Below are positions 1 through 64,000 of a DNA stretch of 64,000 bases, one piece after another (position 1 is the first letter of the stretch; every line of letters starts with the position of its first letter). The translations under genes were made by a program, and so were the position numbers. The notes under the pieces are model-generated. The model saw only the letters and a program-made list of their open reading frames with translations. It did no database searches and was not told the DNA's origin. The DNA is from Acidobacteriota bacterium (GTDB lineage Bacteria > Acidobacteriota > Blastocatellia > Pyrinomonadales > Pyrinomonadaceae): positions 124,001 through 188,000 of the forward strand of contig JAOAPY010000024.1 in NCBI GenBank assembly GCA_025463135.1, in the 5' to 3' direction.

Positions 1-661
1 GCCACGCTTCGCGCGAAAAAACTGCTGAAAGTGGATTGCGACTGACTGTCACATAGGTCTCAACTGCATGCGCAATCGCATCGAAGCCGGCGGTCGCGGT
101 AATCGTATTTGGTTGCGAGATCGTCAGCGCCGGATCCAACAACGCCAGTCGAAAGGCAGCCTTGGAATCTCCGCAAGCCATCTTGACGTGTGTGTGCGCA
201 TCGCAAATCAGGGCATAGCTCTGGGCCTCACTGCCGGTCCCCGCGGCGGTGGGAACACCAATCATCGGCAGAAGAGGTTTGCTCGCCTTCCCATAGCCGA
301 GATAGTCCTGCATCTCGCCGCCATTTGTTAGGAGCAAGTTAATGCCCTTCGCGCAGTCCAGTGAACTGCCGCCACCGAGGCCGATGATTGAATCAACCTG
401 ACTCGCCGCCGCGAAGTCCCTGCCGGCTTCGACCATCGTTGTGTCTGGATTAACCTCGAAATCATGGAACGAGGCGACTTCAATCCCGGCCGCGCCTAAG
501 GGCCCCAACGCTTCAGCGACATGGCCCGAAGCCAGCAGGCCACGGTCTGCTACGAGTAGCGTGCGCCGAAAGCCAAGCTCACGGGCCAACTCGCCCAGTC
601 GAGTTATGACACCAGCGCCGAAGACCAAACGGGTTCGAGGTTGAAAATCGAAACTTTGCAT
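1..661 (-). CDS. Iron-containing alcohol dehydrogenase, N-terminal part (runs off the window)
   Basis: The reverse strand reads open from an ATG at 661 to the window edge, giving about 220 residues starting MQSFDFQPRTRLVFGAG. This is the N-terminal Rossmann-like half of group III (iron-type) NAD(P)-dependent alcohol dehydrogenases. The nucleotide-binding stretch IIGLGGGSSLDCAKG lies near residue 95, followed by IGVPTAAGTGSEAQ and by DPALTISQPNTITATAGFDAI, where metal ligands begin in this family (the Asp near residue 185). The C-terminal half with the remaining His ligands lies outside the window. These enzymes interconvert alcohols and aldehydes or ketones, and the substrate cannot be told from sequence. 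The gene stands alone, with a palindromic repeat between it and the next minus-strand gene. Confidence 0.88.
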   Translation of the reverse strand, partial: MQSFDFQPRTRLVFGAGVITRLGELARELGFRRTLLVADRGLLASGHVAEALGPLGAAGIEVASFHDFEVNPDTTMVEAGRDFAAASQVDSIIGLGGGSSLDCAKGINLLLTNGGEMQDYLGYGKASKPLLPMIGVPTAAGTGSEAQSYALICDAHTHVKMACGDSKAAFRLALLDPALTISQPNTITATAGFDAIAHAVETYVTVSRNPLSAVFSREAW

Positions 662-699
662 TCAAAAGATCGTCGGTGCATTCCCAAACAGGTTCATTA

Positions 700-783
700 A
701 GACTTTGCGTCTTTGCTCCTTAACGGGAAAGTGCTTCGACTATGTGTGGAAGCTTCCCGCAAAGGCGCAAAGACGCAGAGTCT
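700..783. repeat. Palindromic intergenic repeat, family A (CTTTGCG type)
   Basis: Left arm 700-729 (AGACTTTGCGTCTTTGC and then a run ending ACGGGAA) pairs with right arm 753-783 (TTCCCGCAAAGGCGCAAAGA and then CGCAGAGTCT), around a loop of about 20 bases. Further copies of the same arms lie at 11017, 23784, 38867 and 50024. It could form a long hairpin in RNA and may serve as a terminator or transcript stabiliser for the flanking minus-strand genes; that role is inferred. Confidence 0.8.
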
Positions 784-798
784 CAATTGCTAACGCTC

Positions 799-2334
799 TC
801 ACTTCGCGGGAGTGTTAGGTTTCGCTGGGGGAGTTTCCGCAAGAGCGTATAGTTGGTTGCGATTCGAGATATAGAGCGTGCCGTTGGCCGGCACCGGCGT
901 CGAATATACCGAACTGCCCATGTTCACTTCGCTAAGAACTTTCTTGGTCTTCCCCTCTTGCAGAATCACCACGTCTCCGTCCTCATCGCCCAGATAGATC
1001 TTTCCGTCGATGAGGATCGGCGAACCCCAGATAGCCGCAAAGAGATCATGGGTCCAGAAGGGTTGACCGGTCTTTGCATCAAGTGCATGCAGAAAGCCGC
1101 TGAAGTCTGCTTCATAAACAATGCCGTCTTTGATAGCGGGCGTGGAGATTGAACGACGAATCTTGTCGTAATGCCAAACCAGTCCGTCTTTGGTTATGTC
1201 GCCGCGCTTGGTGGCATCGATGCAGTACATGTGGCCCACACCCTCGCCGTGTTCCGGATCCTGGCCGTTAGCGATATAAACCCTGTCCTCGTATATCACT
1301 GGAGTCGAGATCAGTTCGTTGCGTGTCTTGGGCCATACAGAGTCCTTGGGATTTGTATCGAACTCCCAGAGCTTCTTGCCGGTCAGTGCTTCATAGCCGC
1401 GAATCCAGCCGTCACCCTGCGCATGAATGACCATGTCAACGCCGCCAATCTTGCCCACCGTCGGCGAAGACCATTGGCCGTGCAGGATGCGGTCGAAAAC
1501 CGAATTGTCTTCCCAAACTAATTTCCCTGTTGTCTTACTGACGGCGATTATCGCGGGAGACTTTGGCGAAGGAATGTTGACGTGACTTTCGTCCTGACCG
1601 TTTGAGGTGCTGACATAAAGAAGATCGCCAAAGGACACGGGGGAGGAATTCGCCATGTTGTGCGGCAGCGAACCGACTTCCTCCATCATGTCGAACTTCC
1701 AAAGAACGTCGGCGTCCTTTTCACCCTTTAGCTTCTCGTCGGTGTATGGACCATCGTTCTTGCCGTCGCGAAAGCCCTTCGTATCGAGCGCCACTAACTC
1801 GGCGCGGTTCGTTACGTAATAGAGTTTGTCACCTTCAACCAGCGGCGAAGAACAGACGCCCTGATAAGGCCAATCGTTAACGCGCCCGGCGACCAGTTTG
1901 TCAGAGACTGCCTGCCACAGGAATTCACCATCGGCTTCGCGGAAAGCCATCAAGATGCCCTTGTCGCCGGTCACCTTCGGATCGCGCACGCCTTCATTAT
2001 TGGTGCCGACATAGACCTGGCCGCCGGCCACCACGACATTGCCATAAGATTGCGAGCCCAATTGGGCCACCCACTTGACGTTTTTTTTCGTCTTGACGTC
2101 CCAGGTGGTGGGCAGACCCTTCATGTTGGAAACCATGTTGCGATCCGGCGAACCACCCCACATGGGCCAGTCGCCTTTGCCTGGATCGGAGGCGGAGGCG
2201 TGGGGAGTAGGCAGTAGGCAGAAGGCCGTAAGCAGCAGGCCGATTGCGATCATCGAGAGCGTCCTTACCGAATAATAACCACGGTTGTTTTTCGATCTAA
2301 AAATGCGGCTGTTCCTTAATTCATTCGACATCAT
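799..2334 (-). CDS. Secreted PQQ-like beta-propeller repeat protein (paralogue 1)
   Basis: This 511-residue protein has an N-terminal hydrophobic segment ([21 protein letters not shown], about residues 28-48) that looks like a signal peptide. The annotated Met at 2334 leaves a long charged leader, so the Met at residue 28 is a credible alternative start. The mature part begins with a variant of the paralogue signature, [11 protein letters not shown] in place of WPxWRGPxxxG. It continues with blades of the type [31 protein letters not shown] and [10 protein letters not shown]. These are PQQ/BamB-like blades. No catalytic quinoprotein residues or heme CxxCH motif are visible, so dehydrogenase activity should not be assumed. 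It lies in tandem with the next propeller gene, separated by a heptamer repeat array. Confidence 0.85.
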
Positions 2335-2350
2335 TTTTTGTCTCTCTTCT

Positions 2351-2456
2351 TCTGCCTTCTGCCTTCTGCCTTCTGCCTTCTGCCTTCTGCCTTCTGCCTT
2401 CTGCCTTCTGCCTTCTGCCTTCTGCCTTCTGCCTTCTGCCTTCTGCCTTCTGCCTA
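2351..2456. repeat. Tandem heptanucleotide array (TCTGCCT), about 15 units
   Basis: Fifteen near-perfect head-to-tail copies of TCTGCCT run from 2351 and end inside the stop codon of the upstream propeller gene (stop at 2454-2456). A related stretch in the opposite orientation (AGGCAGTAGGCAGAAGGC, 2213-2232) lies within the signal-peptide codons of the downstream propeller gene. The array and that stretch could therefore pair. An apparent plus-strand reading frame through the array (repeating AFCLLPS) is a by-product of the repeat. Confidence 0.95.
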
Positions 2457-4643
2457 CTGGTTCTTATAGACCTTCAAATTGTCGAAATAGATCTCGGCGA
2501 GTCCGTTGCCGAAGACTCCCGGAGCACCTTGTCGATTAGGAATCGGATCGATGCGCTCGAGCATCCAGTCCGCGGGTTCGGCATCGCCAACCGCCCAGGC
2601 TTTGCCGCGTGCGCGCACTTTACCGTCCGGTAAATTTTCGACACGCAATTTCAGGTGATACCAGGTGTCGGGCTTCCAGGCAAAGGGTATCTTCACCGTC
2701 CGCGCGGTTTCCGGCTGCCAGGGTTCGATGTGCAGCGACTGACTATTTCCATACAGCGTTAACCCATAGCGCTGCGCAATTACTCCCGCATCACCCTGTT
2801 GCCGTCTTTTCTGTGTGCCCTGCACGTCGGCTTCGATGGTGAAATCCGCAAGGTTTGAAGGACCGAAATAGGCGCGGGCGCGGCTGGCCAGTGACGAGCC
2901 TTCCGTGGTCTTAACCAGAACCTTGTTGCCATTCAAATCGCGCACAATATATTTCGGCGTGGTGTTTACCCACGTCGCGGGAATCGTATTCACCGCCATG
3001 CCGTCAAAGTTTTCGTTCAAAGGCAGCGGCGGAAAAACGCGTACGCTCGCCGTGCCTGTAATGCTCCCCACAGTTGCTTTCACCAAACCGGCCTGAGCCA
3101 CGGAATCCGTGGACACGACAAACTGGCCGTTCGAAATCGCGCCCTTCAACTGATCAAGTGACCAGGTGGCAGCTTTCTCTTCGCCAAGAAAATGTCCCTT
3201 TTCATCGAACATGCGAACGCGGAATGAAACTGTCTCGCCGGGCTTCAATATGAGATCGGTAGGAACAACCTGAGCGAAAGTTGCGGGACCTTTGTTGATC
3301 GGATCTCCGGCCGCCAGGCTTGGGGTTCCGCGAGGCCGTTCCGCTTTCTTCCCGATGCAATAAAGATTCGCGTCGCTAACCACATAGACTCGCCCATCGG
3401 AAACAGCGGCCGAGGCAATGATCGTTTCCGGCAACGCCGCGGTGCCGAGTTGATCCTGATCGAGAATCTCCACCCCGGTAGCGCTCGGTTTCAGAATGTA
3501 GAACTTGCCGTCCTCTGTTCCCACATAAAGCTTGCCATCGGCAAACACGGGCGAAGCCTTTTGAATCGTACCCAGCTTCTGCAACCAAAGTTGCTTGCCG
3601 TTAGCGACGTCAAAAGCAGCCAGGTTAGCACCATTATCAATCTGGTAGAGCCGATCGCCATCGAGCACCGGCGAAGAGAACCCACCTTGCCAGCCATAGA
3701 CTTGCCACTTAATCTGGTCCTTCTTAATCTCGCCCTTCGCCCCGGCGTCCACGGCGACGATCATTCCCATCTCATTTGAATCAAGGTTCTCTTCACTATG
3801 CGTGAGTATGGCCACTCCGTTGTGGACTGCCACGCCCGTATTCAGACCACGCTTGCTAATCTCGTACTTCCACACCAGCTCGCCAGTCTCTGCTTTGATC
3901 GCATAGGTCACGCCATCACTGGCGCCCTGGATGAGAAGACGCATGCCGTTGACGTTAGCGATGAGCGGTGCTGCATAAGTTGTATCATAGGGTCGACCGC
4001 CTGGTGCGCTTATCCACATGGTCTCACCGGTCTTCTTATCAAAGGCGATGAAACGATGGGCGCCACGTGCGTGTTGTCCCCACTGAAAAGTCACGCCGCT
4101 GACGATGACCAGGTCGCCGTCGACAAGCGGTGAGACTGTGCGTCCGCCATGCGTTGTCAGCAGGCCGAAATCTTCTCCCAGGGACCGCTCCCACAAAACT
4201 TTGCCATCGCGAGTAAGATTCAACAGTGTTCCCCCGACTCCGAAAGCATAGACATTGCCCGTGGTCGGATCACCAACCGGTGAAGCCCAGCCAACTCGGT
4301 GCGGGGGCACATCGCTGAGATAGATATTAAAACGATGTTCCCAAAGCAACTTGCCGGTGTCGGCGTTGAAACACATCAGGCGTTCCTGTTCCAACTCGCC
4401 CTTGCCCGCGGTGTTCTGCAGATAGAGACGCCCATCCATAACAATCGGCGCCGAGCGTCCGCCAAACGGAGCTTTCCAGGCCAGGTTTTCACCGGACGGC
4501 GACCAATGTGTCGGCAGGTTCTTCTCTGCTGAGACCCCATCGCGCGCCGGGCCGCGCCATTCGGCCCAATCGCTGCCGGCCACGGGAGCAAGCAGAAATA
4601 ACGAGAGTGCAAAGTTCAAATAAATGGAAAGAAGGTTAGTCAT
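2454..4643 (-). CDS. Secreted PQQ-like beta-propeller with C-terminal LamG/DUF1080-like domain (paralogue 2)
   Basis: At 729 residues this is the largest propeller in the window. A signal peptide ([19 protein letters not shown]) is followed directly by the signature [13 protein letters not shown]. Propeller blades run to about residue 430, with strands such as [35 protein letters not shown] and LYCIGKKAE. An Ig-like segment follows (about 450-535). The last 190 residues resemble a concanavalin-like sugar-binding fold of the LamG/DUF1080 kind ([62 protein letters not shown]). This suggests an extracytoplasmic protein that binds or scaffolds carbohydrate. That role is inferred from the domains. 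Confidence 0.85.
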
Positions 4644-4842
4644 TTTGGATTTCCATCATACATCCATGAATCAGGAGGCCGCAGAAGAGAGATGTAGAGA
4701 GCTAAACCCGGACACACTGCAACCTTAGAGATGTAGAATACGTAAAGACGCGTTGTAGTGATTCAAAATATTTCTCTTGACCCGTATACCGTTCAGCACA
4801 AAGATATCGCTTTGTAAGATTGAGTCAAGCCAGCGCGGTGAC

Positions 4843-4916
4843 TTGTCAGTACCACCTGCTTAAGCGAGTGGGTTCTTGTTCCGCTTTGACCCACGCTACG
4901 CAGGTGGTACTGACAA
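4843..4916. repeat. Inverted repeat, family C (GTCAGTACCACCTGC)
   Basis: Left arm TTGTCAGTACCACCTGC at 4843-4859 and right arm GCAGGTGGTACTGACAA at 4900-4916 are exact reverse complements. Imperfect inner pairing (AGCGAGTGGGTT with CCCACGCTACG) extends the stem. The same core arms form the inner part of the 244-bp element at 63537-63780, so this may be a short internal derivative. It lies in the divergent spacer between a minus-strand propeller gene and the plus-strand ankyrin gene. Confidence 0.9.
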
Positions 4917-4975
4917 ACCACAGCGACCACTCACATGCCTTTGAAACCGATCGAGTATGAGAGGAAGTATTGAAG

Positions 4976-5794
4976 ATGAAACAGACTGCCCTTCTTCTAT
5001 GTGCGCTGTGGCTCACTTCCCTTGCCATCGCGGCCCAGACAAAACAGGAACTTAACGACCAACTGTTTGAAGCCGCTCGGGCGGGCGATGCCGTGCGGGT
5101 GACCGCGTTGCTGGATAAGGGCGCGGATGTGAATGCCCGCTTCCGCTATGGCACCACAGCGCTGTTCAAGGCGGCCGAACGCGGCCATCTTGAAGTTGCC
5201 AGGGTACTGTTGGCGCGCGGTGTCGACGTTACCGTCAAGGATTCTTTCTATGGCACCACCGCAATCTCGTGGGCCCTGCAAAACGATCACCCTGAGGTAG
5301 TGCGCGCAATACTTGTTAAAGACAGCGCGGGCGTTGATGAAGTCTTGCTCGTGGGAGTGCGCGCAGGAACTGTCGCGCTGGTGGAAATTGCGCTGGCCCA
5401 GGGTGGGGCTAAACCGGAAACACTTACCACCGCTTTGTCGGTGGCGATGAATGATAAAGACAAGACCGCGATTGTTGAGATGCTGAAAAAGGCCGGCGCA
5501 TTACCACCGCCGGAAATTGACGCCGCCACTTTGCAGCGCTATGTCGGCAAATACAAGGAGGAGCGAGGAACTGAAGTTATTCTTACCTTCAAAGACGGGA
5601 AGCTCTCGGCCACCGTGATCGGCCAGCAAACCATTCCCTTGAGCGCCGTCGACAAGGTTACGTTCAAGCCCACGGCCTTTGACGGGATCGTCCTTACGAT
5701 GAATGTCGAAGGCGACAAGACTGTTGGCTTCACGATGAAGCAGGGAGCCAACAATACGGTATTCAAACGAGTCGAGGAAACGAAACAACCGTAA
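4976..5794 (+). CDS. Secreted ankyrin-repeat protein with DUF3471-like C-terminus
   Basis: The ATG at 4976 is preceded at 8 bases by GAGGAAG; a TTG two codons upstream (4970) is the only alternative start. A signal peptide (TALLLCALWLTSLAIAAQ) is followed by three to four ankyrin repeats (about residues 25-170: LFEAARAGDAVRVTALLDKG, ALFKAAERGHLEVARVLLA, AISWALQNDHPEVVRAIL). A short beta domain follows (YVGKYKEERGTEVILTFKDG to the end), of the type found at the C-terminus of beta-lactamase-like and ankyrin proteins in Acidobacteriota. Ankyrin repeats bind other proteins; no partner is evident. The stop codon sits a few bases before a heptamer repeat array. Confidence 0.85.
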   Translation: MKQTALLLCALWLTSLAIAAQTKQELNDQLFEAARAGDAVRVTALLDKGADVNARFRYGTTALFKAAERGHLEVARVLLARGVDVTVKDSFYGTTAISWALQNDHPEVVRAILVKDSAGVDEVLLVGVRAGTVALVEIALAQGGAKPETLTTALSVAMNDKDKTAIVEMLKKAGALPPPEIDAATLQRYVGKYKEERGTEVILTFKDGKLSATVIGQQTIPLSAVDKVTFKPTAFDGIVLTMNVEGDKTVGFTMKQGANNTVFKRVEETKQP

Positions 5795-5799
5795 TGAGA

Positions 5800-5942
5800 T
5801 CTTTGGTCTTTGGTCTTTGGTCTTTGGTCTTTGGTTTTTGGTTTTTGGTTTTTGATTCTGGCTCGCGATGCTTTATCCAAGATCACGTTCAACGTGATCG
5901 ATTGAGCCAAAGACCAAAGGCCCAAGACCAAAGACCAAAAAA
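5800..5942. repeat. Heptamer arrays in inverted orientation (TCTTTGG / CCAAAGA) around a palindrome
   Basis: Five perfect TCTTTGG units (5800-5834) and three degenerate TTTTTGG/TTTTTGA units (5835-5855) face five CCAAAGA-type units (5908-5942) in the opposite orientation. Between them lies GATCACGTTCAACGTGATC (5881-5899), a perfect palindrome with 9-bp arms. The whole 143-bp region can fold into one long stem. It lies between the ankyrin gene and the next propeller gene. Confidence 0.92.
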
Positions 5943-5955
5943 GAGGTTCAGCAAA

Positions 5956-7311
5956 ATGAAACCCTTTCTGGTGATTAGTATATGCCTTGCTTGCTTGCTG
6001 CCGGCTGCGGCGCAGAACTGGCCTCAGTTCCGCGGTCCCGGGGCCACCGGCGTAGTTGAAGGGCGCGCGACAGCGGCAACGTGGAATGCGGAAAAATCCC
6101 TCAACACTCGTTGGAAAACCGCGATACCCGGTCTCGGGCATTCGAGTCCGGTAGTCTGGGGCAACAAGGTCTTTGTCACTACCGCTGTGACCAGCGCGGC
6201 CAAAGACGAAACGCGTTACGGTCTGTTCGGTGACGTGGCCCCTGTAAAGGATGATCCGAAGCACACCTGGAAGGTCTATGCCCTTGATAAAGAGACCGGC
6301 AAGATCCTTTGGGAGCAAATTGCCTACGAGGGGTTGCCGAAAGTTAAGCGGCATCCGAAGTCTACTCACTCAGACTCAACGCCGGTGACCGACGGCAAGT
6401 ACCTCGTCGTCCTCTTCGGATCGCACGGCCTCTATGCTTATGACCTGAATGGCAAGCTGCTTTGGAAACAGGACATCGGCATGCTTGATTCGGGCTGGTT
6501 CTATGATGCGGACTACCAATGGGAGCATGGCAGCTCGCCGGTCATCTATCGCGACCTCGTCATCATTCAGGCCGATGTTCAAAAGGATTCATACATCGCC
6601 GCCTACAACTTGAAGACGGGCAAGCTCGCCTGGAAAACGCCACGCGAAGAAATTTCCTCGTGGGGCACACCGACTGTTTATGAGGGCAAGACGCGCGCCG
6701 AGTTGATTGCGAATGGTTCAAAAGCAATTCGCGGTTATGATCCATTGACCGGCAAAGAGCTCTGGCATCTTTCACCCAACTCTGAGATTACAACACCGAC
6801 TCCTTTCGTAGCCCTCGATCTAATTTTCGTAACCAGCGGCTATGCGCCTATTCAGCCGATTTATGCCATTAGGCCCGGTGCGAACGGCGACATCTCATTG
6901 AAAGACGGCAAAGAATCGAACGAATCAATAGCCTGGAGTAAACAGCGCGGTGGTCCATACATGCCGACACCAGTCGTCTATGGTGACTTGCTCTACACTT
7001 GTTCGAACCAGGGTGTGCTTACGGCCTACAACGCCAGGACGGGTGAAAAGGTTTATCAGGAACGCGTGGGCGGCAAGGGTGCGCCCTTCACGGCTTCACC
7101 CGTGGCGTCAGACGGCAAGTTATTTCTCTCGAGCGAAGATGGCGACGTCTTTGTCGTGAAAACAGGACCGAAGTATGAACTGCTGGCGACGAATCCCGTC
7201 GGAGAGGTCGTGATGGCCACTCCGGCTATCTCCGATGGGTTAGTCATAGTGCGCGGGATTAATCACGTATTTGCCTTTGGCGAAACAGCCGCACCGAAGG
7301 CCAAAATGTAA
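5956..7311 (+). CDS. Secreted PQQ-like beta-propeller repeat protein (paralogue 3)
   Basis: I place the start at the ATG at 5956 (MKPFLVISICLACLLPAAAQ), because the open frame upstream is translated heptamer repeat and the 5956 start gives a clean signal peptide with an Ala-Ala-Ala-Gln cleavage region. The mature protein (about 430 residues) opens with NWPQFRGPGATGV, the family signature. It has blades such as VYALDKETGKILWEQIAYEG, LYAYDLNGKLLWKQDIG, YNLKTGKLAWKTPREEIS and TAYNARTGEKVYQERVGG. The next plus-strand gene (7442) is a close paralogue: both carry the pattern KILWxxIAYEG and GLYAYDxNGKLxWKQD, pointing to a local duplication. Confidence 0.88.
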   Translation: MKPFLVISICLACLLPAAAQNWPQFRGPGATGVVEGRATAATWNAEKSLNTRWKTAIPGLGHSSPVVWGNKVFVTTAVTSAAKDETRYGLFGDVAPVKDDPKHTWKVYALDKETGKILWEQIAYEGLPKVKRHPKSTHSDSTPVTDGKYLVVLFGSHGLYAYDLNGKLLWKQDIGMLDSGWFYDADYQWEHGSSPVIYRDLVIIQADVQKDSYIAAYNLKTGKLAWKTPREEISSWGTPTVYEGKTRAELIANGSKAIRGYDPLTGKELWHLSPNSEITTPTPFVALDLIFVTSGYAPIQPIYAIRPGANGDISLKDGKESNESIAWSKQRGGPYMPTPVVYGDLLYTCSNQGVLTAYNARTGEKVYQERVGGKGAPFTASPVASDGKLFLSSEDGDVFVVKTGPKYELLATNPVGEVVMATPAISDGLVIVRGINHVFAFGETAAPKAKM

Positions 7312-7312
7312 C

Positions 7313-7408
7313 GCAAGCTGTTAGCTTGCTTGCGTCCGCAACGGCATTCAACGTCGACGCAAACTAACAGGTTTGCGTTGCAAAGGGCGGACCCGCAGGT
7401 CCGCCCTA
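7313..7408. repeat. Cluster of three short palindromes between paired propeller genes
   Basis: CGCAAGCTGTTAGCTTGCTTGCG (7313-7335), the GACGCAAAC..GTTTGCGT pair near 7358-7380, and AGGGCGGACCCGCAGG with TCCGCCCT (about 7384-7407) each form a hairpin. They fill most of the 130-bp gap between two co-directional propeller genes and may act as terminator or processing hairpins. Confidence 0.75.
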
Positions 7409-7441
7409 CAATCAACGCTCGTCCTTTAAGGAAAGCTCATC

Positions 7442-8773
7442 ATGAAACGCTACGCTCCGTTTGTTGTAACCTTTGTCTTGTTCTTAACAGCCTTCGCATC
7501 AACTGCCGCCGCTGATCCGAACTGGCCGCAGTGGCGCGGTCCTGACGGGCAAGGCATATCGGTTGAAAAAGGTCTGCCCGTCGAATGGAGCGCCACCAAA
7601 AATGTTAAGTGGAAGACAGCGATCACGGGCCGCGGTCACTCGTCACCCATCGTTTGGGGAAAGAAAATTTTCCTGACCACCGCACTCGATGGCGCTGTTA
7701 TCCCCGGCCGCACGCCTGGAGTTACTCACAAACTCTCTGATGGAACCGATTTTGTTCATCCCGACGCGGTTGGTGCAAATCTGCGACATACGTTCAAGGT
7801 CATCTGCATCGATCGCGAAAGCGGAAAGATTCTGTGGGACCGCATAGCCTACGAGGGTCCGGTCAAGGACAGCCGCCACAAGGTAGCCAGCTTCGCCTCT
7901 TCTACGCCCGCGACTGACGGCAAATATGTTTTTGCGTTCTTCGGCAGCGAAGGCCTCTACGCTTACGACTACAACGGTAAACTGGTCTGGAAGCAGGACC
8001 TCGGCACGCTGGGAACAGCCAGTGTCGGTTATGGGGTGTCGCCAATTCTCTATGAGAACCTGGTGATCATGCAGTGCGATGACAGCGGCGGTCATTCATT
8101 CATCGCGGCTTTTGATAAAAAGACAGGCAAGGAAGCCTGGCGCGCGGCGCGTGCCGTCGACATCACCTGGAGCACGCCCGTTCTGGTCCACACCGGCAAG
8201 CGTACAGAACTGATCGCGGCCGCGGCCGAGGCTATCATTTCCTACGATCCCGCAACAGGCAAAGAACTGTGGCGCCATAAAGGTCTGGAGAGTAACGCTG
8301 TTCCCACTCCCGTCGTTTCAAGAGATCTCGTTGTAGTAACCTCCGGCTCGCCTCTGAAGATTGCGCTCGCCCTCAGAGCGGGCGGCAGCGGTGATGTCAC
8401 CGGCACTCCCTCACTTGTATGGTCTTACAAAAAGGGCACCGCCTATGTACCCTCTCCCATTCTTTATGGCGAGTACGTTTACCTGATGACAGGTAATGGC
8501 TCGATTAGTTGTCTGGACGCACAAACGGGTAAAGTTGAGTACGAAGGGGCGCGCGTGCCCAAGGCTACGATGTTCCTGGCCTCGCCGGTTGCGTTTGAGG
8601 GCAAGATTCTTTTGACCAGCGAAGAGGGCGACACGTTCATCCTGAAGGCGGGACCTAAACATGAGGTATTGCGCACCAATTCGCTGGGCGAGCCGGTATA
8701 CGCTTCTCCGGCAATCGCCGATGGCCGGATCTTCATACGCGGTGAGAACAACCTCTACGCGATTGGGAATTGA
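7442..8773 (+). CDS. Secreted PQQ-like beta-propeller repeat protein (paralogue 4)
   Basis: This 443-residue protein starts at an ATG preceded by AAGGAAAGC. A signal peptide (FVVTFVLFLTAFASTAAA) leads into NWPQWRGPDGQGIS. Repeated strands include VICIDRESGKILWDRIAYEG, YAYDYNGKLVWKQDLG, AAFDKKTGKEAWRAARAV, ISYDPATGKELWRHKGLE and SCLDAQTGKVEYEGARVP. Blade spacing matches an eight-blade PQQ/BamB-like propeller. Its closest relative in the window is the gene at 5956-7311. The Trp-rich blade motifs help close the propeller; no enzyme signature is visible. Confidence 0.88.
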   Translation: MKRYAPFVVTFVLFLTAFASTAAADPNWPQWRGPDGQGISVEKGLPVEWSATKNVKWKTAITGRGHSSPIVWGKKIFLTTALDGAVIPGRTPGVTHKLSDGTDFVHPDAVGANLRHTFKVICIDRESGKILWDRIAYEGPVKDSRHKVASFASSTPATDGKYVFAFFGSEGLYAYDYNGKLVWKQDLGTLGTASVGYGVSPILYENLVIMQCDDSGGHSFIAAFDKKTGKEAWRAARAVDITWSTPVLVHTGKRTELIAAAAEAIISYDPATGKELWRHKGLESNAVPTPVVSRDLVVVTSGSPLKIALALRAGGSGDVTGTPSLVWSYKKGTAYVPSPILYGEYVYLMTGNGSISCLDAQTGKVEYEGARVPKATMFLASPVAFEGKILLTSEEGDTFILKAGPKHEVLRTNSLGEPVYASPAIADGRIFIRGENNLYAIGN

Positions 8774-8816
8774 AGGGAACAACAGGGACGAGTGTGACGT
8801 CTAAGTGTTGACTACT

Positions 8817-8980
8817 TCTTCTCATCTCACCCGGTTTCAACCGAGTGAATTGAGGTCGCTTTATGTTAATCGAACCGTTTCAACGGTTTCGTGCTCGATG
8901 AAGTGAGGTAAACCGTTGAAACGGTTTGAGAACTTAAAGGGACCGCTATCACTCGGTTGAAACCGGGTGAGAATGAGAAG
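8817..8980. repeat. Nested inverted repeat (CCGGTTTCAACCGAGTGA outer, AACCGTTTCAACGGTTT inner)
   Basis: The outer arms are CTTCTCATCTCACCCGG running into TTTCAACCGAGTGA (8817-8847) and TCACTCGGTTGAAACCGGGT running on to GAGAATGAGAAG (8950-8980). Inside lie two shorter arms, AACCGTTTCAACGGTTT (8873-8889) and AAACCGTTGAAACGGTTT (8910-8927), which are self-palindromic and also complementary to each other. The structure occupies most of the gap between two plus-strand propeller genes. Confidence 0.88.
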
Positions 8981-9045
8981 AAGCCAGGTTTGTGGGCAGG
9001 CACTTCTGAGTTGCGCGGCCTTAGCAGGATTTAAGGAGACATGAA

Positions 9046-10599
9046 ATGTTTGAAACACCGGAATCGACGCCCTGGCATCGCTCAACGACTGTTCTGATCG
9101 TCGCCTCGCTGGTTCTTCCTCCCGTTGGCCTTGTCTTGCTTTGGATTCGCCGCAATACGCCGGCGGTGGCAAAGATTCTGGGCACGCTCTGCATCGTCCT
9201 GCTTGCCACCGGTTACTTTTACGCGTTCCGCACCTGGCGTCGAAGCAGCGATCACGAAGCGTTGTACGACGCGGTCGAACAGAATCGCGCACAACAACAA
9301 GCACAAGGCGTCCCCGTGAGCGCACAGCCGGCAGCCGCCGCTAATGCTGCCGCACAATCAACGCCTGGCGCTTCCCCGGCAGCTAACGGCCAACCTGCAA
9401 CCGCAGCCACCGGAGCTGACACTGCCTCGGCGCATGCTTCAAGAAACTATTGGACCAGCTTTCGCGGCCCTAACCGCGATGGCCGTTATGACGAGATGGC
9501 CGTCGTGGCATCGTGGCCGGCACAGGGCTTAACGCCGCTTTGGAAACAGCCCCTCGGTCTGGGCTACGGCTCGTTCACGGTTGCGGATGGCCGTGCTTAC
9601 ACACTGGAACAACGTCGCAAACAAGAAGTAGTTGCCGCCTACGACATCACCACCGGACGGGAACTGTGGACGCAGGGATGGAGCGCCGCATATACGGATT
9701 CGACGGGCGATGGACCACGCACAACCCCCACCTGGGATGAGGGCCGGCTGTATGCGCTTGGCGCAACCGGTGAATTGCGTTGCCTGGATTCCAGGACAGG
9801 AGCAGTGATCTGGGGCAAGAATATTCTCAACGACAATCAGGCGGGTAATCTGCAGTGGGCCATGGCCGCGTCGCCGTTGATCGTCGAAGACAAGGTCATC
9901 GTGCTGCCCGGCGGCACTGGCAACAAATCGGTAGTGGCTTATAACAAACTTACCGGCGCTCCCATCTGGAAATCGCAAAGCGACACAGCCGCGTATGTCT
10001 CTCCAATGTTGGTGACGCTGGCGGGCAAACGACAAATACTCGTCGTCAGCGCCAACCGCGTGTTCGGCCTGGTCCCTGAAGACGGCTCGTTGCTGTGGAG
10101 TAATTCCTGGGACACCGATATGGGAATCAATGTCTCGCAGCCGATCATTGTCGACAAGAACAGATTCTTTATTTCTTCCGGCTATGGCAAGGGCGCAGCA
10201 CTGGTCGAAGTGTCCGGCAGTGGCAAGAGCTTCTCAGCGCGCAACGTCTGGGAAAACATCAATATGAAGAACAAATTCAATAGCTCAGTTCTTCATCAGG
10301 GATATATTTACGGACTGGACGAAGGGATTCTTACCTGTATCGATGTAAACACCGGCGAACGCAAGTGGAAAGGCGGGCGCTATGGTTATGGGCAAGTGTT
10401 GGTGGCGAGCGGCAATTTGATCGTGACCAGCGCGGAGGGCGATCTCGCCCTGGTCCGCGCTACACCCGATCAGTATTCCGAGATTTCGCGTTTCAAAGCT
10501 CTTGAGGGTCAGACCTGGAATTATCCGGCCATCGCCGGTGGACGCCTGCTGGTGCGTAATGCGAGTCAGATGGCCGCCTACAACATCGCCGCGCAGTAA
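9046..10599 (+). CDS. Membrane-anchored PQQ-like beta-propeller (paralogue 5)
   Basis: The ATG at 9046 is served by AAGGAG at 9033-9038. Unlike its paralogues it has no cleavable signal. Two transmembrane helices (about residues 10-30, VLIVASLVLPPVGLVLLWI, and 40-60, ILGTLCIVLLATGYFYAF) are followed by an Ala/Gln/Pro-rich linker (about 85-135). The propeller then begins at YWTSFRGPNRDGRYD. Blades include VAAYDITTGRELWTQGW, RCLDSRTGAVIWGKNIL, VAYNKLTGAPIWKSQSD and TCIDVNTGERKWKGGRY. The topology implies an inner-membrane anchor with the propeller in the periplasm. The blade order and the PNRDG signature group it with the paralogues at 11092-12339 and 21615-22847. Confidence 0.87.
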   Translation: MFETPESTPWHRSTTVLIVASLVLPPVGLVLLWIRRNTPAVAKILGTLCIVLLATGYFYAFRTWRRSSDHEALYDAVEQNRAQQQAQGVPVSAQPAAAANAAAQSTPGASPAANGQPATAATGADTASAHASRNYWTSFRGPNRDGRYDEMAVVASWPAQGLTPLWKQPLGLGYGSFTVADGRAYTLEQRRKQEVVAAYDITTGRELWTQGWSAAYTDSTGDGPRTTPTWDEGRLYALGATGELRCLDSRTGAVIWGKNILNDNQAGNLQWAMAASPLIVEDKVIVLPGGTGNKSVVAYNKLTGAPIWKSQSDTAAYVSPMLVTLAGKRQILVVSANRVFGLVPEDGSLLWSNSWDTDMGINVSQPIIVDKNRFFISSGYGKGAALVEVSGSGKSFSARNVWENINMKNKFNSSVLHQGYIYGLDEGILTCIDVNTGERKWKGGRYGYGQVLVASGNLIVTSAEGDLALVRATPDQYSEISRFKALEGQTWNYPAIAGGRLLVRNASQMAAYNIAAQ

Positions 10600-10613
10600 A
10601 GTTGTAGAGCAGG

Positions 10614-10674
10614 CTGTCAGCGTGTTGTTGCTGCCGGTCGGTCTCTATCGAAGCATCAACAGGCTGGCAGCCTT
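10614..10674. repeat. Imperfect inverted repeat after propeller gene
   Basis: AGGCTGTCAGCGTGTTGTTG (near 10614) is partly complementary to CATCAACAGGCTGGCAGCCT (ending 10674), with a loop of about 25 bases. It follows the plus-strand propeller stop codon by 14 bases and may terminate transcription. Confidence 0.65.
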
Positions 10675-10709
10675 TGTACTGTTACTTCTTCAGAAAGATC
10701 CGTTTCGCT

Positions 10710-10955
10710 TCATACGACCCCGTTTGGCCCATCGACGTACGAGGCAATCGTTAACTCGCCTTCGCCGGTGAAGGCCCATTTCCTCATCAACTGAGTGGTC
10801 ACGGGACCTTTGGGGCGTCAACACCTCAGTGACTAAGATTCCGTTGGCGCTGGGAAGCCACCTGGCTGTTCGTTTGCCCTTTAATACGGGTGCATTCGCC
10901 GGTGCGTTGGGCGGCAGCCGCGAGGTGAAGTCGTATTCCTTCCCGTCCAGCCTGC
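10710..10955 (-). pseudogene. Frameshifted C-terminal remnant of a secreted hypothetical protein
   Basis: The reverse strand encodes GKEYDFTSRLPPNAPANAP and on to NGILVTEVLTP in one frame. It then continues, after a one-base shift at a CCCC run near 10818, as KGPVTTQLMRKWAFTGEGEL followed by TIASYVDGPNGVV and a stop at 10710. The two halves read as a single coherent protein end. No N-terminal part exists upstream, where the frame runs into palindromic repeat sequence. I regard it as the tail of a truncated gene. The frameshift alone could be a homopolymer error, but the missing front end could not. The product is unrecognised. Confidence 0.55.
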
Positions 10956-11016
10956 GTTTCTTGTTTTCTTTCTCCTTCCGTGAGAAAGCAATCGTGCTTG
11001 TGTGCTTTCCCTTTGC

Positions 11017-11092
11017 ATCTTTGCATCTTTGCGTCTTTGCGGAAAACTCCTTCAGTATTTCCCGCATGGGGCGCAAAGACGCAAAGACTCAT
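11017..11092. repeat. Palindromic intergenic repeat, family A
   Basis: The left arm near 11017-11046 contains TTTGCATCTTTGCGTCTTTG then CGGAAA. The right arm near 11059-11092 contains TTTCCCGCATGGGGCGC then AAAGACGCAAAG. It ends directly at the stop codon of the minus-strand propeller gene at 11092, so it lies at the 3' end of that transcript. Confidence 0.8.
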
Positions 11093-12339
11093 TATTGGAT
11101 CTTAAGCGAGCTGAGCGTCGTCTCATCCTTAATCAGAATACGATTACCAAGTACCACCGGATGGGCCCAGGTCGGACTCATGGCGACCGTGTATTCAGCT
11201 GCCGCGGCGTACTCCGTTTTGCTCATCGGCACAACGATCAACTTCGCCTCGTTGGTAAGTGCCAGCAGGAACTTGTCTCCCAGGTTGAGTAGGGCGGCGT
11301 TCTCGCCCATGCGCCCGGGACTTTGCCAGAGAGTTTTTCCCGTATCGGCGTCGATGGCAAAGAACTGGCCTTTCTTAAGCGCGGATAAGCCAAGCAACAT
11401 GTTTCCCTGCAAGACCGGCGAGTTCAGATACATCTGGTTTTCCTTGTTGTTCCAAATTTCCTGCGGAACAATTTCGCTGCCCTGCTTAACCAGACGCAGC
11501 GCCGACAACCCCAAACCTTCGCGCGAAACAATTAACGTGTCTTTGTAGGAAACAGCGGTAACGGAATTCTCTTCATATTGAGACTTGGCCGGCAACCTCC
11601 AGAGAAGTTTTCCCGTCGCGGCTTCGACACCAACCAATTCTTTCTGCGTGAAGTTGACTATCTGCCGGACGCCGGCGAGCGTAACAATCATCGGCGACGA
11701 GTAAGCCGGACCGTCAACATCATTGGACCACTTTACTTCACCCGTTTCGCTATCAAAGGCCGTAAGCGCGCCTTTGTCCTGACCTCCAACATGCGCGATC
11801 AGCAAACCGTTATCCACCACCGGCGACATCGCCGTACCAAACCACGGCGACGTGTGTGGATACTGCGCCGAGAATTCACGCCGCCACTTCAGCTTACCCG
11901 TAGCGGCGTCATGGCAAGAGAGCACTCCGGAAATGCCAAAGGTGTAAACCTTTCCCTGGCTGATGACCGGCGTGGACTTTGGTCCCTTGCCATGACCGGT
12001 TGCCGCCGGATGCATTTCATAAGCAATTGCCTGGCCCGATTTCCAAATCTCTTTCCCGGTGGCCGCGTCAAGACAGCGCAAGACTTCCTCGTCATTCTGG
12101 CGTGCAAAGATATAGATCCGGCCACCCGCAACCACGGGCGAAGCATGGCCAATACCGACCGGAATTTTCCATTCCTCCTTCAATGCTTTCGGCCACGTCT
12201 GCGGCAATGAAGCGTCGGTTACCTTGCCGTCGCGATTTGGCCCGCGCCATTGCGGCCAGTCGGCGATCAGGCTGCCGCTGGTGAGCAGGACGACCGCGGT
12301 AATACTCAGAGCACTCAACCAAAAACGAAACACTCGCAT
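11092..12339 (-). CDS. Secreted PQQ-like beta-propeller repeat protein (paralogue 6)
   Basis: This 415-residue protein starts at an ATG preceded by AGGAGG at 7 bases. The signal peptide (FWLSALSITAVVLLTSGSLIA) is followed by DWPQWRGPNRDGKV. Blades include RCLDAATGKEIWKSGQA, SCHDAATGKLKWRREFS, TAFDSETGEVKWSNDVD, VGVEAATGKLLWRLPAK and FAIDADTGKTLWQSPGR. The C-terminal blade (VMSPTWAHPVVLGNRILIKD) matches the end of the paralogue at 21615 (LPTWTHPVVAGGRLYLRD), so these two are a close pair separated by about 9 kb and on opposite strands. It is convergent with the propeller gene at 9046. Confidence 0.88.
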   Translation of the reverse strand: MRVFRFWLSALSITAVVLLTSGSLIADWPQWRGPNRDGKVTDASLPQTWPKALKEEWKIPVGIGHASPVVAGGRIYIFARQNDEEVLRCLDAATGKEIWKSGQAIAYEMHPAATGHGKGPKSTPVISQGKVYTFGISGVLSCHDAATGKLKWRREFSAQYPHTSPWFGTAMSPVVDNGLLIAHVGGQDKGALTAFDSETGEVKWSNDVDGPAYSSPMIVTLAGVRQIVNFTQKELVGVEAATGKLLWRLPAKSQYEENSVTAVSYKDTLIVSREGLGLSALRLVKQGSEIVPQEIWNNKENQMYLNSPVLQGNMLLGLSALKKGQFFAIDADTGKTLWQSPGRMGENAALLNLGDKFLLALTNEAKLIVVPMSKTEYAAAAEYTVAMSPTWAHPVVLGNRILIKDETTLSSLKIQ

Positions 12340-12377
12340 TTTGAAACCTCCTGCGAAATCGTTTCAGAACTTCGGAT

Positions 12378-13814
12378 TTATTTCCTAATCTTTGCCAATG
12401 AGAGCAGCGGCGCAGTCATGAACGTAGTGGCCAGCGCCATGATAACCATCATTACGAAGATGCGCGCCGATAAGATTCCCAAATCGTAACCGATATTCAG
12501 CACCACCAGTTCTATCAAGCCACGCGTGTTCATCAAGACGCCGATCGCATACGAGTCGCGCCAGCTCATCCTGGTCCAACGAGCCATCAGCATGCTGCCG
12601 ACCAACTTACCCACAACGGCGACAACAACAATGGCCGCACAGATGGACCAACTGGTCCAGTCATTTAGCAAACGGATTTCCGTACGTAATCCCGTGAATA
12701 CGAAGAAGAGCGGCAGCAGAGCCGCCGAACCGAAAGCCTCGAGTCGTTCTCTAAGAAACTGACGCACTCCGGCTGTCGTGGGCATGATCACGCCCGCGAG
12801 AAAGGCTCCGAAGAGAGCGTGGATACCGATGCTTTCAGTAAACCAGGCGCACGCCAGTACAAACGCCAGGATGCCCGCCAGCAGACCCTTGACATGTGTT
12901 TGATTCTCGACCCGACGCGTGATCAGAGTTCCAATGCGCGGTTTGACCAACAAGATCATTACGGTGACGAAACCAAGCACCAGAGCAATAGTAACCATTG
13001 AGCCGGAGACACCGCTGGATTTCACAATCGCGATCACAAACGCCAGAATGCACCAGGCAGTAACGTCGTCTATGGCGGCGCAGGCGATGGCGGTGCTTCC
13101 CAAACGAGTCTCTGTAAGGCCTCGGTCTTCCAAAATTCTGGCGAGCACGGGAAAGGCCGTGATGCTCATCGCGATTCCGATGAAGAGAGCAAAGGCAGTG
13201 AACGAAATATTCGCAGGCGCCAAAGGCCCGTACAGAACCAGTGCCAGAGAGGTGCCCATCAGGAACGGAACGATGATGCTGGCATGGCTGATCATGATTG
13301 CCGCCGCCGCCTTTTCTTGGAGATGCTGGATATCGAGCTCCATGCCCACTATGAACATGAAAAGGACGACACCGATCTGGCTCAGCAGTCCCAACGTTCC
13401 CATTGAAGCAGGCGGAAAAAGAAAAGCCATGATGGGAGGCGAGATGAGTCCCAGAACGGACGGTCCCAGGACAATTCCGGCCACCATCTCACCCATCACC
13501 GGCGGTTGACCGATTTTTCGAAAGATACCCGCTATCAATCTGGCTGCGACAATGATTACGATAATCTGGAGCAACAAAACGCTGAGTGGGCTTCTCAGGT
13601 TAAGCTGCAGTATTTTGCCCAGGTAGCTCCCTGGAACCTTAGTCGCCGCTGCTGTTGGAGTGGCGACTACCGCGGCAACGGTGTTGGCTGGTGAGCGGCC
13701 TGTTTCCAGCGAGGAGCCCTTGGCCAGAATAAGCCAGACTCCCGCCGCAAACATTATCAGCAGAATCACGTAATACAAGTAGGTTCTGGGTTTGTGTGGG
13801 GGTGACTTTGACAA
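12378..13814 (-). CDS. Cation:proton antiporter, CPA2 family (monovalent cation/H+ exchanger)
   Basis: This 478-residue integral membrane protein has a first hydrophobic segment (YYVILLIMFAAGVWLILA), a Thr/Ala-rich stretch, and then about 12 transmembrane helices. Hallmarks of the Na+/H+ exchanger domain are GQPPVMGEMVAGIVLGPSVL (about residues 100-120), the long helix ending VLFMFIVGMELD, AIDDVTAWCILAFVIA with the paired Asp residues of the ion-binding helix (about 245), and AFLAGVIMP. There is no C-terminal RCK/TrkA-N or USP domain; the protein ends soon after the last helix. It probably exchanges Na+ or K+ for protons across the inner membrane. It lies 38 bases from the propeller gene start and points the same way. 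Confidence 0.9.
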   Translation of the reverse strand: MSKSPPHKPRTYLYYVILLIMFAAGVWLILAKGSSLETGRSPANTVAAVVATPTAAATKVPGSYLGKILQLNLRSPLSVLLLQIIVIIVAARLIAGIFRKIGQPPVMGEMVAGIVLGPSVLGLISPPIMAFLFPPASMGTLGLLSQIGVVLFMFIVGMELDIQHLQEKAAAAIMISHASIIVPFLMGTSLALVLYGPLAPANISFTAFALFIGIAMSITAFPVLARILEDRGLTETRLGSTAIACAAIDDVTAWCILAFVIAIVKSSGVSGSMVTIALVLGFVTVMILLVKPRIGTLITRRVENQTHVKGLLAGILAFVLACAWFTESIGIHALFGAFLAGVIMPTTAGVRQFLRERLEAFGSAALLPLFFVFTGLRTEIRLLNDWTSWSICAAIVVVAVVGKLVGSMLMARWTRMSWRDSYAIGVLMNTRGLIELVVLNIGYDLGILSARIFVMMVIMALATTFMTAPLLSLAKIRK

Positions 13815-13938
13815 GGTCTGCGCTCCCGAGGTTGATTCGCTGATGGAATTGGTAAATGTAACACCGAGTTGGAGAGCGAGTATAAGGAATTGTTGTAAGG
13901 TGCTCTCGACTCAAATGATCCGGTGGGCAAGCAGCAGT

Positions 13939-14076
13939 CAGGAAGGGGACCCTGTCCCCGCTTCAAGATGGGAAATTTTTCTTGCAGGGGTTACTCCTGT
14001 GACTCTGCAAGGTATTGAGATTCTCTCGTGCTTGATTGTGGCGCAGGTTGAAGCGGGGACAGGGTCCCCTTCCCGA
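13939..14076. repeat. Inverted repeat, family E (GGAAGGGGACCCTGTCCCCGCTTC)
   Basis: The left arm spans 13939-13964 and the right arm 14049-14076; both contain GGGGACAGGGTCCCC or its complement, which is itself partly palindromic. A second copy with the same arms lies at 49342-49444. Apart from this repeat the spacer 13815-14375 shows no convincing gene. Confidence 0.9.
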
Positions 14077-14375
14077 CTTGCCCAACGGCCGCTGGACCTC
14101 TTAATTCAGGAAATGAGTTCCGGGTACAGCATTACCGATGAAGACACACAACCCACAAGGCGTACCCCGCAACCTAGTAGCTGCGGCTTGCGAAGGGCCA
14201 ATTGATCATCGGTTACATTGATGTTAATTTCGTTACCAGTGGAAACTCCCAGTGAGATCAAATTCAACTGCTCAGGAAATCTGATTCACTCTTTAGAAAT
14301 CCACAAAAAGTTAATAACCAAAAGCTCGTATCAATTTCCGTAATTTTGGCAAGCGCCCATGCGCGCGAAAGATTT

Positions 14376-15689
14376 ATGACCGCTAACACAACTCAACCAA
14401 GCACTGCTGTCGGCAATTATTTCGTTTCCAATTATCCGCCGTTCTCGCAGTGGAAACCGGAAAACGTTCCGCAGGCAATCGAGGCACTCAATCAAGCGCC
14501 CCGAACCGAGGAACCCTTCGGCCTCTATCTCCACATTCCGTTCTGTCGCAAGCGCTGCAAGTTCTGTTATTTCAAAGTCTACACAGACAAGAATGCCAAT
14601 GAGATCGAACTCTATCTCGACGCCTTAATCAAAGAAGTTGAACTCTACAGTCGCACACGGGCTTTCCAGGGACGCCAGCTTCGCTTTGCTTACTTTGGCG
14701 GCGGCACGCCTTCTTACATCAGCGAACGACAACTCCACTATCTGGTCGACGGCCTCAACCAACACGTGAGCTGGAGCAATGCAGAGGAAGTAACGTTTGA
14801 ATGCGAACCCGGCACACTGAGAAGATCAAAACTGGAAACGTTAAAAGAAATCGGCGTCACGCGCTTGAGCCTCGGGGTCGAACATTTTGATGACGAAATT
14901 CTCGCGGCCAACGGACGCGCACATCTCTCTCCGGAGATTTACGAAGTCTATGATCTGGCCCGGCAGGTTGATTTCCCGCAAATCAACATTGACCTTATCG
15001 CCGGCATGGTCGGCGAAACAGAAGCGAAGTGGCGAGACACTGTTCGGCGCGCACTCGAGTTGCAGCCGGATTCGGTCACCATTTATCAAATGGAACTTCC
15101 ATACAACACCGTCATCTCGCAGGAGATCATTAATGACGGAGTTGCTTCGCCGATCGCCGACTGGCCCACCAAGCAGCGCTGGCTTGACTACGCCTTTGAT
15201 GAATTTCAGGCGCGTGGTTATCGCATTGCCAGTGCTTACACTCTGGCCACCACGTCAAAGCCCTGCCGCTTCATTTATACCGACGCTCTATGGCACGGTG
15301 GAGACATGATCGGTCTGGGCGTTTCCTCTTTCTCGCACTTTGGCGGCGTGCATTTTCAAAACGCGCATAGCTTTGAGGAATACCTTGCATTGCTCGATCA
15401 AAACCAGTTGCCGCTATTGCGAGCGCTGACTTTGACACCGAAACAGAAATTGATCCGCGAAATGATTCTGCAGCTAAAGACGGGCGCCATTGATATGAAT
15501 TATTTTCAGGGCAAATTCGGCGTGGATGTCTGGAATGAGTTTCAACCCGTCTACCAGCGCCTTGATAACGAAAAGCTGGTTGAGCGTCACAACGGCACGA
15601 TCGCGCTCACGCGCAGCGGCTTGTTACAGGTCGATCACTTTCTTTCCGAATTCTTTGAACCAGAATTAAAGGCAGTCCGTTACGTGTAG
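14376..15689 (+). CDS. Radical SAM protein, HemN/HemW-like (coproporphyrinogen oxidase family)
   Basis: This protein of about 437 residues has the radical SAM cluster motif in LHIPFCRKRCKFCYFKVY (CxxxCxxC, about residues 50-62). It is followed by FAYFGGGTPSYISERQL (the SAM-binding GGGTP), VTFECEPGTL, RLSLGVEHFDDEILAANGR and the HemN C-terminal domain (about 350-437). The usual CDF or CNF after the third Cys is CYF here. I prefer the ATG at 14376 to the TTG 10 codons upstream. HemN-like proteins include oxygen-independent coproporphyrinogen oxidases, heme chaperones and radical methylases or cyclopropanases. The neighbouring halogenase-like gene, 7 bases downstream in the same direction, argues for a biosynthetic rather than a heme role; that is inferred. 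Confidence 0.85.
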   Translation: MTANTTQPSTAVGNYFVSNYPPFSQWKPENVPQAIEALNQAPRTEEPFGLYLHIPFCRKRCKFCYFKVYTDKNANEIELYLDALIKEVELYSRTRAFQGRQLRFAYFGGGTPSYISERQLHYLVDGLNQHVSWSNAEEVTFECEPGTLRRSKLETLKEIGVTRLSLGVEHFDDEILAANGRAHLSPEIYEVYDLARQVDFPQINIDLIAGMVGETEAKWRDTVRRALELQPDSVTIYQMELPYNTVISQEIINDGVASPIADWPTKQRWLDYAFDEFQARGYRIASAYTLATTSKPCRFIYTDALWHGGDMIGLGVSSFSHFGGVHFQNAHSFEEYLALLDQNQLPLLRALTLTPKQKLIREMILQLKTGAIDMNYFQGKFGVDVWNEFQPVYQRLDNEKLVERHNGTIALTRSGLLQVDHFLSEFFEPELKAVRYV

Positions 15690-15696
15690 AGGCAGC

Positions 15697-17052
15697 ATGG
15701 AGCAGATGGAAATTAACACTAATTTTGATGTCATTGTTATGGGCGGTGGACCAGCAGGCAGTACTGTGGCCGGCATCCTGGCACGCGAGGGCCGCAAGGT
15801 GGTCCTATTCGAAAAAGAGCGATTCCCGCGACATCATATCGGCGAGTCGCTGATGACCGACACTTACTTTACCTTCCAGCGCATGGGCTTGCTCGAGAAA
15901 CTCAAACAAAGTCCGTTCGTGCGTAAGTACAGCGTGCAGTTTGCCAACCCGGCTGGAAAAGAATCGCGTCCTTTCTATTTCTTTGAAGCGAACCATCACG
16001 AATCTGCGGTGACCTGGCAAGTGACACGCGCGCAGTTCGATCTGCTGCTGCTCGAGCACGCCGCCGAACAGGGGACAACCGTCTATCAGGAGACCCAAGT
16101 CAAGCAAGTGCTCTTTGACGGGGACCGCGCATACGGTGTAGTTGCGCGTATGACAGATGGTTCACTGCAGGAATTCTACGCGCCGGTCATAGTTGATGCG
16201 ACCGGGCAAACAGCCATGCTCTCAAACAAATTCGGCTGGCGGGTTCGCGATCCGAAGCTGAAGAAGGCCGTGCTGTATACCTATTTCAAAGGCGCCCACC
16301 GCGAACCCGATCTCAACGGCGGCGCCACGCTCGTGCTGCGCACACCACTGGGGAGTAATGGCTGGTTTTGGTATATCCCGCAGGAAAACGACATCACGAG
16401 TGTCGGCGTGGTCGCCGATCCGGAGTACCTGGTCCAGGGTCGAGGCCAGGATCTGGCGAAAATCTTTTTCGAAGAGGTCGAGAAGGTTGAATCCGTGCGC
16501 CGCCGCGTAGCCAACGCAGAACGTACGGACAAGATTTATTCGATCCTCGACTATTCCTATCGCTCAAAGAATTTTGCCGGTGATGGCTTTATTCTGATCG
16601 GTGATGCTTACGGTTTTCTTGATCCAATTTACTCGTCGGGTGTGCTATTGGCTTTGAAGATGGCTGAGTTGGCTGCTGACAGTATTCATGACGCCTTCAA
16701 GAACAATGATTTCTCCGGGGCGCGCCTGGGCCAGTTTCAAACGAAGCTCGATCAGGGTATTGAGTCGATGCGCAAGCTGGTGTACGCCTTCTATGACGAG
16801 GGCTTCAGCTTTTCTCAGTTTCTAAACAAACACCCCGATCAGCGCGTCAATATCATTAATCTTTTGATGGGAGATGTTTTCAAGGAAGGCGTGGATGACA
16901 TCTATGGGCCAATGGCCGAATTCGCCGAGATTCCTCCGCCGCTTTATGAACAGTTCGACAACGAAGTAGAGGAATCGAGTCCGGATGAGGTTTTATCCGT
17001 GAAGTACCAATACTACGACGACCGCGCAGTGCTGCAAGAGTCCGGGGACTAG
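15697..17052 (+). CDS. FAD-dependent oxidoreductase of the flavin halogenase family
   Basis: This 451-residue protein has the N-terminal FAD dinucleotide motif DVIVMGGGPAGSTVAGILAR (residues 11-30). It has PRHHIGESLM (45-53), typical of flavin-dependent halogenases, and the diagnostic GWxWxIP as GWFWYIP (222-228). A Lys at residue 77 (VRKYSVQF) sits where the catalytic halogenase lysine is expected. DATGQ (168-171) and ILIGDAYGFLDPIYSSGV contact the flavin. It probably acts on a small molecule or carrier-bound substrate and needs a separate flavin reductase. Some family members are reductases or dehydrogenases, so halogenation is unproven. Spacing of 7 bases from the radical SAM gene indicates co-transcription. 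Confidence 0.85.
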   Translation: MEQMEINTNFDVIVMGGGPAGSTVAGILAREGRKVVLFEKERFPRHHIGESLMTDTYFTFQRMGLLEKLKQSPFVRKYSVQFANPAGKESRPFYFFEANHHESAVTWQVTRAQFDLLLLEHAAEQGTTVYQETQVKQVLFDGDRAYGVVARMTDGSLQEFYAPVIVDATGQTAMLSNKFGWRVRDPKLKKAVLYTYFKGAHREPDLNGGATLVLRTPLGSNGWFWYIPQENDITSVGVVADPEYLVQGRGQDLAKIFFEEVEKVESVRRRVANAERTDKIYSILDYSYRSKNFAGDGFILIGDAYGFLDPIYSSGVLLALKMAELAADSIHDAFKNNDFSGARLGQFQTKLDQGIESMRKLVYAFYDEGFSFSQFLNKHPDQRVNIINLLMGDVFKEGVDDIYGPMAEFAEIPPPLYEQFDNEVEESSPDEVLSVKYQYYDDRAVLQESGD

Positions 17053-17168
17053 ACTCCGCCGTTGAGAGCGTTCTGCACATGTGATCCTATGTCGCTCGTG
17101 TAATTTGCAGAGCCTAAATTAATAGCGAGGCTTTCATATGGAGTGTCAACTTCGAGAACGTTCTGAGC

Positions 17169-17327
17169 TCCGTTAGGAGCGGGATGTTTATAGCAACGAA
17201 CAGCAACCTGATATCCAGCTCCGTATGAGCGAAACGTGGTTCGCTCCGTCCGGTGATATTTCGCTGCTACGGAGCTCTCGCAATCTCTCAGAGCCGTTTT
17301 TCTATAAATATTTCGTCCCTACCGGAC
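17169..17327. repeat. Four dispersed units of a TCCGTAGGAGCG..TTTATAG repeat
   Basis: GCTCCGTTAGGAGCGGGATG then TTTATAG (17169-17195) and GCTCCGTATGAGCGAAACG (about 17219) point one way. GATATTTCGCTGCTACGGAG (about 17255) and TTCTATAAATATTTCGTCCC then TACCGGA (17300-17326) point the other way. The paired opposite units could fold into a cruciform. They fill the 336-bp gap between the halogenase-like gene and the end of the TonB-dependent receptor; no gene was seen there. Confidence 0.7.
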
Positions 17328-17388
17328 TAAAGGCGGCCTTCAAATCTTCGTTACCAGACAGATGTTTATCGAAGGGTCCCCTACACTC

Positions 17389-20300
17389 TCAAAACAGCAA
17401 CTTCACGCCAAACTGAATATGCCGCGGGTCCCGCGCTGAAGAAATCGTGCCAAACGTTGGCGAGCCCAGGAAATTGTCCGGCAGGTTAAAGTTCGGATGA
17501 TTGAAGAGGTTGAAGAACTCCGCGCGGAGCTGCAGGTTCAGCCGCTCGGACAGATTTGTATTCTTCAAAAACGAAACGTTCACGTTCTGATATCCCGGCC
17601 CCTCGAGAATATTCCTGCCTGCATTGCCAAACGTTCCGCGCGCCGGAAAACTAAACGCAGCAGTATTGAACCACCTATCAGTCGAGTGATTGCCGAGTTG
17701 CGGATCGCCCACCAGGTTTGGCCGATCGTTGGCTCCAAAACCAAGAATGGAACGGCCCGTACCGCTGTTATCGATGTCCGGCAGCAGCGCTACTGTAAAA
17801 GGACGCCCGGACTGCAAAGTAATAATGCCGAACGTCTGCCAGCCGCTCGCTAGCGTAGAGAGCCAACCCGCATCAGCCAGATGGGCCTTTCCTTCACCAA
17901 ACGGCAAATCATACGAGTAACTCGCGGACAGCCGGTGCCGGACATCAAAGTTCGAACGACCGCGCTCGGCTCGTCCGTCATAACTATTCTGCGGAAAATT
18001 TGGATCACCGGCGCTGCTGAAAAAGTTTGACGCATCGTCGGTCGACTTCGCGAATGTATACGAAACCAGCGTCGCCAGGCCTTTGGAAAGCCGCTGTTGA
18101 AAACGCGCCTGCAAGCTGTGATAGTTCGAGTTCGCGCGTGATTCCAGCAGATCGATATCGTCAAAGCGAGGATCCGGCCGCGGCACAAACGGCAGTCCCG
18201 GGGGCAGCGCACTCGGCTGCGGTTGATTGATGTCGCGCGCCGTCAAGAGTTTCGTTCCCTTCGAGCCCACGTACGCGACTTCCAAAACACTGTTGCGTCC
18301 AAACTGCCGCTGCACATTTGCATTCCAGTGCTGCATGTAGGCCGTGCGCAGATTTCGCTGAATGGCCAGGGCCGAATCGGGTAGCGGAAACGGGAAGAAA
18401 GCGGGAAACGGATTGCTTAACGTAAGCGGCAAACCGGGAAGCGAGAAGAAAATATTGTTATCAAAGTACGGCGAGTTGAAGTAGAGCGCTTCGCCCGGCG
18501 CCAGCGGCGACTGGTCATAGTAGATACCATAGCCGGCACGCAGCACGGTCTTTTCATCCCTGCCAATGGTCCATGCCAGGCCGACGCGCGGGGCAAAATT
18601 ATTCTTATCGGAATCCACGCCGCCGCGCGGCACTCCATTTGTCCCCACGCGCACCAAACTTCGTGTTGCCAGGTCGAAAACGTTTGCGCGATCCTGCGCA
18701 TCAACCGGCGGCGTGTTGTACTCGTAGCGCAAGCCGAAATTGAGAGTCAGGCGAGCTCTGGCGCGAAAGCTATCGTTGACAAAGAAATTGTAACTTTGCG
18801 TGCGCAGGTGCTGCGGGTTATCGACGTGAGCAACACTGGTAAGCAGTGGGAAACCCAACAGCAGATCGGCCAGGGCATTGCCCGAGATTTGCGCAAAGGG
18901 CGAGAACTGCGCGCGCCCGCGCGACTCGACATCCCGGAAAGCATTCTGCTGCGAAAAACGCAGGTCGCCGCCAAACTTAATCAAATGACTGCCGCGCGCA
19001 TAGCTCGCGGTATCCAGCACCTGATAAACATTCGTCACACTGTTCTGAGGATTATTTCCTTCATCACCCAGCGGTGAGAGACCAGTTACCGTTATGAAAC
19101 TCAAGCCGGCATCGCGAGCATTGGTTGAGATCACAGGAAGACCCAGGTCGGGATTGCGTGTGCTCGCCTGCTGAGTTACGGATGCAGCTACGCGGCTCAG
19201 CGCCACCCGCGCCTCGTTAACCAGGTTCGGGGTCAGCACCAGCGTCAGCGCTCCCATCACATTTTGACTGCGCCGTTTGACGGTGTCGCCAAATCCGGGG
19301 ACGAGTGAAAACCCTGAGCCGGTGAAGGGCTCGAAAAGATTACGGTCGCCAAAACTATACCGAAAAGTAAGATCCGCCTTTTGACTGAGTCGGTGATCGA
19401 CACGAGCGTCGAAGCTGTCGTTGCGATCGCGCTGGTTCGGTGAAGAAACAAAGTTCTGCAGCAGCGCGTTGCGGTTCGGCAAAGGATAAAGGTTCGCTAT
19501 GGCACGTCCGACAGAGTTAATTCTCGTCGACGGAATCACCCCGCCGGAAAAGGGCATACCGGTAAAGGGATCGATCGGTGCGCCGAAGAGACTCTGCGAA
19601 AAATCACCCGCGCGCTCGCGCGCCGTGGGCACGTTGGTAAGTCGCGTGATGCCCTCGCGCGAGCGGGTGCCTTCATAGTCAGCAAAGAAAAAGGTGCGAT
19701 CGTGCTTCAGCGCGCCACCGATCGAGCCGCCGAACTGATTGCGAAGATATTTTGGTTTCGACTCTGTTGCCGGAGCGAAGAAATTGCGCGCGTCCAGGAC
19801 CCCATTGCGGTGGAATTCAAAAAGTGAGCCGTGGACGTTGTTGGTCCCGGACTTGAGTACTACATTTACCTGCGCGCCCGGATTGCGACCAAACGCAGCG
19901 TCGTAACTGCTCGTAAGCATCTCGAATTCGCGGATGGCATCCACCGGGGGCCGAACGCCGAATGTATTCAGCTTGGGGTCAACGTTGTAAACACCGTCCA
20001 ACAGAAAGTTGTTACCGTCTTCACGCGCGCCGTTAACGCTGAAAGCAAAATCACCGCGCGCAGATCCGGCCGATCCGGGCGCCGCGGGAGCAGCACCGGG
20101 CACAAGCAAAGTCAGTTCGTAAAAGTTTCGCCCGTCGAGCGGCAAACCAACGATCTGCCGATTCTCAATCACGGTCCCGAGGTCCGAAGAATCTTTTTTT
20201 AATTCGCCCACGTTCGAAACCACCAGGGCAATGTCATACGGATCGCTTACCGCGGCGATTTGCAGCGACGCGTCTAAACGCACTTCCTGATTCACATTTA

Positions 20301-20583
20301 AGGTGAATTCGCGCGGCAGAGTAGCAAAACCTGACGCTGAGACTTCCAACCGGTAGGAACCGGGTTGCAAAGACGACAGTGCATATTCGCCTTCGGCTCC
20401 GCTGGTTGTCGTGCGGCTCTCCCCGGTTTCCCGATTGGTAAGTTTCACCTGGGCGCCCTGAATTACTGCGCGGTTGGGATCAAACACAGTCCCGCGAAGT
20501 GAAGCGCGATGTGTTTGCGCCGCGGCCCCCGAACACAACAACAATAAGACAATAAGCGAAAAGAGTTTTTGATTGCTCGACAT
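17389..20583 (-). CDS. Oar-like TonB-dependent receptor with carboxypeptidase-regulatory N-terminal domain
   Basis: This 1064-residue outer membrane protein has a signal peptide ([16 protein letters not shown]). A carboxypeptidase-regulatory-like beta-sandwich spans about residues 25-110 ([40 protein letters not shown]). A plug follows ([35 protein letters not shown]-like sequence, [20 protein letters not shown]), then a long beta-barrel ending in [10 protein letters not shown] with a terminal Phe, as expected for BAM-inserted barrels. This Oar-like type is abundant in Acidobacteriota and is usually linked to uptake of polymers or large substrates. No substrate-specific neighbour is visible. 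The gene is monocistronic and convergent with the halogenase-like pair. Confidence 0.93.
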
Positions 20584-20943
20584 TCAGGGCTCCTGCTTTA
20601 CCTAATTTTTGGATGTGCTACCGAAAACTCGGAAGTCTCGGGTGTTGCGGACATTATGACGAAGTCCCTCGCGAAATGCTCCCGAAAACTGGCTGATAAT
20701 TTAACAATTCGACTGATGTTTTATCTATCAAAGTCGAAATCTGACTGTTAGAATGCAACAGTACTAAACGGACAAAGACCACTTATGGTTTCAAAGTAGT
20801 TTGAGCGTCTCTTTTTGTTCACTGCCGGCGTTCGTTCATTATCGCTGTGTCGGGGCACAGACTTCAGCCTGTGATTCACGACCGAGCATAAACCAAAACG
20901 TGGTCGTAAGTTATTAATCGTCATCTTAATTTTGGAGGCATCG
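20584..20943. other. Spacer with no recognised gene
   Basis: This 360-bp divergent spacer lies between the Oar-like receptor and a small membrane protein gene. It holds no convincing reading frame. It must contain both promoters, but I could not pick out hexamers with confidence. ACAGACTTCAGCCTGTG near 20860-20876 is a small palindrome. Confidence 0.5.
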
Positions 20944-21396
20944 ATGCTCTGGATTATTTTCGCTCTCGGCGCTGCGGTCGCCTGGGGGCTTTATGGGCCG
21001 GTACTGCACGGCGGTCAGGTTGCTCTCGGGAATAATCCCATGCGTGCCCTGCTCTGCGTGGGTGTCGCATATTTTTTGATTGGCGTCTTGGTGCCGGTTG
21101 CCAGTCTTTCCGCACAGGGCGGATTGCAGGGATTTACGATGAAGGGCTCCACAGCAGCAACGCTCGGCGGCGCACTTGGCGCGCTGGGGGCCATCTGCAT
21201 CATCTTCGCATTCAAGAGCGGCGGATTGCCGACATATGTGATGCCCCTGGTGTTTGCCGGCGCGCCCGTGGTGAACGTGCTGTTTTCAATCTGGATGCAT
21301 CCACCAAAGACAGCGCCTAATCCCCTGCTCTACATCGGCTTTGTGTTGGCCGCCGCAGGAGCCGGCATGGTCCTGTATTTTAAGCCTCAAGCATAG
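20944..21396 (+). CDS. Small multi-spanning membrane protein, DMT/EamA-like half transporter
   Basis: The ATG at 20944 has GGAGG at 20934-20938; a TTG four codons upstream is less likely because it overlaps the ribosome site. The protein of about 150 residues has four to five hydrophobic helices (MLWIIFALGAAVAWGLYGPV, ALLCVGVAYFLIGVLVPVA, AATLGGALGALGAICIIFAF, YVMPLVFAGAPVVNVLFSIW, LLYIGFVLAAAGAGMVLYF). The Gly-rich helices and short loops resemble half of a drug/metabolite (EamA-type) exporter, a fold known to work as dimers when split. Substrate and partner are unknown, and it stands alone. Confidence 0.7.
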   Translation: MLWIIFALGAAVAWGLYGPVLHGGQVALGNNPMRALLCVGVAYFLIGVLVPVASLSAQGGLQGFTMKGSTAATLGGALGALGAICIIFAFKSGGLPTYVMPLVFAGAPVVNVLFSIWMHPPKTAPNPLLYIGFVLAAAGAGMVLYFKPQA

Positions 21397-21425
21397 GCGA
21401 GCTGCTTAAGGACAGGTTCATTTTC

Positions 21426-21556
21426 CATTTCTCATTTGACATTTCTCATTGGACCATTCGTTCGTGCGATCCTTCGTTCTCGCGTGCTGCCAATGTGACC
21501 AATAACGATCCGCGGGCAATGACAATTGAGAAATGCCAAACGACAAATGACAAATT
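21426..21556. repeat. Degenerate heptamer arrays in inverted orientation (CATTTCT / AGAAATG)
   Basis: CATTTCT, CATTTGA, CATTTCT and CATTGGA run in register from 21426. The complementary series (GACAATTGAGAAATGCC then AAACGACAAATGACAAATT) occupies about 21518-21556. The architecture is the same as the TCTTTGG arms at 5800-5942. It lies between the small membrane protein and a propeller gene and makes an apparent upstream extension of the latter's frame. Confidence 0.8.
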
Positions 21557-21614
21557 CCCCCGGTCTCCCCGACCACTTGAGATGACAAGACTCACTGTAC
21601 TAAGGAGATCGCCA

Positions 21615-22847
21615 ATGACTTTCAGCGTAAGAACCCTGACAACCGTCGCCTTCCTCGTTTGTTTCCTGACCATGGAAACCGCCGCGCAGACGACTGGTGA
21701 GTGGCCCCAGTGGCGCGGCCCGAATCGCGACGGCATATCCAAAGAGACAGGTCTGCTCAAACAATGGCCCGCGGATGGACCACCGCTGATTTGGAAAGCG
21801 AAAGGCGCCGGCCGGGGCTACTCAACACTCTCGGTGTCAGGCGGGCGTCTTTTTACCATGGGTCTCCGTGGCGATCGAGAATTCGTTATCGCTTTCGACG
21901 TGGCCACGGGCAAAGAGGTCTGGGCCACGGCGCATGGCAGCGCCTATCACGACAGTCGTGGCGATGGTCCGCGCGGAACTCCCACCGTCGACGGGAATAG
22001 TGTCTATGCCCTGGGTGGCAATGGCGATCTCTCTTGTCTTGATGCCAAAACCGGTAAGATTCTCTGGGCCATGAACGTGCTGCAGAAATTTGGCGGCCAC
22101 AATATTGGTTGGGGCATCAGCGAGTCACCCCTGGTGATCGGTGAAAAGATTCTTGTCAATGCCGGTGGCCCCGGCGCTTCGATAGTGGCGCTCAATAAGA
22201 AAGACGGCACTCTGATTTGGAAGAGCCAGAGCGACAAGGCCGGTTACTCGTCGGGTATGCCGGTGCAGATTGGCAACACCACGCAAGTGGTCTTCTTTAC
22301 CGATCAACGCGCTGTGGGTCTTGATCTAAAGGACGGAAAACTCTTCTGGGAGTATGCGCGCGCGGCTAACGATACCGCCAATGTGGCAACCCCCATCGTC
22401 CGCGGTAATCACGTATTCATCTCTTCGGACTATGGCACCGGCGCCGGCATGGTGGAGATCAAGGCGGATGGGAAGGCGCAGGAAGTCTATTTCACCAGGG
22501 AAATGCGGAATCACCACAGCAGCTCCGTGCTAATCGGCGATTATCTCTACGGTTTTTCAAGCAGCATCCTGACGGCGATGAAATTTGATACCGGCGAAGT
22601 AGCCTGGCGGGATCGCAGCGTGGGCAAAGGCTCCCTGGTCTTTGCTGACGGCAACCTTTATTGCCTGAGTGAGAACGGTGTCGTTGGCCTGGTCGAAGCT
22701 ACGCCCACGGGGTATCACGAGAAGGGCCGCTTTCGCATCCCGCAAGAATCGCTGCCCACCTGGACCCATCCCGTGGTCGCCGGTGGCCGCCTTTACCTGC
22801 GCGATCAGGACACAATCTACGCATTCGATGTGAAGGAAAAGAAGTAG
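21615..22847 (+). CDS. Secreted PQQ-like beta-propeller repeat protein (paralogue 7)
   Basis: I place the start at the ATG at 21615 (MTFSVRTLTTVAFLVCFLTM), which has AAGGAGAT upstream and a signal peptide. The longer open frame from 21495 is translated repeat. The mature protein opens with EWPQWRGPNRDGIS. Blades include IAFDVATGKEVWATAHG, SCLDAKTGKILWAMNVL, VALNKKDGTLIWKSQSD, VGLDLKDGKLFWEYARA and TAMKFDTGEVAWRDRSV. The C-terminus (TWTHPVVAGGRLYLRDQDTI) matches paralogues 5 and 6, suggesting this copy left the main cluster by duplication and movement. Neighbours give no functional hint. Confidence 0.88.
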   Translation: MTFSVRTLTTVAFLVCFLTMETAAQTTGEWPQWRGPNRDGISKETGLLKQWPADGPPLIWKAKGAGRGYSTLSVSGGRLFTMGLRGDREFVIAFDVATGKEVWATAHGSAYHDSRGDGPRGTPTVDGNSVYALGGNGDLSCLDAKTGKILWAMNVLQKFGGHNIGWGISESPLVIGEKILVNAGGPGASIVALNKKDGTLIWKSQSDKAGYSSGMPVQIGNTTQVVFFTDQRAVGLDLKDGKLFWEYARAANDTANVATPIVRGNHVFISSDYGTGAGMVEIKADGKAQEVYFTREMRNHHSSSVLIGDYLYGFSSSILTAMKFDTGEVAWRDRSVGKGSLVFADGNLYCLSENGVVGLVEATPTGYHEKGRFRIPQESLPTWTHPVVAGGRLYLRDQDTIYAFDVKEKK

Positions 22848-22937
22848 GAGCGATGGATTATTTTTTTGATTAACGTCTCTGGTCCGGGTCGAACTAAAGA
22901 TATTGGGCAAACTTGAGCGGAGACATAAGGTGTCGCG

Positions 22938-23741
22938 ATGAAACGCCTCCTGAAGGCCATTACTCCACCTCCAGTAAGAAGACTCGCGCGCATACTTTTC
23001 CCTTTGAAGCGCTTCCACTGTCCTGTTTGTCAAAAATGGCTTCCTCATTTCGAACGCCTTCCTGACTACTGGTTTCAGAATCTCGACAAGTATCAGTATG
23101 TGCATTCGATATTTGCCTCCGAAACGGCGAACCTGCTGCAATATTCGTGTGGCAGCTGCGGCGCCAGTGACAGGGATAGGCTATATGCGATCTATATCAA
23201 AGCGCGCCGGGCTACCGAGGCTGATAAAATAACCTTCATAGAATTCGCCCCGACGCCCGCCTTGTCTGGTTTGATCAAGTCCCTTCCGGGAATCGAATAT
23301 CGATCAGCGGACCTCTACGATGAAGCTGCTGATGAGCAAGTTGATCTCACGCACCTTCCTTATGCCGATTGTTCGTTCGATGTATTTCTCACTTCCCATA
23401 TGCTTGAACACATCGAAGACGATCGCCAGGCCATGAGAGAGCTCTATCGAATTCTCAAACCGGGTGGTTGGGGGATCGCAATGGTTCCTATCCAGCTGGA
23501 TTTGGAGAAAACTCTTGAGGGACTTCCCATCTCCAGCGAAGGTGAGAGATGGAAATACTACGGACAAAATGACCACGTGCGAATGTATGCAAAACAGGAT
23601 TTCATCAGCCGCCTTCAAGATGCGGGTTTTGAGGTGAAGCAATTCGGTGAAGACCACTTCGGAAAGGATGTGTTTTTGCTGCACGGCCTGCACCCGCGAT
23701 CGGTGCTCTATGTGGTAGAGAAACCGTCGGTAAGCAGCTAG
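22938..23741 (+). CDS. Class I SAM-dependent methyltransferase with N-terminal zinc-binding Cys pairs
   Basis: This protein has 267 residues. The N-terminal part has two Cys pairs (CPVCQKWLPHF, about residues 30-40, and YSCGSCGASDRDR, about 70-82) that could bind zinc. The methyltransferase core follows: FIEFAPTPAL (motif I variant, lacking the usual GxGxG), YRSADLYDE, VDLTHLPYADCSFDVFLTSH (motif II/III) and MLEHIEDDRQAMRELYRILKPGG, typical of Methyltransf_11. This arrangement occurs in methyltransferases near cell-surface polysaccharide loci. The acceptor is unknown. It is preceded by a propeller gene in the same direction, 90 bases away. Confidence 0.82.
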   Translation: MKRLLKAITPPPVRRLARILFPLKRFHCPVCQKWLPHFERLPDYWFQNLDKYQYVHSIFASETANLLQYSCGSCGASDRDRLYAIYIKARRATEADKITFIEFAPTPALSGLIKSLPGIEYRSADLYDEAADEQVDLTHLPYADCSFDVFLTSHMLEHIEDDRQAMRELYRILKPGGWGIAMVPIQLDLEKTLEGLPISSEGERWKYYGQNDHVRMYAKQDFISRLQDAGFEVKQFGEDHFGKDVFLLHGLHPRSVLYVVEKPSVSS

Positions 23742-23783
23742 TTAAAGTCGCATCACTCACGGAATTTGGACGCGTAAATTATT

Positions 23784-23862
23784 CCTTTGCGTCTTTGCGC
23801 CTTTGCGGGAGACGGTTCTGATATCATGAAAATATTTCCCGCAGAGGCGCAAAGTCGCAAAG
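23784..23862. repeat. Palindromic intergenic repeat, family A
   Basis: CCTTTGCGTCTTTGCGCCTT then TGCGGGA (from 23784) pairs with TCCCGCAGAGGCGCAAAG then TCGCAAAG (to 23862). It lies between the convergent methyltransferase and FtsX permease genes, where it could terminate both. Confidence 0.82.
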
Positions 23863-23979
23863 TCCTGGTCGATTGAGATCGGGGCGTTGTTCACCGTGAC
23901 GGATACAATCATTTCTCCGCTCCGCAACCAGCGCAGGCGCGCTTTCTAAACGGTACCTGAGATTTTAAGACCTTCTATT

Positions 23980-26900
23980 CTATTCGGCGCGCAACGATGC
24001 CAATAAGGGCGAGCACAAGGCCGCCCAGGTTGCCGCCACGGTCGCGACCAATCCCGATATCAATACCAACAGCAACAAAAAGCCCAGCGAAGCATTTGGT
24101 AACTGGCCACCACGTGCCAGGAAAATCGGAGCTATCGCGAGCGCGGCGGCGAACGACCCGGTTGCCAGGCCACTCAACAGCAGCAAAACGTTTTCAGCGA
24201 TCACCATAATAGTAAAGTGCGATGAGTTATATCCCACTGCACGCAGCAAGGCCAGTTCCTTGCGTCGCTCCAGGACATTGCGCAGCAACACCGCCGCCAT
24301 GCCGAGCGTGCCCAGCAGCAATCCCAGGCCACCGAGCATTTGGAACGTCGACAGATATGTGTTTTCAACTCGGTGAAAATTAGCCAGTCGCTCGGCGGTG
24401 GGCACCACATCAAAGCCAAAATCAGCAAGCCGATCCTCGAGAGCCAGACTGATGGCCGCTTGATCTTTTTCCGGGGCGTCGATCAGAAAGAAGCGATAAC
24501 CCTGCTCTTGCGGAAACAGTTTTAGAAAATTCTTTTCCGCCATTATGAGTTCGCTTTGAAAGATACTGTCAGCCAAAGCGCCGACAATGCGCAGTCGCAC
24601 AGGACCCTCACTACGGTTCAGGACAAACTCGTCGCCCATTTTCAGGTGCAGCACGTAGGTCAGCGAATTTGAGTCAGCTATCACGGGAACGACGCCGTTA
24701 CCCAGTTCGCGATTGAGCAGCAGCCAGGGATTGTCAGTCTCTTCGCGGTTACCTGGAATCGAGGTCTGAAAAGCAAAACGGTTGCTGCGAATGAACTGTT
24801 CGGTTGCCGCCAGAATCCGTGGACTGTGAGGCTGATAGAGATTCAAACAACTGGCATCGTCACCTGGGTGCAGACGAAAGCGCGTAATGCCGGCGCCTGC
24901 AAGGACGGCCGCGTTCTGGTCGCCCGCCAGATTCAAGGCCTCGCGGCCTTCGCGACTATTGGGATCGTGAATCAACGGCAGCAGCGATTCTGCCAACAGA
25001 GGAAAGCCTCCGCTGCCGGACTTCCTGTCCAGCGCGACACTATTCGTCTCGCGCCTGAACGCATCTACCGCCACGATGATGAACGTCGCCGAAGCAATCA
25101 AGGCGATGCACAACACGCTGCGCCCCGGACGATAGGTAGCGTTTCTGAATCCCAATCGCAGCACTGACAACCAACTATTGCCATGAATAGAATTCCTTCT
25201 CGCCCGCCGCAGCCATACCGATTGGAAGCAGAGCAAGGCGATTAGACACGCTGTTCCGCCGCCGAAGAATCCCGCCGTCTGTCCTAATAAATGAAACGAA
25301 GCCGCAGCCAGGAGAAGCAGAGTCAGCACGGCGAACGAAAAACCGACACGTACACTGGAGAAAAGACCGCCGCGGTTCTTCCGTGTCTCCGCGTCTCCGC
25401 GTCGCCTTTTTTGCGTGATCGTGTCTCCAACGCCGCTCGTCCCCATCAGCAGGCTGCGGGTCGATGACTGCTTCAAACGTCTCAAGGTCCACCAGACGCA
25501 TACCAGGGCCGCGATGACTCCACCTACTCCACCTGTCACAAGGGACCACAAAGACGGATGCAGTCTCAACGTGGTGGTGCCGACCGCTCCCACCCACCAG
25601 GTGCGCAGACCAAACATCATGAACTGGCCGTACGCAACCGCTCCGGCCAGACCAATCAGACTACCCGCGACGGCCAGCAGCGTGCCTTCCAAAACAAACA
25701 GCGAACGAATCCGCGCTGCCGGAAAACCTATGGCCTGCATGATGCCTATCTCACGCAGGCGTTGTTCAATGCCGAGTTTGAAGAAGAGGGCGGTTAGCAG
25801 CAGTGCCGACACAACCAGAAAAAAACTGAAGTAGAGAAAGTATTCGCCAAAGTCAGTAGCGCCGCGCGACGCCGCCAAACCCTGCGCCCGCGCGGGCAAG
25901 ATAACCAGCCCCATGCTCGCGGGATCCAATGTCGATGCCAGTTGGCCCGCATATCGATCCACGACCGCGTTTGCGTTCCCGGCGGGCGTGAGGCGCATTG
26001 AAGTAATCCTGCCAAAGCGCGACTTCCAGAGATCCTGTCCTACCTCGAGAGTAATAAAAGCCTTTGGCGTGGTGCGATATTGCTTCCAATAATCTTCATC
26101 CTGTTTTCTGATACGACCAAGGTCAACGGGAAAGGGCGGGTCCCAATCTGACATGCTGTCCGATTCGCTGATGCCGGGATAGTCAGGAATCAAATTCCTA
26201 TCGGCGGCCAGACCAGTAATCGGTACCACTGCGACCAGTTGAAATGCCGCGGTCCGGGTTTCAAGATGACCGTCCTCTTGCCAGACATAGTATTCGAGCG
26301 ATATTTGATCGCCGGCGCGCGCATTCAGTTCGCGTGCGGCCCATTCGTTTAGAACGATGGGCGGCTGCGCGGGCCGCTTAACGTTTGCTGCCGGCTCACC
26401 CTGTGGCGCTGGCGACTCGCTTCCCTTTAATAAGGAATGGAAGGTTGGCTCATCCAGCGCAGTCACCAGGGAATAAGGTACCGCTCGCCCACCGCTGCTG
26501 ATGCTGTTGGCAACGTAGGCGAATATCGTTGACGTCCGCATTGAAGATGCGGAAGCGACTGCGCGCGCCTTTTCCGCGAGCGAGTCATCAACCAGCGTAC
26601 TGCCACGCTCAAGCGAAATACTCTTCTGATTCGACACGAGGCGCAGTCTTACGTCGTAGTCGGCTAGCGATGCGGTGCGCCGCAGTATCTTCTCGATACC
26701 AGCCTGGCCCTCAACACCGGCGTTCGTCACCGACTGCTTCGAAATCAGGATCGTGTTGACCTGGTACGATTTCTCGAGTTCTTTTTGCAATAGCTTGAGC
26801 GGCACAAAGAGTGCCCGAACCGCAGTCTGCTGCGGCCGCGTGGAGAACTCTCCCAGATCTTCCGCGGAGATGATCTCTTTTATCGTAAGTCTCAGCGTGC

Positions 26901-27432
26901 GGCCCAGGTCTTCCTTGCGTCCGTACAAGGATTCGCGCGGTACGTTGGAAGGCTTTTCAATTCGCAAGAGTATTGAGTCGCCGAGGTGCGTGTTTAGTTC
27001 CCGCGCCAAACTATCGCTCAGGAAGACTTCTCGATTTTGTGGGGGTTGCTTCCCTTCTCGCCCGTGGAACTTCCAGAACCGTTCATCAACGCCGTAGACT
27101 CGCACTCCCCCGGCGCGAGCTCCGTTGGCTTCACTTACACTTCCCTCGAGCTCAATTAGTGGACAAGCGGCAGCAAATCCACTGCGGGCAAAGTCCGGTT
27201 GCTTTTCAATATCACTCGCAAGTTGCTCGCGGAAGAATCCAGTCGCTGAAATTACGAAATCGGTTTTCCCCAGCCGCTGCAGGAAGAGATCGCGCAAACT
27301 GGCCCGCACCGAATCTCCCACTAACAGGGCCCCAGCCAGTACGGCCACAGCGATTGCCACACCGAACACCACGGGCAGGTTCGTGCGCCAGTAATAGGCC
27401 AGGTTTCGTTTGACTAGTTGCGCGGTTTGCAT
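23980..27432 (-). CDS. ABC transporter permease, large FtsX/MacB type with two FtsX domains
   Basis: I place the start at the ATG at 27432 (MQTAQLVKRNLAYYWRTNLP), because residues encoded upstream are translated inverted repeat. The product has about 1150 residues. Its first helix (FGVAIAVAVLAGALLVGDSV) leads into a large periplasmic MacB-PCD-like region. FtsX helices lie around residues 545-690 (YFLYFSFFLVVSALLLTALF, REIGIMQAIGFPAARIRSLF). A second helix pair is followed by another periplasmic part and a second FtsX block at the C-terminus (TFQMLGGLGLLLGTLGMAAV, RRKELALLRAVGYNSSHFTI). Such permeases pair with LolD-like ATPases and act in lipid or lipoprotein release or mechanotransmission rather than import. 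The ATPase lies just upstream. Confidence 0.9.
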   Translation of the reverse strand: MQTAQLVKRNLAYYWRTNLPVVFGVAIAVAVLAGALLVGDSVRASLRDLFLQRLGKTDFVISATGFFREQLASDIEKQPDFARSGFAAACPLIELEGSVSEANGARAGGVRVYGVDERFWKFHGREGKQPPQNREVFLSDSLARELNTHLGDSILLRIEKPSNVPRESLYGRKEDLGRTLRLTIKEIISAEDLGEFSTRPQQTAVRALFVPLKLLQKELEKSYQVNTILISKQSVTNAGVEGQAGIEKILRRTASLADYDVRLRLVSNQKSISLERGSTLVDDSLAEKARAVASASSMRTSTIFAYVANSISSGGRAVPYSLVTALDEPTFHSLLKGSESPAPQGEPAANVKRPAQPPIVLNEWAARELNARAGDQISLEYYVWQEDGHLETRTAAFQLVAVVPITGLAADRNLIPDYPGISESDSMSDWDPPFPVDLGRIRKQDEDYWKQYRTTPKAFITLEVGQDLWKSRFGRITSMRLTPAGNANAVVDRYAGQLASTLDPASMGLVILPARAQGLAASRGATDFGEYFLYFSFFLVVSALLLTALFFKLGIEQRLREIGIMQAIGFPAARIRSLFVLEGTLLAVAGSLIGLAGAVAYGQFMMFGLRTWWVGAVGTTTLRLHPSLWSLVTGGVGGVIAALVCVWWTLRRLKQSSTRSLLMGTSGVGDTITQKRRRGDAETRKNRGGLFSSVRVGFSFAVLTLLLLAAASFHLLGQTAGFFGGGTACLIALLCFQSVWLRRARRNSIHGNSWLSVLRLGFRNATYRPGRSVLCIALIASATFIIVAVDAFRRETNSVALDRKSGSGGFPLLAESLLPLIHDPNSREGREALNLAGDQNAAVLAGAGITRFRLHPGDDASCLNLYQPHSPRILAATEQFIRSNRFAFQTSIPGNREETDNPWLLLNRELGNGVVPVIADSNSLTYVLHLKMGDEFVLNRSEGPVRLRIVGALADSIFQSELIMAEKNFLKLFPQEQGYRFFLIDAPEKDQAAISLALEDRLADFGFDVVPTAERLANFHRVENTYLSTFQMLGGLGLLLGTLGMAAVLLRNVLERRKELALLRAVGYNSSHFTIMVIAENVLLLLSGLATGSFAAALAIAPIFLARGGQLPNASLGFLLLLVLISGLVATVAATWAALCSPLLASLRAE

Positions 27433-27449
27433 TGAGACAAGTTCGGTAC

Positions 27450-27546
27450 AGGCGTTTAGAGTACCGCCTTCAGTCGGGCTCTTTCTCACCTAATCAAAAA
27501 GCCTGCTAAAGAAAAGGCCCAGCTGAAGGCGGTACTCTAAATACCT
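27450..27546. repeat. Inverted repeat, family D (GGCGTTTAGAGTACCGCCTTCAG), inside the ABC operon
   Basis: Left arm AGGCGTTTAGAGTACCGCC then TTCAG (27450-27473) pairs with CTGAAGGCGGTACTCTAAA then TACCT (27523-27546). The right arm contains the stop codon of the ATPase gene (27537-27539). The left arm lies just before the permease start. A second copy is at 31155-31234 in the same gene cluster. Confidence 0.92.
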
Positions 27547-28208
27547 GTCGCTCGCAGTTGTTGATCGATCACGTCATACCGGCGCGGAAAACGCGCGGCA
27601 AGTTCAGCATTGTGAGTAACCACCACCAGAATCGTCTGCTGTGCCTGGTGCAATTTCAACAGCAGAGAGGCCACAGCTTCCGCCGCGACATGATCCAGGT
27701 TGCCGGTTGGTTCGTCACATAACAGCAACTGTGGTTTCATGACCAGCGCCCGCGCCAACGCCACGCGTTGTTTCTCGCCGCCGGAAAGTTCGGCCGGACG
27801 ATGTTCAAGACGATCAATTAGCCCGACTTGCTCCACTAACTCGCGTGCACGTTTTTCGTAGTCATCCTTCGCCGCGGCAACCAGCGTCGGCGTCAAAACA
27901 TTTTCGATTACCGAGCATTGCGGCAGCAGGCAATGGTCCTGAAAGACAAAACCGATCTGCCGGTTTCGGAAGGCCGCCAGCTCTTTCTGTTTCAGTTGGA
28001 AAGGGTTCTGATTATCCAGGGTGACAGTGCCGCTCGTGGGCGGCTCCAGCGCGCCCATGATGTAGAGCAGCGTGCTTTTACCGCTTCCCGACGGACCCAT
28101 AATGGAAACCGCTTCGCCACGCGCCAGCGAAAGGGAAACGTCGCGAAGAATTTCGATCGTCCCGCTCGGCCCCGGATAACTCTTGGAAACGTTTTCGACC
28201 TTGAGCAC
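27537..28208 (-). CDS. ABC transporter ATP-binding protein, LolD/MacB type
   Basis: This 223-residue nucleotide-binding subunit has all core motifs: Walker [10 protein letters not shown] (about 39-47), a Q-loop in [15 protein letters not shown] (about 86-100), signature [15 protein letters not shown] (about 141-155), Walker [13 protein letters not shown] (about 161-172) and the switch His in [13 protein letters not shown] and LLPxxSVxENV mark the LolD/MacB/FtsE group that works with FtsX-type permeases. The stop codon lies within a family D repeat arm, so the final residues (ATGI) may have been set by repeat insertion. It precedes the permease gene by 104 bases and is probably co-transcribed with it. 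Confidence 0.95.
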
Positions 28209-28225
28209 TGAACCTCCAAAGCATC

Positions 28226-28360
28226 AGCCCACAGATTTACACTGATGACCACAGACGCAACTATTAGCGCGACGTCGACGTTCCTTAGTTCCTCGTAAAA
28301 CTTCTCCCGCCTTTGCGCTGATGTTCGGTCCAATCCGAGTAAGTCAGTGTTGGTCTGTGG
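28226..28360. repeat. Imperfect inverted repeat, family J (CCACAGATTTxCAC..GATGACCACAG)
   Basis: CAGCCCACAGATTTACACTG then ATGACCACAG (28226-28255) is partly complementary to TCAGTGTTGGTCTGTGGTCC (28343-28362). A related pair lies at 43335-43420. It fills the 158-bp gap between the glycosyltransferase and ABC ATPase genes. Confidence 0.65.
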
Positions 28361-28366
28361 TCCTAT

Positions 28367-29656
28367 TCAACTGCTCAGTACACTTTCGTAGGCTTCGAGC
28401 GCCCGGTCGGCCATCCGTGAAGCACTGTAGTGCTCGCGAACTTTGACCGCTCCAGTCGCGCCTAATTTCGCGGCGAGCGCCGGGTCACGATAGAGTTTCA
28501 GAAGCCCTTCGGCCACGCTTTGCGGATTGTCCGGCTCGACCAACAAGCCGCCGCCTGTCTTCTCAACGATTTCCGTGAAAGCCCCGCGTCGCGGCTGGAC
28601 CACGGGAACACCACAAGCCATCGCTTCGAGCAGAAAAATTCCCTTCGGCTCGTCGTAGGCGGCCGGTACGGAAAGCACATCGAGTCCCCGCAGAAAAAAA
28701 ATCTTCTCCTTGCGATCCAGCACACCGCGATAGCTAAACTCTGATTTGAGACCGGCCTTCGTCATCTCCTGCTCAATGTCGCCCAAATATTTCTGGTGTT
28801 CAGGGGCCATATAACCCGCCACTTCCAAACGTGCCTGAGGCAGATCACCACTCTTACGCAATATGCGGTAGGCCTCTGCCAGCACGTGCAGGCCTTTTTC
28901 CGGTGCGACGCGCGCGAAAAATCCAATAGTAAAAGGCCGCGAATCCTGACGACTCTTCTGCTCGTATCCCTGCAGGTTGATCCCCAGCGGCACTACACGG
29001 ATCTTTTCGCGCGGTATCGATAAATAGCCGGGCATGAATTCAGCGTAGTAATCGCTGACGGCGATGAAAGCATCGACATGTTTGACGTTAGCACGGATGA
29101 GATCGAGCGCTTCGCTCCGATAAGGCTCGAGTAACCCTTCGAGAAACAGATCCTCACCTTGCAGGGTGCAACACACCGGGCGGCCCAAAAGCTCCTTAAT
29201 CGGCTCAGCCAATGAAATCAGCAGCGTGTAAGGTAAGCTGACGATGTCAGGCGGTGGTTCATGCCTGAGCCAGTCGAGCATTTTAGTAATTTCTTTTTTT
29301 TGAAAGCCACCTGTTCCCTTCAACATCGAAACCGTCATTTCACCGAGCATCTTCGGGCTCGTTGAAATCGAATGCCGCGCAGCCATCTTCAACATGAACG
29401 TCGAGTCCCATAAGCCATCCAGCCAACTCGGTGTCGCGCGGAACATCGGCACATACTGCTCCAGGTAAACGCTGATGCCGCCAAAGAAGACTTTTTCTTT
29501 ACTAACGTTGGGTTCGTCGGTTCTGGTGGGTGTATACACCGGCATGAGGATGACGTCGTGGCCGCGCGCGAGTAACTCAGTCGCCAGCGCGTTGTCACGC
29601 AGGCAGCTGCCGCAATACATCTGGCCCGCCCCACCGGTGAGATAGAGTATCTTCAT
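28367..29656 (-). CDS. Glycosyltransferase family 4
   Basis: I place the start at the ATG at 29656 (MKILYLTGGAGQMYCGSCLR), four bases after the upstream stop codon and at the natural first beta strand of a GT-B fold. The protein has 429 residues. The acceptor domain has ELLARGHDVILMPVYTPT. The donor domain starts near residue 235 (FTIGFFARVAPEKGLHVLAE) and has the E-x7-E motif in EPKGIFLLEAMACGVPVV and the nucleotide-sugar loop AFTEIVEKTGGGLLVEPDN. These are retaining transferases that move a sugar from a nucleotide sugar to a lipid, glycan or small molecule. Its close coupling to the LuxC-like gene suggests an acyl-derived acceptor; that is inferred. Confidence 0.9.
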   Translation of the reverse strand: MKILYLTGGAGQMYCGSCLRDNALATELLARGHDVILMPVYTPTRTDEPNVSKEKVFFGGISVYLEQYVPMFRATPSWLDGLWDSTFMLKMAARHSISTSPKMLGEMTVSMLKGTGGFQKKEITKMLDWLRHEPPPDIVSLPYTLLISLAEPIKELLGRPVCCTLQGEDLFLEGLLEPYRSEALDLIRANVKHVDAFIAVSDYYAEFMPGYLSIPREKIRVVPLGINLQGYEQKSRQDSRPFTIGFFARVAPEKGLHVLAEAYRILRKSGDLPQARLEVAGYMAPEHQKYLGDIEQEMTKAGLKSEFSYRGVLDRKEKIFFLRGLDVLSVPAAYDEPKGIFLLEAMACGVPVVQPRRGAFTEIVEKTGGGLLVEPDNPQSVAEGLLKLYRDPALAAKLGATGAVKVREHYSASRMADRALEAYESVLSS

Positions 29657-29660
29657 CCGA

Positions 29661-31088
29661 TCATCCGGCCAGGGCCTGCTGAAAGGCGCGACGTCCGTAC
29701 AGGTGTTCAAAAAGATTGCCTTCGTGCGGCTGGTCCCAACTAAGGTGGTTCGTGGCCAACGGACCGATGTTCAAGCGATCAACGTTAGGTGCGGCCGCGA
29801 GTTTTTGAAGCAATTTGGGATTCGAAGTGATCGCCGTCACCACTAAACTCGGGCCCAGCGCCTCAGGAATCTGCTCCTGCTTGCAGTTAACTACACTGGC
29901 AAAAGGAAAAAGAAACTCTTTGTTCGCCAGCGAGTGTTCAGGACCATCGCATAGCACGATCGTTGGCAAAAGATAGGAACAGCCCTCCCAAATCGTCAGG
30001 CGTTCGCCGACGCGATACTCGGCCGTCACCTCGGTGGCGCCGGATTCGCCGAGACCCTGATCGATTAGTTGAGAAATCCGCGACGCTACATTCGCATCCG
30101 TAAATGGAGCGAGCTGAGCTTCCGGATCTTCGCTCGCGCGAGGTGCGATCTGTGCCAGGCGCCGGGCCAGAGCCGCGGCAATTTCGCGCCCGTGGGCCGG
30201 CACCCAAACACTTGAAGCATTCACGCACGAGCGCCCGCCATTCTCGACAATCGAAGCGACCATCACGTCCAGATATTTTTCCCAGTCGTCGATGCAGTCT
30301 TCACCGATAACCAACTTGCTGTAGCCGGGGCCATGAATCTCGAGGCGTGGATCGTTTTCCCAGAGGCTCGCAGTTGTAGTATCTCCGAAGATCATACCGC
30401 GCCCGCAGCTGCGCAGAATTTCCGCGCCGCCGGCATGATCGGCGGGATAGAAACTAAACGCCGCGCGCGGCGCTCCGGCGCGAATCAACGCCTGAATAAT
30501 TCTGTATGGCGTCCAGGGCTCGGCGCTCCCCGGTTTGAGCACCAGCGGTATTTTCAGCGGCACCGCCGGAATCCATAGTGAATGCACGCCCGGTGAATTA
30601 TTCGGCAGCACCACTCCCAACGATCTTGTGCGTGGAAAGAAACTCAGCGAATGCCCATTCACTTCGCCAAAGCCGCGATCCAATACATCCCAAGCCAGAT
30701 TTCTGGTCAAGCCATTAAGCACGTTTCCCATTTCGGCGAGCATGCTTTGAATCTTTTGCATGTTTCGCCGTCCCAGAACATGAGGCAGACCCGTGGTAGC
30801 CGAAACCTGCCGCACATAATCTTCCGGCGCTTGAAGATCGTCGCCGAGTGGCAGCGTGTCGTTGATGAAGTGATGGGCTGCGCGAGCGCAAATCTCAACC
30901 AACTCAGCAATGGAAAACCCGGCGAGCGCCGCCCGCCCGGTTTCCTGATTGCGCAGATCGCGACGTATCAAGCCAACATTGGCCTGACTGATCTCGACAA
31001 ACAATTCGCGCGTCCGGTGATGCGGCACACGGGCGAGATCCAGACTCTTGTAGGGTTCACCCTGGCGCAAGATTGGAATATGAAGCAT
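29661..31088 (-). CDS. Aldehyde dehydrogenase superfamily protein, LuxC-like acyl-CoA/acyl-protein reductase
   Basis: The protein has 475 residues, the usual LuxC size. The N-terminal 120 residues precede an ALDH-like core with SLGVVLPNNSPGVHSLWIPA (about 170-190), IPLVLKPGSAEPWTPYRII (cofactor domain, with the KPG motif) and the catalytic region IVENGGRSCVNASSVWVPAH, where the Cys is the expected nucleophile (about 288). DRLNIGPLATNHLSWDQPHE near the end fits an NAD(P) site. LuxC-type enzymes reduce activated fatty acyl groups to aldehydes. Four bases separate its stop from the glycosyltransferase start, and a LuxE-like ligase is encoded upstream. A generic aldehyde dehydrogenase remains possible. 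Confidence 0.72.
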   Translation of the reverse strand: MLHIPILRQGEPYKSLDLARVPHHRTRELFVEISQANVGLIRRDLRNQETGRAALAGFSIAELVEICARAAHHFINDTLPLGDDLQAPEDYVRQVSATTGLPHVLGRRNMQKIQSMLAEMGNVLNGLTRNLAWDVLDRGFGEVNGHSLSFFPRTRSLGVVLPNNSPGVHSLWIPAVPLKIPLVLKPGSAEPWTPYRIIQALIRAGAPRAAFSFYPADHAGGAEILRSCGRGMIFGDTTTASLWENDPRLEIHGPGYSKLVIGEDCIDDWEKYLDVMVASIVENGGRSCVNASSVWVPAHGREIAAALARRLAQIAPRASEDPEAQLAPFTDANVASRISQLIDQGLGESGATEVTAEYRVGERLTIWEGCSYLLPTIVLCDGPEHSLANKEFLFPFASVVNCKQEQIPEALGPSLVVTAITSNPKLLQKLAAAPNVDRLNIGPLATNHLSWDQPHEGNLFEHLYGRRAFQQALAG

Positions 31089-31093
31089 GAAGG

Positions 31094-31142
31094 TCTTTGG
31101 TCTTTGGTCTTTGGTCTTTGGTCTTTGGTCTTTGGTCTTTGG
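31094..31142. repeat. Tandem heptanucleotide array (TCTTTGG), seven units
   Basis: Seven perfect copies of TCTTTGG run from 31094 to 31142, starting six bases from the start codon of the LuxC-like gene (on its upstream side). The same unit occurs at 5800-5834. Copies this pure suggest recent expansion by slippage. No complementary CCAAAGA arm is seen nearby. Confidence 0.95.
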
Positions 31143-31154
31143 CCAGCGCGGTTA

Positions 31155-31234
31155 CTGGCGTTTAGAGTACCGCCTTCAGGCGGGTTTTTCTCCCGCTCAA
31201 ACTACCCGACTGAAGTCGGTACTCTAAACACCTG
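31155..31234. repeat. Inverted repeat, family D
   Basis: CTGGCGTTTAGAGTACCGCC then TTCAGGCGGG (31155-31184) pairs with CCCGACTGAAGTCGGTAC then TCTAAACACCTG (31205-31234), with a loop of 20 bases. It is the second copy of the repeat at 27450-27546, in the same gene cluster. Confidence 0.9.
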
Positions 31235-31249
31235 TAATCCGTCACAACT

Positions 31250-31277
31250 CTTTGCTCATTGCTCTTTGCCATTTGCC
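31250..31277. repeat. Short degenerate heptamer array at a gene end
   Basis: CTTTGCT, CATTGCT, CTTTGCC and ATTTGCC lie in 7-bp register immediately after the stop codon of the LuxE-like gene (on its 3' side). They resemble the degenerate CATTTCT array at 21426. Confidence 0.6.
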
Positions 31278-31278
31278 C

Positions 31279-32367
31279 TCAGTACACCCCTTCCACCACG
31301 GTCGTATTCAACTTCGAAAACGGACGGACATTGCGCACGCCATCCCAGGGATAAAGTTCGCAGGGTGGTTCCCTTTCGGCTTCGTCACGCTCCAGAAACC
31401 GCGGCATAAAGAATTCTTTGGTCAGAGTTGTCAGACGCACCCGGCCCGTCTCACCATAGTCGACCACCTGTTCAGTGTTTTCCGGATCGACCACTTCAAT
31501 CATGGCCCGCGGATGAGGTGGATAATAGATGATCGCGTAGTTGTCGGCCGCTGCGCGCGGCTTGTGCACCGCCAGCCCCATCAAGGTATTGCCATAGGTA
31601 GCCGCGAAGTAGGCGCCTTCCAATAATTCTTCGACGGCGAAGCGATGAAATTGCGGCGTCATCTCGGTGCCGCCACAAAACACTCCGGTGATGCCCAGTT
31701 TCTTGAGCGATACCTTTTCGCACAACGCTTCCAATAACTTTGGTGTCGTGAAAAGGCATTTGATGTTGTCGTGAGCGCGTAACTGCGTCAGTCCCTGCTC
31801 GATTACATGCTGCTTGTATTGCTCGGCCATCTTTGCCTGGCCCATCTTGATCAGCTTGATCACCCAGCGCGGATCCAGATCAACCATAAAACAGATGCCG
31901 CCGCGATACTGGGCCAGGTGTTCTACCGCCAGGCGCAGCCGCCGCGGCCCGGTTGGACCCAGTGACAACCAATCGGCGTCGCGCGGGAAAAACTCGTCGG
32001 GCAGCGTGTCACTGAACGCTTCATAGTCGATGCGAAAGTCTTCAATGCTGATACGCGATTTTGGCACGCCGGTGCTGCCCCCGGTCTCGAAAGTATAAAT
32101 CGGACGACCCGCGTAGCCCTTCGGCACCCAACGTCGCACATCGCGGCCACGTAGCCATTCATCTTCAAAAAAGCCGAAGCGATCGAGATCCATGTAAGTT
32201 TGAATCTCTTTACGCGGATCCCAATCAAGCCGGGCGGCATAGTCCAACCAGAAAGGACAGCCGGTGTCCGGATCAAAGTGCCATTGCACAACTTCACGCA
32301 CCCAGGCATCCAGTGACTCTCGCGATTTCGTTATGTTCTTTTCCAGAGTAATTTCCGTAGCTGACAT
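31279..32367 (-). CDS. LuxE-like acyl ligase (ANL/PaaK-related adenylating enzyme, short form)
   Basis: This 362-residue protein has the adenylate-forming P-loop in YTFETGGSTGVPKSRISIED (about residues 92-110). Later motifs include KCLFTTPKLLEALCEK, GVFCGGTEMTPQFHRFAVEE and AATYGNTLMG (the YG-T adenylate motif, about 255). It lacks the C-terminal lid domain of full-length CoA ligases. Its length matches LuxE acyl-protein synthetase, which activates a fatty acid as acyl-AMP and passes it to LuxC. The C-terminus (KLNTTVVEGVY) has no Cys like the acyl-accepting one of LuxE. It leads the cluster that continues with the LuxC-like reductase, 190 bases downstream. Relatives are sometimes labelled phenazine biosynthesis proteins, so the substrate is uncertain. 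Confidence 0.72.
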   Translation of the reverse strand: MSATEITLEKNITKSRESLDAWVREVVQWHFDPDTGCPFWLDYAARLDWDPRKEIQTYMDLDRFGFFEDEWLRGRDVRRWVPKGYAGRPIYTFETGGSTGVPKSRISIEDFRIDYEAFSDTLPDEFFPRDADWLSLGPTGPRRLRLAVEHLAQYRGGICFMVDLDPRWVIKLIKMGQAKMAEQYKQHVIEQGLTQLRAHDNIKCLFTTPKLLEALCEKVSLKKLGITGVFCGGTEMTPQFHRFAVEELLEGAYFAATYGNTLMGLAVHKPRAAADNYAIIYYPPHPRAMIEVVDPENTEQVVDYGETGRVRLTTLTKEFFMPRFLERDEAEREPPCELYPWDGVRNVRPFSKLNTTVVEGVY

Positions 32368-32550
32368 TTTTCTGTTGCTGAAAAAGGATTGATATTGATT
32401 TTACGTAAAGATACCAGAGGAAGTTTTCAAAACATAACGATTGCTGAGATACAGTGGGGTTTGCCGTGGACTGTGAGTGAATCGAGCGAGTGTCTTACGC
32501 CTTCGGCGTACCCGTAACCCCCAAGGTTCAGATAGTTACTCTTACACAGA

Positions 32551-32577
32551 ACCATGGGCGGGACGCCCGTGCCACGA
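32551..32577. repeat. Short GC-rich repeat (GGGCGGGACGCCCGTGCCAC)
   Basis: ATGGGCGGGACGCCCGTGCC then ACG forms a small hairpin next to the stop codon of the racemase-like gene. Related copies lie at 33343-33366 (just before the racemase-like gene) and 47872-47911, with a partial one at 49262. The rest of the 32368-32580 spacer shows no gene. Confidence 0.65.
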
Positions 32578-32580
32578 TTA

Positions 32581-33282
32581 TTACGAAAGAAGCTCAGTCA
32601 CGATTGCATTCACGTGAATTTGACTGGTATCCAAAAAAACAATGCCCGCGTCTTGGACCGCTTCCGCCGTCAGAATCAAGGGTAGTTCCGTCCCGCCCAG
32701 AATCACACCATCGATACCTTCATGTGCTTTCATACGCGCAACGATCTGCAGCAATCGAGCGCGCGTCCCAGGTAGAAAGGTTCCGAGTATCAACTCTCGC
32801 ATGTACTTTTCATGAATATAGTTCTGTTCATCTGCTTCCGGCAGACAGATCGTGATTCCCTTTCTGGAAAAGACCTCAGGATAAAAACGTCCACGCATCG
32901 TGAAGCGCGTGCCCAACAGAGCGAGCCGCCGCAACCCCTGCGCCTCAGCGGCAGCGCAGGCGGCCTCGACTATGCTGATGAGAGGAATCGCTGACCTACT
33001 CGAGATTTCCTCAAACACCAGGTGCGGAGTGTTTGAGGAAAGAACTCCAAAGTCAGCACCGGCGCGCGCCAGCTTTTCTACCTCAGCGACTATATATTCG
33101 GTGAGAGCGACCAGGTCATTTCCCTCGACGAAGGCAATCACCTTCGTCAGATTAATACTATTGATGATGATCGAGGGATAACTTCCATCCTGCTGCGCCT
33201 TCCTATAGGCGTCGATGAGCAGACGGTAGTAGGCAATAGTTGACTCGGGTGCAATGCCGCCGATTATGCCAACAGTTTTCAT
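32581..33282 (-). CDS. Aspartate/glutamate racemase family protein lacking both usual catalytic cysteines
   Basis: This 233-residue protein starts MKTVGIIGGIAPESTIAYYR, the classic Asp/Glu racemase opening. The two catalytic positions differ: the first block reads LSSNTPHLVF where many members have CNTxH, and the second reads VILGGTELPLIL where GCTE is usual. The lineage motifs LLGTRFTMRGRFY, NYIHEKYMRELI and SIVEAACAAAE are intact, so the fold should be preserved. Two-base racemisation needs both thiols, so the protein may have another activity or be a binding protein. It stands alone, with the MacB-type permease gene upstream on the same strand. Confidence 0.82.
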   Translation of the reverse strand: MKTVGIIGGIAPESTIAYYRLLIDAYRKAQQDGSYPSIIINSINLTKVIAFVEGNDLVALTEYIVAEVEKLARAGADFGVLSSNTPHLVFEEISSRSAIPLISIVEAACAAAEAQGLRRLALLGTRFTMRGRFYPEVFSRKGITICLPEADEQNYIHEKYMRELILGTFLPGTRARLLQIVARMKAHEGIDGVILGGTELPLILTAEAVQDAGIVFLDTSQIHVNAIVTELLS

Positions 33283-33372
33283 AGCGAATTCCTTGCCGCA
33301 TCGGAACTCTTATTGCAGCGAGCGTGTCTCTTCGGCGTGGAATCACGGGAGGACGCCCGTGCCACACTGGTT

Positions 33373-35793
33373 CTAACTATTTCGCAACGCCACCATCGGA
33401 TCCACCTTCGACGCCCGGCGCGCGGGCAGATAGCTGGCCAACAGGGCGACAATAGTAAGCAGCAACGATATGCCTGCAAACGTAAGCGGGTCGACTGCGC
33501 TTACTCCAAAAAGCAAGCTGGCCATAACTCGAGTTAACGCAAAGGCCGACAGCAATCCTACGCCGACGCCGATAGCCGCTAATTTTGCGCCGTCACGCAA
33601 TACCATCTGCAAAACGTCTACGGCTCTCGCTCCCATGGCGAGGCGAATCCCGATTTCGTGCGTGCGCTGTGTCACTAAATAAGCCATCACGCCGTAAATT
33701 CCCACGGCCGCCAGGAGCGCCGCCAACACCGCGAACAGGACCAGCAGCGACATACTGAGCCGGCGCTGCGCGAGCGAGTTGGAAACAATCTCTTCCATCG
33801 TCTGCACCTGCGAGATGGGAATGTTTTTGTCCAGCGATCGCAGCGTGCCGCGTATGCCGGGGACCAGACTTTTCGGATCGCCATTGGTGCGCACCACCAG
33901 AGAAATGTTGCGCAGGGCATTCGGATAAGGGTTCTGCACCATGGGGACGTACATTGCGGGATTCGTGTCGGCATCCAGAGACGCCAGCTTTACGTCGCCG
34001 ACCACGCCGATGATCTCCCGCCAACGGTTCGGCTCGGGATAGACCTGAATGCGCTCGCCCAGTGGATGTCCATCGGGAAAGAAGCGTGCGGCCATCGTCT
34101 TATTAATGATGACAACATCCGGGGCTGCTTTCATTTCTCGATCGGTAAAGTCGCGCCCCTCGAACACCGGGATTCCCATGCTACGAAAGTAGTCCTGGCT
34201 GATGGCCCGATAATCGACAGTCGGTGCGTTTTCAGGAGGCACAGGTCTGCTCTGAATCGTAAAGCCGGTCGACGCATTAAAGCCCACCATCGGCACGCGA
34301 ATGGCGCCCGCCGCAGTTTCAACGCCCGGCACGGTCCTGATTTCGGTGAGCAGCCGATCATAAAACGCAGCTTGTTTCGGGATGTCGGGATAACTCTCCG
34401 TAGGCAGTCCAATGCCAATCGTCAACACGCCTTTGGGATTGAAGCCGGGCGCCACCCGGTTCAGGGAAAAGAAACTTCTCAGCATTAGCCCTGCCGCCAC
34501 CAGCAAGACCAACGCAATCGCCACTTCCGATATCACCATCAAGCTGAGCAGTCTCTGATGCACAACACTTGCGGTCATACCCCGCCTGCCTTCTCTCAGC
34601 GCGTTGGTCGTTTGCTTGCTCGAGCGCAAGGCCGGTATTAGTCCGAACAAAACGCCGGTAACCAGCGAGACCACGGCGGTGAAGCCCAGCACTCGAAGAT
34701 TGATTCCAATTTCAGCAGCGCGCGGAATGCTATTGGCACTGATGCCGACCAGGGCCGGCACGCCCACTAACGCCACCAGCAACCCCAATGTGCCACCCAC
34801 TAAACTCAACAATACGCTTTCGATAATCATTTGCCGGACCAACTGCAGTCGCGTGGCGCCCAACGCGGCACGAATCGCAAATTCGGTGCGCCGCCCCGCC
34901 GCTCGTGCCAACAGGAGGTTTGCGACGTTGGCGCAGGCGATTAGCAGAACGCAACCGACCGCCGCCAACAGCATTATGAGTGCCGGCCGCACGGGGCCAA
35001 CGACCTGATCGTGAAGCGGCAAGACGTAATAGCCGGCGCCCGTATTCTCAATGGGATACTGCTGAGCGAGGCGGACACCAAGGGCATCCATGTCCGCGCG
35101 CGCGGCGGCGAGTGTTATGCCAGGCTTCAGTCTGCCAATCAGGCGCAGGAAAGCCTGACCGCGCAGAATTTCTTTTGGTTGAAATACCAGAGGGACATAG
35201 ACCTTCGTTTCCGGATTGGGAAAATAAATACCGGGGGGCAGTACGCCGACAATCGTGCAGCTCTTACCGTCGACAGTAAGCTGACGACCAATCACGCCCT
35301 GGTCCGCGCCATAGCGCTGCTGCCAGAGGCTGTGACCAATCATCACGACCGGCCCGGCTCCAGGCTGATCTTCTCCACTCAGGAAATCACGACCGATTAA
35401 CGGCTGAACTTTGAGGAGCGAGAAGAGGTTAGCCGAAACCCGTGCACCGCCGGTGCGCTCAGGCTGATCTCCATCGGTAAGAATCATTTGCTGGGTTCTG
35501 AGCGCCGCAATCTGCTCAAACACTCGGTTCTGCTCTTTCAAGTCAATGAGGTTCGGCACCGACTCAGGCAGTTGATCTGTTTTCGTCGCCAGGCTGGTTT
35601 TCCAGATCGTCACTAACTCGTTCACATTTCCATAAGGCAATGGCGCCAGTAGCACCGCATTCACCACGCTGAATATCGCCGTGTTGAAGCCGATGCCCAG
35701 CGCCAGCGTGACCAGCGCCACGACCGTGAATAATGGCCGCTTGCATAAACCCCGAGCTCCATAGCGAATTTCCTGTAGTAAGTTGTCAATCAT
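33373..35793 (-). CDS. MacB/FtsX-type ABC permease of the acidobacterial duplicated type (ADOP-like)
   Basis: This 806-residue protein opens with [20 protein letters not shown], the usual start of this family. The first helix ([20 protein letters not shown]) leads into a MacB-type periplasmic domain (about 50-240). FtsX helices follow at about 270-430 ([40 protein letters not shown]). A second periplasmic domain and a C-terminal FtsX block complete it ([39 protein letters not shown], ending [15 protein letters not shown]). No ATPase gene is adjacent, as is common for these orphan permeases. Acidobacterial genomes carry many copies; substrates are unknown. Confidence 0.92.
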
Positions 35794-35865
35794 TCTTTCC
35801 TCCTCTGTTCGAGTGCCGGCCTTCGCTCACGTTTGAACCTTCAATTCCAATGCGTCCAGTTTGTC

Positions 35866-36096
35866 TCAGCGAAAGTGTTCCGACATCTCAAAGCAATCTC
35901 CCGGCGCCAGCAAAACGCCGTGCACCGCGAGTGCGCGACAAAACGCGCGCGCGTCGCTGCCATCCCTGAGCCAGGGAAAACTCGTTAGCCCGCCGCGCGG
36001 ACGTACCCAGCCAAGGTCATCGTCGTGTTCTGTGGTGAATTGATCGAGCAGTGCAAGCTTAGTTTCCAATTCCGTTTCAGACAGTTTTATCTGCAT
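35866..36096 (-). pseudogene. C-terminal remnant of a class I/II aminotransferase
   Basis: A 76-codon frame reads LGWVRPRGGLTSFPWLRDG, ARAFCRALAVHGVLLAPGDC and FEMSEHFR, then stops. This matches the small-domain end of PLP aminotransferases, in which HFR is normally followed by an LGFG-type strand. Both the large domain with its Schiff-base Lys and the final strand are missing. The frame overlaps the end of the intact class V aminotransferase gene by 20 bases, so transcription may continue into it. I read it as the scar of a deletion; a retained small protein is less likely. Confidence 0.65.
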
Positions 36097-37288
36097 TTAC
36101 CCTCGCCAGACATTCACAAAATCGCTCGACCTCTTCTTCAGTGTTGTAGTAGTGGACCGAAGCTCGAACCAGGTCCTTGATCCCGCGTTCGCTCAAATCC
36201 AGACGACTATATTCTTCCAACGAAACGCTGACGTTGATCCTGAACTCTGCGAGTCGGCGCTGTACCTCTGCTGAACCTGGACCCTCAACATTGAAGGTGA
36301 CGATCCCGCACCGCTCTGCCCCCTGGTCGTGCACGGTGACGAAATCCAGCTCTCGCAATCGCCCGCGCAATTGTTCGGCAAGTCTTTTTATGCGCGCCCA
36401 TGTCACCTCGACATTCCAGTCGAGCGCATAGTCAATGGCCACACCCAATCCCGCTTTGCCCGCGAAATACATCTCCCAATTTTCAAAACGACGCGCATCC
36501 GGCGAGATCTCATATGCGTCTTTCGTGACCCAGCGGGCGGCGCGCATATCAAGGAACGGCGGCTCAAGTTGTTCGATAAGCTCGCGCCGCACGTACAGGA
36601 ATCCGATGCCGCGGGGCCCGCGCAGGAACTTGCGGGCGGTCGTGGTGAGGATGTCACAGCCGATCTGCTGCACATCAATCGGCATTTGGCCCACCGACTG
36701 GCAAGCGTCCAGCAAATACAGCACGCCTGCTTCGCGAGCGACCTGGCCGATCTGAGCGGCGGGATTCACCAGGCCGCCGTGCGTGGGCACGTGAGTGATG
36801 CTGATTAGCTTTACGCGTTCGTCGATCATCCGGCGCAGAGCTTCGACTGAAGTCTGGCCTTGTTCGTCGTTGGGGATAACTTCGATTTTGGCGCCGGTGC
36901 GTCGCGCCATCTGCAGATAAGCGATGTAGTTGCTGATGTATTCGGCCTTGGCAGTGAGAATGCGATCGCCGGGTGCGAAGGGAATGGAATAGAACGCCAT
37001 GTCCCAGGCGCGAGTGGCATTCTCAACCACTGCGATTTCGCCGGAAGTGCAATTGATAAGCCGCGCGGCCGCGTCATAAACATGCTCGACAATCTCGAGC
37101 TGGCGTTCCTTCGCTTCATAGCCGCCGATGGCTGCTTCCAATTTCAAATGATTGACAACCGCGTCGAGTACTGGTTGCGGCATCAATGATGCACCGGCGT
37201 TATTGAAATGCAGGACACTCTCGCAAGCCGGCGTGTCCCGACGCGCTCGTGCTAAATCAAAGGTCGCTGCCTCAGGGGTGTTATGCAT
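36077..37288 (-). CDS. PLP-dependent aminotransferase, class V (cysteine desulfurase-like fold)
   Basis: This 403-residue fold-type I enzyme has NNAGASLMPQPVLDAVVNHL near the N-terminus, a cofactor-stacking region (VVENATRAWDMAFYSIPFAP), the PLP-binding Asp in LYLLDACQSVGQMPIDV (about 195-200) and the Schiff-base Lys in TTTARKFLRGPRGIGFLYV (about 230). The C-terminal domain ends RASVHYYNTEEEVERFCECL. No Cys-containing active loop like that of IscS is visible, so it may be an epimerase, lyase or aminotransferase rather than a desulfurase. It precedes the aminotransferase remnant on the same strand; the upstream gap contains no clear signal. Confidence 0.87.
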   Translation of the reverse strand: MHNTPEAATFDLARARRDTPACESVLHFNNAGASLMPQPVLDAVVNHLKLEAAIGGYEAKERQLEIVEHVYDAAARLINCTSGEIAVVENATRAWDMAFYSIPFAPGDRILTAKAEYISNYIAYLQMARRTGAKIEVIPNDEQGQTSVEALRRMIDERVKLISITHVPTHGGLVNPAAQIGQVAREAGVLYLLDACQSVGQMPIDVQQIGCDILTTTARKFLRGPRGIGFLYVRRELIEQLEPPFLDMRAARWVTKDAYEISPDARRFENWEMYFAGKAGLGVAIDYALDWNVEVTWARIKRLAEQLRGRLRELDFVTVHDQGAERCGIVTFNVEGPGSAEVQRRLAEFRINVSVSLEEYSRLDLSERGIKDLVRASVHYYNTEEEVERFCECLARVNADKTV

Positions 37289-37415
37289 GCTCTCTCTGTT
37301 TCCGTGAATCTTGAGCTCCGGCGCCCGCCCTTTCTTACTGTTGTTTTTTCCTCTTCTTGCTTAGCGTGCTTTTGCGCCGTTACGGGAAATCTCTGATGTC
37401 TTCTCATTTCCCTTG

Positions 37416-38201
37416 TTACGCAAACAGCTTTCGTTCAAGAATTGTTCGCAGGTTTCTTTCGTGAAAGATTCTTTCGAACGGCGTTGGCTCAACTTCCGGG
37501 GGCATGAAGTTTTCCAGAGGTGTTTTCAGAAAAGACTCGGCCGTGCCCGAAGCGTTTGAGGCAAACGCCCGATCCCGCAGGCGCTCAAGATAAAAAAGCG
37601 CATTGCCGATCGCCGCGGTGCTGCGAACATCGCCATGGCTGGAAATCAGTCTGCTGCGCGGCGCCTGCTGCAATCGCCCAAGAGCTGTGAAAAAACACTC
37701 GGGCGTTGAGTACATCAGATAGGCGATGTTCCCCACCACAGTATCGCCAACCATCAAGAGATCAGCTTGGGGAATGTCTATGGTCAGCGTGCTCGAGGTA
37801 TGACCGGGATTGTGAGACACGTCGAGCGTAAAGCGTCCCCAACGGATCGTGATGCCTTCCTTCACCAAAATGTCCGGCTCGACAAAGTGCGCCTCTTCTT
37901 CCGCGGAGCGATACTGTTCCGAAGTGAAGGTGTCGGCATAGTTTTCGTGAGCAATTACCGAAGCCCTGGGAAACAGTTTCAACGCCGCGAGGTGATCGCT
38001 GAAGTAATGGGTGCTGATAATAAAGCGCACTTCTTTTCCGAGCTTCTGTTCCACGAAATTCTTCAATAGCACAGCGTCGCTGTGACTGCCGACGGCATCA
38101 ACCAACAAGGCCTCGTTCTGAGCAATGAAGATCGTCGAGTTGGAGCGATAGGTCTCGCCAACAAACAGATAGAGATCCTCTTCAATCTGATTTACAAGCA
38201 C
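37416..38201 (-). CDS. MBL-fold metallo-hydrolase with altered metal motif
   Basis: I choose the GTG at 38201 (reads MLVNQIEEDLYLFVGET), because AAGGA lies 6-7 bases upstream and the longer frame would overlap the preceding gene. The product has 261 residues. The metal site reads ISTHYFSDHLAAL, so the HxHxDH motif becomes HYFSDH and its second His is Phe. The other ligands look intact: NPGHTSST (His), LMVGDTVVGNIAYLM (Asp) and SSHGDV (His). One metal site may be weakened. Members act as hydrolases or lactamases on varied substrates. It follows the cyclotransferase-like gene by 2 bases, so the two are one transcription unit. Confidence 0.83.
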   Translation of the reverse strand: MLVNQIEEDLYLFVGETYRSNSTIFIAQNEALLVDAVGSHSDAVLLKNFVEQKLGKEVRFIISTHYFSDHLAALKLFPRASVIAHENYADTFTSEQYRSAEEEAHFVEPDILVKEGITIRWGRFTLDVSHNPGHTSSTLTIDIPQADLLMVGDTVVGNIAYLMYSTPECFFTALGRLQQAPRSRLISSHGDVRSTAAIGNALFYLERLRDRAFASNASGTAESFLKTPLENFMPPEVEPTPFERIFHERNLRTILERKLFA

Positions 38202-38203
38202 GA

Positions 38204-38656
38204 TTATTCCTTCTCCAATGATTCCACCTGGGTTGCATACCACTCGGGAAGCCCGATGGCGCGGACGGCGGCTGCCATCTGCCGGACGTATTCACTGCTC
38301 GGAAGACTCTCCTCCATATGCGGGGCGATATAACAAAGCGCCGGCCGGAGATTGCCATCGAGCGTTTGGGCCAATACTGCCTCCGGCAAATATTTCAAAT
38401 TGAAGCGCTGCTCGAGACCGCCATAGAGTTTCGAGATTTCGTCGTGCGTGAGCTTCGCTATCGATCCATAAACAAACGAGCGCTCGGTGGGAATCAGATT
38501 TACTCGCGGTCTTATACAGAGTTGATAGCCACTGATTCTGGCGGGAATGACTTCGGGCGAGTTGATGTCGTTCGCTGTCAGCACACTCGGATCCATGTAA
38601 GTGCCGTAAAAGAAGATCCACACACGATTTTCTTTCACTGTGTCCGGTTGCATCAT
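38204..38656 (-). CDS. Gamma-glutamylcyclotransferase-like (GGCT/AIG2 fold) protein
   Basis: This protein has about 150 residues. It opens with [15 protein letters not shown], the substrate-loop YGxxM motif of the GGCT fold, and continues with [20 protein letters not shown] and [19 protein letters not shown], which match the second and third family blocks. The Glu that acts as general acid/base is probably in the [12 protein letters not shown] region; I cannot fix it. I prefer an ATG start at 38656 to a TTG at 38677, since neither has a strong ribosome site. These enzymes release 5-oxoproline from gamma-glutamyl compounds. The next gene downstream starts 3 bases after its stop. Confidence 0.75.
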
Positions 38657-38866
38657 GACCTGGTGTGCTGACTCCAAATTCTCACTACTATGACTTTGTA
38701 AATTTGAGCTTCAGTCGGGCGGAACGAAGTGTTTATAGAATCACGATTCGTAAGTTCGTCCCTCCGGAACTGAAAACCAGCCACGTGTGTTGCAAGAATC
38801 TTCAGTCACGACTCTAGAATCCTTGTAGCGCAAGACTTGATGCAAGTGAGTCAAGTTTGCATCGGA

Positions 38867-38950
38867 CTTTCTTTGCGTGCTTTGCGCCTTTGCGGGAAAT
38901 TCTTTGTCGCCATTGAAGAGCCTCCCGCAAAGACGCAAAGCACGCAAAGG
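38867..38950. repeat. Palindromic intergenic repeat, family A
   Basis: CTTTCTTTGCGTGCTTTGCG then CCTTTGCGGGAAAT (38867-38900) pairs with CCTCCCGCAAAGACGCAAAG then CACGCAAAGG (38921-38950). This copy has the variant GCGTGCTTTGCG, matched by a compensating change (GCAAAGCACGC) in the other arm, which argues that pairing is kept. Confidence 0.88.
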
Positions 38951-39011
38951 AATCTTGTCGGTCTCTTGTCGGTCTGAGGCGTAGCCTCGCTAATATCTTT
39001 CCGCCTCGGCT

Positions 39012-40151
39012 TCAGGCGCAGAATACGCGCGCAGCAACGATTAGCGCATCCCGGCACGCCAGTACTTCATCAACATTCACATACTCCTCCAGACCGTGGT
39101 AACCCATGCCACCGGGTCCAAAGATGACGGAAGGAATTCCCGCGGCACCGAGCACTGCTGCATCGGTCCAGTAAGTCATACCTTCGCAACAGGTAGCATG
39201 GCCGATACTGCGCACCGCTGCTTCCAACAATTGCGGAAAATCATTTCCTGCCGGCGTCTCGTAAGGCGGTCTTTCGAATAAGAGTTTCGCGCCCCCCGCA
39301 AACTCCGGATCTTCTCGTCTTAACGATTTCAGGATTTCTTCGACCTCGACAAGCGCAATGCCCGGTTGTTCGCCCGAGACATTGCGTCGCTCCATTTGCA
39401 ACACACATTTGTCCGGATAGGTAGACATCTCTCGCCCGCCCTCAATCAGCGAGGCATGCAGCGAAGGGTGACCCAATAAAGGGTGCGGAGTCTGACTCTG
39501 TAATTTTTGATTAAGCGACTGCAGCCTTTGCAGCACTCGCCCCATGTTGAGGATAGCGTCGCGACCCTCCAGTGGGCGGCTCCCATGCGCAGCCCGTCCT
39601 TCTGTAGTTACTTCAATCCAGGAAAAACCTTTATGCCCGGTAGCTACGACCAATCCGGTTGGCTCGGTGACGATGGCCGCATCGGCGTGCCAGTCTTTTA
39701 CTAAAGCCTCAGCACCGATACTCACGTATTCTTCATCGACCACGGCGGCCACGATCAGACGGCCCGCCTGCCAGCCACCGGTATGGGCCAGGGTGCGCGC
39801 CGCCTCGAGCATTGCCGCGAGGCCACCCTTCATGTCGCCGGAGCCGCGGCCATAAATTCGGCCATCCCGTTCAACCGGATCGAAGGGATGGTCCATACCT
39901 TCGACGCCCACGGTGTCCAGGTGCCCGCAGAACATCAGCGATTTGCCGGGCCGCCTTCCCTCCAGGATTCCGATCACGTTCTGGCGACCCGGCGCAGCGT
40001 CGGTAACCGTCACGTCCATGCCGATGGTGCGCAGATAACTTTCCACCGCGCCGGCAATCTCCTGCTCGCCCGCTCCACCAGGCACGAGTGACGGATTCAC
40101 GGAATCAATGGCTATCAAGTCGCGCAGCAAGTTGAGAGTCTTATTGGCCAT
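39012..40151 (-). CDS. M20 family metallopeptidase (ArgE/DapE-like deacylase)
   Basis: This protein of about 379 residues starts at an ATG at 40151 (MANKTLNLLRDLIAIDSVNP); an upstream ATG at 40187 would add 12 residues. Metal-site blocks are intact: LMFCGHLDTVG (His), GRGSGDMKGGLAAMLEA (bridging Asp), VVDEEYVSIGAEAL (catalytic Glu and metal Glu) and GPGGMGYHGLEEYV near the C-terminus (last His). The dimerisation domain spans about 165-280 (EVTTEGRAAHGSRPLEGRDA). The family includes acetylornithine deacetylase and succinyl-diaminopimelate desuccinylase; the exact substrate is undecided because no arginine or lysine pathway gene is adjacent. Confidence 0.9.
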   Translation of the reverse strand: MANKTLNLLRDLIAIDSVNPSLVPGGAGEQEIAGAVESYLRTIGMDVTVTDAAPGRQNVIGILEGRRPGKSLMFCGHLDTVGVEGMDHPFDPVERDGRIYGRGSGDMKGGLAAMLEAARTLAHTGGWQAGRLIVAAVVDEEYVSIGAEALVKDWHADAAIVTEPTGLVVATGHKGFSWIEVTTEGRAAHGSRPLEGRDAILNMGRVLQRLQSLNQKLQSQTPHPLLGHPSLHASLIEGGREMSTYPDKCVLQMERRNVSGEQPGIALVEVEEILKSLRREDPEFAGGAKLLFERPPYETPAGNDFPQLLEAAVRSIGHATCCEGMTYWTDAAVLGAAGIPSVIFGPGGMGYHGLEEYVNVDEVLACRDALIVAARVFCA

Positions 40152-40518
40152 GGTGTTGTCTCGAGTTGAATTATTAAGCGAAGGCATCGGCCTTGTCTTT
40201 AGGTCGAGTCAATTGTTTTTATGAGTTCTTAAGCTGTCATTATTTGCGCGTTGTTGCTAATGCGAAACAGCTGCTGAAGTTTGTAGCTTCGGCTCGCTTT
40301 CGTTGGGGTCACCTGATCCTGGTGGGGAGGGAACTAACCCCTTGAAAGGGTTCGGAAATTCAAATTTCCCCCTGGCCACCCTGGTCTACTGCCCAATTCG
40401 GCGCCTTGACAGAGGGAACACCTCGACTTAGAGTTATGGATAATCCCCCCCCAAAGCCTGCATCGTTCTGTAAGGACGAGGAAAGAGAAACTCTTCGAAC
40501 CGAAGGAGGCTCAGGCGC

Positions 40519-41226
40519 ATGACTAAAATGAAACGCAGACACCAGTTCGCGGGCATGGCCCTTTTAGCGTTTGCCTTGCTCATCATTATGAGTGCCAGGG
40601 CATCGAGGAGCCAGCATCCTCAGCAAGTTCAGGCGCAGAGTGAACGTTCTGAAGTGACTGATGCTGTTCGGAAGGGTGGTTTGCGCGAGGCAGCTAGACT
40701 AAAAGGCAACTACGTCATCACCGTGAAACCGACTTGGGACGCTGTGTTTGCCGACGTCGAGGCACTCACTAGTCACAGTGAAATCGTTATCTTGGGCACT
40801 CCCACACAGAGTTCGTGCCGCCTTTCTTCCGAGGGCGACACAGTGATCACTGACTATGAGGTCAGTGTCATGGATGTTCTGAGAGGGAAGAATCAACCTG
40901 GAACATCGATAATTGTGAGCGCGCTGGGGGGACTCGTTCGATTCCCTGACGGAACCTCGGCTGAGGTCAGGACGCCGGGTTTCAAAATTGAGATAGGCAG
41001 GACTTACGTTTTTTTCTTATCCGAGAAGGATACAAAAACTAGTGCCTTTCACATGACGGGTGGATTCCAAGGCGTGTTCGAGGTTTTGGCGGACGGCACT
41101 ATTTCTCAGGACCGTCAGACAGCCCAGGTCGTCAAGAAGTATAAGGGCGTAGGCATGGGGAGTTTTCTTCAAGAGATACGTAACGCGTCACAAAAATGGC
41201 CCAGTACTATTAAGTGCTGCCCCTGA
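40519..41226 (+). CDS. Secreted protein of unknown function
   Basis: The ATG at 40519 has AAGGAGG 10 bases upstream. The 235-residue product begins with a basic stretch and a hydrophobic segment (FAGMALLAFALLIIMSARAS) that could be a signal peptide or membrane anchor. The rest is mixed alpha/beta with EIVILGTPTQSSCRLSSEGD, TDYEVSVMDVLRGKNQPGTS and RTYVFFLSEKDTKTSAFHMT. This pattern (a promised cost or rate followed by a beta sandwich) is common in exported acidobacterial proteins without assigned roles. The next plus-strand gene also encodes a secreted protein, 76 bases downstream, so they may be co-expressed. Confidence 0.7.
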   Translation: MTKMKRRHQFAGMALLAFALLIIMSARASRSQHPQQVQAQSERSEVTDAVRKGGLREAARLKGNYVITVKPTWDAVFADVEALTSHSEIVILGTPTQSSCRLSSEGDTVITDYEVSVMDVLRGKNQPGTSIIVSALGGLVRFPDGTSAEVRTPGFKIEIGRTYVFFLSEKDTKTSAFHMTGGFQGVFEVLADGTISQDRQTAQVVKKYKGVGMGSFLQEIRNASQKWPSTIKCCP

Positions 41227-41302
41227 TTTGACCGTTTTACCTCTATTCGTTGGGTCGCCTTGCTAACTCTACCGACGAACATTTAGTTACTCGGATATTA
41301 AA

Positions 41303-42727
41303 ATGAGAAGAAAAACGACCCGCTATAACGTCTTGCTCGCGGGGTTCGTCTTGATGCTTGGTACTGTAGCTATTGTTGTCGCTCAGCAATGCATGCAGAG
41401 TTCCGACCTGAACGACCTCAGAATTGGGAAGATTGTACCGGACTCCAACGGCGTAATACATGTCTCTTATAGGTTCGTTGACGCGAATGGTAGTCCGACA
41501 ACGCCGTCTGATGCCGTGAATGATTCGTTAGCGAATGCGATCTCCCAATGGAACGCACTTACATCCACCACCCATGTTGTGTTCGAGCCGCCTTCGGCAA
41601 ACTCCTCCGCGACCATTGAATTCAAACCGACCACTAACCCAGATGACACGGGACTCTGTGCTGCGTACCATCCGAGCAATGATCGCGTTTTTTACAACCT
41701 TGGGTTTGTGCAAAGAGCGCAAAATAGTGTCGCTGATGCTGCCACCGTATTTGCTCATGAATTGGGCCATTTCCTTGGAATGGATGAGGCAGGGACAAAT
41801 CCGTCTCAGGCTACCATCATGAATAATCCCGTCGTTGGACCAACGACAACTTGCCCATCGGCGTCCGTGCCAACGACCACTGTTCAATCAGGAGATGCGA
41901 CCAAGGCGTTCGAATGTACAAATAGTTCTCAGACGGCCAATGGTCATCCCATTCCGAGTCCAACACCGACACCCACGCCCCCTCCAGCTCCGTGCCCATT
42001 AACTGAGTGCAACGAGGGCAGCGGGTCACAAGTTGATTATTGTTCGTATCCTAATGATGGTTGCCCAAATGGGGATCATAATACTGGTGGCTGCTGTCAG
42101 CCCGATGTGCCTAGTCCGATCATCATCGACGTGCTCGGCAACGGCTTTCACTTGACCGACACCAGCGATGGAGTCTACTTCGATCTGAACAGCGATGGAG
42201 CGGCGGAGGGTCTGGCATGGACAAGTGCCGGTTCCGACGATGCCTTTCTTGTGTTGGATCGTAACGGCAATGGCAAGATTGACAACGGCGCAGAACTGTT
42301 TGGCAATTTCACTCGTCAGCTGAACCCGCCTGCCGGCACTTCGAAGAACGGATTCAATGCCCTTGCCGATTTTGATAAGCCTACGAATGGTGGCAACGGT
42401 GACGGTGTGATCGATAGACGGGATGCGGTCTTTTCGAAGCTACGCTTGTGGCAGGATATAAACCATAATGGAGTGTCTGAACCTAATGAGTTATACAGAC
42501 TCCCGAGGCTTGGGGTCGAGTCCGTCTCACTGGACTACCGGGAATCAAAGCGGACTGATCAATATGGCAACCAGTTTCGTTATCACGCCAAAGTGGATGA
42601 CGCGAAACACTCTCATGTAGGCCGATGGGCCTGGGACGTATTCTTTGTTAGTCCCGCAATTGCTCAGTTGACCGGCCGATTGCAACTGCCAATACAAAAG
42701 AAATTAACTCCTCCCTTCCCCGGCTGA
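41303..42727 (+). CDS. Secreted metzincin-like zinc protease with C-terminal calcium-binding region
   Basis: This 474-residue protein has a signal peptide ([19 protein letters not shown]). A matrixin-like catalytic domain spans about residues 30-205 and has [20 protein letters not shown]: the zinc-binding HExxHxxG is followed by MDE, so the third ligand position holds Glu rather than His. ATIMNNP, 16 residues on, resembles the Met-turn. A Pro/Thr linker ([17 protein letters not shown]) and a Cys-rich stretch (about 220-265) follow. The C-terminal region has EF-hand-like Asp/Asn loops ([41 protein letters not shown]). Probably an extracellular protease stabilised by calcium. Confidence 0.82.
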
Positions 42728-43334
42728 ACATCGGCGTTAGTCTGCTATGCTAGGGGTAGCTACACTCTACTGGTTTACCCGCTACGATCGCGGCTGCTTT
42801 AATGAGATGCGATCCGCTCATAGTTCCCAGCCACAATAACGGTAAGCACGCTTGTCGCGCGAAGTCCTTCCCCGTCAGCAAGACGGCTTCAATCAATCCG
42901 CAGACAGGCGCAGTCGCTTTCGATCAGTTTCAACATCCAACGGACGCTTGGGAATGCGATTGCGGCGGTGGCGAGGCGCCATCGGGGCAATCCAGCGGAC
43001 TGCGCGGTCCACGCCTAGATCGTGTGCTAGACCTGACCCCTAAAATCCGTCCACCTAATCGTAGGACGTCACCACCTTGTTTTACTTCGATTCCGTTTGG
43101 ATTTGAAAGAGCGTTAGCTCTCAGCAGTAGGCGTGTCCGACGGCAGCCAGGCGCGTGCTAACGGTGAGCGAATCAGTGAAGCACGACTCACTTCGGATCC
43201 GTGTGACCGCTCCTTCTTAGCAGAAGCTACGCTAATTATGTGGCGTTTAATCGAGCGAAGCCAAGTTTTCATCAGTCCTCCAAAACTGGACGCCACATAA
43301 ATCTGAACTACATATAAGTGCTGGTTCGACAATT
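42728..43334. other. Spacer with no recognised gene
   Basis: Roughly 600 bp without a coding region I can support. A 119-codon plus-strand frame at 42802 has no recognisable motif or ribosome site. ATTATGTGGCGT (about 43235) and ACGCCACATAAAT (about 43291-43303) form an inverted pair. Base composition resembles neighbouring spacers. It may be decayed coding sequence. Confidence 0.5.
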
Positions 43335-43420
43335 CAGCCACAGATTTCCACCGATATATACAAATTAGCCAGCGACTTCTTCTTACGGATCGGTCTTATC
43401 CGTGTTCATCTGTGGCTGAC
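43335..43420. repeat. Imperfect inverted repeat, family J
   Basis: CAGCCACAGATTTCCACCGA then TAT (43335-43357) is partly complementary to TCCGTGTTCATCTGTGGCTG (43399-43418). It is related to the copy at 28226-28360 and ends six bases before the LysE remnant's stop codon. Confidence 0.75.
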
Positions 43421-43425
43421 GATTG

Positions 43426-43719
43426 CTACCGCTTTCGCATTGAAGCAAGGCCCGCTCCGGCGCCAATCAAACACAGTCCGGCAATCCGGTCGGGCAAAGA
43501 CGACAACGCCCTGGGAAGCAAGCGGCCACCTCGCTCGGCCAACCAGCTGTAAGCCAACAACACAGGAATTTCTACTGCTATCGAAAGAATTCCCAGCACC
43601 AGGAACTGCCGGAAAACGTTACTGGTCGGTGTAACAAACTGCGGCAGCAGCGCGGTAAAGAACAGGATCGCTTTCGGATTTGTCACTTGCGTAATGAGCC
43701 CTTGTGAGTACAGCCTGCG
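43426..43719 (-). pseudogene. LysE-family exporter, C-terminal half only
   Basis: The reverse strand reads RRLYSQGLITQVTNPKAILF then FTALLPQFVTP and two more hydrophobic helices to a stop at 43426, about 97 codons. QGxxxxxTNPKAxLFFxAxLPQFV is the conserved centre of LysE/RhtB amino-acid exporters. The first three helices (about 110 residues) are missing. The frame is cut off exactly where the upstream acetyltransferase gene ends (stop at 43720), which points to a deletion that joined the two genes. A GTG at 43686 could still start a fragment, but a functional exporter is unlikely. Confidence 0.75.
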
Positions 43720-44628
43720 TTACAAAACATGAAAGGTCCGCACCATGTGTACTTGTTCGATGAAGTGAGTAAATCCAGTTTCAGTGAGCATCCCCACCAC
43801 TGCATCGTTGCCTTTGCTAAAGTTGTAGGTTGAGCGCCCGCAGGCCAATTCCAGTGGAGCGTAAACACTCTGCAAGGCACACGCGATGGTTGCTTTTGCA
43901 TCAGGACCGGGAACGGACACGCACTGATATAACGCAATGTCGAGGGTCCTTTCCTGCTCATCGCGTTTCTTTCTGAAGAGCGCATAGCCAACCGCGGCGC
44001 CATTCCTATCCGACACGATCAGTGCTTCCCCATTGTTGCGAGCGAGGCTTTGCCAATGGGTCTGCCACGGCTCCAGTTGCTGATAAAACTCGAGTTGCCC
44101 GACATCGAATGGCGCAACGCGTCTTGCTGAATAGGCTTGACTATCGGGATGATGAAACGCGGGCTCGCTTAGACTGCCTTCGCGTTTGAGGGAGATAAGA
44201 CGTTCAAATATTTCATATCCGAATTGCTGGTAGAGTGAGATTGCCTGCTGGTTTTCGCTAATCGCCTCGAGGGTTGCGCGTTCAACACCCTGAGCAATAT
44301 AAAGATCAAATGCAGCCCTCAAGAGTGCCTTGCCGATGCCGCGGCCTCGAAACTCCGGGCTAACGCCTGTCCCACCATTCCATGCCACCTTGCGGCCCGC
44401 ATCCATCCTGATGCCGTTGAGCAAGAAACCCGCCGGCCGGCCCTCAGAAAAAGCCACCATTGAAAACTCCGGCGACAGTCCCTCGCGCTGCAAGCGAGCC
44501 AGATAAGCGTCCAGGGACATCGTCATATCGACAAAGTAGCCCTGGAACCCCTTGTTCCAGATACGCACAGCGTCTTCAAAAGAGCATTCGCTTAAAGGTC
44601 TGATTTCGACTGTAGCGGCACTATCCAT
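43720..44628 (-). CDS. GNAT family N-acetyltransferase (two-domain)
   Basis: This 302-residue protein has an N-terminal GNAT domain (about 5-150) with the acetyl-CoA loop in GGTGVSPEFRGRGIGKALLR (V-x-x-x-x-RGxGxG, about 88-105) and NQQAISLYQQFGYEIFERLI. The C-terminal half (about 165-302) looks like a second, degenerate GNAT domain (LIVSDRNGAAVGYALFRKK, ending TGFTHFIEQVHMVRTFHVL). Acceptor unknown. It ends directly against the LysE remnant and lies 34 bases downstream of the broken GNAT gene, so the three were probably one minus-strand unit with the HAD gene. Confidence 0.87.
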   Translation of the reverse strand: MDSAATVEIRPLSECSFEDAVRIWNKGFQGYFVDMTMSLDAYLARLQREGLSPEFSMVAFSEGRPAGFLLNGIRMDAGRKVAWNGGTGVSPEFRGRGIGKALLRAAFDLYIAQGVERATLEAISENQQAISLYQQFGYEIFERLISLKREGSLSEPAFHHPDSQAYSARRVAPFDVGQLEFYQQLEPWQTHWQSLARNNGEALIVSDRNGAAVGYALFRKKRDEQERTLDIALYQCVSVPGPDAKATIACALQSVYAPLELACGRSTYNFSKGNDAVVGMLTETGFTHFIEQVHMVRTFHVL

Positions 44629-44661
44629 TGGTATCGCTCTTCTCGAAGCTTACGACAGGCG

Positions 44662-45154
44662 CTACTCGCCATTCCGATATTCCTCACGCAGCATCGACAT
44701 CACTACCAGTGAATCGAAGCCCGCTTCTGCCTTTACACATTCGCGCAAGACACCTTCGACTATGAAGCCATGAGATTCATACACATGACGCGCGCGGGAA
44801 TTTTGTTGCTTGACATCCAGCCACAAACGATGCGCACCTCGTTCGACAAACGCCAATCTCTTAATCAGACCCAGGGCTTCCTGGCCATATCCTTTGTTCT
44901 TTTCGGTAACCACGATGCGGCGCAACTCGACGCTTTGGTTCGGATCCGTTAGTCCGGCCATGATGATGTAGCCAACCGAACTTTGATCCGCTTCAGTCTC
45001 GATTAATAAGCAGGTCAACGTCTTCCGAAACCAGGGTGTGGGCGTGCTGTTCCCGTGTCCAGCACGTGACGAAAAGACTGTTCTCTGGACTATGCTCTGC
45101 TGCCAGAACAAAATCGAGATCAGCTTCTGTCGCAATGCGCAAACAAATCATCAT
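44662..45154 (-). pseudogene. GNAT acetyltransferase with a one-base frameshift (RimJ/RimL-like)
   Basis: The first frame starts at the ATG at 45154 and reads MMICLRIATEADLDFVLAAE then HSPENSLFVTCWTREQH and EDVDLLINRD to a TGA at 44993-44995. The second frame carries the rest: IETEADQSSVGYIIMAGL, VELRRIVVTEKNKGYGQEAL (acetyl-CoA loop) and QQNSRARHVYESHGFIVEGV. Removing one A from ATTAATC near 45002 restores a normal 160-residue GNAT protein. The ATG overlaps the HAD gene's TGA (ATGA), so the pair would be translationally coupled. It could be a true mutation or a sequence error. Confidence 0.75.
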
Positions 45155-45822
45155 TTGTTAATCAATAGACCAGGCAACTCAGCTATCGAAGAGAGCAAGT
45201 GCGTGTGCGGCGCTTGCGCCAGACGCGAGCGGTCATGTGCGCCGGTCAGTACGCCCGCATTCCATCGCACTCTGGCATTATGACCTGCTTCCAGATCCAG
45301 CACAGTGTCTCCGACATTCGCCACGTGCCGCATGTTGGTCGTACCCGTCAACTCCATCGCACGGAAAATCATGAATGGCGCCGGACGCCCCTGCCGCACA
45401 TCGTCGGCACAGACTACGCCATCAACCGTTTGGTTCTGCCAGTTCAAAGCCTTGAGCAGCAGTTCGGTAATATCTCGATCGAAGCCCGTGTTCAGGGCGA
45501 CGTGAATACCTTCCCTTCTCAATTCCTTAAAGACTCGCTCTGCATCTTCGATTGGCTCGACGCCATCAACGCTATATTTTCGCGCCAGGTATTCACGAAA
45601 CGAGTCGTAAACCAGATCCGCGCGGCGCAGGCGATCCGGACTTTCCGGAAGCAGGTCCAACACGGCCTGCCGCTTGGATGAGCCTCGGACATTTCTAATC
45701 TGCTCGGCAGTAAACTCAATATGGTGGTCGGTTAGTGCCGCGGCAAAGGCAGCGGGGACCTGGCCATGGTCCTTTACGGTGGTTCCAGCCATATCAAAAA
45801 CAACTAACTTTGCCTCAGTCAC
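45151..45822 (-). CDS. HAD hydrolase, phosphonatase (PhnX)-like
   Basis: This protein of about 223 residues starts at a GTG at 45822 (reads MTEAKLVVFDMAGTTVKDHG), chosen because AGGAG lies about 9 bases upstream; a Met 27 codons earlier is possible but adds no domain. HAD motif I is DMAGTTV (nucleophile Asp and the next Asp position replaced by Ala-Gly, as in phosphonatases). Motif III is near VCADDVRQGRPAPFMI and motif IV is HVANVGDTVLDLEAGHNA. The GRPAPFMIFRAM block is typical of the PhnX-like subgroup, which lacks a proven phosphonoacetaldehyde activity. Its stop overlaps the start of the broken GNAT gene. Confidence 0.85.
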   Translation of the reverse strand: MTEAKLVVFDMAGTTVKDHGQVPAAFAAALTDHHIEFTAEQIRNVRGSSKRQAVLDLLPESPDRLRRADLVYDSFREYLARKYSVDGVEPIEDAERVFKELRREGIHVALNTGFDRDITELLLKALNWQNQTVDGVVCADDVRQGRPAPFMIFRAMELTGTTNMRHVANVGDTVLDLEAGHNARVRWNAGVLTGAHDRSRLAQAPHTHLLSSIAELPGLLINK

Positions 45823-46113
45823 GTTGACACTCTCCTGACTGTTCATTAATCCATCCGCCTCTACTACTTTCACATCCACTATGTCCGACATTTCAGTCTT
45901 CATTCCGGACTTGCGGAAGTCACGGGATTATCTCTACTCAATCGATGGTCGTTAGACAAGCACCGAATTTCCTATCGATTAGAATGCGCGCATATAATGC
46001 TGACGCGAGCCGAAAAAAAATATTCTTCCACCCTTCAGAGCCACCTTAGTGTGGAACAGCATCATAAGTCTTTAGCGCAGCGTTCAATACTTTTCACAAA
46101 TTCTCAGAAGGCG

Positions 46114-47868
46114 ATGACACACCCGACTAAAGCAATGTATGAATTCGGACCTTTCCGTATCGACATGGAAAGGTATCTGCTGTTGCGCGACGAGGAATCA
46201 ATCCCTCTGTCACCCAAGGCCTTTGAGACTCTGGTGTTTCTGGTCCAACACCGCGGCGAGGTGGGCCGGAAAGACGACATCATGAGCAGTATCTGGCCTG
46301 ACACCTTCGTTGAGGAAAGCAACCTTGCGCAGAACATCTTCCTGTTGCGAAAAGCACTCGGCGAGGACAAGCACGAACACCGCTATATCGTCACCATTCC
46401 CGGTGTGGGCTATCGCTTTGTGGCGCCGGTGAGAGAATTGGCAGGAGCTGATCAGGCGCCGGTGCGAGATACCGGACAAGGGGTATCCTCGATTGCCGTC
46501 CTTCCCTTCAAGAGCATTGCCGCACAAGAGAGCGATGCCTTCCTGGGGCCGGGACTGGCCGACGCCCTAATCATGAGACTGAGCAGCATCAGAGACATGA
46601 AAGTGCGGCCCACCACTGCCGTCTTAAAGTACGGCAGTGCGGATCACGATCCGCTGCTAATCGGGCGCGAATTAAAGGTGGACGCGCTGCTAACAGGAGT
46701 GATTCAACACGAGGGTGAAAAGATACGAGTCTCGGTACAACTGGTTAGTGTCAAAGACGGTATTACGCTTTGGGCTGACAAGTTCGACGATAAATTTACG
46801 GACATCTTTGCCATCCAGGACTCTATCTCCGAGCAGGTGGTTCGCTCGCTCGCACTCAAACTCAGCGGCGAGGAGCAGCGCCAACTGCGAAAGAACTACA
46901 CCGATAATCCCGAGGTGTTTCACCTTTACCTTAAGGGCCGCTACTTCTGGAATCAACGGAACGCCGACGGCTTGAAGAAAGCGCTCGTGTACGCGCAACA
47001 AGCCATCGCCCTGGAGCCAACTTACGCGCCCGCGTATGTAGGTTTGGCTGATACCTACAGCCTGTTGGGCGCGCAACATGGTGTCTTGCCGCCGCGAGAA
47101 TCGTTCCCGAAAGCACGCGCGGCGGCATTACGGGCCCTGGAAATCGATGGCACGATCGCCGAAGCCTACGCTTCCCTGGGATTCATCAATTGCTGCCACG
47201 CGTGGGACTGGTCGGCGGCCGAACAGAATTATCTTAAGGCGATAGACCTCAAGCCGAATTACCCCACCGCTCACCACTGGTACGGCGAGCTATTGGTCAC
47301 CCTCGGAAGATTTAACGAAGCAGTGATTGAACTACAGATGGCCCGGGAGCTCGACCCGCTGTCGCTGGCCATCAATGCTGATCTGGCAGCTTCTTACTAT
47401 TACGCGCGGCAATACGACAAAAGTGAGAGCCAACTACGCAGTTTGCTCGAGTTCAATCCCAACTTCGTTCGCGCCCACATAATCCTGGGCAAGGTCTACG
47501 GTCAGAGGGGCAATCACGCGGAAGCGATTGAAATTTTGCGCCGGGCGGTTGGTCTTACCAACAATGACGCCGCCACGCGGTCCGCTCTCGCGCATGGTCT
47601 CGCGATTGCTGGTGCGACCAGCGAGGCCCGCCAGAATCTGGATCATTTGCAGCAACTTAGCGCCCGAACCTATGTCTCGGCTGGAAGTATCGCGGAAATC
47701 CTGGTGGGCCTCGGCCAAAAAGATGAGGCCCATATCTGGCTGGAAAAAGCCTACGCGGATCGAGACATCGAGATGATCTGGCTTAATGTCGATCCTTTAT
47801 ACGATCCAATCCGCGACGATGCGCAATTCAAGGCATTGATCCAGCGCGTCAATCCCGCGCTTATATAA
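46114..47868 (+). CDS. Winged-helix transcriptional regulator with TolB-like and TPR domains
   Basis: I place the start at the ATG at 46114 (MTHPTKAMYEFGPFRIDMER), with AGAAGG upstream; the open frame from 45997 adds an unrelated leader. The 584-residue product has an OmpR/CadC-type DNA-binding domain (about 8-105: IPLSPKAFETLVFLVQHRGE, SNLAQNIFLLRKALGED, YIVTIPGVGYRFVAPV). A TolB-like region follows (about 125-260: VSSIAVLPFKSIAAQES, ELKVDALLTGVIQHEGEKI). Five or more TPR-like repeats fill the C-terminal half (YAPAYVGLADTYSLLGAQHG, IAEAYASLGFINCCHAWDWS). There is no transmembrane helix or receiver domain, so the inducing signal is unknown. This architecture is very common in Acidobacteriota. 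Confidence 0.88.
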   Translation: MTHPTKAMYEFGPFRIDMERYLLLRDEESIPLSPKAFETLVFLVQHRGEVGRKDDIMSSIWPDTFVEESNLAQNIFLLRKALGEDKHEHRYIVTIPGVGYRFVAPVRELAGADQAPVRDTGQGVSSIAVLPFKSIAAQESDAFLGPGLADALIMRLSSIRDMKVRPTTAVLKYGSADHDPLLIGRELKVDALLTGVIQHEGEKIRVSVQLVSVKDGITLWADKFDDKFTDIFAIQDSISEQVVRSLALKLSGEEQRQLRKNYTDNPEVFHLYLKGRYFWNQRNADGLKKALVYAQQAIALEPTYAPAYVGLADTYSLLGAQHGVLPPRESFPKARAAALRALEIDGTIAEAYASLGFINCCHAWDWSAAEQNYLKAIDLKPNYPTAHHWYGELLVTLGRFNEAVIELQMARELDPLSLAINADLAASYYYARQYDKSESQLRSLLEFNPNFVRAHIILGKVYGQRGNHAEAIEILRRAVGLTNNDAATRSALAHGLAIAGATSEARQNLDHLQQLSARTYVSAGSIAEILVGLGQKDEAHIWLEKAYADRDIEMIWLNVDPLYDPIRDDAQFKALIQRVNPALI

Positions 47869-47871
47869 GTG

Positions 47872-47911
47872 GCACGGGCGTCTTTAAGCGGCGCGGGCGT
47901 CCCCGCCCGTG
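47872..47911. repeat. GC-rich hairpin (CACGGGCG ... CGCCCGTG)
   Basis: CACGGGCGTC near 47873 and GGGCGTCCCCGCCCGTG near 47895-47911 pair with each other. The element follows the regulator's stop codon by four bases and could serve as its terminator. It belongs to the GGGCGGGACGCCCG group at 32551. Confidence 0.7.
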
Positions 47912-48128
47912 GATCTCTCCAGAGAGACAAGCCGCCGAATCACAAGCATGATGCTGCTGCCGCAATGAGATTTATTTAGAACTATTGAGGCAGTTCCTAA
48001 AGACAGATTTCCTGTCGCAAACTATGCTGAATTTGAGTTCGCCTGGTTGAGTGAATAGTCGCCTGGGACCCGCGGCTTCCACTTGCCGATTGAGAGTTGT
48101 CGCGAAGCCACCCAAGGGGAGAGCAATC

Positions 48129-49220
48129 TTGAATACCAACTCTGTCAAGAACATTTGTGAAATCTACGCGACAGCCGAGCATGAACGAGTTGTGCTCTGG
48201 TCTGATCCAACTTGCAATTATCGAGGCATCATCGCGATTCACAGCACGGCGCTGGGTCCGGCTCTAGGCGGCACGAGGTTTTGGAATTATGCCAATGATG
48301 AAGAGGCCAGCCGCGACGCGCTGCGACTATCGAAGGGCATGTCTTACAAGAACGCGCTGGCCGGATTGCCCTTTGGCGGCGGCAAGTCCGTCATCATCGG
48401 CGACAACAGGACCACCGATCGCGAACGAATCTTTCGGGCGCATGGCCGCTTTATCGAATCATTCGGTGGGCGCTATATCACTGCGGAAGACATTGGGACC
48501 ACCCCTTCCGACATGGAATACGTGGCGTTGGAAACCCGGCACGTGGGCGGCTTGCCTGGTCGCTCGGGAGATCCTTCTCCGGTTACTGCGCACGGCGTCT
48601 TTCGGGCTCTGCAAGCCTGCGCCCAGCATCGCTGGGGGACGGCGGACTTAAGCAGGCGAGTCGTCGCTCTTCAGGGATGCGGCAGCACCGGCTATCACCT
48701 TGCCAGGGAGATTCATGAAGCAGGCGCCGCCCTCGTGGTGGCGGATGTCGATCCGGAGCGGGTGCGGCACGTGGTCTCTGAGTTTGGCGCGCAAGCGGTC
48801 TCTCCGCGCGACATACTGAGCGCTCAGGCCGACGTCTTCTCTCCCTGCGCGATGGGCGGCGTTATCAACGACGAAACGATCCCTGCCTTGAAAGCGGAAA
48901 TCATCGTTGGCTCTGCCAACAACCAACTGCTCGAACCTCGCCACGGTGATCTTCTAAACGATCTGGGAAAGCTTTACGCACCTGATTACGTGGCCAATGC
49001 CGGCGGCGTTATCAATGGCTGCCGCGAACTTTTAAGCTGGGCGGCCGCAGATGCAGCAGTAAAGGTGAACGCGATTTACGACACCATGCTCGAGCTTCTC
49101 GACAAATCAAAGGCGGAAGGCATGCCTCCCTTCCGCAAGGCCGATCAGTTGGCAGAGCAGCGACTGTCAGCGGAAAGTTTTATGGGACCGATCTCTACAG
49201 GTTCTACGATGACTCCGTGA
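48129..49220 (+). CDS. Glu/Leu/Phe/Val dehydrogenase family enzyme, leucine dehydrogenase-like
   Basis: I place the start at the TTG at 48129 (reads MNTNSVKNICEIYATAEHER), with GGGGAG 8 bases upstream; a GTG at 48051 adds an unstructured leader. The product has 363 residues. The catalytic domain has HSTALGPALGGTRFWNYAN, KGMSYKNALAGLPFGGGKSV (catalytic Lys in the GGGK segment) and AEDIGTTPSDMEYVALETRH. The Rossmann domain starts VVALQGCGSTGYHLAREIHE, and GSANNQLLEPRHG contacts substrate. Length and motifs fit the short, octameric leucine/valine dehydrogenases rather than glutamate dehydrogenase. It deaminates branched-chain amino acids to 2-oxoacids with NAD+. It stands alone between two palindrome-rich spacers. 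Confidence 0.9.
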   Translation: MNTNSVKNICEIYATAEHERVVLWSDPTCNYRGIIAIHSTALGPALGGTRFWNYANDEEASRDALRLSKGMSYKNALAGLPFGGGKSVIIGDNRTTDRERIFRAHGRFIESFGGRYITAEDIGTTPSDMEYVALETRHVGGLPGRSGDPSPVTAHGVFRALQACAQHRWGTADLSRRVVALQGCGSTGYHLAREIHEAGAALVVADVDPERVRHVVSEFGAQAVSPRDILSAQADVFSPCAMGGVINDETIPALKAEIIVGSANNQLLEPRHGDLLNDLGKLYAPDYVANAGGVINGCRELLSWAAADAAVKVNAIYDTMLELLDKSKAEGMPPFRKADQLAEQRLSAESFMGPISTGSTMTP

Positions 49221-49341
49221 GAATTTTCCAACAACTCTGATTGTGGGACGTGCATCTCGGGTGTGGTCACGGGCGGGACGCGTCGGTTCACTTTTGCGGT
49301 GCCTCAATTTCTGAATCAATCACTCCTGCAAGCATCGGACA

Positions 49342-49444
49342 GTCGGGAAGGGGACCCTGTCCCCGCTGTTTCTTAGGCAAACAGGCAACGAAACCCTTCC
49401 CTTGAATTCCCGCCCCGTCGAGCGGGGACAGGGTCCCCTTCCTT
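49342..49444. repeat. Inverted repeat, family E
   Basis: GTCGGGAAGGGGACCCTGTC then CCCGCT (49342-49367) pairs with AGCGGGGACAGGGTCCCC then TTCC (49421-49442). The arms match those at 13939-14076 almost base for base, with unrelated loop sequences, so the two are members of one dispersed element. Confidence 0.92.
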
Positions 49445-49572
49445 ATGCTACTTCTTCAAACTGATTCACTACGTCCCTGCCAATGAGCCTTCCCCGCTTT
49501 CGCCGCATTTGTTAGACTCAGCCGAATTTCGGGTCGGCTCGGCGCGTGTTTCTGCCTGTCCGAGGGAACGCC

Positions 49573-49947
49573 ATGGCATCTGAGGATTACGTCTGTCTCA
49601 ATATCGAATGTCGCTTCCATTCGCCGGTGCCTGAACCGTTCTGTCCGAACTGCGGCCATCAAAATACGTTCGTCTCGCAAGGCAACATGCTTTGGCGGCG
49701 CGTGATCGGCGGCATCCTGTCTTTGGCCATTGGCGGCTTCGTGTTGCTGGTGGCCGTGTTTGCTTCATTCCTCGTTGCGAACCAGCCCAAAGCGATGGCG
49801 GCGAAAGACGCGTTAATGCTTCTGCTTCTTTACGGCATCAGCGTGATGTTTTTACTTGGCGGCATTTCTCTGATGATTGGTGGCGGGAGGTGGTTCATCA
49901 GGTCGCTGGTCTCTTTCGGTCGTCGCGGCGGGTCTGGGCAGATCTAA
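49573..49947 (+). CDS. Small zinc-ribbon membrane protein of unknown function
   Basis: The ATG at 49573 (MASEDYVCLNIECRFHSPVP) has GAGGGAA upstream. The 124-residue product begins with a possible zinc ribbon (YVCLNIECRF and EPFCPNCGHQN, residues 7-36). Two transmembrane helices follow (IGGILSLAIGGFVLLVAVFA and LMLLLLYGISVMFLLGGISL), ending in a short basic tail. No family assignment can be made. The flanking spacers carry palindromes and it shares no operon with a neighbour. Confidence 0.65.
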   Translation: MASEDYVCLNIECRFHSPVPEPFCPNCGHQNTFVSQGNMLWRRVIGGILSLAIGGFVLLVAVFASFLVANQPKAMAAKDALMLLLLYGISVMFLLGGISLMIGGGRWFIRSLVSFGRRGGSGQI

Positions 49948-50023
49948 GGTCCGACCGCTCACGCTATGCCCCCTTCGACATAGCAAAGCCGCCATTCACT
50001 GCACAACCAGGGTCCTTCGCTGA

Positions 50024-50091
50024 ATTCTTTTGCATGCTTCGCATCTTCGCGGGAAATCTTTCTCCCGCAAAGACGCAGAGCACCCAAAGGA
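50024..50091. repeat. Palindromic intergenic repeat, family A (degenerate)
   Basis: GAATTCTTTTGCATGCTTCG then CATCTTCGCGGGAAA (50022-50056) pairs imperfectly with TCTCCCGCAAAGACGCAG then AGCACCCAAAGG (50062-50091). It is the most degraded of the five clear copies. Confidence 0.72.
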
Positions 50092-50221
50092 ATCATGGGC
50101 TCTAAAGCACCGAATGGGTGTGGTCCGCGCGGGCCGGCAGAATGTCGATTCGAACGCTCTCTCCATCTGACAATATCTTTGATCTTCAGATAGGATAGTA
50201 TTAGGAATAAGAGAGATCAAA

Positions 50222-51895
50222 ATGGCCAAACCGGTATTGCTAACGGTCGACGATGACCGGGAAGTCTTGCGGGCAATCGAGCGCGATCTGCGACGCCAGT
50301 ACGCTGGCGACTATCGCGTGCTGCGCGCCGAATCGGGTCCCGCTGCGTTGGAGATTGTTCGAGAACTGAAGGTCCGGAACAGCACCGTGGCACTTTTTTT
50401 GGTCGATCAAAGAATGCCCGGCTTATCCGGTGTCGAGTTCCTGGAGCAAGCGATCAAACTCTATCCCGATGCCAAGCGAGTGCTGTTAACAGCTTACGCC
50501 GACACTGACGCAGCCATCGCCGCGATCAACGAAGCGGGTATCAATCACTATCTGTTAAAGCCCTGGGATCCGCCTGAAGAAAATCTTTATCCGGTACTGG
50601 ACGGGCTGCTCGAAGATTGGCAGGCGGCGTTTCCACGTCAGTTTGAGGGCGTCCGTGTCCTGGGGAATCGGTGGTCGCCTGCTTCGCATAAAATAAAAGA
50701 CTTTCTGGCCCGCAATCATGTTCCCTATCAATGGCTCGACATTGAGACCACGGAAACAGACGCAGACGTCAAGAGCGTCGTTGAACTGCTCGACGAAACT
50801 GATAAACAAGACTTGCCGCTCGTGATCTTCCCCAACGGTTTACGCTTGCATCAGCCCACCACCAGCGAGCTGGCCGAACATTCCGGGCTCAAGACCCGGG
50901 CGGCGGAAACATTTTATGACCTGGCAATTGTCGGCGGCGGCCCGGCTGGTCTGGCGGCGGCAGTTTACGGCGCCAGCGAAGGTTTGAGGACGGTCATGAT
51001 TGAGCGCGAAGCCCCTGGGGGACAGGCAGGCATGTCGAGTCGCATCGAGAACTATCTGGGATTTCCCAGCGGACTCAGCGGCGGCGACCTGGCGCGTCGC
51101 GCCGTGGTTCAGGCCCGGCGGTTCGGTGTTGAGATTCTTTCCGCCGAAGCCACTGCCATCCGCCTGGATGGTCCCTATCGTTTGCTAAAGCTCGCCGATG
51201 GAGCGGAACTGAGTTGTCATGCTTTGCTGGTGGCCACCGGTGTCCAGTGGCGCAAACTGGACGCGCCCGGCGTCGAACGACTGAGCGGCGCAGGAATCTA
51301 CTACGGCGCGGCCATGACCGAAGCAATGTCGACCAGAGACGAAGATGTGTTCATCGTGGGGGGCGCGAATAGCGCCGGCCAGGCTGCCATGTACTTCTCG
51401 AAGTACGCGCGGCGAGTAGTAATGTTAGTACGAGGATCTTCTCTCGCGACCTCGATGTCGCAATACTTGATCACACAGCTAAAAGAGACCGCAAACATCA
51501 ACATCGAATTCAACTCGTCCGTGGTCGAGGCGCATGGTCAGGACCATCTCGAAGCAATTTCCATCCACTGTACGGTGAGCAACGAGATCAACAAGGTACC
51601 GGCCAACTCGCTGTTCATCATGATCGGGGCGGCTCCCAACACTAGTTGGCTGGCGGATATCGTGGAACGCGATGAGCTTGGGTTTATTCTTTCCGGACCC
51701 GACCTGTTGCGCGATGGAAAGCGGCCTAAAGGATGGCAGGCGGACCGCGATCCGGGACTTTTGGAAACGAACGTACCGGGAATCTTTGTGGTCGGCGACG
51801 TACGACATGGTTCGGTCAAGCGAGTCGCGTCGGGCGTAGGCGAAGGCTCGGTGGCGATTTCATTCGTACATCAATATCTCAGCAAGGTGGTGTGA
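50222..51895 (+). CDS. Response regulator fused to a thioredoxin-reductase-like flavoprotein
   Basis: This 557-residue protein has three parts. A receiver domain spans about residues 5-130: acidic pocket LTVDDDREVL, phosphoacceptor in FLVDQRMPGLSGVEFL, Thr in VLLTAYADTD, Lys in YLLKPWDPP. A glutaredoxin/thioredoxin-like segment spans about 140-225, without a CxxC. An FAD/NAD(P) thioredoxin-reductase-like domain spans about 235-557 (DLAIVGGGPAGLAAAVYGAS, GGQAGMSSRIENYLGFPSGL, DVFIVGGANSAGQAAMYFSK). The redox-active CxxC of true thioredoxin reductases is absent: that region reads YYGAAMTEAMSTRDED. It may be a flavin-based redox sensor. The kinase gene downstream starts after 3 bases. Confidence 0.87.
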   Translation: MAKPVLLTVDDDREVLRAIERDLRRQYAGDYRVLRAESGPAALEIVRELKVRNSTVALFLVDQRMPGLSGVEFLEQAIKLYPDAKRVLLTAYADTDAAIAAINEAGINHYLLKPWDPPEENLYPVLDGLLEDWQAAFPRQFEGVRVLGNRWSPASHKIKDFLARNHVPYQWLDIETTETDADVKSVVELLDETDKQDLPLVIFPNGLRLHQPTTSELAEHSGLKTRAAETFYDLAIVGGGPAGLAAAVYGASEGLRTVMIEREAPGGQAGMSSRIENYLGFPSGLSGGDLARRAVVQARRFGVEILSAEATAIRLDGPYRLLKLADGAELSCHALLVATGVQWRKLDAPGVERLSGAGIYYGAAMTEAMSTRDEDVFIVGGANSAGQAAMYFSKYARRVVMLVRGSSLATSMSQYLITQLKETANINIEFNSSVVEAHGQDHLEAISIHCTVSNEINKVPANSLFIMIGAAPNTSWLADIVERDELGFILSGPDLLRDGKRPKGWQADRDPGLLETNVPGIFVVGDVRHGSVKRVASGVGEGSVAISFVHQYLSKVV

Positions 51896-51898
51896 TCG

Positions 51899-53386
51899 AT
51901 GGACGACACAAAAAGAGAAGGAGTCGGCGTGCCGGTACCGGTGTCTGGCGTAATTGAGTCAGTGATCGCAACGAGCAATTCACCCGCGGATATTGTTGAG
52001 GCACTACGACGCGTTCATGTGTTTGCCGATCTCCCTGAGGACCAACTGAAGTGGTTCGCCGGCAACGTCGTAGACCGGCGGCTCGGAGCGGGAGAGGTCT
52101 TATTTCAAAAAGGCGACCCGCCGGATTGGATGGTCATTTATCTTGAAGGCGAAGTGCACGCTTATTGGGATGAAAACGTCCACGACCTTATATATATCGG
52201 ACGAGCCGGAGACCCCGCCAGCGAAGTAAGCGGCATGCTTCCCTTCTCTCGTATGACAGTCCTTGGCGCCACCGGACGCGCGGCGACAGAGGTGCGCGTG
52301 CTGCAGTTTCCCGTTCGGCTGTTTCCCGAGATGATGCATCGGATGCCGACCCTGGTGCAGCGCCTTGTCGGTATCATGAGTGATCGCGTGCGCGAATCGA
52401 CTACTGCCGATCAGCAACAGGATAAGCTGATGGCCCTGGGCAAACTCTCAGCGGGACTTGCGCACGAGCTGAACAATCCAGCGGCCGGTGCGACTCGTGC
52501 CGCCAACGATCTTATCGTCACCCTGGCAGAGTTGCGGGCCGCTGACCTCCGTCTCTGCCGCCATGACCTGACAACTGAGCAAGAGGACGCCATCCGTAGT
52601 TTTGAAGATGTCGCGCTCGAACATACGGCTACCACTGTGCAGTTGAATTCGCTGGAGCAAAGCGACCGGGAAGATTTAGTCGCCACCTGGCTTGAAGACC
52701 ACGGCATGGCTGATCCCTGGAAACTGTCCGGCAATCTGGTTGAGGCCGGGATTGATGCCGCGGGCCTGCAGCGAATTTCAGATGTGCTGGAGCAAGGCAC
52801 CTTCACCGATGTGCTGGCCCGAGTCAATGCCCAACTCGCGGCGGCGAAACTCGCGAGCGAAATCAAGGCCGCTACCACACGCATCTCTGAACTCGTGGGC
52901 GCGATTAAGGAATACAGCTACATGGACCAGGCCTCGATGCAGGAAGTCGACGTTCATAAGGGGCTGGAGAGTACGCTTCTAATTCTGAAGTACAAGTTGA
53001 AAAGAAAGAGCATCGTGGTAACGCGTGAGTATGCCGAAGAATTGCCGCGCATCAAGGCCTACGGCAGTGAACTTAACCTGGTCTGGACCAATCTGATTGT
53101 GAATGCTGTAGATGCTATGTCCGAGGGTGGTCTCTTGAAGATACGTACAAGAAAAGAACCGACTGACATCCTCGTAGAAATTCGTGATAACGGATCGGGT
53201 ATACCGGAAAATCTGAAGTCAAAAATCTTCGAGCCGTTTTTTACGACTAAGCCCGTCGGCGATGGGACCGGACTGGGATTGGATACCGTCGCCCGCATCG
53301 TGCGAAAACATCGGGGCAATATTCGTTTTGAATCGAAACCCGGCGACACTTGTTTCCAGGTTCGCCTACCTCTCGATAATGGCTAA
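51899..53386 (+). CDS. Histidine kinase with N-terminal cyclic nucleotide-binding domain
   Basis: This 495-residue cytoplasmic protein has a cyclic-nucleotide-binding-like domain at about residues 35-150 (HVFADLPEDQLKWFAGNVVD, RLGAGEVLFQKGDPPDWMVI, YLEGEVHAYW). A dimerisation helix has the phospho-His in MALGKLSAGLAHELNNPAAG (about 195). The HATPase domain follows (about 375-490: N box LVWTNLIVNAVDAMSEGG, EIRDNGSGIPENLKSKIFEP, GTGLGLDTVARIVRKHRGNI). No receiver domain is present, so the receiver of the preceding fused flavoprotein is the natural partner. The 3-base gap supports one operon. The cNMP pocket lacks an obvious Arg anchor, so the ligand may not be cAMP. Confidence 0.9.
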   Translation: MDDTKREGVGVPVPVSGVIESVIATSNSPADIVEALRRVHVFADLPEDQLKWFAGNVVDRRLGAGEVLFQKGDPPDWMVIYLEGEVHAYWDENVHDLIYIGRAGDPASEVSGMLPFSRMTVLGATGRAATEVRVLQFPVRLFPEMMHRMPTLVQRLVGIMSDRVRESTTADQQQDKLMALGKLSAGLAHELNNPAAGATRAANDLIVTLAELRAADLRLCRHDLTTEQEDAIRSFEDVALEHTATTVQLNSLEQSDREDLVATWLEDHGMADPWKLSGNLVEAGIDAAGLQRISDVLEQGTFTDVLARVNAQLAAAKLASEIKAATTRISELVGAIKEYSYMDQASMQEVDVHKGLESTLLILKYKLKRKSIVVTREYAEELPRIKAYGSELNLVWTNLIVNAVDAMSEGGLLKIRTRKEPTDILVEIRDNGSGIPENLKSKIFEPFFTTKPVGDGTGLGLDTVARIVRKHRGNIRFESKPGDTCFQVRLPLDNG

Positions 53387-53640
53387 CGGGTTTCGATTTC
53401 CGCACTCATTTGAGCGGGACCTCTCCGATCATCTATGCCCCTGAATAATTTGCATAGCACTGTTTTCCTGGCGGTCGCGATCGCGTTCTCAAAAGGCGCA
53501 TGAAATGTTTTTCCGAAAGTACCTTACCTAAGTGAAAAGCAAGGGTGAAAAGCAAGCGCGGCCGATTGCAACGCACGGTTGATGCTTGGTTTGCGCGCTC
53601 GAAGAACCGGAAACAAGAGACAAACATCAAGGAGCAGATC

Positions 53641-54471
53641 ATGATAGTTTTAAAGGCTACGAAAAAGCGATCGATCAGTACATGCCTTGCAGCCGCAGTC
53701 TTACTGCTAATAGCGCACACCGCTTTCGGTCAAATCCGAATCGGGCGCATCAAGATCACCAAGCCGAACATCGTGAATTCGAAGGGGGAAAAACCTCAGC
53801 CTCAGCCGGAAAATACATCGCTACCGTCTGATGCCGGGAAAAAACCGGCCGCAGGATCTGAAAGTTCGGCGACCGCGGCCGTGCAGAATGACCCGCCCGG
53901 TTTGTTGAACTATTTCCTTAGTGAAATCGCGGAGGCAAAAAAAGATGTCGATATTTATGACCCTGCCACCAGACTCTACCTGGTAAAGGCAGTACAAGAA
54001 GAATGGGTGCTCCGTGCGGTATCGGCTCGCGCGCGCGCCGAACATGCGGCAACCGTGAAATACACTGAATGGCGACGAGCGAATCCTGGAAATGAACTCG
54101 ACGCCGCGCTCGATGATCTTGCCAAATCTGTCGCGAAGAAACTTCCGATTTACAAACCCGGTGTGTCCGCTTTCCAATTTCATAATCCGGTTGCTGAGAA
54201 ACTGTTGATGGGTTCCTTCACGAATACCGCGACGATGAAAATCCACCGTCTGGGAGTGGGGAGCGCAGGCTGGATGATTCAAAAAGATAGCGATGGACTT
54301 CCCAGTTACCGTTACAAGTTCGCGAACGTTTATTTCCGCGACACCAGCGACGATCATCCGTATTGCCACCGCGTTTCCGTAAGGGTGAAACAGGATTATG
54401 CAGGAGGCGGCACCTATAGTACTGAAATCTACCGCTCGAGTGCCGATGACGAGCTGTTTGCCTGTCCTTAA
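53641..54471 (+). CDS. Secreted protein of unknown function
   Basis: I place the start at the ATG at 53641 (MIVLKATKKRSISTCLAAAV) with AAGGAGCAG upstream. The 276-residue product has a signal peptide (LAAAVLLLIAHTAFG) and a Pro/Gln/Ser-rich low-complexity stretch (about 45-80). A helical region then has VDIYDPATRLYLVKAVQEEW and a conserved-looking end (NVYFRDTSDDHPYCHRVSVR, YSTEIYRSSADDELFACP). No enzyme motif is recognisable. It lies downstream of the kinase pair but 254 bases away, so it need not be part of that operon. Confidence 0.7.
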   Translation: MIVLKATKKRSISTCLAAAVLLLIAHTAFGQIRIGRIKITKPNIVNSKGEKPQPQPENTSLPSDAGKKPAAGSESSATAAVQNDPPGLLNYFLSEIAEAKKDVDIYDPATRLYLVKAVQEEWVLRAVSARARAEHAATVKYTEWRRANPGNELDAALDDLAKSVAKKLPIYKPGVSAFQFHNPVAEKLLMGSFTNTATMKIHRLGVGSAGWMIQKDSDGLPSYRYKFANVYFRDTSDDHPYCHRVSVRVKQDYAGGGTYSTEIYRSSADDELFACP

Positions 54472-54595
54472 TCAAGAATATTTCGGCCGGCGAAGTAGAT
54501 CAAGGACCCGTTACCGCCGCGGGTGGAAACCTTGCGGCTAATGAATGCAAATGTTGGTCGAGCGATCCTATTTCCGCGTAGCGTCAAGCAAGATC

Positions 54596-54656
54596 GCAGA
54601 ATCGCAGCTCTAAACTCATCTTTTCAGATACTGAAAGAAATGTGCTGCGATTCTGC
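54596..54656. repeat. Perfect 13-bp inverted repeat (GCAGAATCGCAGC)
   Basis: GCAGAATCGCAGC (54596-54608) and GCTGCGATTCTGC (54644-54656) are exact complements. A second stem inside (TTTCAGATACTGAAA, about 54622-54636) makes a two-stem hairpin. The flanking spacer 54472-54782 shows no other feature. Confidence 0.85.
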
Positions 54657-54782
54657 CCGCCGGGTGTACTATTGGGAACCCCTGAGGCGATCTACAACTT
54701 CCGATTAACTGTTGCCCTCCAGGGGTAGGTACTCCAAACTTCACGGGCTTTAGACCATTCTGGAGCCAAGGGAGCGACTAAG

Positions 54783-55502
54783 ATGAGCATCCATCTGCAT
54801 GTCCGCGTCGGCGTCGAATGGGTCAATGATTTCCATAACGACAAATGCAAGCAAAACGATCTGAGTTACTGCGACGATCAGGTGGTTGGTTTTTACAACC
54901 ACATGGGCGATCACGGCCACATCAAGGTCTTCAACTGGGGCAATGACAATGCCTGGGAGACGGATTTCCGCCACCCCGATTTTGGCGGAGACTCGCTCAA
55001 CTGGAGTGACGACGTTCACTTCTGCATGGTCAACGATCATGGCGGGAACTTTTCGAACGTCGTGGTTTTCTCTTTTTCCAAGGCGCACACGAACTGCTCG
55101 ATCGCTTCCACGCAGATGCGGCTGGGCCGAAAGAATCTGAAATGGCTCGCGGCCCTGGGTTGCGATGCCGTGCTCAATACCAACGGCGATCATATCTGGG
55201 CCGTTTGGAGTGGGCCGATGCAGGGCGTTCATATTGTTTGCGGGTTTATTGGGACAGCGGCCGATTCCTCCTGGACCAGCGATCTGGGAGAAGATTTCGC
55301 CGACGACATTTGCGATGGAGACACGATCGCCGGCTCGTGGGTATCACGCGCCTATTCTTTTTGGACGGGCGACGACTCGATCGCAATCGCGGCTGGTGTC
55401 ACGCGCGATGACGCGATCAACCGGCGTGATCACGAAAACCTCGACTGGCGAGATTCAAGTGTGGCTCACACCAACTGGCTCGCCTGGAAGTATCGGACCT
55501 GA
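54783..55502 (+). CDS. Unrecognised protein with possible caspase-like His-Gly/Cys pair (DUF6345-like)
   Basis: The ATG at 54783 has GGGAGCGA upstream. The 239-residue product is cytoplasmic by sequence (no signal) and rich in His, Asp and Trp. VHFCMVNDHGGNFSN places His86-Gly87 after a hydrophobic strand, and LKWLAALGCDAVLNTN places Cys127 after another, about 41 residues on. Clan CD cysteine peptidases (caspases, gingipains) use the same order and similar spacing. MQGVHIVCGFIGTAADSS resembles proteins labelled DUF6345. I infer a caspase-like fold; catalysis is unproven. It leads a cassette with the next two genes (20 bases to the following one). Confidence 0.6.
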   Translation: MSIHLHVRVGVEWVNDFHNDKCKQNDLSYCDDQVVGFYNHMGDHGHIKVFNWGNDNAWETDFRHPDFGGDSLNWSDDVHFCMVNDHGGNFSNVVVFSFSKAHTNCSIASTQMRLGRKNLKWLAALGCDAVLNTNGDHIWAVWSGPMQGVHIVCGFIGTAADSSWTSDLGEDFADDICDGDTIAGSWVSRAYSFWTGDDSIAIAAGVTRDDAINRRDHENLDWRDSSVAHTNWLAWKYRT

Positions 55503-55521
55503 AACAGACCGGAGAAACCTC

Positions 55522-56397
55522 ATGGCTGAAATAAAAGTAAATGTAAAACTCATTCCCACGCCCCGCGGGCAGGCGCGCATCTATCGCTTGAAGTCACCGA
55601 GCGTAAACGAAAAAGCCGTTCGGGGACTGGCACAACTGCTCGGCATGCAGGCAGACGCAAAATCCGGCGCGCTGAAGAGCGACGCAGACAAGCTCACCTA
55701 TTCCCAGGGAGCCCTCGAATTGACCATGTACCGGGCGTCTGGAGGAATTCGCTTCATTGATCGAGCACGCTGGCAGGTGGATGACCGCCAATCGGACTTG
55801 AAGATCGAGGATGCGGCGGCAAGCCGGCTCGCTCAGACCTTCGTCAAGAAATACCAGCTGGCACCGGCTGGGGAAACGAAGTTCCTCAAAGCCGCGCGGC
55901 TGCACGTTGCGGAAGCGACGGAGGGCGGCAAGGAAGCTTCCGATCGAACTATCGATGTGGCGGTTGCACTGCAACGCCAGGTCGACAAGATTCCGGTCGA
56001 TGGACCAGGCGGACAAGTCGTTGTATATCTGGACTACGAACGCAAAGCGACCGGGATTGAAAGGATCTGGCGCGAGATCGCCGGAGTGCAGAAGCAAGGC
56101 GCGGCCTATCGGACTCCTCAGAATGCGCTGGAGGATATGGCGGCGCACTTCAAGGCTAAGCAGTGCGTCATCGAAGTCCAGGAAATGCGTTTCGGATATT
56201 TCGAGGAAGGATGGCGCAGCAAGCAGCAATATCTGCAGCCCGCTTACGTGATCATCGGGATGCTGACGTCGCCCGACGGCCTTACTCGCAAGCGGACAAT
56301 CTACGTTGCTCCCGCGCTTACCAACGCAGTCGGCCGGATCACGCCGCCCCTGGAAGTAAAGCGCCCGGAGCAAGAAAGGCCGGCGGCGAAATACTGA
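55522..56397 (+). CDS. Unrecognised protein in the DUF6345-like cassette
   Basis: The ATG at 55522 (MAEIKVNVKLIPTPRGQARI) has GGAGAAACC upstream and lies 20 bases after the preceding stop codon. The open frame upstream of it is shadow sequence. The 291-residue product is soluble and has repeated conserved-looking blocks: LTMYRASGGIRFIDRARWQV, ARLHVAEATEGGKEASD, VDKIPVDGPGGQVVVYLDYE, YRTPQNALEDMAAHF and KQCVIEVQEMRFGYFEEGWR with RKRTIYVAPALTNAVGRITP. I do not recognise the family. Conserved charged residues (EMRFGYFEEGW) look like a functional core. It is probably co-translated with both neighbours. Confidence 0.65.
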   Translation: MAEIKVNVKLIPTPRGQARIYRLKSPSVNEKAVRGLAQLLGMQADAKSGALKSDADKLTYSQGALELTMYRASGGIRFIDRARWQVDDRQSDLKIEDAAASRLAQTFVKKYQLAPAGETKFLKAARLHVAEATEGGKEASDRTIDVAVALQRQVDKIPVDGPGGQVVVYLDYERKATGIERIWREIAGVQKQGAAYRTPQNALEDMAAHFKAKQCVIEVQEMRFGYFEEGWRSKQQYLQPAYVIIGMLTSPDGLTRKRTIYVAPALTNAVGRITPPLEVKRPEQERPAAKY

Positions 56398-56417
56398 GAG
56401 CCGCATCAGGCGCCACG

Positions 56418-56948
56418 TTGAAAAACGCTGACCCAGAGTACGGCGTCCCCCTGGCTGAGGTGGAAGTCAGGATGCGTCCGGGCAATTTCTCCCAGACCGG
56501 TTTTCTGGGGCCGGACGAAAGCCTGCGCGAAGTCCTCGATGCCGATGCCCGAACGCTCGGCGAGCTCGGCGTGACCGCGCCGGCGCTGGCGGTGCAATTG
56601 AGGGGGCTTCTCGAAACTGCAATCGCGACCAAACAAACTGTCACCAGCGTCGGACACTACAAGGTCAAAGTCCGGCGTTACAAGGGTCCCCAGATTTGTC
56701 CCTTCGCGCCCCAGCCGTTTGAGAATCCCTGCCCCGGAGACGGCATCTGGCTCGCATCCATCGATTGGGATATCCGGAATACCCGCCGCTCGGTTCGGCT
56801 TGCGGGGCCGGGACTCATGGTTCATCTAATCGGCGCTCACGCTTTCTTCGAAGGCCTGCAATCGCCCTATCGCGTCGCGCCGCGGGCGCTTGTAGAGCTC
56901 CTGGAGCTCGGCCCCTTTGCTTCCCGGAGGGCGGGGCGAAGCGACTGA
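56418..56948 (+). CDS. Unrecognised protein, third gene of the cassette
   Basis: I place the start at the TTG at 56418 (reads MKNADPEYGVPLAEVEVRMR); an ATG at 56472 is the alternative. The 177-residue product has NFSQTGFLGPDESLREVLDA, ARTLGELGVTAPALAVQL and a Cys/Pro-rich segment (QICPFAPQPFENPCPGDG), then IWLASIDWDIRNTRRSVRLA and GLMVHLIGAHAFFEGLQSP. The internal consistency and the overlap-like spacing (20 bases) with the previous gene support a real coding region. I cannot name it. It ends 20 bases before the molybdopterin oxidoreductase start, so all four genes may be one operon. Confidence 0.6.
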   Translation: MKNADPEYGVPLAEVEVRMRPGNFSQTGFLGPDESLREVLDADARTLGELGVTAPALAVQLRGLLETAIATKQTVTSVGHYKVKVRRYKGPQICPFAPQPFENPCPGDGIWLASIDWDIRNTRRSVRLAGPGLMVHLIGAHAFFEGLQSPYRVAPRALVELLELGPFASRRAGRSD

Positions 56949-56968
56949 GAATTTGCCCGCACTCTGAC

Positions 56969-59149
56969 ATGAGAACCGCCGACAAAGCTTCTCTTCACTA
57001 CCGCGCTTGCAATCTCTGCGAAGCGATATGTGGGATTGAAATCACCGTTCAAGCCGACCAACGTCTGGACATCCGCGGTGACAAAGACGACCCCTTCAGC
57101 CGCGGATACATCTGCCCAAAGGCCGCCGCGTTGGGTGATCTTCACTATGATAAAGACCGGCTCAAACATCCCGTCCGCCGCACTACTAATGGTTGGCAAC
57201 GCATCGGATGGGACGAAGCCTTTGACGAGGTAGCCCAAAACCTCAAACGCATTCACGCGAAGTACGGCAGGAATTCCATCGCAACTTACCTCGGTAATCC
57301 CACCGTTCATAACTATGGCTCGCTTCTATTCGCGCCTGGCTTCATACGGAGCCTGCACACGCGTAACAGGTTTTCCGCGACCTCTGTGGACCAGTTGGCC
57401 CATCATTTATCCGCTTACCTCATGTTCGGTCATCAACTTCTTCTCCCCGTCCCGGATCTCGATCGCACAACCTTTCTTTTGATACTCGGAGCGAATCCGG
57501 CGGTCTCAAACGGCAGCATGATGACTGCTCCCGGTGTGGGTCAAAGGTTAAAAGAAATTCGACAGCGGGGAGGCAAGGTAATACTCATCGACCCGCGTTT
57601 TACGGAAACCGCCCGCTTGGCCGACCAGCAAGTATTCATAAAGCCCGGCACCGACGTGTTATTGCTGCTGGCGCTACTACACGTTGTTTTTGACGAAGGA
57701 CTAAGTCGCCTCGGGCCCCTCGCAGCGTTCACCAAGGGTCTGGAGAATATCGCCCAGCTCGTGGCCGAATTTCCTCCGGAGAGAGTGGCCTCAATTACCG
57801 GAATTAACTCCGATCAGATACGCCTGCTGGCGAGAGAATTCGCTGCGGCGGAGTCCGCTGTCTGCTATGGAAGAATCGGTGTCAGCACTCAGGAGTTTGG
57901 GGCCGTTTGTCAGTGGTTGATTAACGTCTTGAATACGGTGACCGGTAACCTGGATAGCCCGGGTGGCGCCATGTTTACCCTTCCGGCATTTGACCCTCTG
58001 TCAGCACCCGAAGGCTTGGCGCCGAGCGGTAGTTTTGCCCGCTGGCACAGTCGGGTGCGGAAGCTACCTGAATTTTCCGGAGAGCTCCCGGTAGTCACGC
58101 TTGCCGAAGAAATTTTGACTGAGGGTCCCGGACAGATTAAGGCTTTTGTAACCTCTGCCGGAAACCCAGTGCTATCGACGCCGAACGGCCGCCAGTTGGA
58201 TCGAGCGCTTGCCGGTCTGGAGTTCATGGTGGCTATTGATTTTTATATTAATGAGTCGACAAAACACGCGCACATTATCCTACCGCCTACCTCGTCGCTC
58301 GAGCGTGAGCACTATGATGTGGCTTTTCATCTACTGGCAGTCCGTAACACGGCCAAATTTTCACCGGCATTATTTCAACCAGACGAGGAGAGTCGACATG
58401 ACTGGGAGATCTTGGTTGAATTGCAAACACGGATGGAACGCGAGGGCCTGTTCGGCAATCTCTTTGGACGGGTGAAACGAGAGTTCATCAAAAGATTCTT
58501 CGGGCCCGAAAGAATTCTTGATCTGGGTTTACGCTTTGGCCCTTACGGCGCCCGGCTTAACCCTTTTTCTCGTAGTTTGACTTTGCGAAAGCTCAAACAA
58601 GCTCCTCACGGAATAGATCTTGGCCCCTTGCGTTCATGCTTACCCGGACGATTGCGTACTGCTGACAAACGCATTGAGTTAGCGCCGGAAGTGTTGGTCG
58701 AAGATGTCAAACGGGTGAAGGCAAAATTGCTGGATAATCCGCCTCTTAACCGGAACGGCTATCTGTTATTGATTGGACGACGACGGCTTCGCAGCAACAA
58801 CTCCTGGATGCATAACAGTCAAAGATTGGTTAAAGGCAAACCGCAATGCACAATTCTCATGCACCCCCTGGATGCTGCTCAGCGCCACCTGAGCCGAGGT
58901 CAAACGGTTTTGGTGCGATCAAGAGTTGGAACCGTAACCGTGCCGGTCGAGATAACCGAGGAAATGATGCCTGGTGTGGTGAGTATTCCCCATGGGTGGG
59001 GACATGATCGGCTGGGGATTCAATTAGAGGTTGCTCAACAACACGCCGGCGAAAGCATCAACGATGTAACGGATGATCTAACAATCGACGCTCTTTGTGG
59101 GACGGCAGCCTTCAATGGGACATGGGTAGCCGTTGATGCGACGAACTGA
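56969..59149 (+). CDS. Molybdopterin-dependent oxidoreductase with N-terminal [4Fe-4S] motif
   Basis: The start is the ATG at 56969 (MRTADKASLHYRACNLCEAI); sequence upstream in the frame is shadow. The 726-residue product opens with the iron-sulfur motif CNLCEAICGIEI and, about 30 residues on, RGYICPKA (CxxCxxxC...C). Domains follow the DMSO-reductase family: WQRIGWDEAFDEVAQNLKRI, VILIDPRFTETARLADQQVF (MGD-binding, about 205-225), SAGNPVLSTPNGRQLDRAL and, near the end, VRSRVGTVTVPVEITEEMMP with PHGWGHD. There is no Tat signal, so it is likely cytoplasmic. The Mo ligand residue (Ser, Cys or Sec) cannot be assigned by eye. Substrate unknown. Confidence 0.88.
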   Translation: MRTADKASLHYRACNLCEAICGIEITVQADQRLDIRGDKDDPFSRGYICPKAAALGDLHYDKDRLKHPVRRTTNGWQRIGWDEAFDEVAQNLKRIHAKYGRNSIATYLGNPTVHNYGSLLFAPGFIRSLHTRNRFSATSVDQLAHHLSAYLMFGHQLLLPVPDLDRTTFLLILGANPAVSNGSMMTAPGVGQRLKEIRQRGGKVILIDPRFTETARLADQQVFIKPGTDVLLLLALLHVVFDEGLSRLGPLAAFTKGLENIAQLVAEFPPERVASITGINSDQIRLLAREFAAAESAVCYGRIGVSTQEFGAVCQWLINVLNTVTGNLDSPGGAMFTLPAFDPLSAPEGLAPSGSFARWHSRVRKLPEFSGELPVVTLAEEILTEGPGQIKAFVTSAGNPVLSTPNGRQLDRALAGLEFMVAIDFYINESTKHAHIILPPTSSLEREHYDVAFHLLAVRNTAKFSPALFQPDEESRHDWEILVELQTRMEREGLFGNLFGRVKREFIKRFFGPERILDLGLRFGPYGARLNPFSRSLTLRKLKQAPHGIDLGPLRSCLPGRLRTADKRIELAPEVLVEDVKRVKAKLLDNPPLNRNGYLLLIGRRRLRSNNSWMHNSQRLVKGKPQCTILMHPLDAAQRHLSRGQTVLVRSRVGTVTVPVEITEEMMPGVVSIPHGWGHDRLGIQLEVAQQHAGESINDVTDDLTIDALCGTAAFNGTWVAVDATN

Positions 59150-59170
59150 GTCAACTCATCTCAAGAAAAT

Positions 59171-59360
59171 ACACGCTGAAAGCGTGCTTCAATAGCCGTG
59201 GGCAGCGCCCGCGTATACCGACACCTAAAGAAATCATGCAGCCCTGAAAGGATCGGTTTTCGATGGCCGATGTTTGACCCCTTTTTGAGGGTCTCTCTTT
59301 TTCTAATCGACGATCCGTGGACGGCGCCCACGGCTATTAAATGTCACGCCTTCAGCGTGA
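59171..59360. repeat. Long imperfect inverted repeat (ACACGCTGAAAGCGTGC arms)
   Basis: ACACGCTGAAAGCGTGCTTC then AATAGCCGTGGGCAGCGCCC (59171-59210) pairs with GGACGGCGCCCACGGCTATT then AAATGTCACGCC and TTCAGCGTGA (59319-59360). The loop is about 105 bases. It ends at the stop codon of the minus-strand hybrid kinase, between convergent genes, where it could act as a bidirectional terminator. Confidence 0.88.
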
Positions 59361-59362
59361 AC

Positions 59363-62281
59363 TCAACAGAAGGCGGGATGTTCGAGCGCGTCGAAGGCGG
59401 CTTTTTCGACACTGCCGGCCGGCGTCAATAATCCTGCGAGCACTCTTTTCATCTCTTCCGACTTAACGGGTTTAGAGATGTAATCGTCCATACCTGCCCC
59501 AATGCATTTCTCGCGATCACCTTCCAAAGCATGGGCAGTCATGGCGACAATTGGAGTGCGTTTAGTCCGGCCTTCTAATCGGCGTATTTCAGCGGTTGCC
59601 GCGTAGCCGTCCATCTCAGGCATCTGGCAATCCATCAGCACCAGGGCGTAGGGGATGCGACCCAGAGCTTCGATTGCCTCGCGCCCATTAGCCACCGCAT
59701 CGGCGCGATAGCCCAGCTTCAGCAGTTGTCGCACGGCAACTTTCTGATTCACGATGTTGTCTTCCGCGACCAGTATCAGTTTAGTGGATATTTTCGTTTC
59801 GTCCTGCGTAGCGCCTCCGCTTTCGCGCCTGAGCGAGAGCAATGCCGCTTCATTTGCCGCCCCTGGCATCCTGACGCCGCTCATCACCGTGGTCAGAGTT
59901 TCGAACAACCTGGATTGCCGGGCGGGCTTGGTAAGATAAGCCGCAATGCCAACTTCCTGAGCTATTACACCGTGGCGCCGTTCGCCGAACGAGGTCAGAA
60001 GGACCAGGGGGACAGGCGCAATTTCCGGCGCGGCCTTGATGGCCCGAGCCAGATCAAAGCCATCCATCTCCGGCATCATCAGGTCAAGTATCGCCAGATC
60101 ATAAGCGGCACCCTCGGCCGCAGCCGCGGCCAGGAGTGCCAGGGCCTGTTGGCCTGATTCCGTCTCAGTGGGCACCATCCCCCAACACTTCGTTTGATGA
60201 CAAAGAATCCGCCGATTGGTGGCATTGTCATCCACAATCAGAACGCGCAACTGATCAAGGCTCTTGATAACGGGCGCGACAACGACGGACCCGAGTGATT
60301 GTTTGTCGAACCGAGCCGTGAACCAGAAAGTTGAACCCTCTCCCGGCATGCTGGTAACACCAATCTCGCCATTCATTAGTTCAACGAGTTGTCTGGAAAT
60401 GCACAGGCCCAAACCTGTGCCGCCGTATTTGCGCGTGGTTGAGCCGTCAGCCTGCATAAAGGCTTGGAATAGATTCTGCTGCGCGGCAGCACTGATTCCG
60501 ATTCCAGTATCGCTCACCGTGAAGCGGACCGTTATGGAGGTTTCGGTTTCAATCTCATTCGTCGCTCGCACGATCACTTCGCCCCGTTCGGTAAACTTAA
60601 CTGCATTCCCAATGAGATTTGTCAGTACCTGGCGCAGTCTGCCCGGATCGCCGAGCAAGGCGGTCGGGAACTTGCACGGAATGAGTGAAGCCAATTCAAT
60701 ATGTTTGGCTAACGCCTTATCGGCCAGAAGTTCGAGTGAGTCCTCGATGGCGCTGCGCAGGTCGAATTCCAATATTTCGAACTGGACTTTGCCGGCCTCA
60801 ATTTTTGAGAAATCCAGAATGTCATTGATAATCGTCAGGAGCGAGTCGGCACTGGACTGAATGGTCTCAGCAAAATCTCGCTGGTCGACATTGAGTTCCG
60901 TATCGAGGAGCAGTCCGGTCATGCCAATCACGCCATTCATCGGCGTGCGAATCTCGTGACTCATATTGGCCAAAAACTCCGACTTCAGACGAGCTGATTC
61001 CAGAGCTGTATCCCGCGCTTGCTTTAACTCCTGATCGATTTGCTTACGTTCTGTAATGTCGCGAGCAATTACTACGGCGCCGACTAATGTGTCACTCTCG
61101 CGAATCGGCGTGCTTATATATTCGACTGGAAAACTACTGCCATCCTTTCTCCAAAACACTTCGTCGGTAACGTGTTGAACGGTGCCCTTCCTGAATGCGC
61201 CGTAGATTGGTGATTCCGTGAGCGGATACGGGGAACCGTCTGGTCTGGTGTGGTGAATCGTAGCGTGTTCTGACCTCCCGATTAGTTCCGTTTCCGAGTA
61301 ACCGAGCATCTTACAAGTCGCTGCGTTTACATTCACTATGAAGCCTTCCGCCGATGTTACGATCAATGAATCGCCCATCGATTCAATGATGCGGTCGACG
61401 TAGTCTTTGGAGACTGTTGTTCGGCCCAGATTGTCAGCCATTTGATTGAAGGCCCCGGCGAGCAGACCGATCTCATCGCGAGTATTAATCTGAATTTTCG
61501 CGCCGCGTCGACCCAAACCAATCTCCCGCACACCGGCGGCAAGTTTTTTCAAGGGCAGAGAAAACGAATGAGACAGAAACAGCGCAGTCATCGTTGCAAA
61601 CACCAATGCGCCAATCGCCGAGTACGCGACCAGCCAACTAACGTCACTTACACGCTGCTCGATAAGGGAAGACATTCCAGTAACTTCTTCGTATCTGGCC
61701 TTCGAATAACCCTGGACCAGGGGAACAAGTTGCTGTTCGTAATCCGCTTCGACTTCATTGTTCAGTATCTCGTCGGCGTCGTCCGGTGAGGTCCTGATGA
61801 CTTCCAAATACTTTTTGAGAGCTTTTTCATATCGAAGAGAACCCGCCTGAATCGCCCCTAAAGTCGCAAGTTCTTCGCTCTCATTGGCAATATCGGTGGC
61901 GCTTCCGGACTGGTGCGCTTCCTCCAAACTGCGTTGAGTTATCTGTGTGAGAGAGTCGAGAATTTCCTTAGTGTCGCTTTCGCTCTTTAGGATTAAAGCC
62001 TCTGCGTCGCTGGCTGCGCTCTTGGCGGCTTCCCTTTCCATGGGTTCCAGGCGAGCTCGACGTTTCTCAGCCATTATCTCTTCGGCAGCCTTCTGCGCGG
62101 CAATAAACGTCGCCGGAAGTTTGGACGCAAGGCCTTGCAGTTGTACCTCAACGGTCGCTACCTGGCGGGCATTGCGTTGCACTTGTCTATTGGTCTTAAT
62201 CAAGAAGACTGCAAGGCCGGCAAAAATAACCGGCACACCCAGTAAACCGATGAATAACTTATTGCGAATTTTCATCTTCAA
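59363..62281 (-). CDS. Hybrid histidine kinase with HAMP, PAS and two receiver domains
   Basis: This 972-residue membrane sensor has two helices ([20 protein letters not shown], about 8-27; [19 protein letters not shown], about 215-235) enclosing a helical periplasmic domain of about 190 residues. HAMP follows ([17 protein letters not shown], about 240-290). A PAS domain (about 300-420: [20 protein letters not shown]) is followed by the kinase core: phospho-His in [20 protein letters not shown] (about 445), N box [35 protein letters not shown]. Two receivers end the protein ([14 protein letters not shown] with [26 protein letters not shown] with [14 protein letters not shown]). No output domain is present. 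Partner regulator unknown. Confidence 0.93.
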
Positions 62282-62355
62282 TTCCTTTTGTGAGTTAACA
62301 CCTCGATACTGAGGATGCCGGCACCAGGGAGCAATTCGCGCCGGCGAATTAGTCC

Positions 62356-63162
62356 TTACCGGTGATCTGGTGTAGCGCGGAATTCATATACAAGATTGAC
62401 GATAACTCTAAAGCCATCGGCTTCCCGACTTAATCCGAGAGGCACTCCGACACCAAACTCCAGATCTCTCGGAAGTTTCCAAACAATTCCGGGCGTAAGA
62501 TAGAGATTGCTTTCCCTGGAGCCTTTGCTCCAGCTGATCTCATTTGTGAAACGCGCTCGGCGGTAGGGAACAAACATGCCGCTGTTCCATTCGACTGTCT
62601 TTTCATTTGGACTCCCTTCGTCAAGAGTCGATCGAGTTATCGAGCGGGCAAAGCTAAGTCCCAACTGACTAAACAATTGCAACCGCGACAGCCTGGGAAA
62701 ATCTTTCGCGAGGACCACGTACGGTTCGTATTCAATCTTGCGTTCAGAGATTCCTTTCTTTGCACTCGCGGCGGGTAAGCCAAGTTCGAATCCAACGGCG
62801 CTGTGGAAATTCGAGCCATGTATATTCATGAAGCTGTATTTTGTGCCAAGACGTACGTCGCCCGAGCCGTGCGAAATCAATCCACCAACCGTTTGTTTGC
62901 GGGCAAAGGATTGCCATTGCAGATCAATCTGCCAGGAATGACTTAGACCATACTCGAGAGTCAGATCATTCGAGAACTCCTTGTTCACTTTGCTGAAGGT
63001 GAAAACCGAAGTCAGCTGAAATGCGCCCTTCTCCTGCGGGTAAACCAGTTCCGTTTGAAAGACGCCCTGGAGCGGTTGGTCGCGTTTGTCCTGCGCCTTC
63101 ACGCGTGACGCATAGCTTAGAGAAACAGATATTGCGACTGTGATGAAAAGAACTTTTTTCAT
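62356..63162 (-). CDS. Putative outer membrane beta-barrel protein of unknown function
   Basis: The start is the ATG at 63162 ([20 protein letters not shown]) with GGGAGAA upstream; an upstream Met is less likely. The 268-residue product has a signal peptide (residues 1-22). The mature part alternates hydrophobic and polar residues in short strands typical of outer membrane barrels ([73 protein letters not shown]). It ends [15 protein letters not shown], not with a terminal Phe. Relatives are often annotated as transporters or DUF-type porins. It lies 75 bases upstream of the hybrid kinase and may be transcribed with it. Confidence 0.7.
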
Positions 63163-63536
63163 TCTGTTCTCCCGGTTAGTATTGAGGTTAAGGGAAGGCA
63201 TACGATTGTGCAGGTAATAAGTGGTTGTGGTGGGGTTTCAGACGGCGGCCCTGACTTAAACTGGAGCGCAACTGACTCGGGAAATCCGTCGGGGAGCCAA
63301 GCAGTATGTGAATTGAACCATCGCCTTAGTAGAATCCGGGCGAGGCTCCTCAGAAATGAATGAACGAAGTTAAGCCGGGGATGGGGCGAAAGAGGGCACG
63401 GCCTGTACAGGCCGCCCGGTCCAAAACGAACTTTCCTGTCAGTCCAGCTGCCGATCGCGCTGGCTCAAGGAAAGGTAAGCAATGGGCGTGCCCAGTGAGC
63501 GCGACTTCGCGGAGAGCCTGCACCGGTTCAAATTCG
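63163..63536. other. Spacer with no recognised gene
   Basis: About 370 bp precede the MITE-like element. Open frames on both strands here run into that element and show no motif or ribosome site. It should contain the promoter of the minus-strand barrel gene, but no clear hexamers stand out. Confidence 0.5.
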
Positions 63537-63780
63537 AGTAGTGCTCCATTAAGGTGTTGCAAAAAAGGGGAACGGTTCGAAGGCAATGAGGTCAGTACCA
63601 CCTGCGGAAGCGGGTGGGTTGTCGTTGGAGCAGCAATAACGCCGAGAGGATCTGGTTTGCCCAGCGATCTTGTTCGGGAGCAGACCCACCCGCTACCGCA
63701 GGTGGTACTGACCTCATTGCCTCGCAGTAACTCGCCGGGCAGTCCTTTCTTTCTCAGCAACACGCTAACGGAGCACTACT
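63537..63780. repeat. MITE-like 244-bp inverted-repeat element
   Basis: The outer ends AGTAGTGCTCCATTAAGGTG then TTGC (63537-63560) and GCAACACGCTAACGGAGC then ACTACT (63757-63780) are imperfect terminal inverted repeats. Inside lies a strong second pair: GGCAATGAGGTCAGTACCAC and CTGCGGAAGCGGGTGGGT (63582-63619) against ACCCACCCGCTACCGCAG and GTGGTACTGACCTCATTGCC (63684-63721). No transposase is encoded. The core arms are shared with the short copy at 4843-4916. It ends 24 bases before the ThuA-like gene's start, so it may affect that gene's expression. Confidence 0.85.
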
Positions 63781-63804
63781 GAAACCTAAGGAGAGCATTG
63801 AGCA

Positions 63805-64000
63805 ATGAATAGGACCTTCAACATGTCTGCCTTCAAGGCCCTTAAGGCCTTAGGCATTGCAGTGCTCATCTGCTGCTCCGCGCTTAACGTGAATAGCCGC
63901 ACCCCGAAGTTCAAAGTCGTCGCGTTCTTTACCGCCAAACAGGATCCGGCGCATATCAGCTTTGTACACGAGGCCAACCGCTGGTTTCCTGAAATGGCGG
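63805..64000 (+). CDS. ThuA-like (trehalose utilisation domain) protein, N-terminal part
   Basis: The ATG at 63805 has AAGGAGAGC upstream. The reading frame continues off the window after 65 codons. It has a signal peptide (LGIAVLICCSALNVNS) followed by FKVVAFFTAKQDPAHISFVH and EANRWFPEM, which match the opening of ThuA-domain proteins (class I glutamine amidotransferase-like fold). These are often linked to sugar metabolism; the rest of the protein and its role lie outside the window. Confidence 0.72.
   Translation, partial: MNRTFNMSAFKALKALGIAVLICCSALNVNSRTPKFKVVAFFTAKQDPAHISFVHEANRWFPEMA

Follow-up and report, generated by a model that had tools for sequence, protein, structure and literature searches.

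EhpF and EhpG, which belong to the biosynthesis of D-alanylgriseoluteic acid in Pantoea agglomerans, follow a logic of acid-to-aldehyde conversion, with EhpF being a stand-alone adenylation domain without a C-terminal domain and with an aldehyde dehydrogenase (ALDH) homologue encoded next to it; EhpF-O act on phenazine-1,6-dicarboxylate (PMC3175449). A two-component reduction of an aromatic acid is also found in grixazone biosynthesis of Streptomyces griseus, where an acyl-AMP is made by GriC and reduced by GriD, giving 3-amino-4-hydroxybenzaldehyde from 3-amino-4-hydroxybenzoate (PMC10179220). With regards to transport, hydrophobic compounds are extracted from the inner membrane by YbbAP-TesA of Escherichia coli, having a YbbP permease of ten helices with large domains between TM1-2 and TM7-8 (PMC12646458). 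LuxC and LuxE, in turn, reduce an acid to an aldehyde via acyl-AMP, and are linked to the enzymes studied here by functional analogy only, with no sequence match to their models. Finally, an engineered gastrodin pathway reportedly joins chorismate lyase, carboxylic acid reductase, alcohol dehydrogenase and glucosyltransferase. That is the succession of enzyme activities proposed below for the planctomycete version of our pathway, but assembled from unrelated genes, and we know of no native bacterial counterpart.

Here we analyzed a stretch of 64,000 nucleotides from an Acidobacteriota genome of 6.48 Mb (positions 124,001–188,000 of contig JAOAPY010000024.1), hereafter called the window. Bins of Pyrinomonadaceae and other Acidobacteriota contain the closest named relatives of its reductase, which makes a host of that group probable. 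It encodes a ligase whose subfamily is internally at least 66% identical, as compared with 29–31% identity to EhpF, and an adjacent reductase having 26% identity to the neighboring ALDH homologue of that system. Both pairs have the stand-alone adenylation domain in common, but the phenazine operon has an MFS transporter and contains no GT4 glycosyltransferase, type VII ABC exporter or propeller. GriC and GriD differ in pathway context and are likened to the window pair from their description; Streptomyces relatives annotated as arylcarboxylate reductase are 32–39% identical. The permease of the window shares with YbbP the ten helices, two large periplasmic domains, a duplicated FtsX unit and a separate small ATPase, but it is longer (1150 aa versus 804 aa) and is tied to the GT4 and reductase genes, and neither the five-gene run nor the cluster neighborhoods examined showed a TesA-like hydrolase.

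RESULTS

Genes of the run and of a larger set

The first-pass annotation had described five consecutive minus-strand genes, and all five were confirmed, in the order of ligase, ALDH-type reductase, GT4, ATPase and permease (Table 1). Its further details were also borne out, with the GT4 starting at ATG 29656, four bases past the reductase stop, the reductase being of ALDH type with a Cys nucleophile, and no LuxA/LuxB-type luciferase gene being present among the families scanned. ATG 27432 is the most likely start of the permease, since the GTG 27489 given in the list of open reading frames lies inside a palindromic repeat; the ATG also agreed better with homologues. Genes for a racemase, an ADOP permease, an aminotransferase and an MBL-fold protein, found upstream of the ligase (32581–38243), were rejected as members of the set, as their adjacency to the run was not kept in relatives.

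Table 1. Features of the window assigned to the set, with positions counted from the first nucleotide of the window.
Feature	Position	Strand	Evidence
FeADH, iron-containing alcohol dehydrogenase, cut by window edge	1-661	-	52% to cluster FeADH of locus L142
PQQb, PQQ-like beta-propeller, N-terminal signal sequence	799-2334	-	Pfam PQQ_2, N-terminus
PQQa, larger PQQ-like beta-propeller, signal sequence	2454-4643	-	Pfam PQQ_2
rSAM, HemN/HutW-like radical-SAM, CxxxCxxC, HemN_C	14346-15689	+	PF04055, PF06969
HAL, flavin-dependent halogenase/monooxygenase-like, WxWxIP	15697-17052	+	Pfam Trp_halogenase
EamA-like small membrane protein, tentative member	20932-21396	+	Similar protein in planctomycete clusters
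Permease, YbbP-like 10-helix type VII ABC	23980-27432	-	Pfam FtsX x2 + MacB_PCD
ATPase of LolD/YbbA type	27537-28208	-	Pfam ABC_tran
GT4 glycosyltransferase, subfamily with YCGSCLRDN-type N-terminus	28367-29656	-	Pfam Glycos_transf_1/GT4, alignment
ALDH, EhpG/GriD-like reductase, conserved Cys288, no ELGG general-base motif, 475 aa	29661-31088	-	Pfam Aldedh
LIG, EhpF/GriC-like adenylating enzyme without ANL C-terminal domain, 362 aa	31279-32367	-	PDB match EhpF

As a unit, the five genes were present, ordered and conserved, but they turned out to be only part of a larger co-inherited set. In Planctomycetota and other phyla, the recurring order was two PQQ-like propellers, an SSF symporter, ligase, ALDH, Fe-alcohol dehydrogenase and a third propeller, followed by a HemN-like radical-SAM protein, a small protein, a halogenase-like flavoenzyme, GT4, a 4HBT thioesterase, a PaaK-like ligase, ATPase and permease; the set was also found in KSB1, Calditrichota and Poribacteria. 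The left edge of the window, with propeller, propeller, FeADH and propeller, corresponds to this canonical order minus the ligase and ALDH, which stand about 30 kb off. When joined with the flanking sequence, the whole FeADH gene occupies contig positions 123513–124661 (382 aa). In cluster loci of both Planctomycetota and Acidobacteriota, the gene immediately upstream of PQQb was PQQa.

Among the remaining members, the radical-SAM protein scored below cut-off against NCBIfam HutW (192 bits) and HemN (186 bits), and had its CxxxCxxC motif kept in 18/18 aligned sequences. The flavoenzyme had both WxWxIP and the FAD-binding GxGxxG in all of 13 aligned sequences; because its match to NCBIfam CmlS, at 191 bits, was far under the equivalog cut-off, it may act as a monooxygenase just as possibly as by halogenation. 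For the EamA-like protein, Pfam gave no match, and a similar protein was found between thioesterase and PaaK in the planctomycete cluster (L173/L218) and, in six related loci, close to the run. Taken as a whole, the window locus reads as one piece of a co-inherited, probably biosynthetic pathway whose genes are dispersed.

The ligase and the reductase

The sole strong match of the ligase to a solved structure was EhpF (3l2k/3hgu), with an E-value of 4.5e-44 in phmmer and residues 20–362 aligned to 21–366, i.e. over the full length. Scanned against Pfam at E 0.01, it gave only PF00501 (AMP-binding), below the cut-off of that model, and no C-terminal domain. Identities among ligases of five phyla were 66–88%, with the STGxP loop kept in 20/20 aligned sequences. 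The reductase matched PF00171 (Aldedh) alone, and gave an E-value of 3e-28 (tblastn, small database) to the ALDH found in the EhpG position beside an ehpF homologue on Pantoea phenazine plasmids, as well as matches to the ALDH partners of EhpF homologues in Streptomyces and Halalkalicoccus. On Streptomyces and haloarchaeal plasmids, ligase and ALDH were likewise adjacent. The structural model of the reductase had an ALDH fold (Z 34.8, TM about 0.75 to ALDHs), with only ordinary ALDHs among the top matches listed.

The GR[SG]C motif with the nucleophilic Cys was seen in 32/32 aligned reductases and ELGG in 0/32. The ELGG motif bears the general base of oxidising ALDHs, and from ALDH chemistry, its absence together with retention of the Cys would favor reduction. 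The EhpF/EhpG homology, the kept Cys without ELGG and the precedent of GriC/GriD therefore led us to place both enzymes among the two-component aryl carboxylate reductases, with a putatively aromatic substrate.

The pair had initially been labeled LuxE-like and LuxC-like, and these labels were not upheld. In the Pfam scans, the window reductase did not match the LuxC domain PF05893 and the ligase did not match the LuxE acyl-protein synthetase domain (E 0.01), ruling out membership of either family, and a LuxC profile search of the host genome found one gene, located on another contig and not being the window reductase. Since it was EhpF and EhpG that were matched, the lipid substrate implied by those labels is unlikely, but the proposed logic of the first two enzymes, leading from acid via acyl-AMP to aldehyde, gains support from the EhpF/EhpG kinship.

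A further clue to the substrate came from a protein of 172–217 aa in Planctomycetota, found in 28/40 ligase-positive versus 0/40 ligase-negative genomes. It had no Pfam match, and its profile matched weakly (E 0.0026) to 2nwi, which we take to be a DUF98 chorismate-lyase-like protein; with E. coli UbiC it was co-linear, with an hhalign P of 0.0018, yet at a probability of 15%. Together with the EhpF/GriC kinship, this weak chorismate-lyase likeness points to a hydroxybenzoate-like acid as the putative substrate. The chorismate-lyase-like protein was not found in the genome of the window itself, so that here it is solely the EhpF/EhpG kinship that suggests an aromatic acid.

The glycosyltransferase and the exporter

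The exporter had been annotated as a LolD-type ATPase and a large FtsX permease. The ATPase was indeed LolD/YbbA-like, scoring 245 bits to LolD and 196 bits to YbbA in NCBIfam, both under the equivalog cut-off, and the two FtsX domains of the permease were found, but the latter could be refined to a YbbP-like, 10-helix type VII protein. Hydropathy analysis gave ten hydrophobic segments and placed large domains between TM1-2 and between TM7-8, and the structural model (pLDDT 82.5) had YbbP (9ge6) as its best solved match with Z 22.5, rmsd 6.6 and 710 residues aligned, with BceAB following within 1 Z. In one planctomycete, GT4 and ATPase formed a single protein of 666 residues (L223:14934-16934). 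That fusion and the conserved gene order agree with the coupling between glycosyltransferase and exporter that had been proposed.

Conservation of gene order

For analysis of gene order we used loci with at least 6 kb of sequence downstream of a close ALDH relative (tblastn), a few of which represent the same genome twice. ALDH, GT4, ATPase and permease were found in order within 6.5 kb in 36/54 such loci, and all five genes in order in 34/54, thus answering the earlier suggestion to look for this order in other genomes; the ligase was located immediately upstream of the ALDH on the same strand in 66 of a total of 90 loci. The order recurred across Acidobacteriota, and many Planctomycetota had GT4 and exporter away from the ligase. 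Median identities were 76% for the ligase, which was the best conserved of the five, 65% for the ATPase, 61% for the ALDH, 58% for the GT4 and 48% for the permease. The pairwise distances of ligase, ALDH and GT4 correlated with r 0.77–0.83 (permutation maximum 0.18), shared genome ancestry being included in these values. The five-gene order is not chance.

Co-inheritance across genomes

Of 396 Acidobacteriota genomes, 76 had the ligase subfamily (defined as > 580 bits, with a single relative lying well below at 284) and 64 the radical-SAM subfamily. The two were combined in 62 genomes, while 14 had the ligase without the radical-SAM protein, 2 the reverse and 318 neither; these counts ignore phylogeny, with one genus (g104) accounting for many of the positives. 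The association was very strong, with a Fisher p of 5e-56 when ignoring kinship of the genomes. In Planctomycetota, the radical-SAM subfamily was present in 40/40 ligase-positive and 0/40 ligase-negative genomes, including positive genomes such as G493, G474 and G585 where the two genes are megabases apart.

Comparing ligase-positive with ligase-negative Acidobacteriota, the GT4 subfamily was found in 38/40 versus 1/40, PQQb in 40/40 versus 1/40 and the flavoenzyme, at > 480 bits, in 32/40 versus 0/40. The flavoenzyme was missing in 7/7 tested genomes having the ligase without the radical-SAM protein; the ligase-positive Acidobacteriota comprise 14 genomes without the radical-SAM protein and at least 7 without the flavoenzyme. 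The set therefore has a core of ligase, ALDH, GT4, propeller and usually the exporter, within which an accessory part of radical-SAM protein and flavoenzyme is nested. The set is inherited together by about one-fifth of the sampled Acidobacteriota and about one-quarter of the sampled Planctomycetota. The single ligase-negative genome that had PQQb, G112, was seen to carry the GT4 as well.

DISCUSSION

Taking the family assignments, gene order, GT4–ATPase fusion and co-inheritance as established, we infer a pathway in its entirety, from the substrate, each reaction and their order to the direction in which the product is transported and what the propeller does. With roughly even confidence, we propose its product to be a secreted, glycosylated and reduced aromatic metabolite. 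The EhpF-like ligase would adenylate a carboxylic acid, most probably an aromatic one resembling hydroxybenzoate, with the acyl-AMP being passed to the EhpG-like ALDH and reduced with NAD(P)H to an aldehyde, which the Fe-alcohol dehydrogenase would convert to an alcohol. Where present, the radical-SAM protein and the halogenase-like flavoenzyme may decorate the ring. A sugar would be added by GT4, and the glycoside would be moved from or across the inner membrane by the ATPase together with the YbbP-like permease, whereupon the secreted PQQ-like propeller, being the most constant partner, could act on or bind the product outside the cytoplasm. Several observations count against this reading: the ligase-positive Acidobacteriota without radical-SAM protein or flavoenzyme, the many Planctomycetota with GT4 and exporter away from the ligase, and the absence of a chorismate-lyase-like protein from the window genome; the co-inheritance counts, moreover, ignore phylogeny and draw many of their positives from a single genus.

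Other readings of the same genes need to be considered. LuxE and LuxC share the logic leading from acyl-AMP to aldehyde, which counts for a fatty or other lipid acid that would be reduced in a LuxCE-like manner to a fatty aldehyde or alcohol, then joined to a sugar and exported in the form of a glycolipid. That YbbAP handles hydrophobic compounds (PMC12646458) would fit as well, but this alternative seems unlikely considering that neither the LuxE nor the LuxC model was matched, that the nearest characterised relatives of both proteins use aromatic acids, and that no recurrent ketosynthase or acyl carrier protein was found in the neighborhoods examined. The SSF symporter, adjoining the ligase in 29 loci and located directly before it in Halalkalicoccus too, could be seen as the importer of an aromatic acid to be catabolized or detoxified, with GT4 and the exporter removing excess. 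No ring-cleavage or beta-oxidation genes recurred in the clusters examined, however, spending ATP to reduce an acid is expensive for a catabolic route, and the presence of radical-SAM, halogenase-like and chorismate-lyase-like genes speaks for biosynthesis, making this distinctly unlikely.

The constancy of PQQb, with its signal sequence and with operons shared with biosynthetic genes in several phyla, would also agree with a new periplasmic cofactor system of Acidobacteriota and Planctomycetota, where the exported aromatic, possibly quinonoid, compound is a cofactor or dedicated ligand of secreted PQQ-like propellers, and NCBIfam holds a class of quinoprotein-like acidobacterial propellers empty of PQQ (acido_non_PQQ), to which PQQa and PQQb match weakly. 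We find this clearly improbable, as PQQ_2 propellers can also have a structural role (BamB) and abound in these genomes, we identified no catalytic residue, and a glycosylated redox cofactor would be unusual. It could be argued, finally, that the exporter represents an independent housekeeping YbbAP system and is a mere neighbor of the reductase and glycosyltransferase genes, given that clusters L060, L070, L080 and L086 have no exporter nearby. Its constant placement across 34 Acidobacteriota loci, with the order unchanged, its adjacency in Planctomycetota loci L157, L155 and L139, and the GT4–ATPase fusion render such a coincidence very improbable indeed.

In agreement with the first-pass annotation, to which this was no known system, we found no description of the combined set in the literature searched, which was confined to open-licence papers. 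The enzyme families are known singly; new are their combination, the strictness with which they are inherited together, and the constant partnership of a secreted propeller. The genes of the set have so far carried generic family names only, and comparing the metabolomes of cultured strains that carry the set with those of strains lacking it should allow the product to be found. Because cytoplasmic tailoring enzymes and a secreted propeller are so strictly inherited together, there is a direct handle on the role of at least one class of the many PQQ-like propellers in these phyla, and with its presence in such fractions of the sampled Acidobacteriota and Planctomycetota, the set likely matters to these little-studied bacteria of soil and aquatic environments.

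Split, fused and duplicated arrangements in relatives

In several planctomycetes (loci L144-L150), the ligase and the ALDH-type reductase were still paired but stood alone, with the radical-SAM gene found at a distance, and in three genomes (G493, G474 and G585) this distant radical-SAM gene adjoined the gene for a chorismate-lyase-like protein of 172-217 aa. In one planctomycete, the paired ligase and ALDH genes had a large polyketide-synthase-like gene (L149:2-4045) as a neighbour, at a distance of about 1.7 kb. In another arrangement, again from one planctomycete, the GT4 glycosyltransferase and the ABC ATPase formed a single protein of 666 aa (L223:14934-16934). Some genomes carried the ligase subfamily in two copies, as found in G532 (L138/L139), G546 (L156/L157) and G044 (L035), with both copies in G044 adjoining the same GT4 gene.

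Propeller genes and repeated elements in the window

Beyond PQQa and PQQb, the window holds five further PQQ-like propeller genes, several of them back to back. Tandem CCAAAGA repeats (31092-31150) lie immediately upstream of the reductase start.

Propeller genes and palindromic element copies in the window
Feature	Position	Location
PQQ-like propeller gene	5794-7311	
PQQ-like propeller gene	7442-8773	
PQQ-like propeller gene	9046-10599	
PQQ-like propeller gene	11092-12339	
PQQ-like propeller gene	21495-22847	
Palindromic element, copy 1	27455-27541	gap of five-gene run
Palindromic element, copy 2	31161-31228	gap of five-gene run

A palindromic element, TTTAGAGTACCGCCTTCAG with its reverse complement, occurs in exactly two copies in the window, where none would be expected by chance, and it may represent a small mobile or REP-like element.
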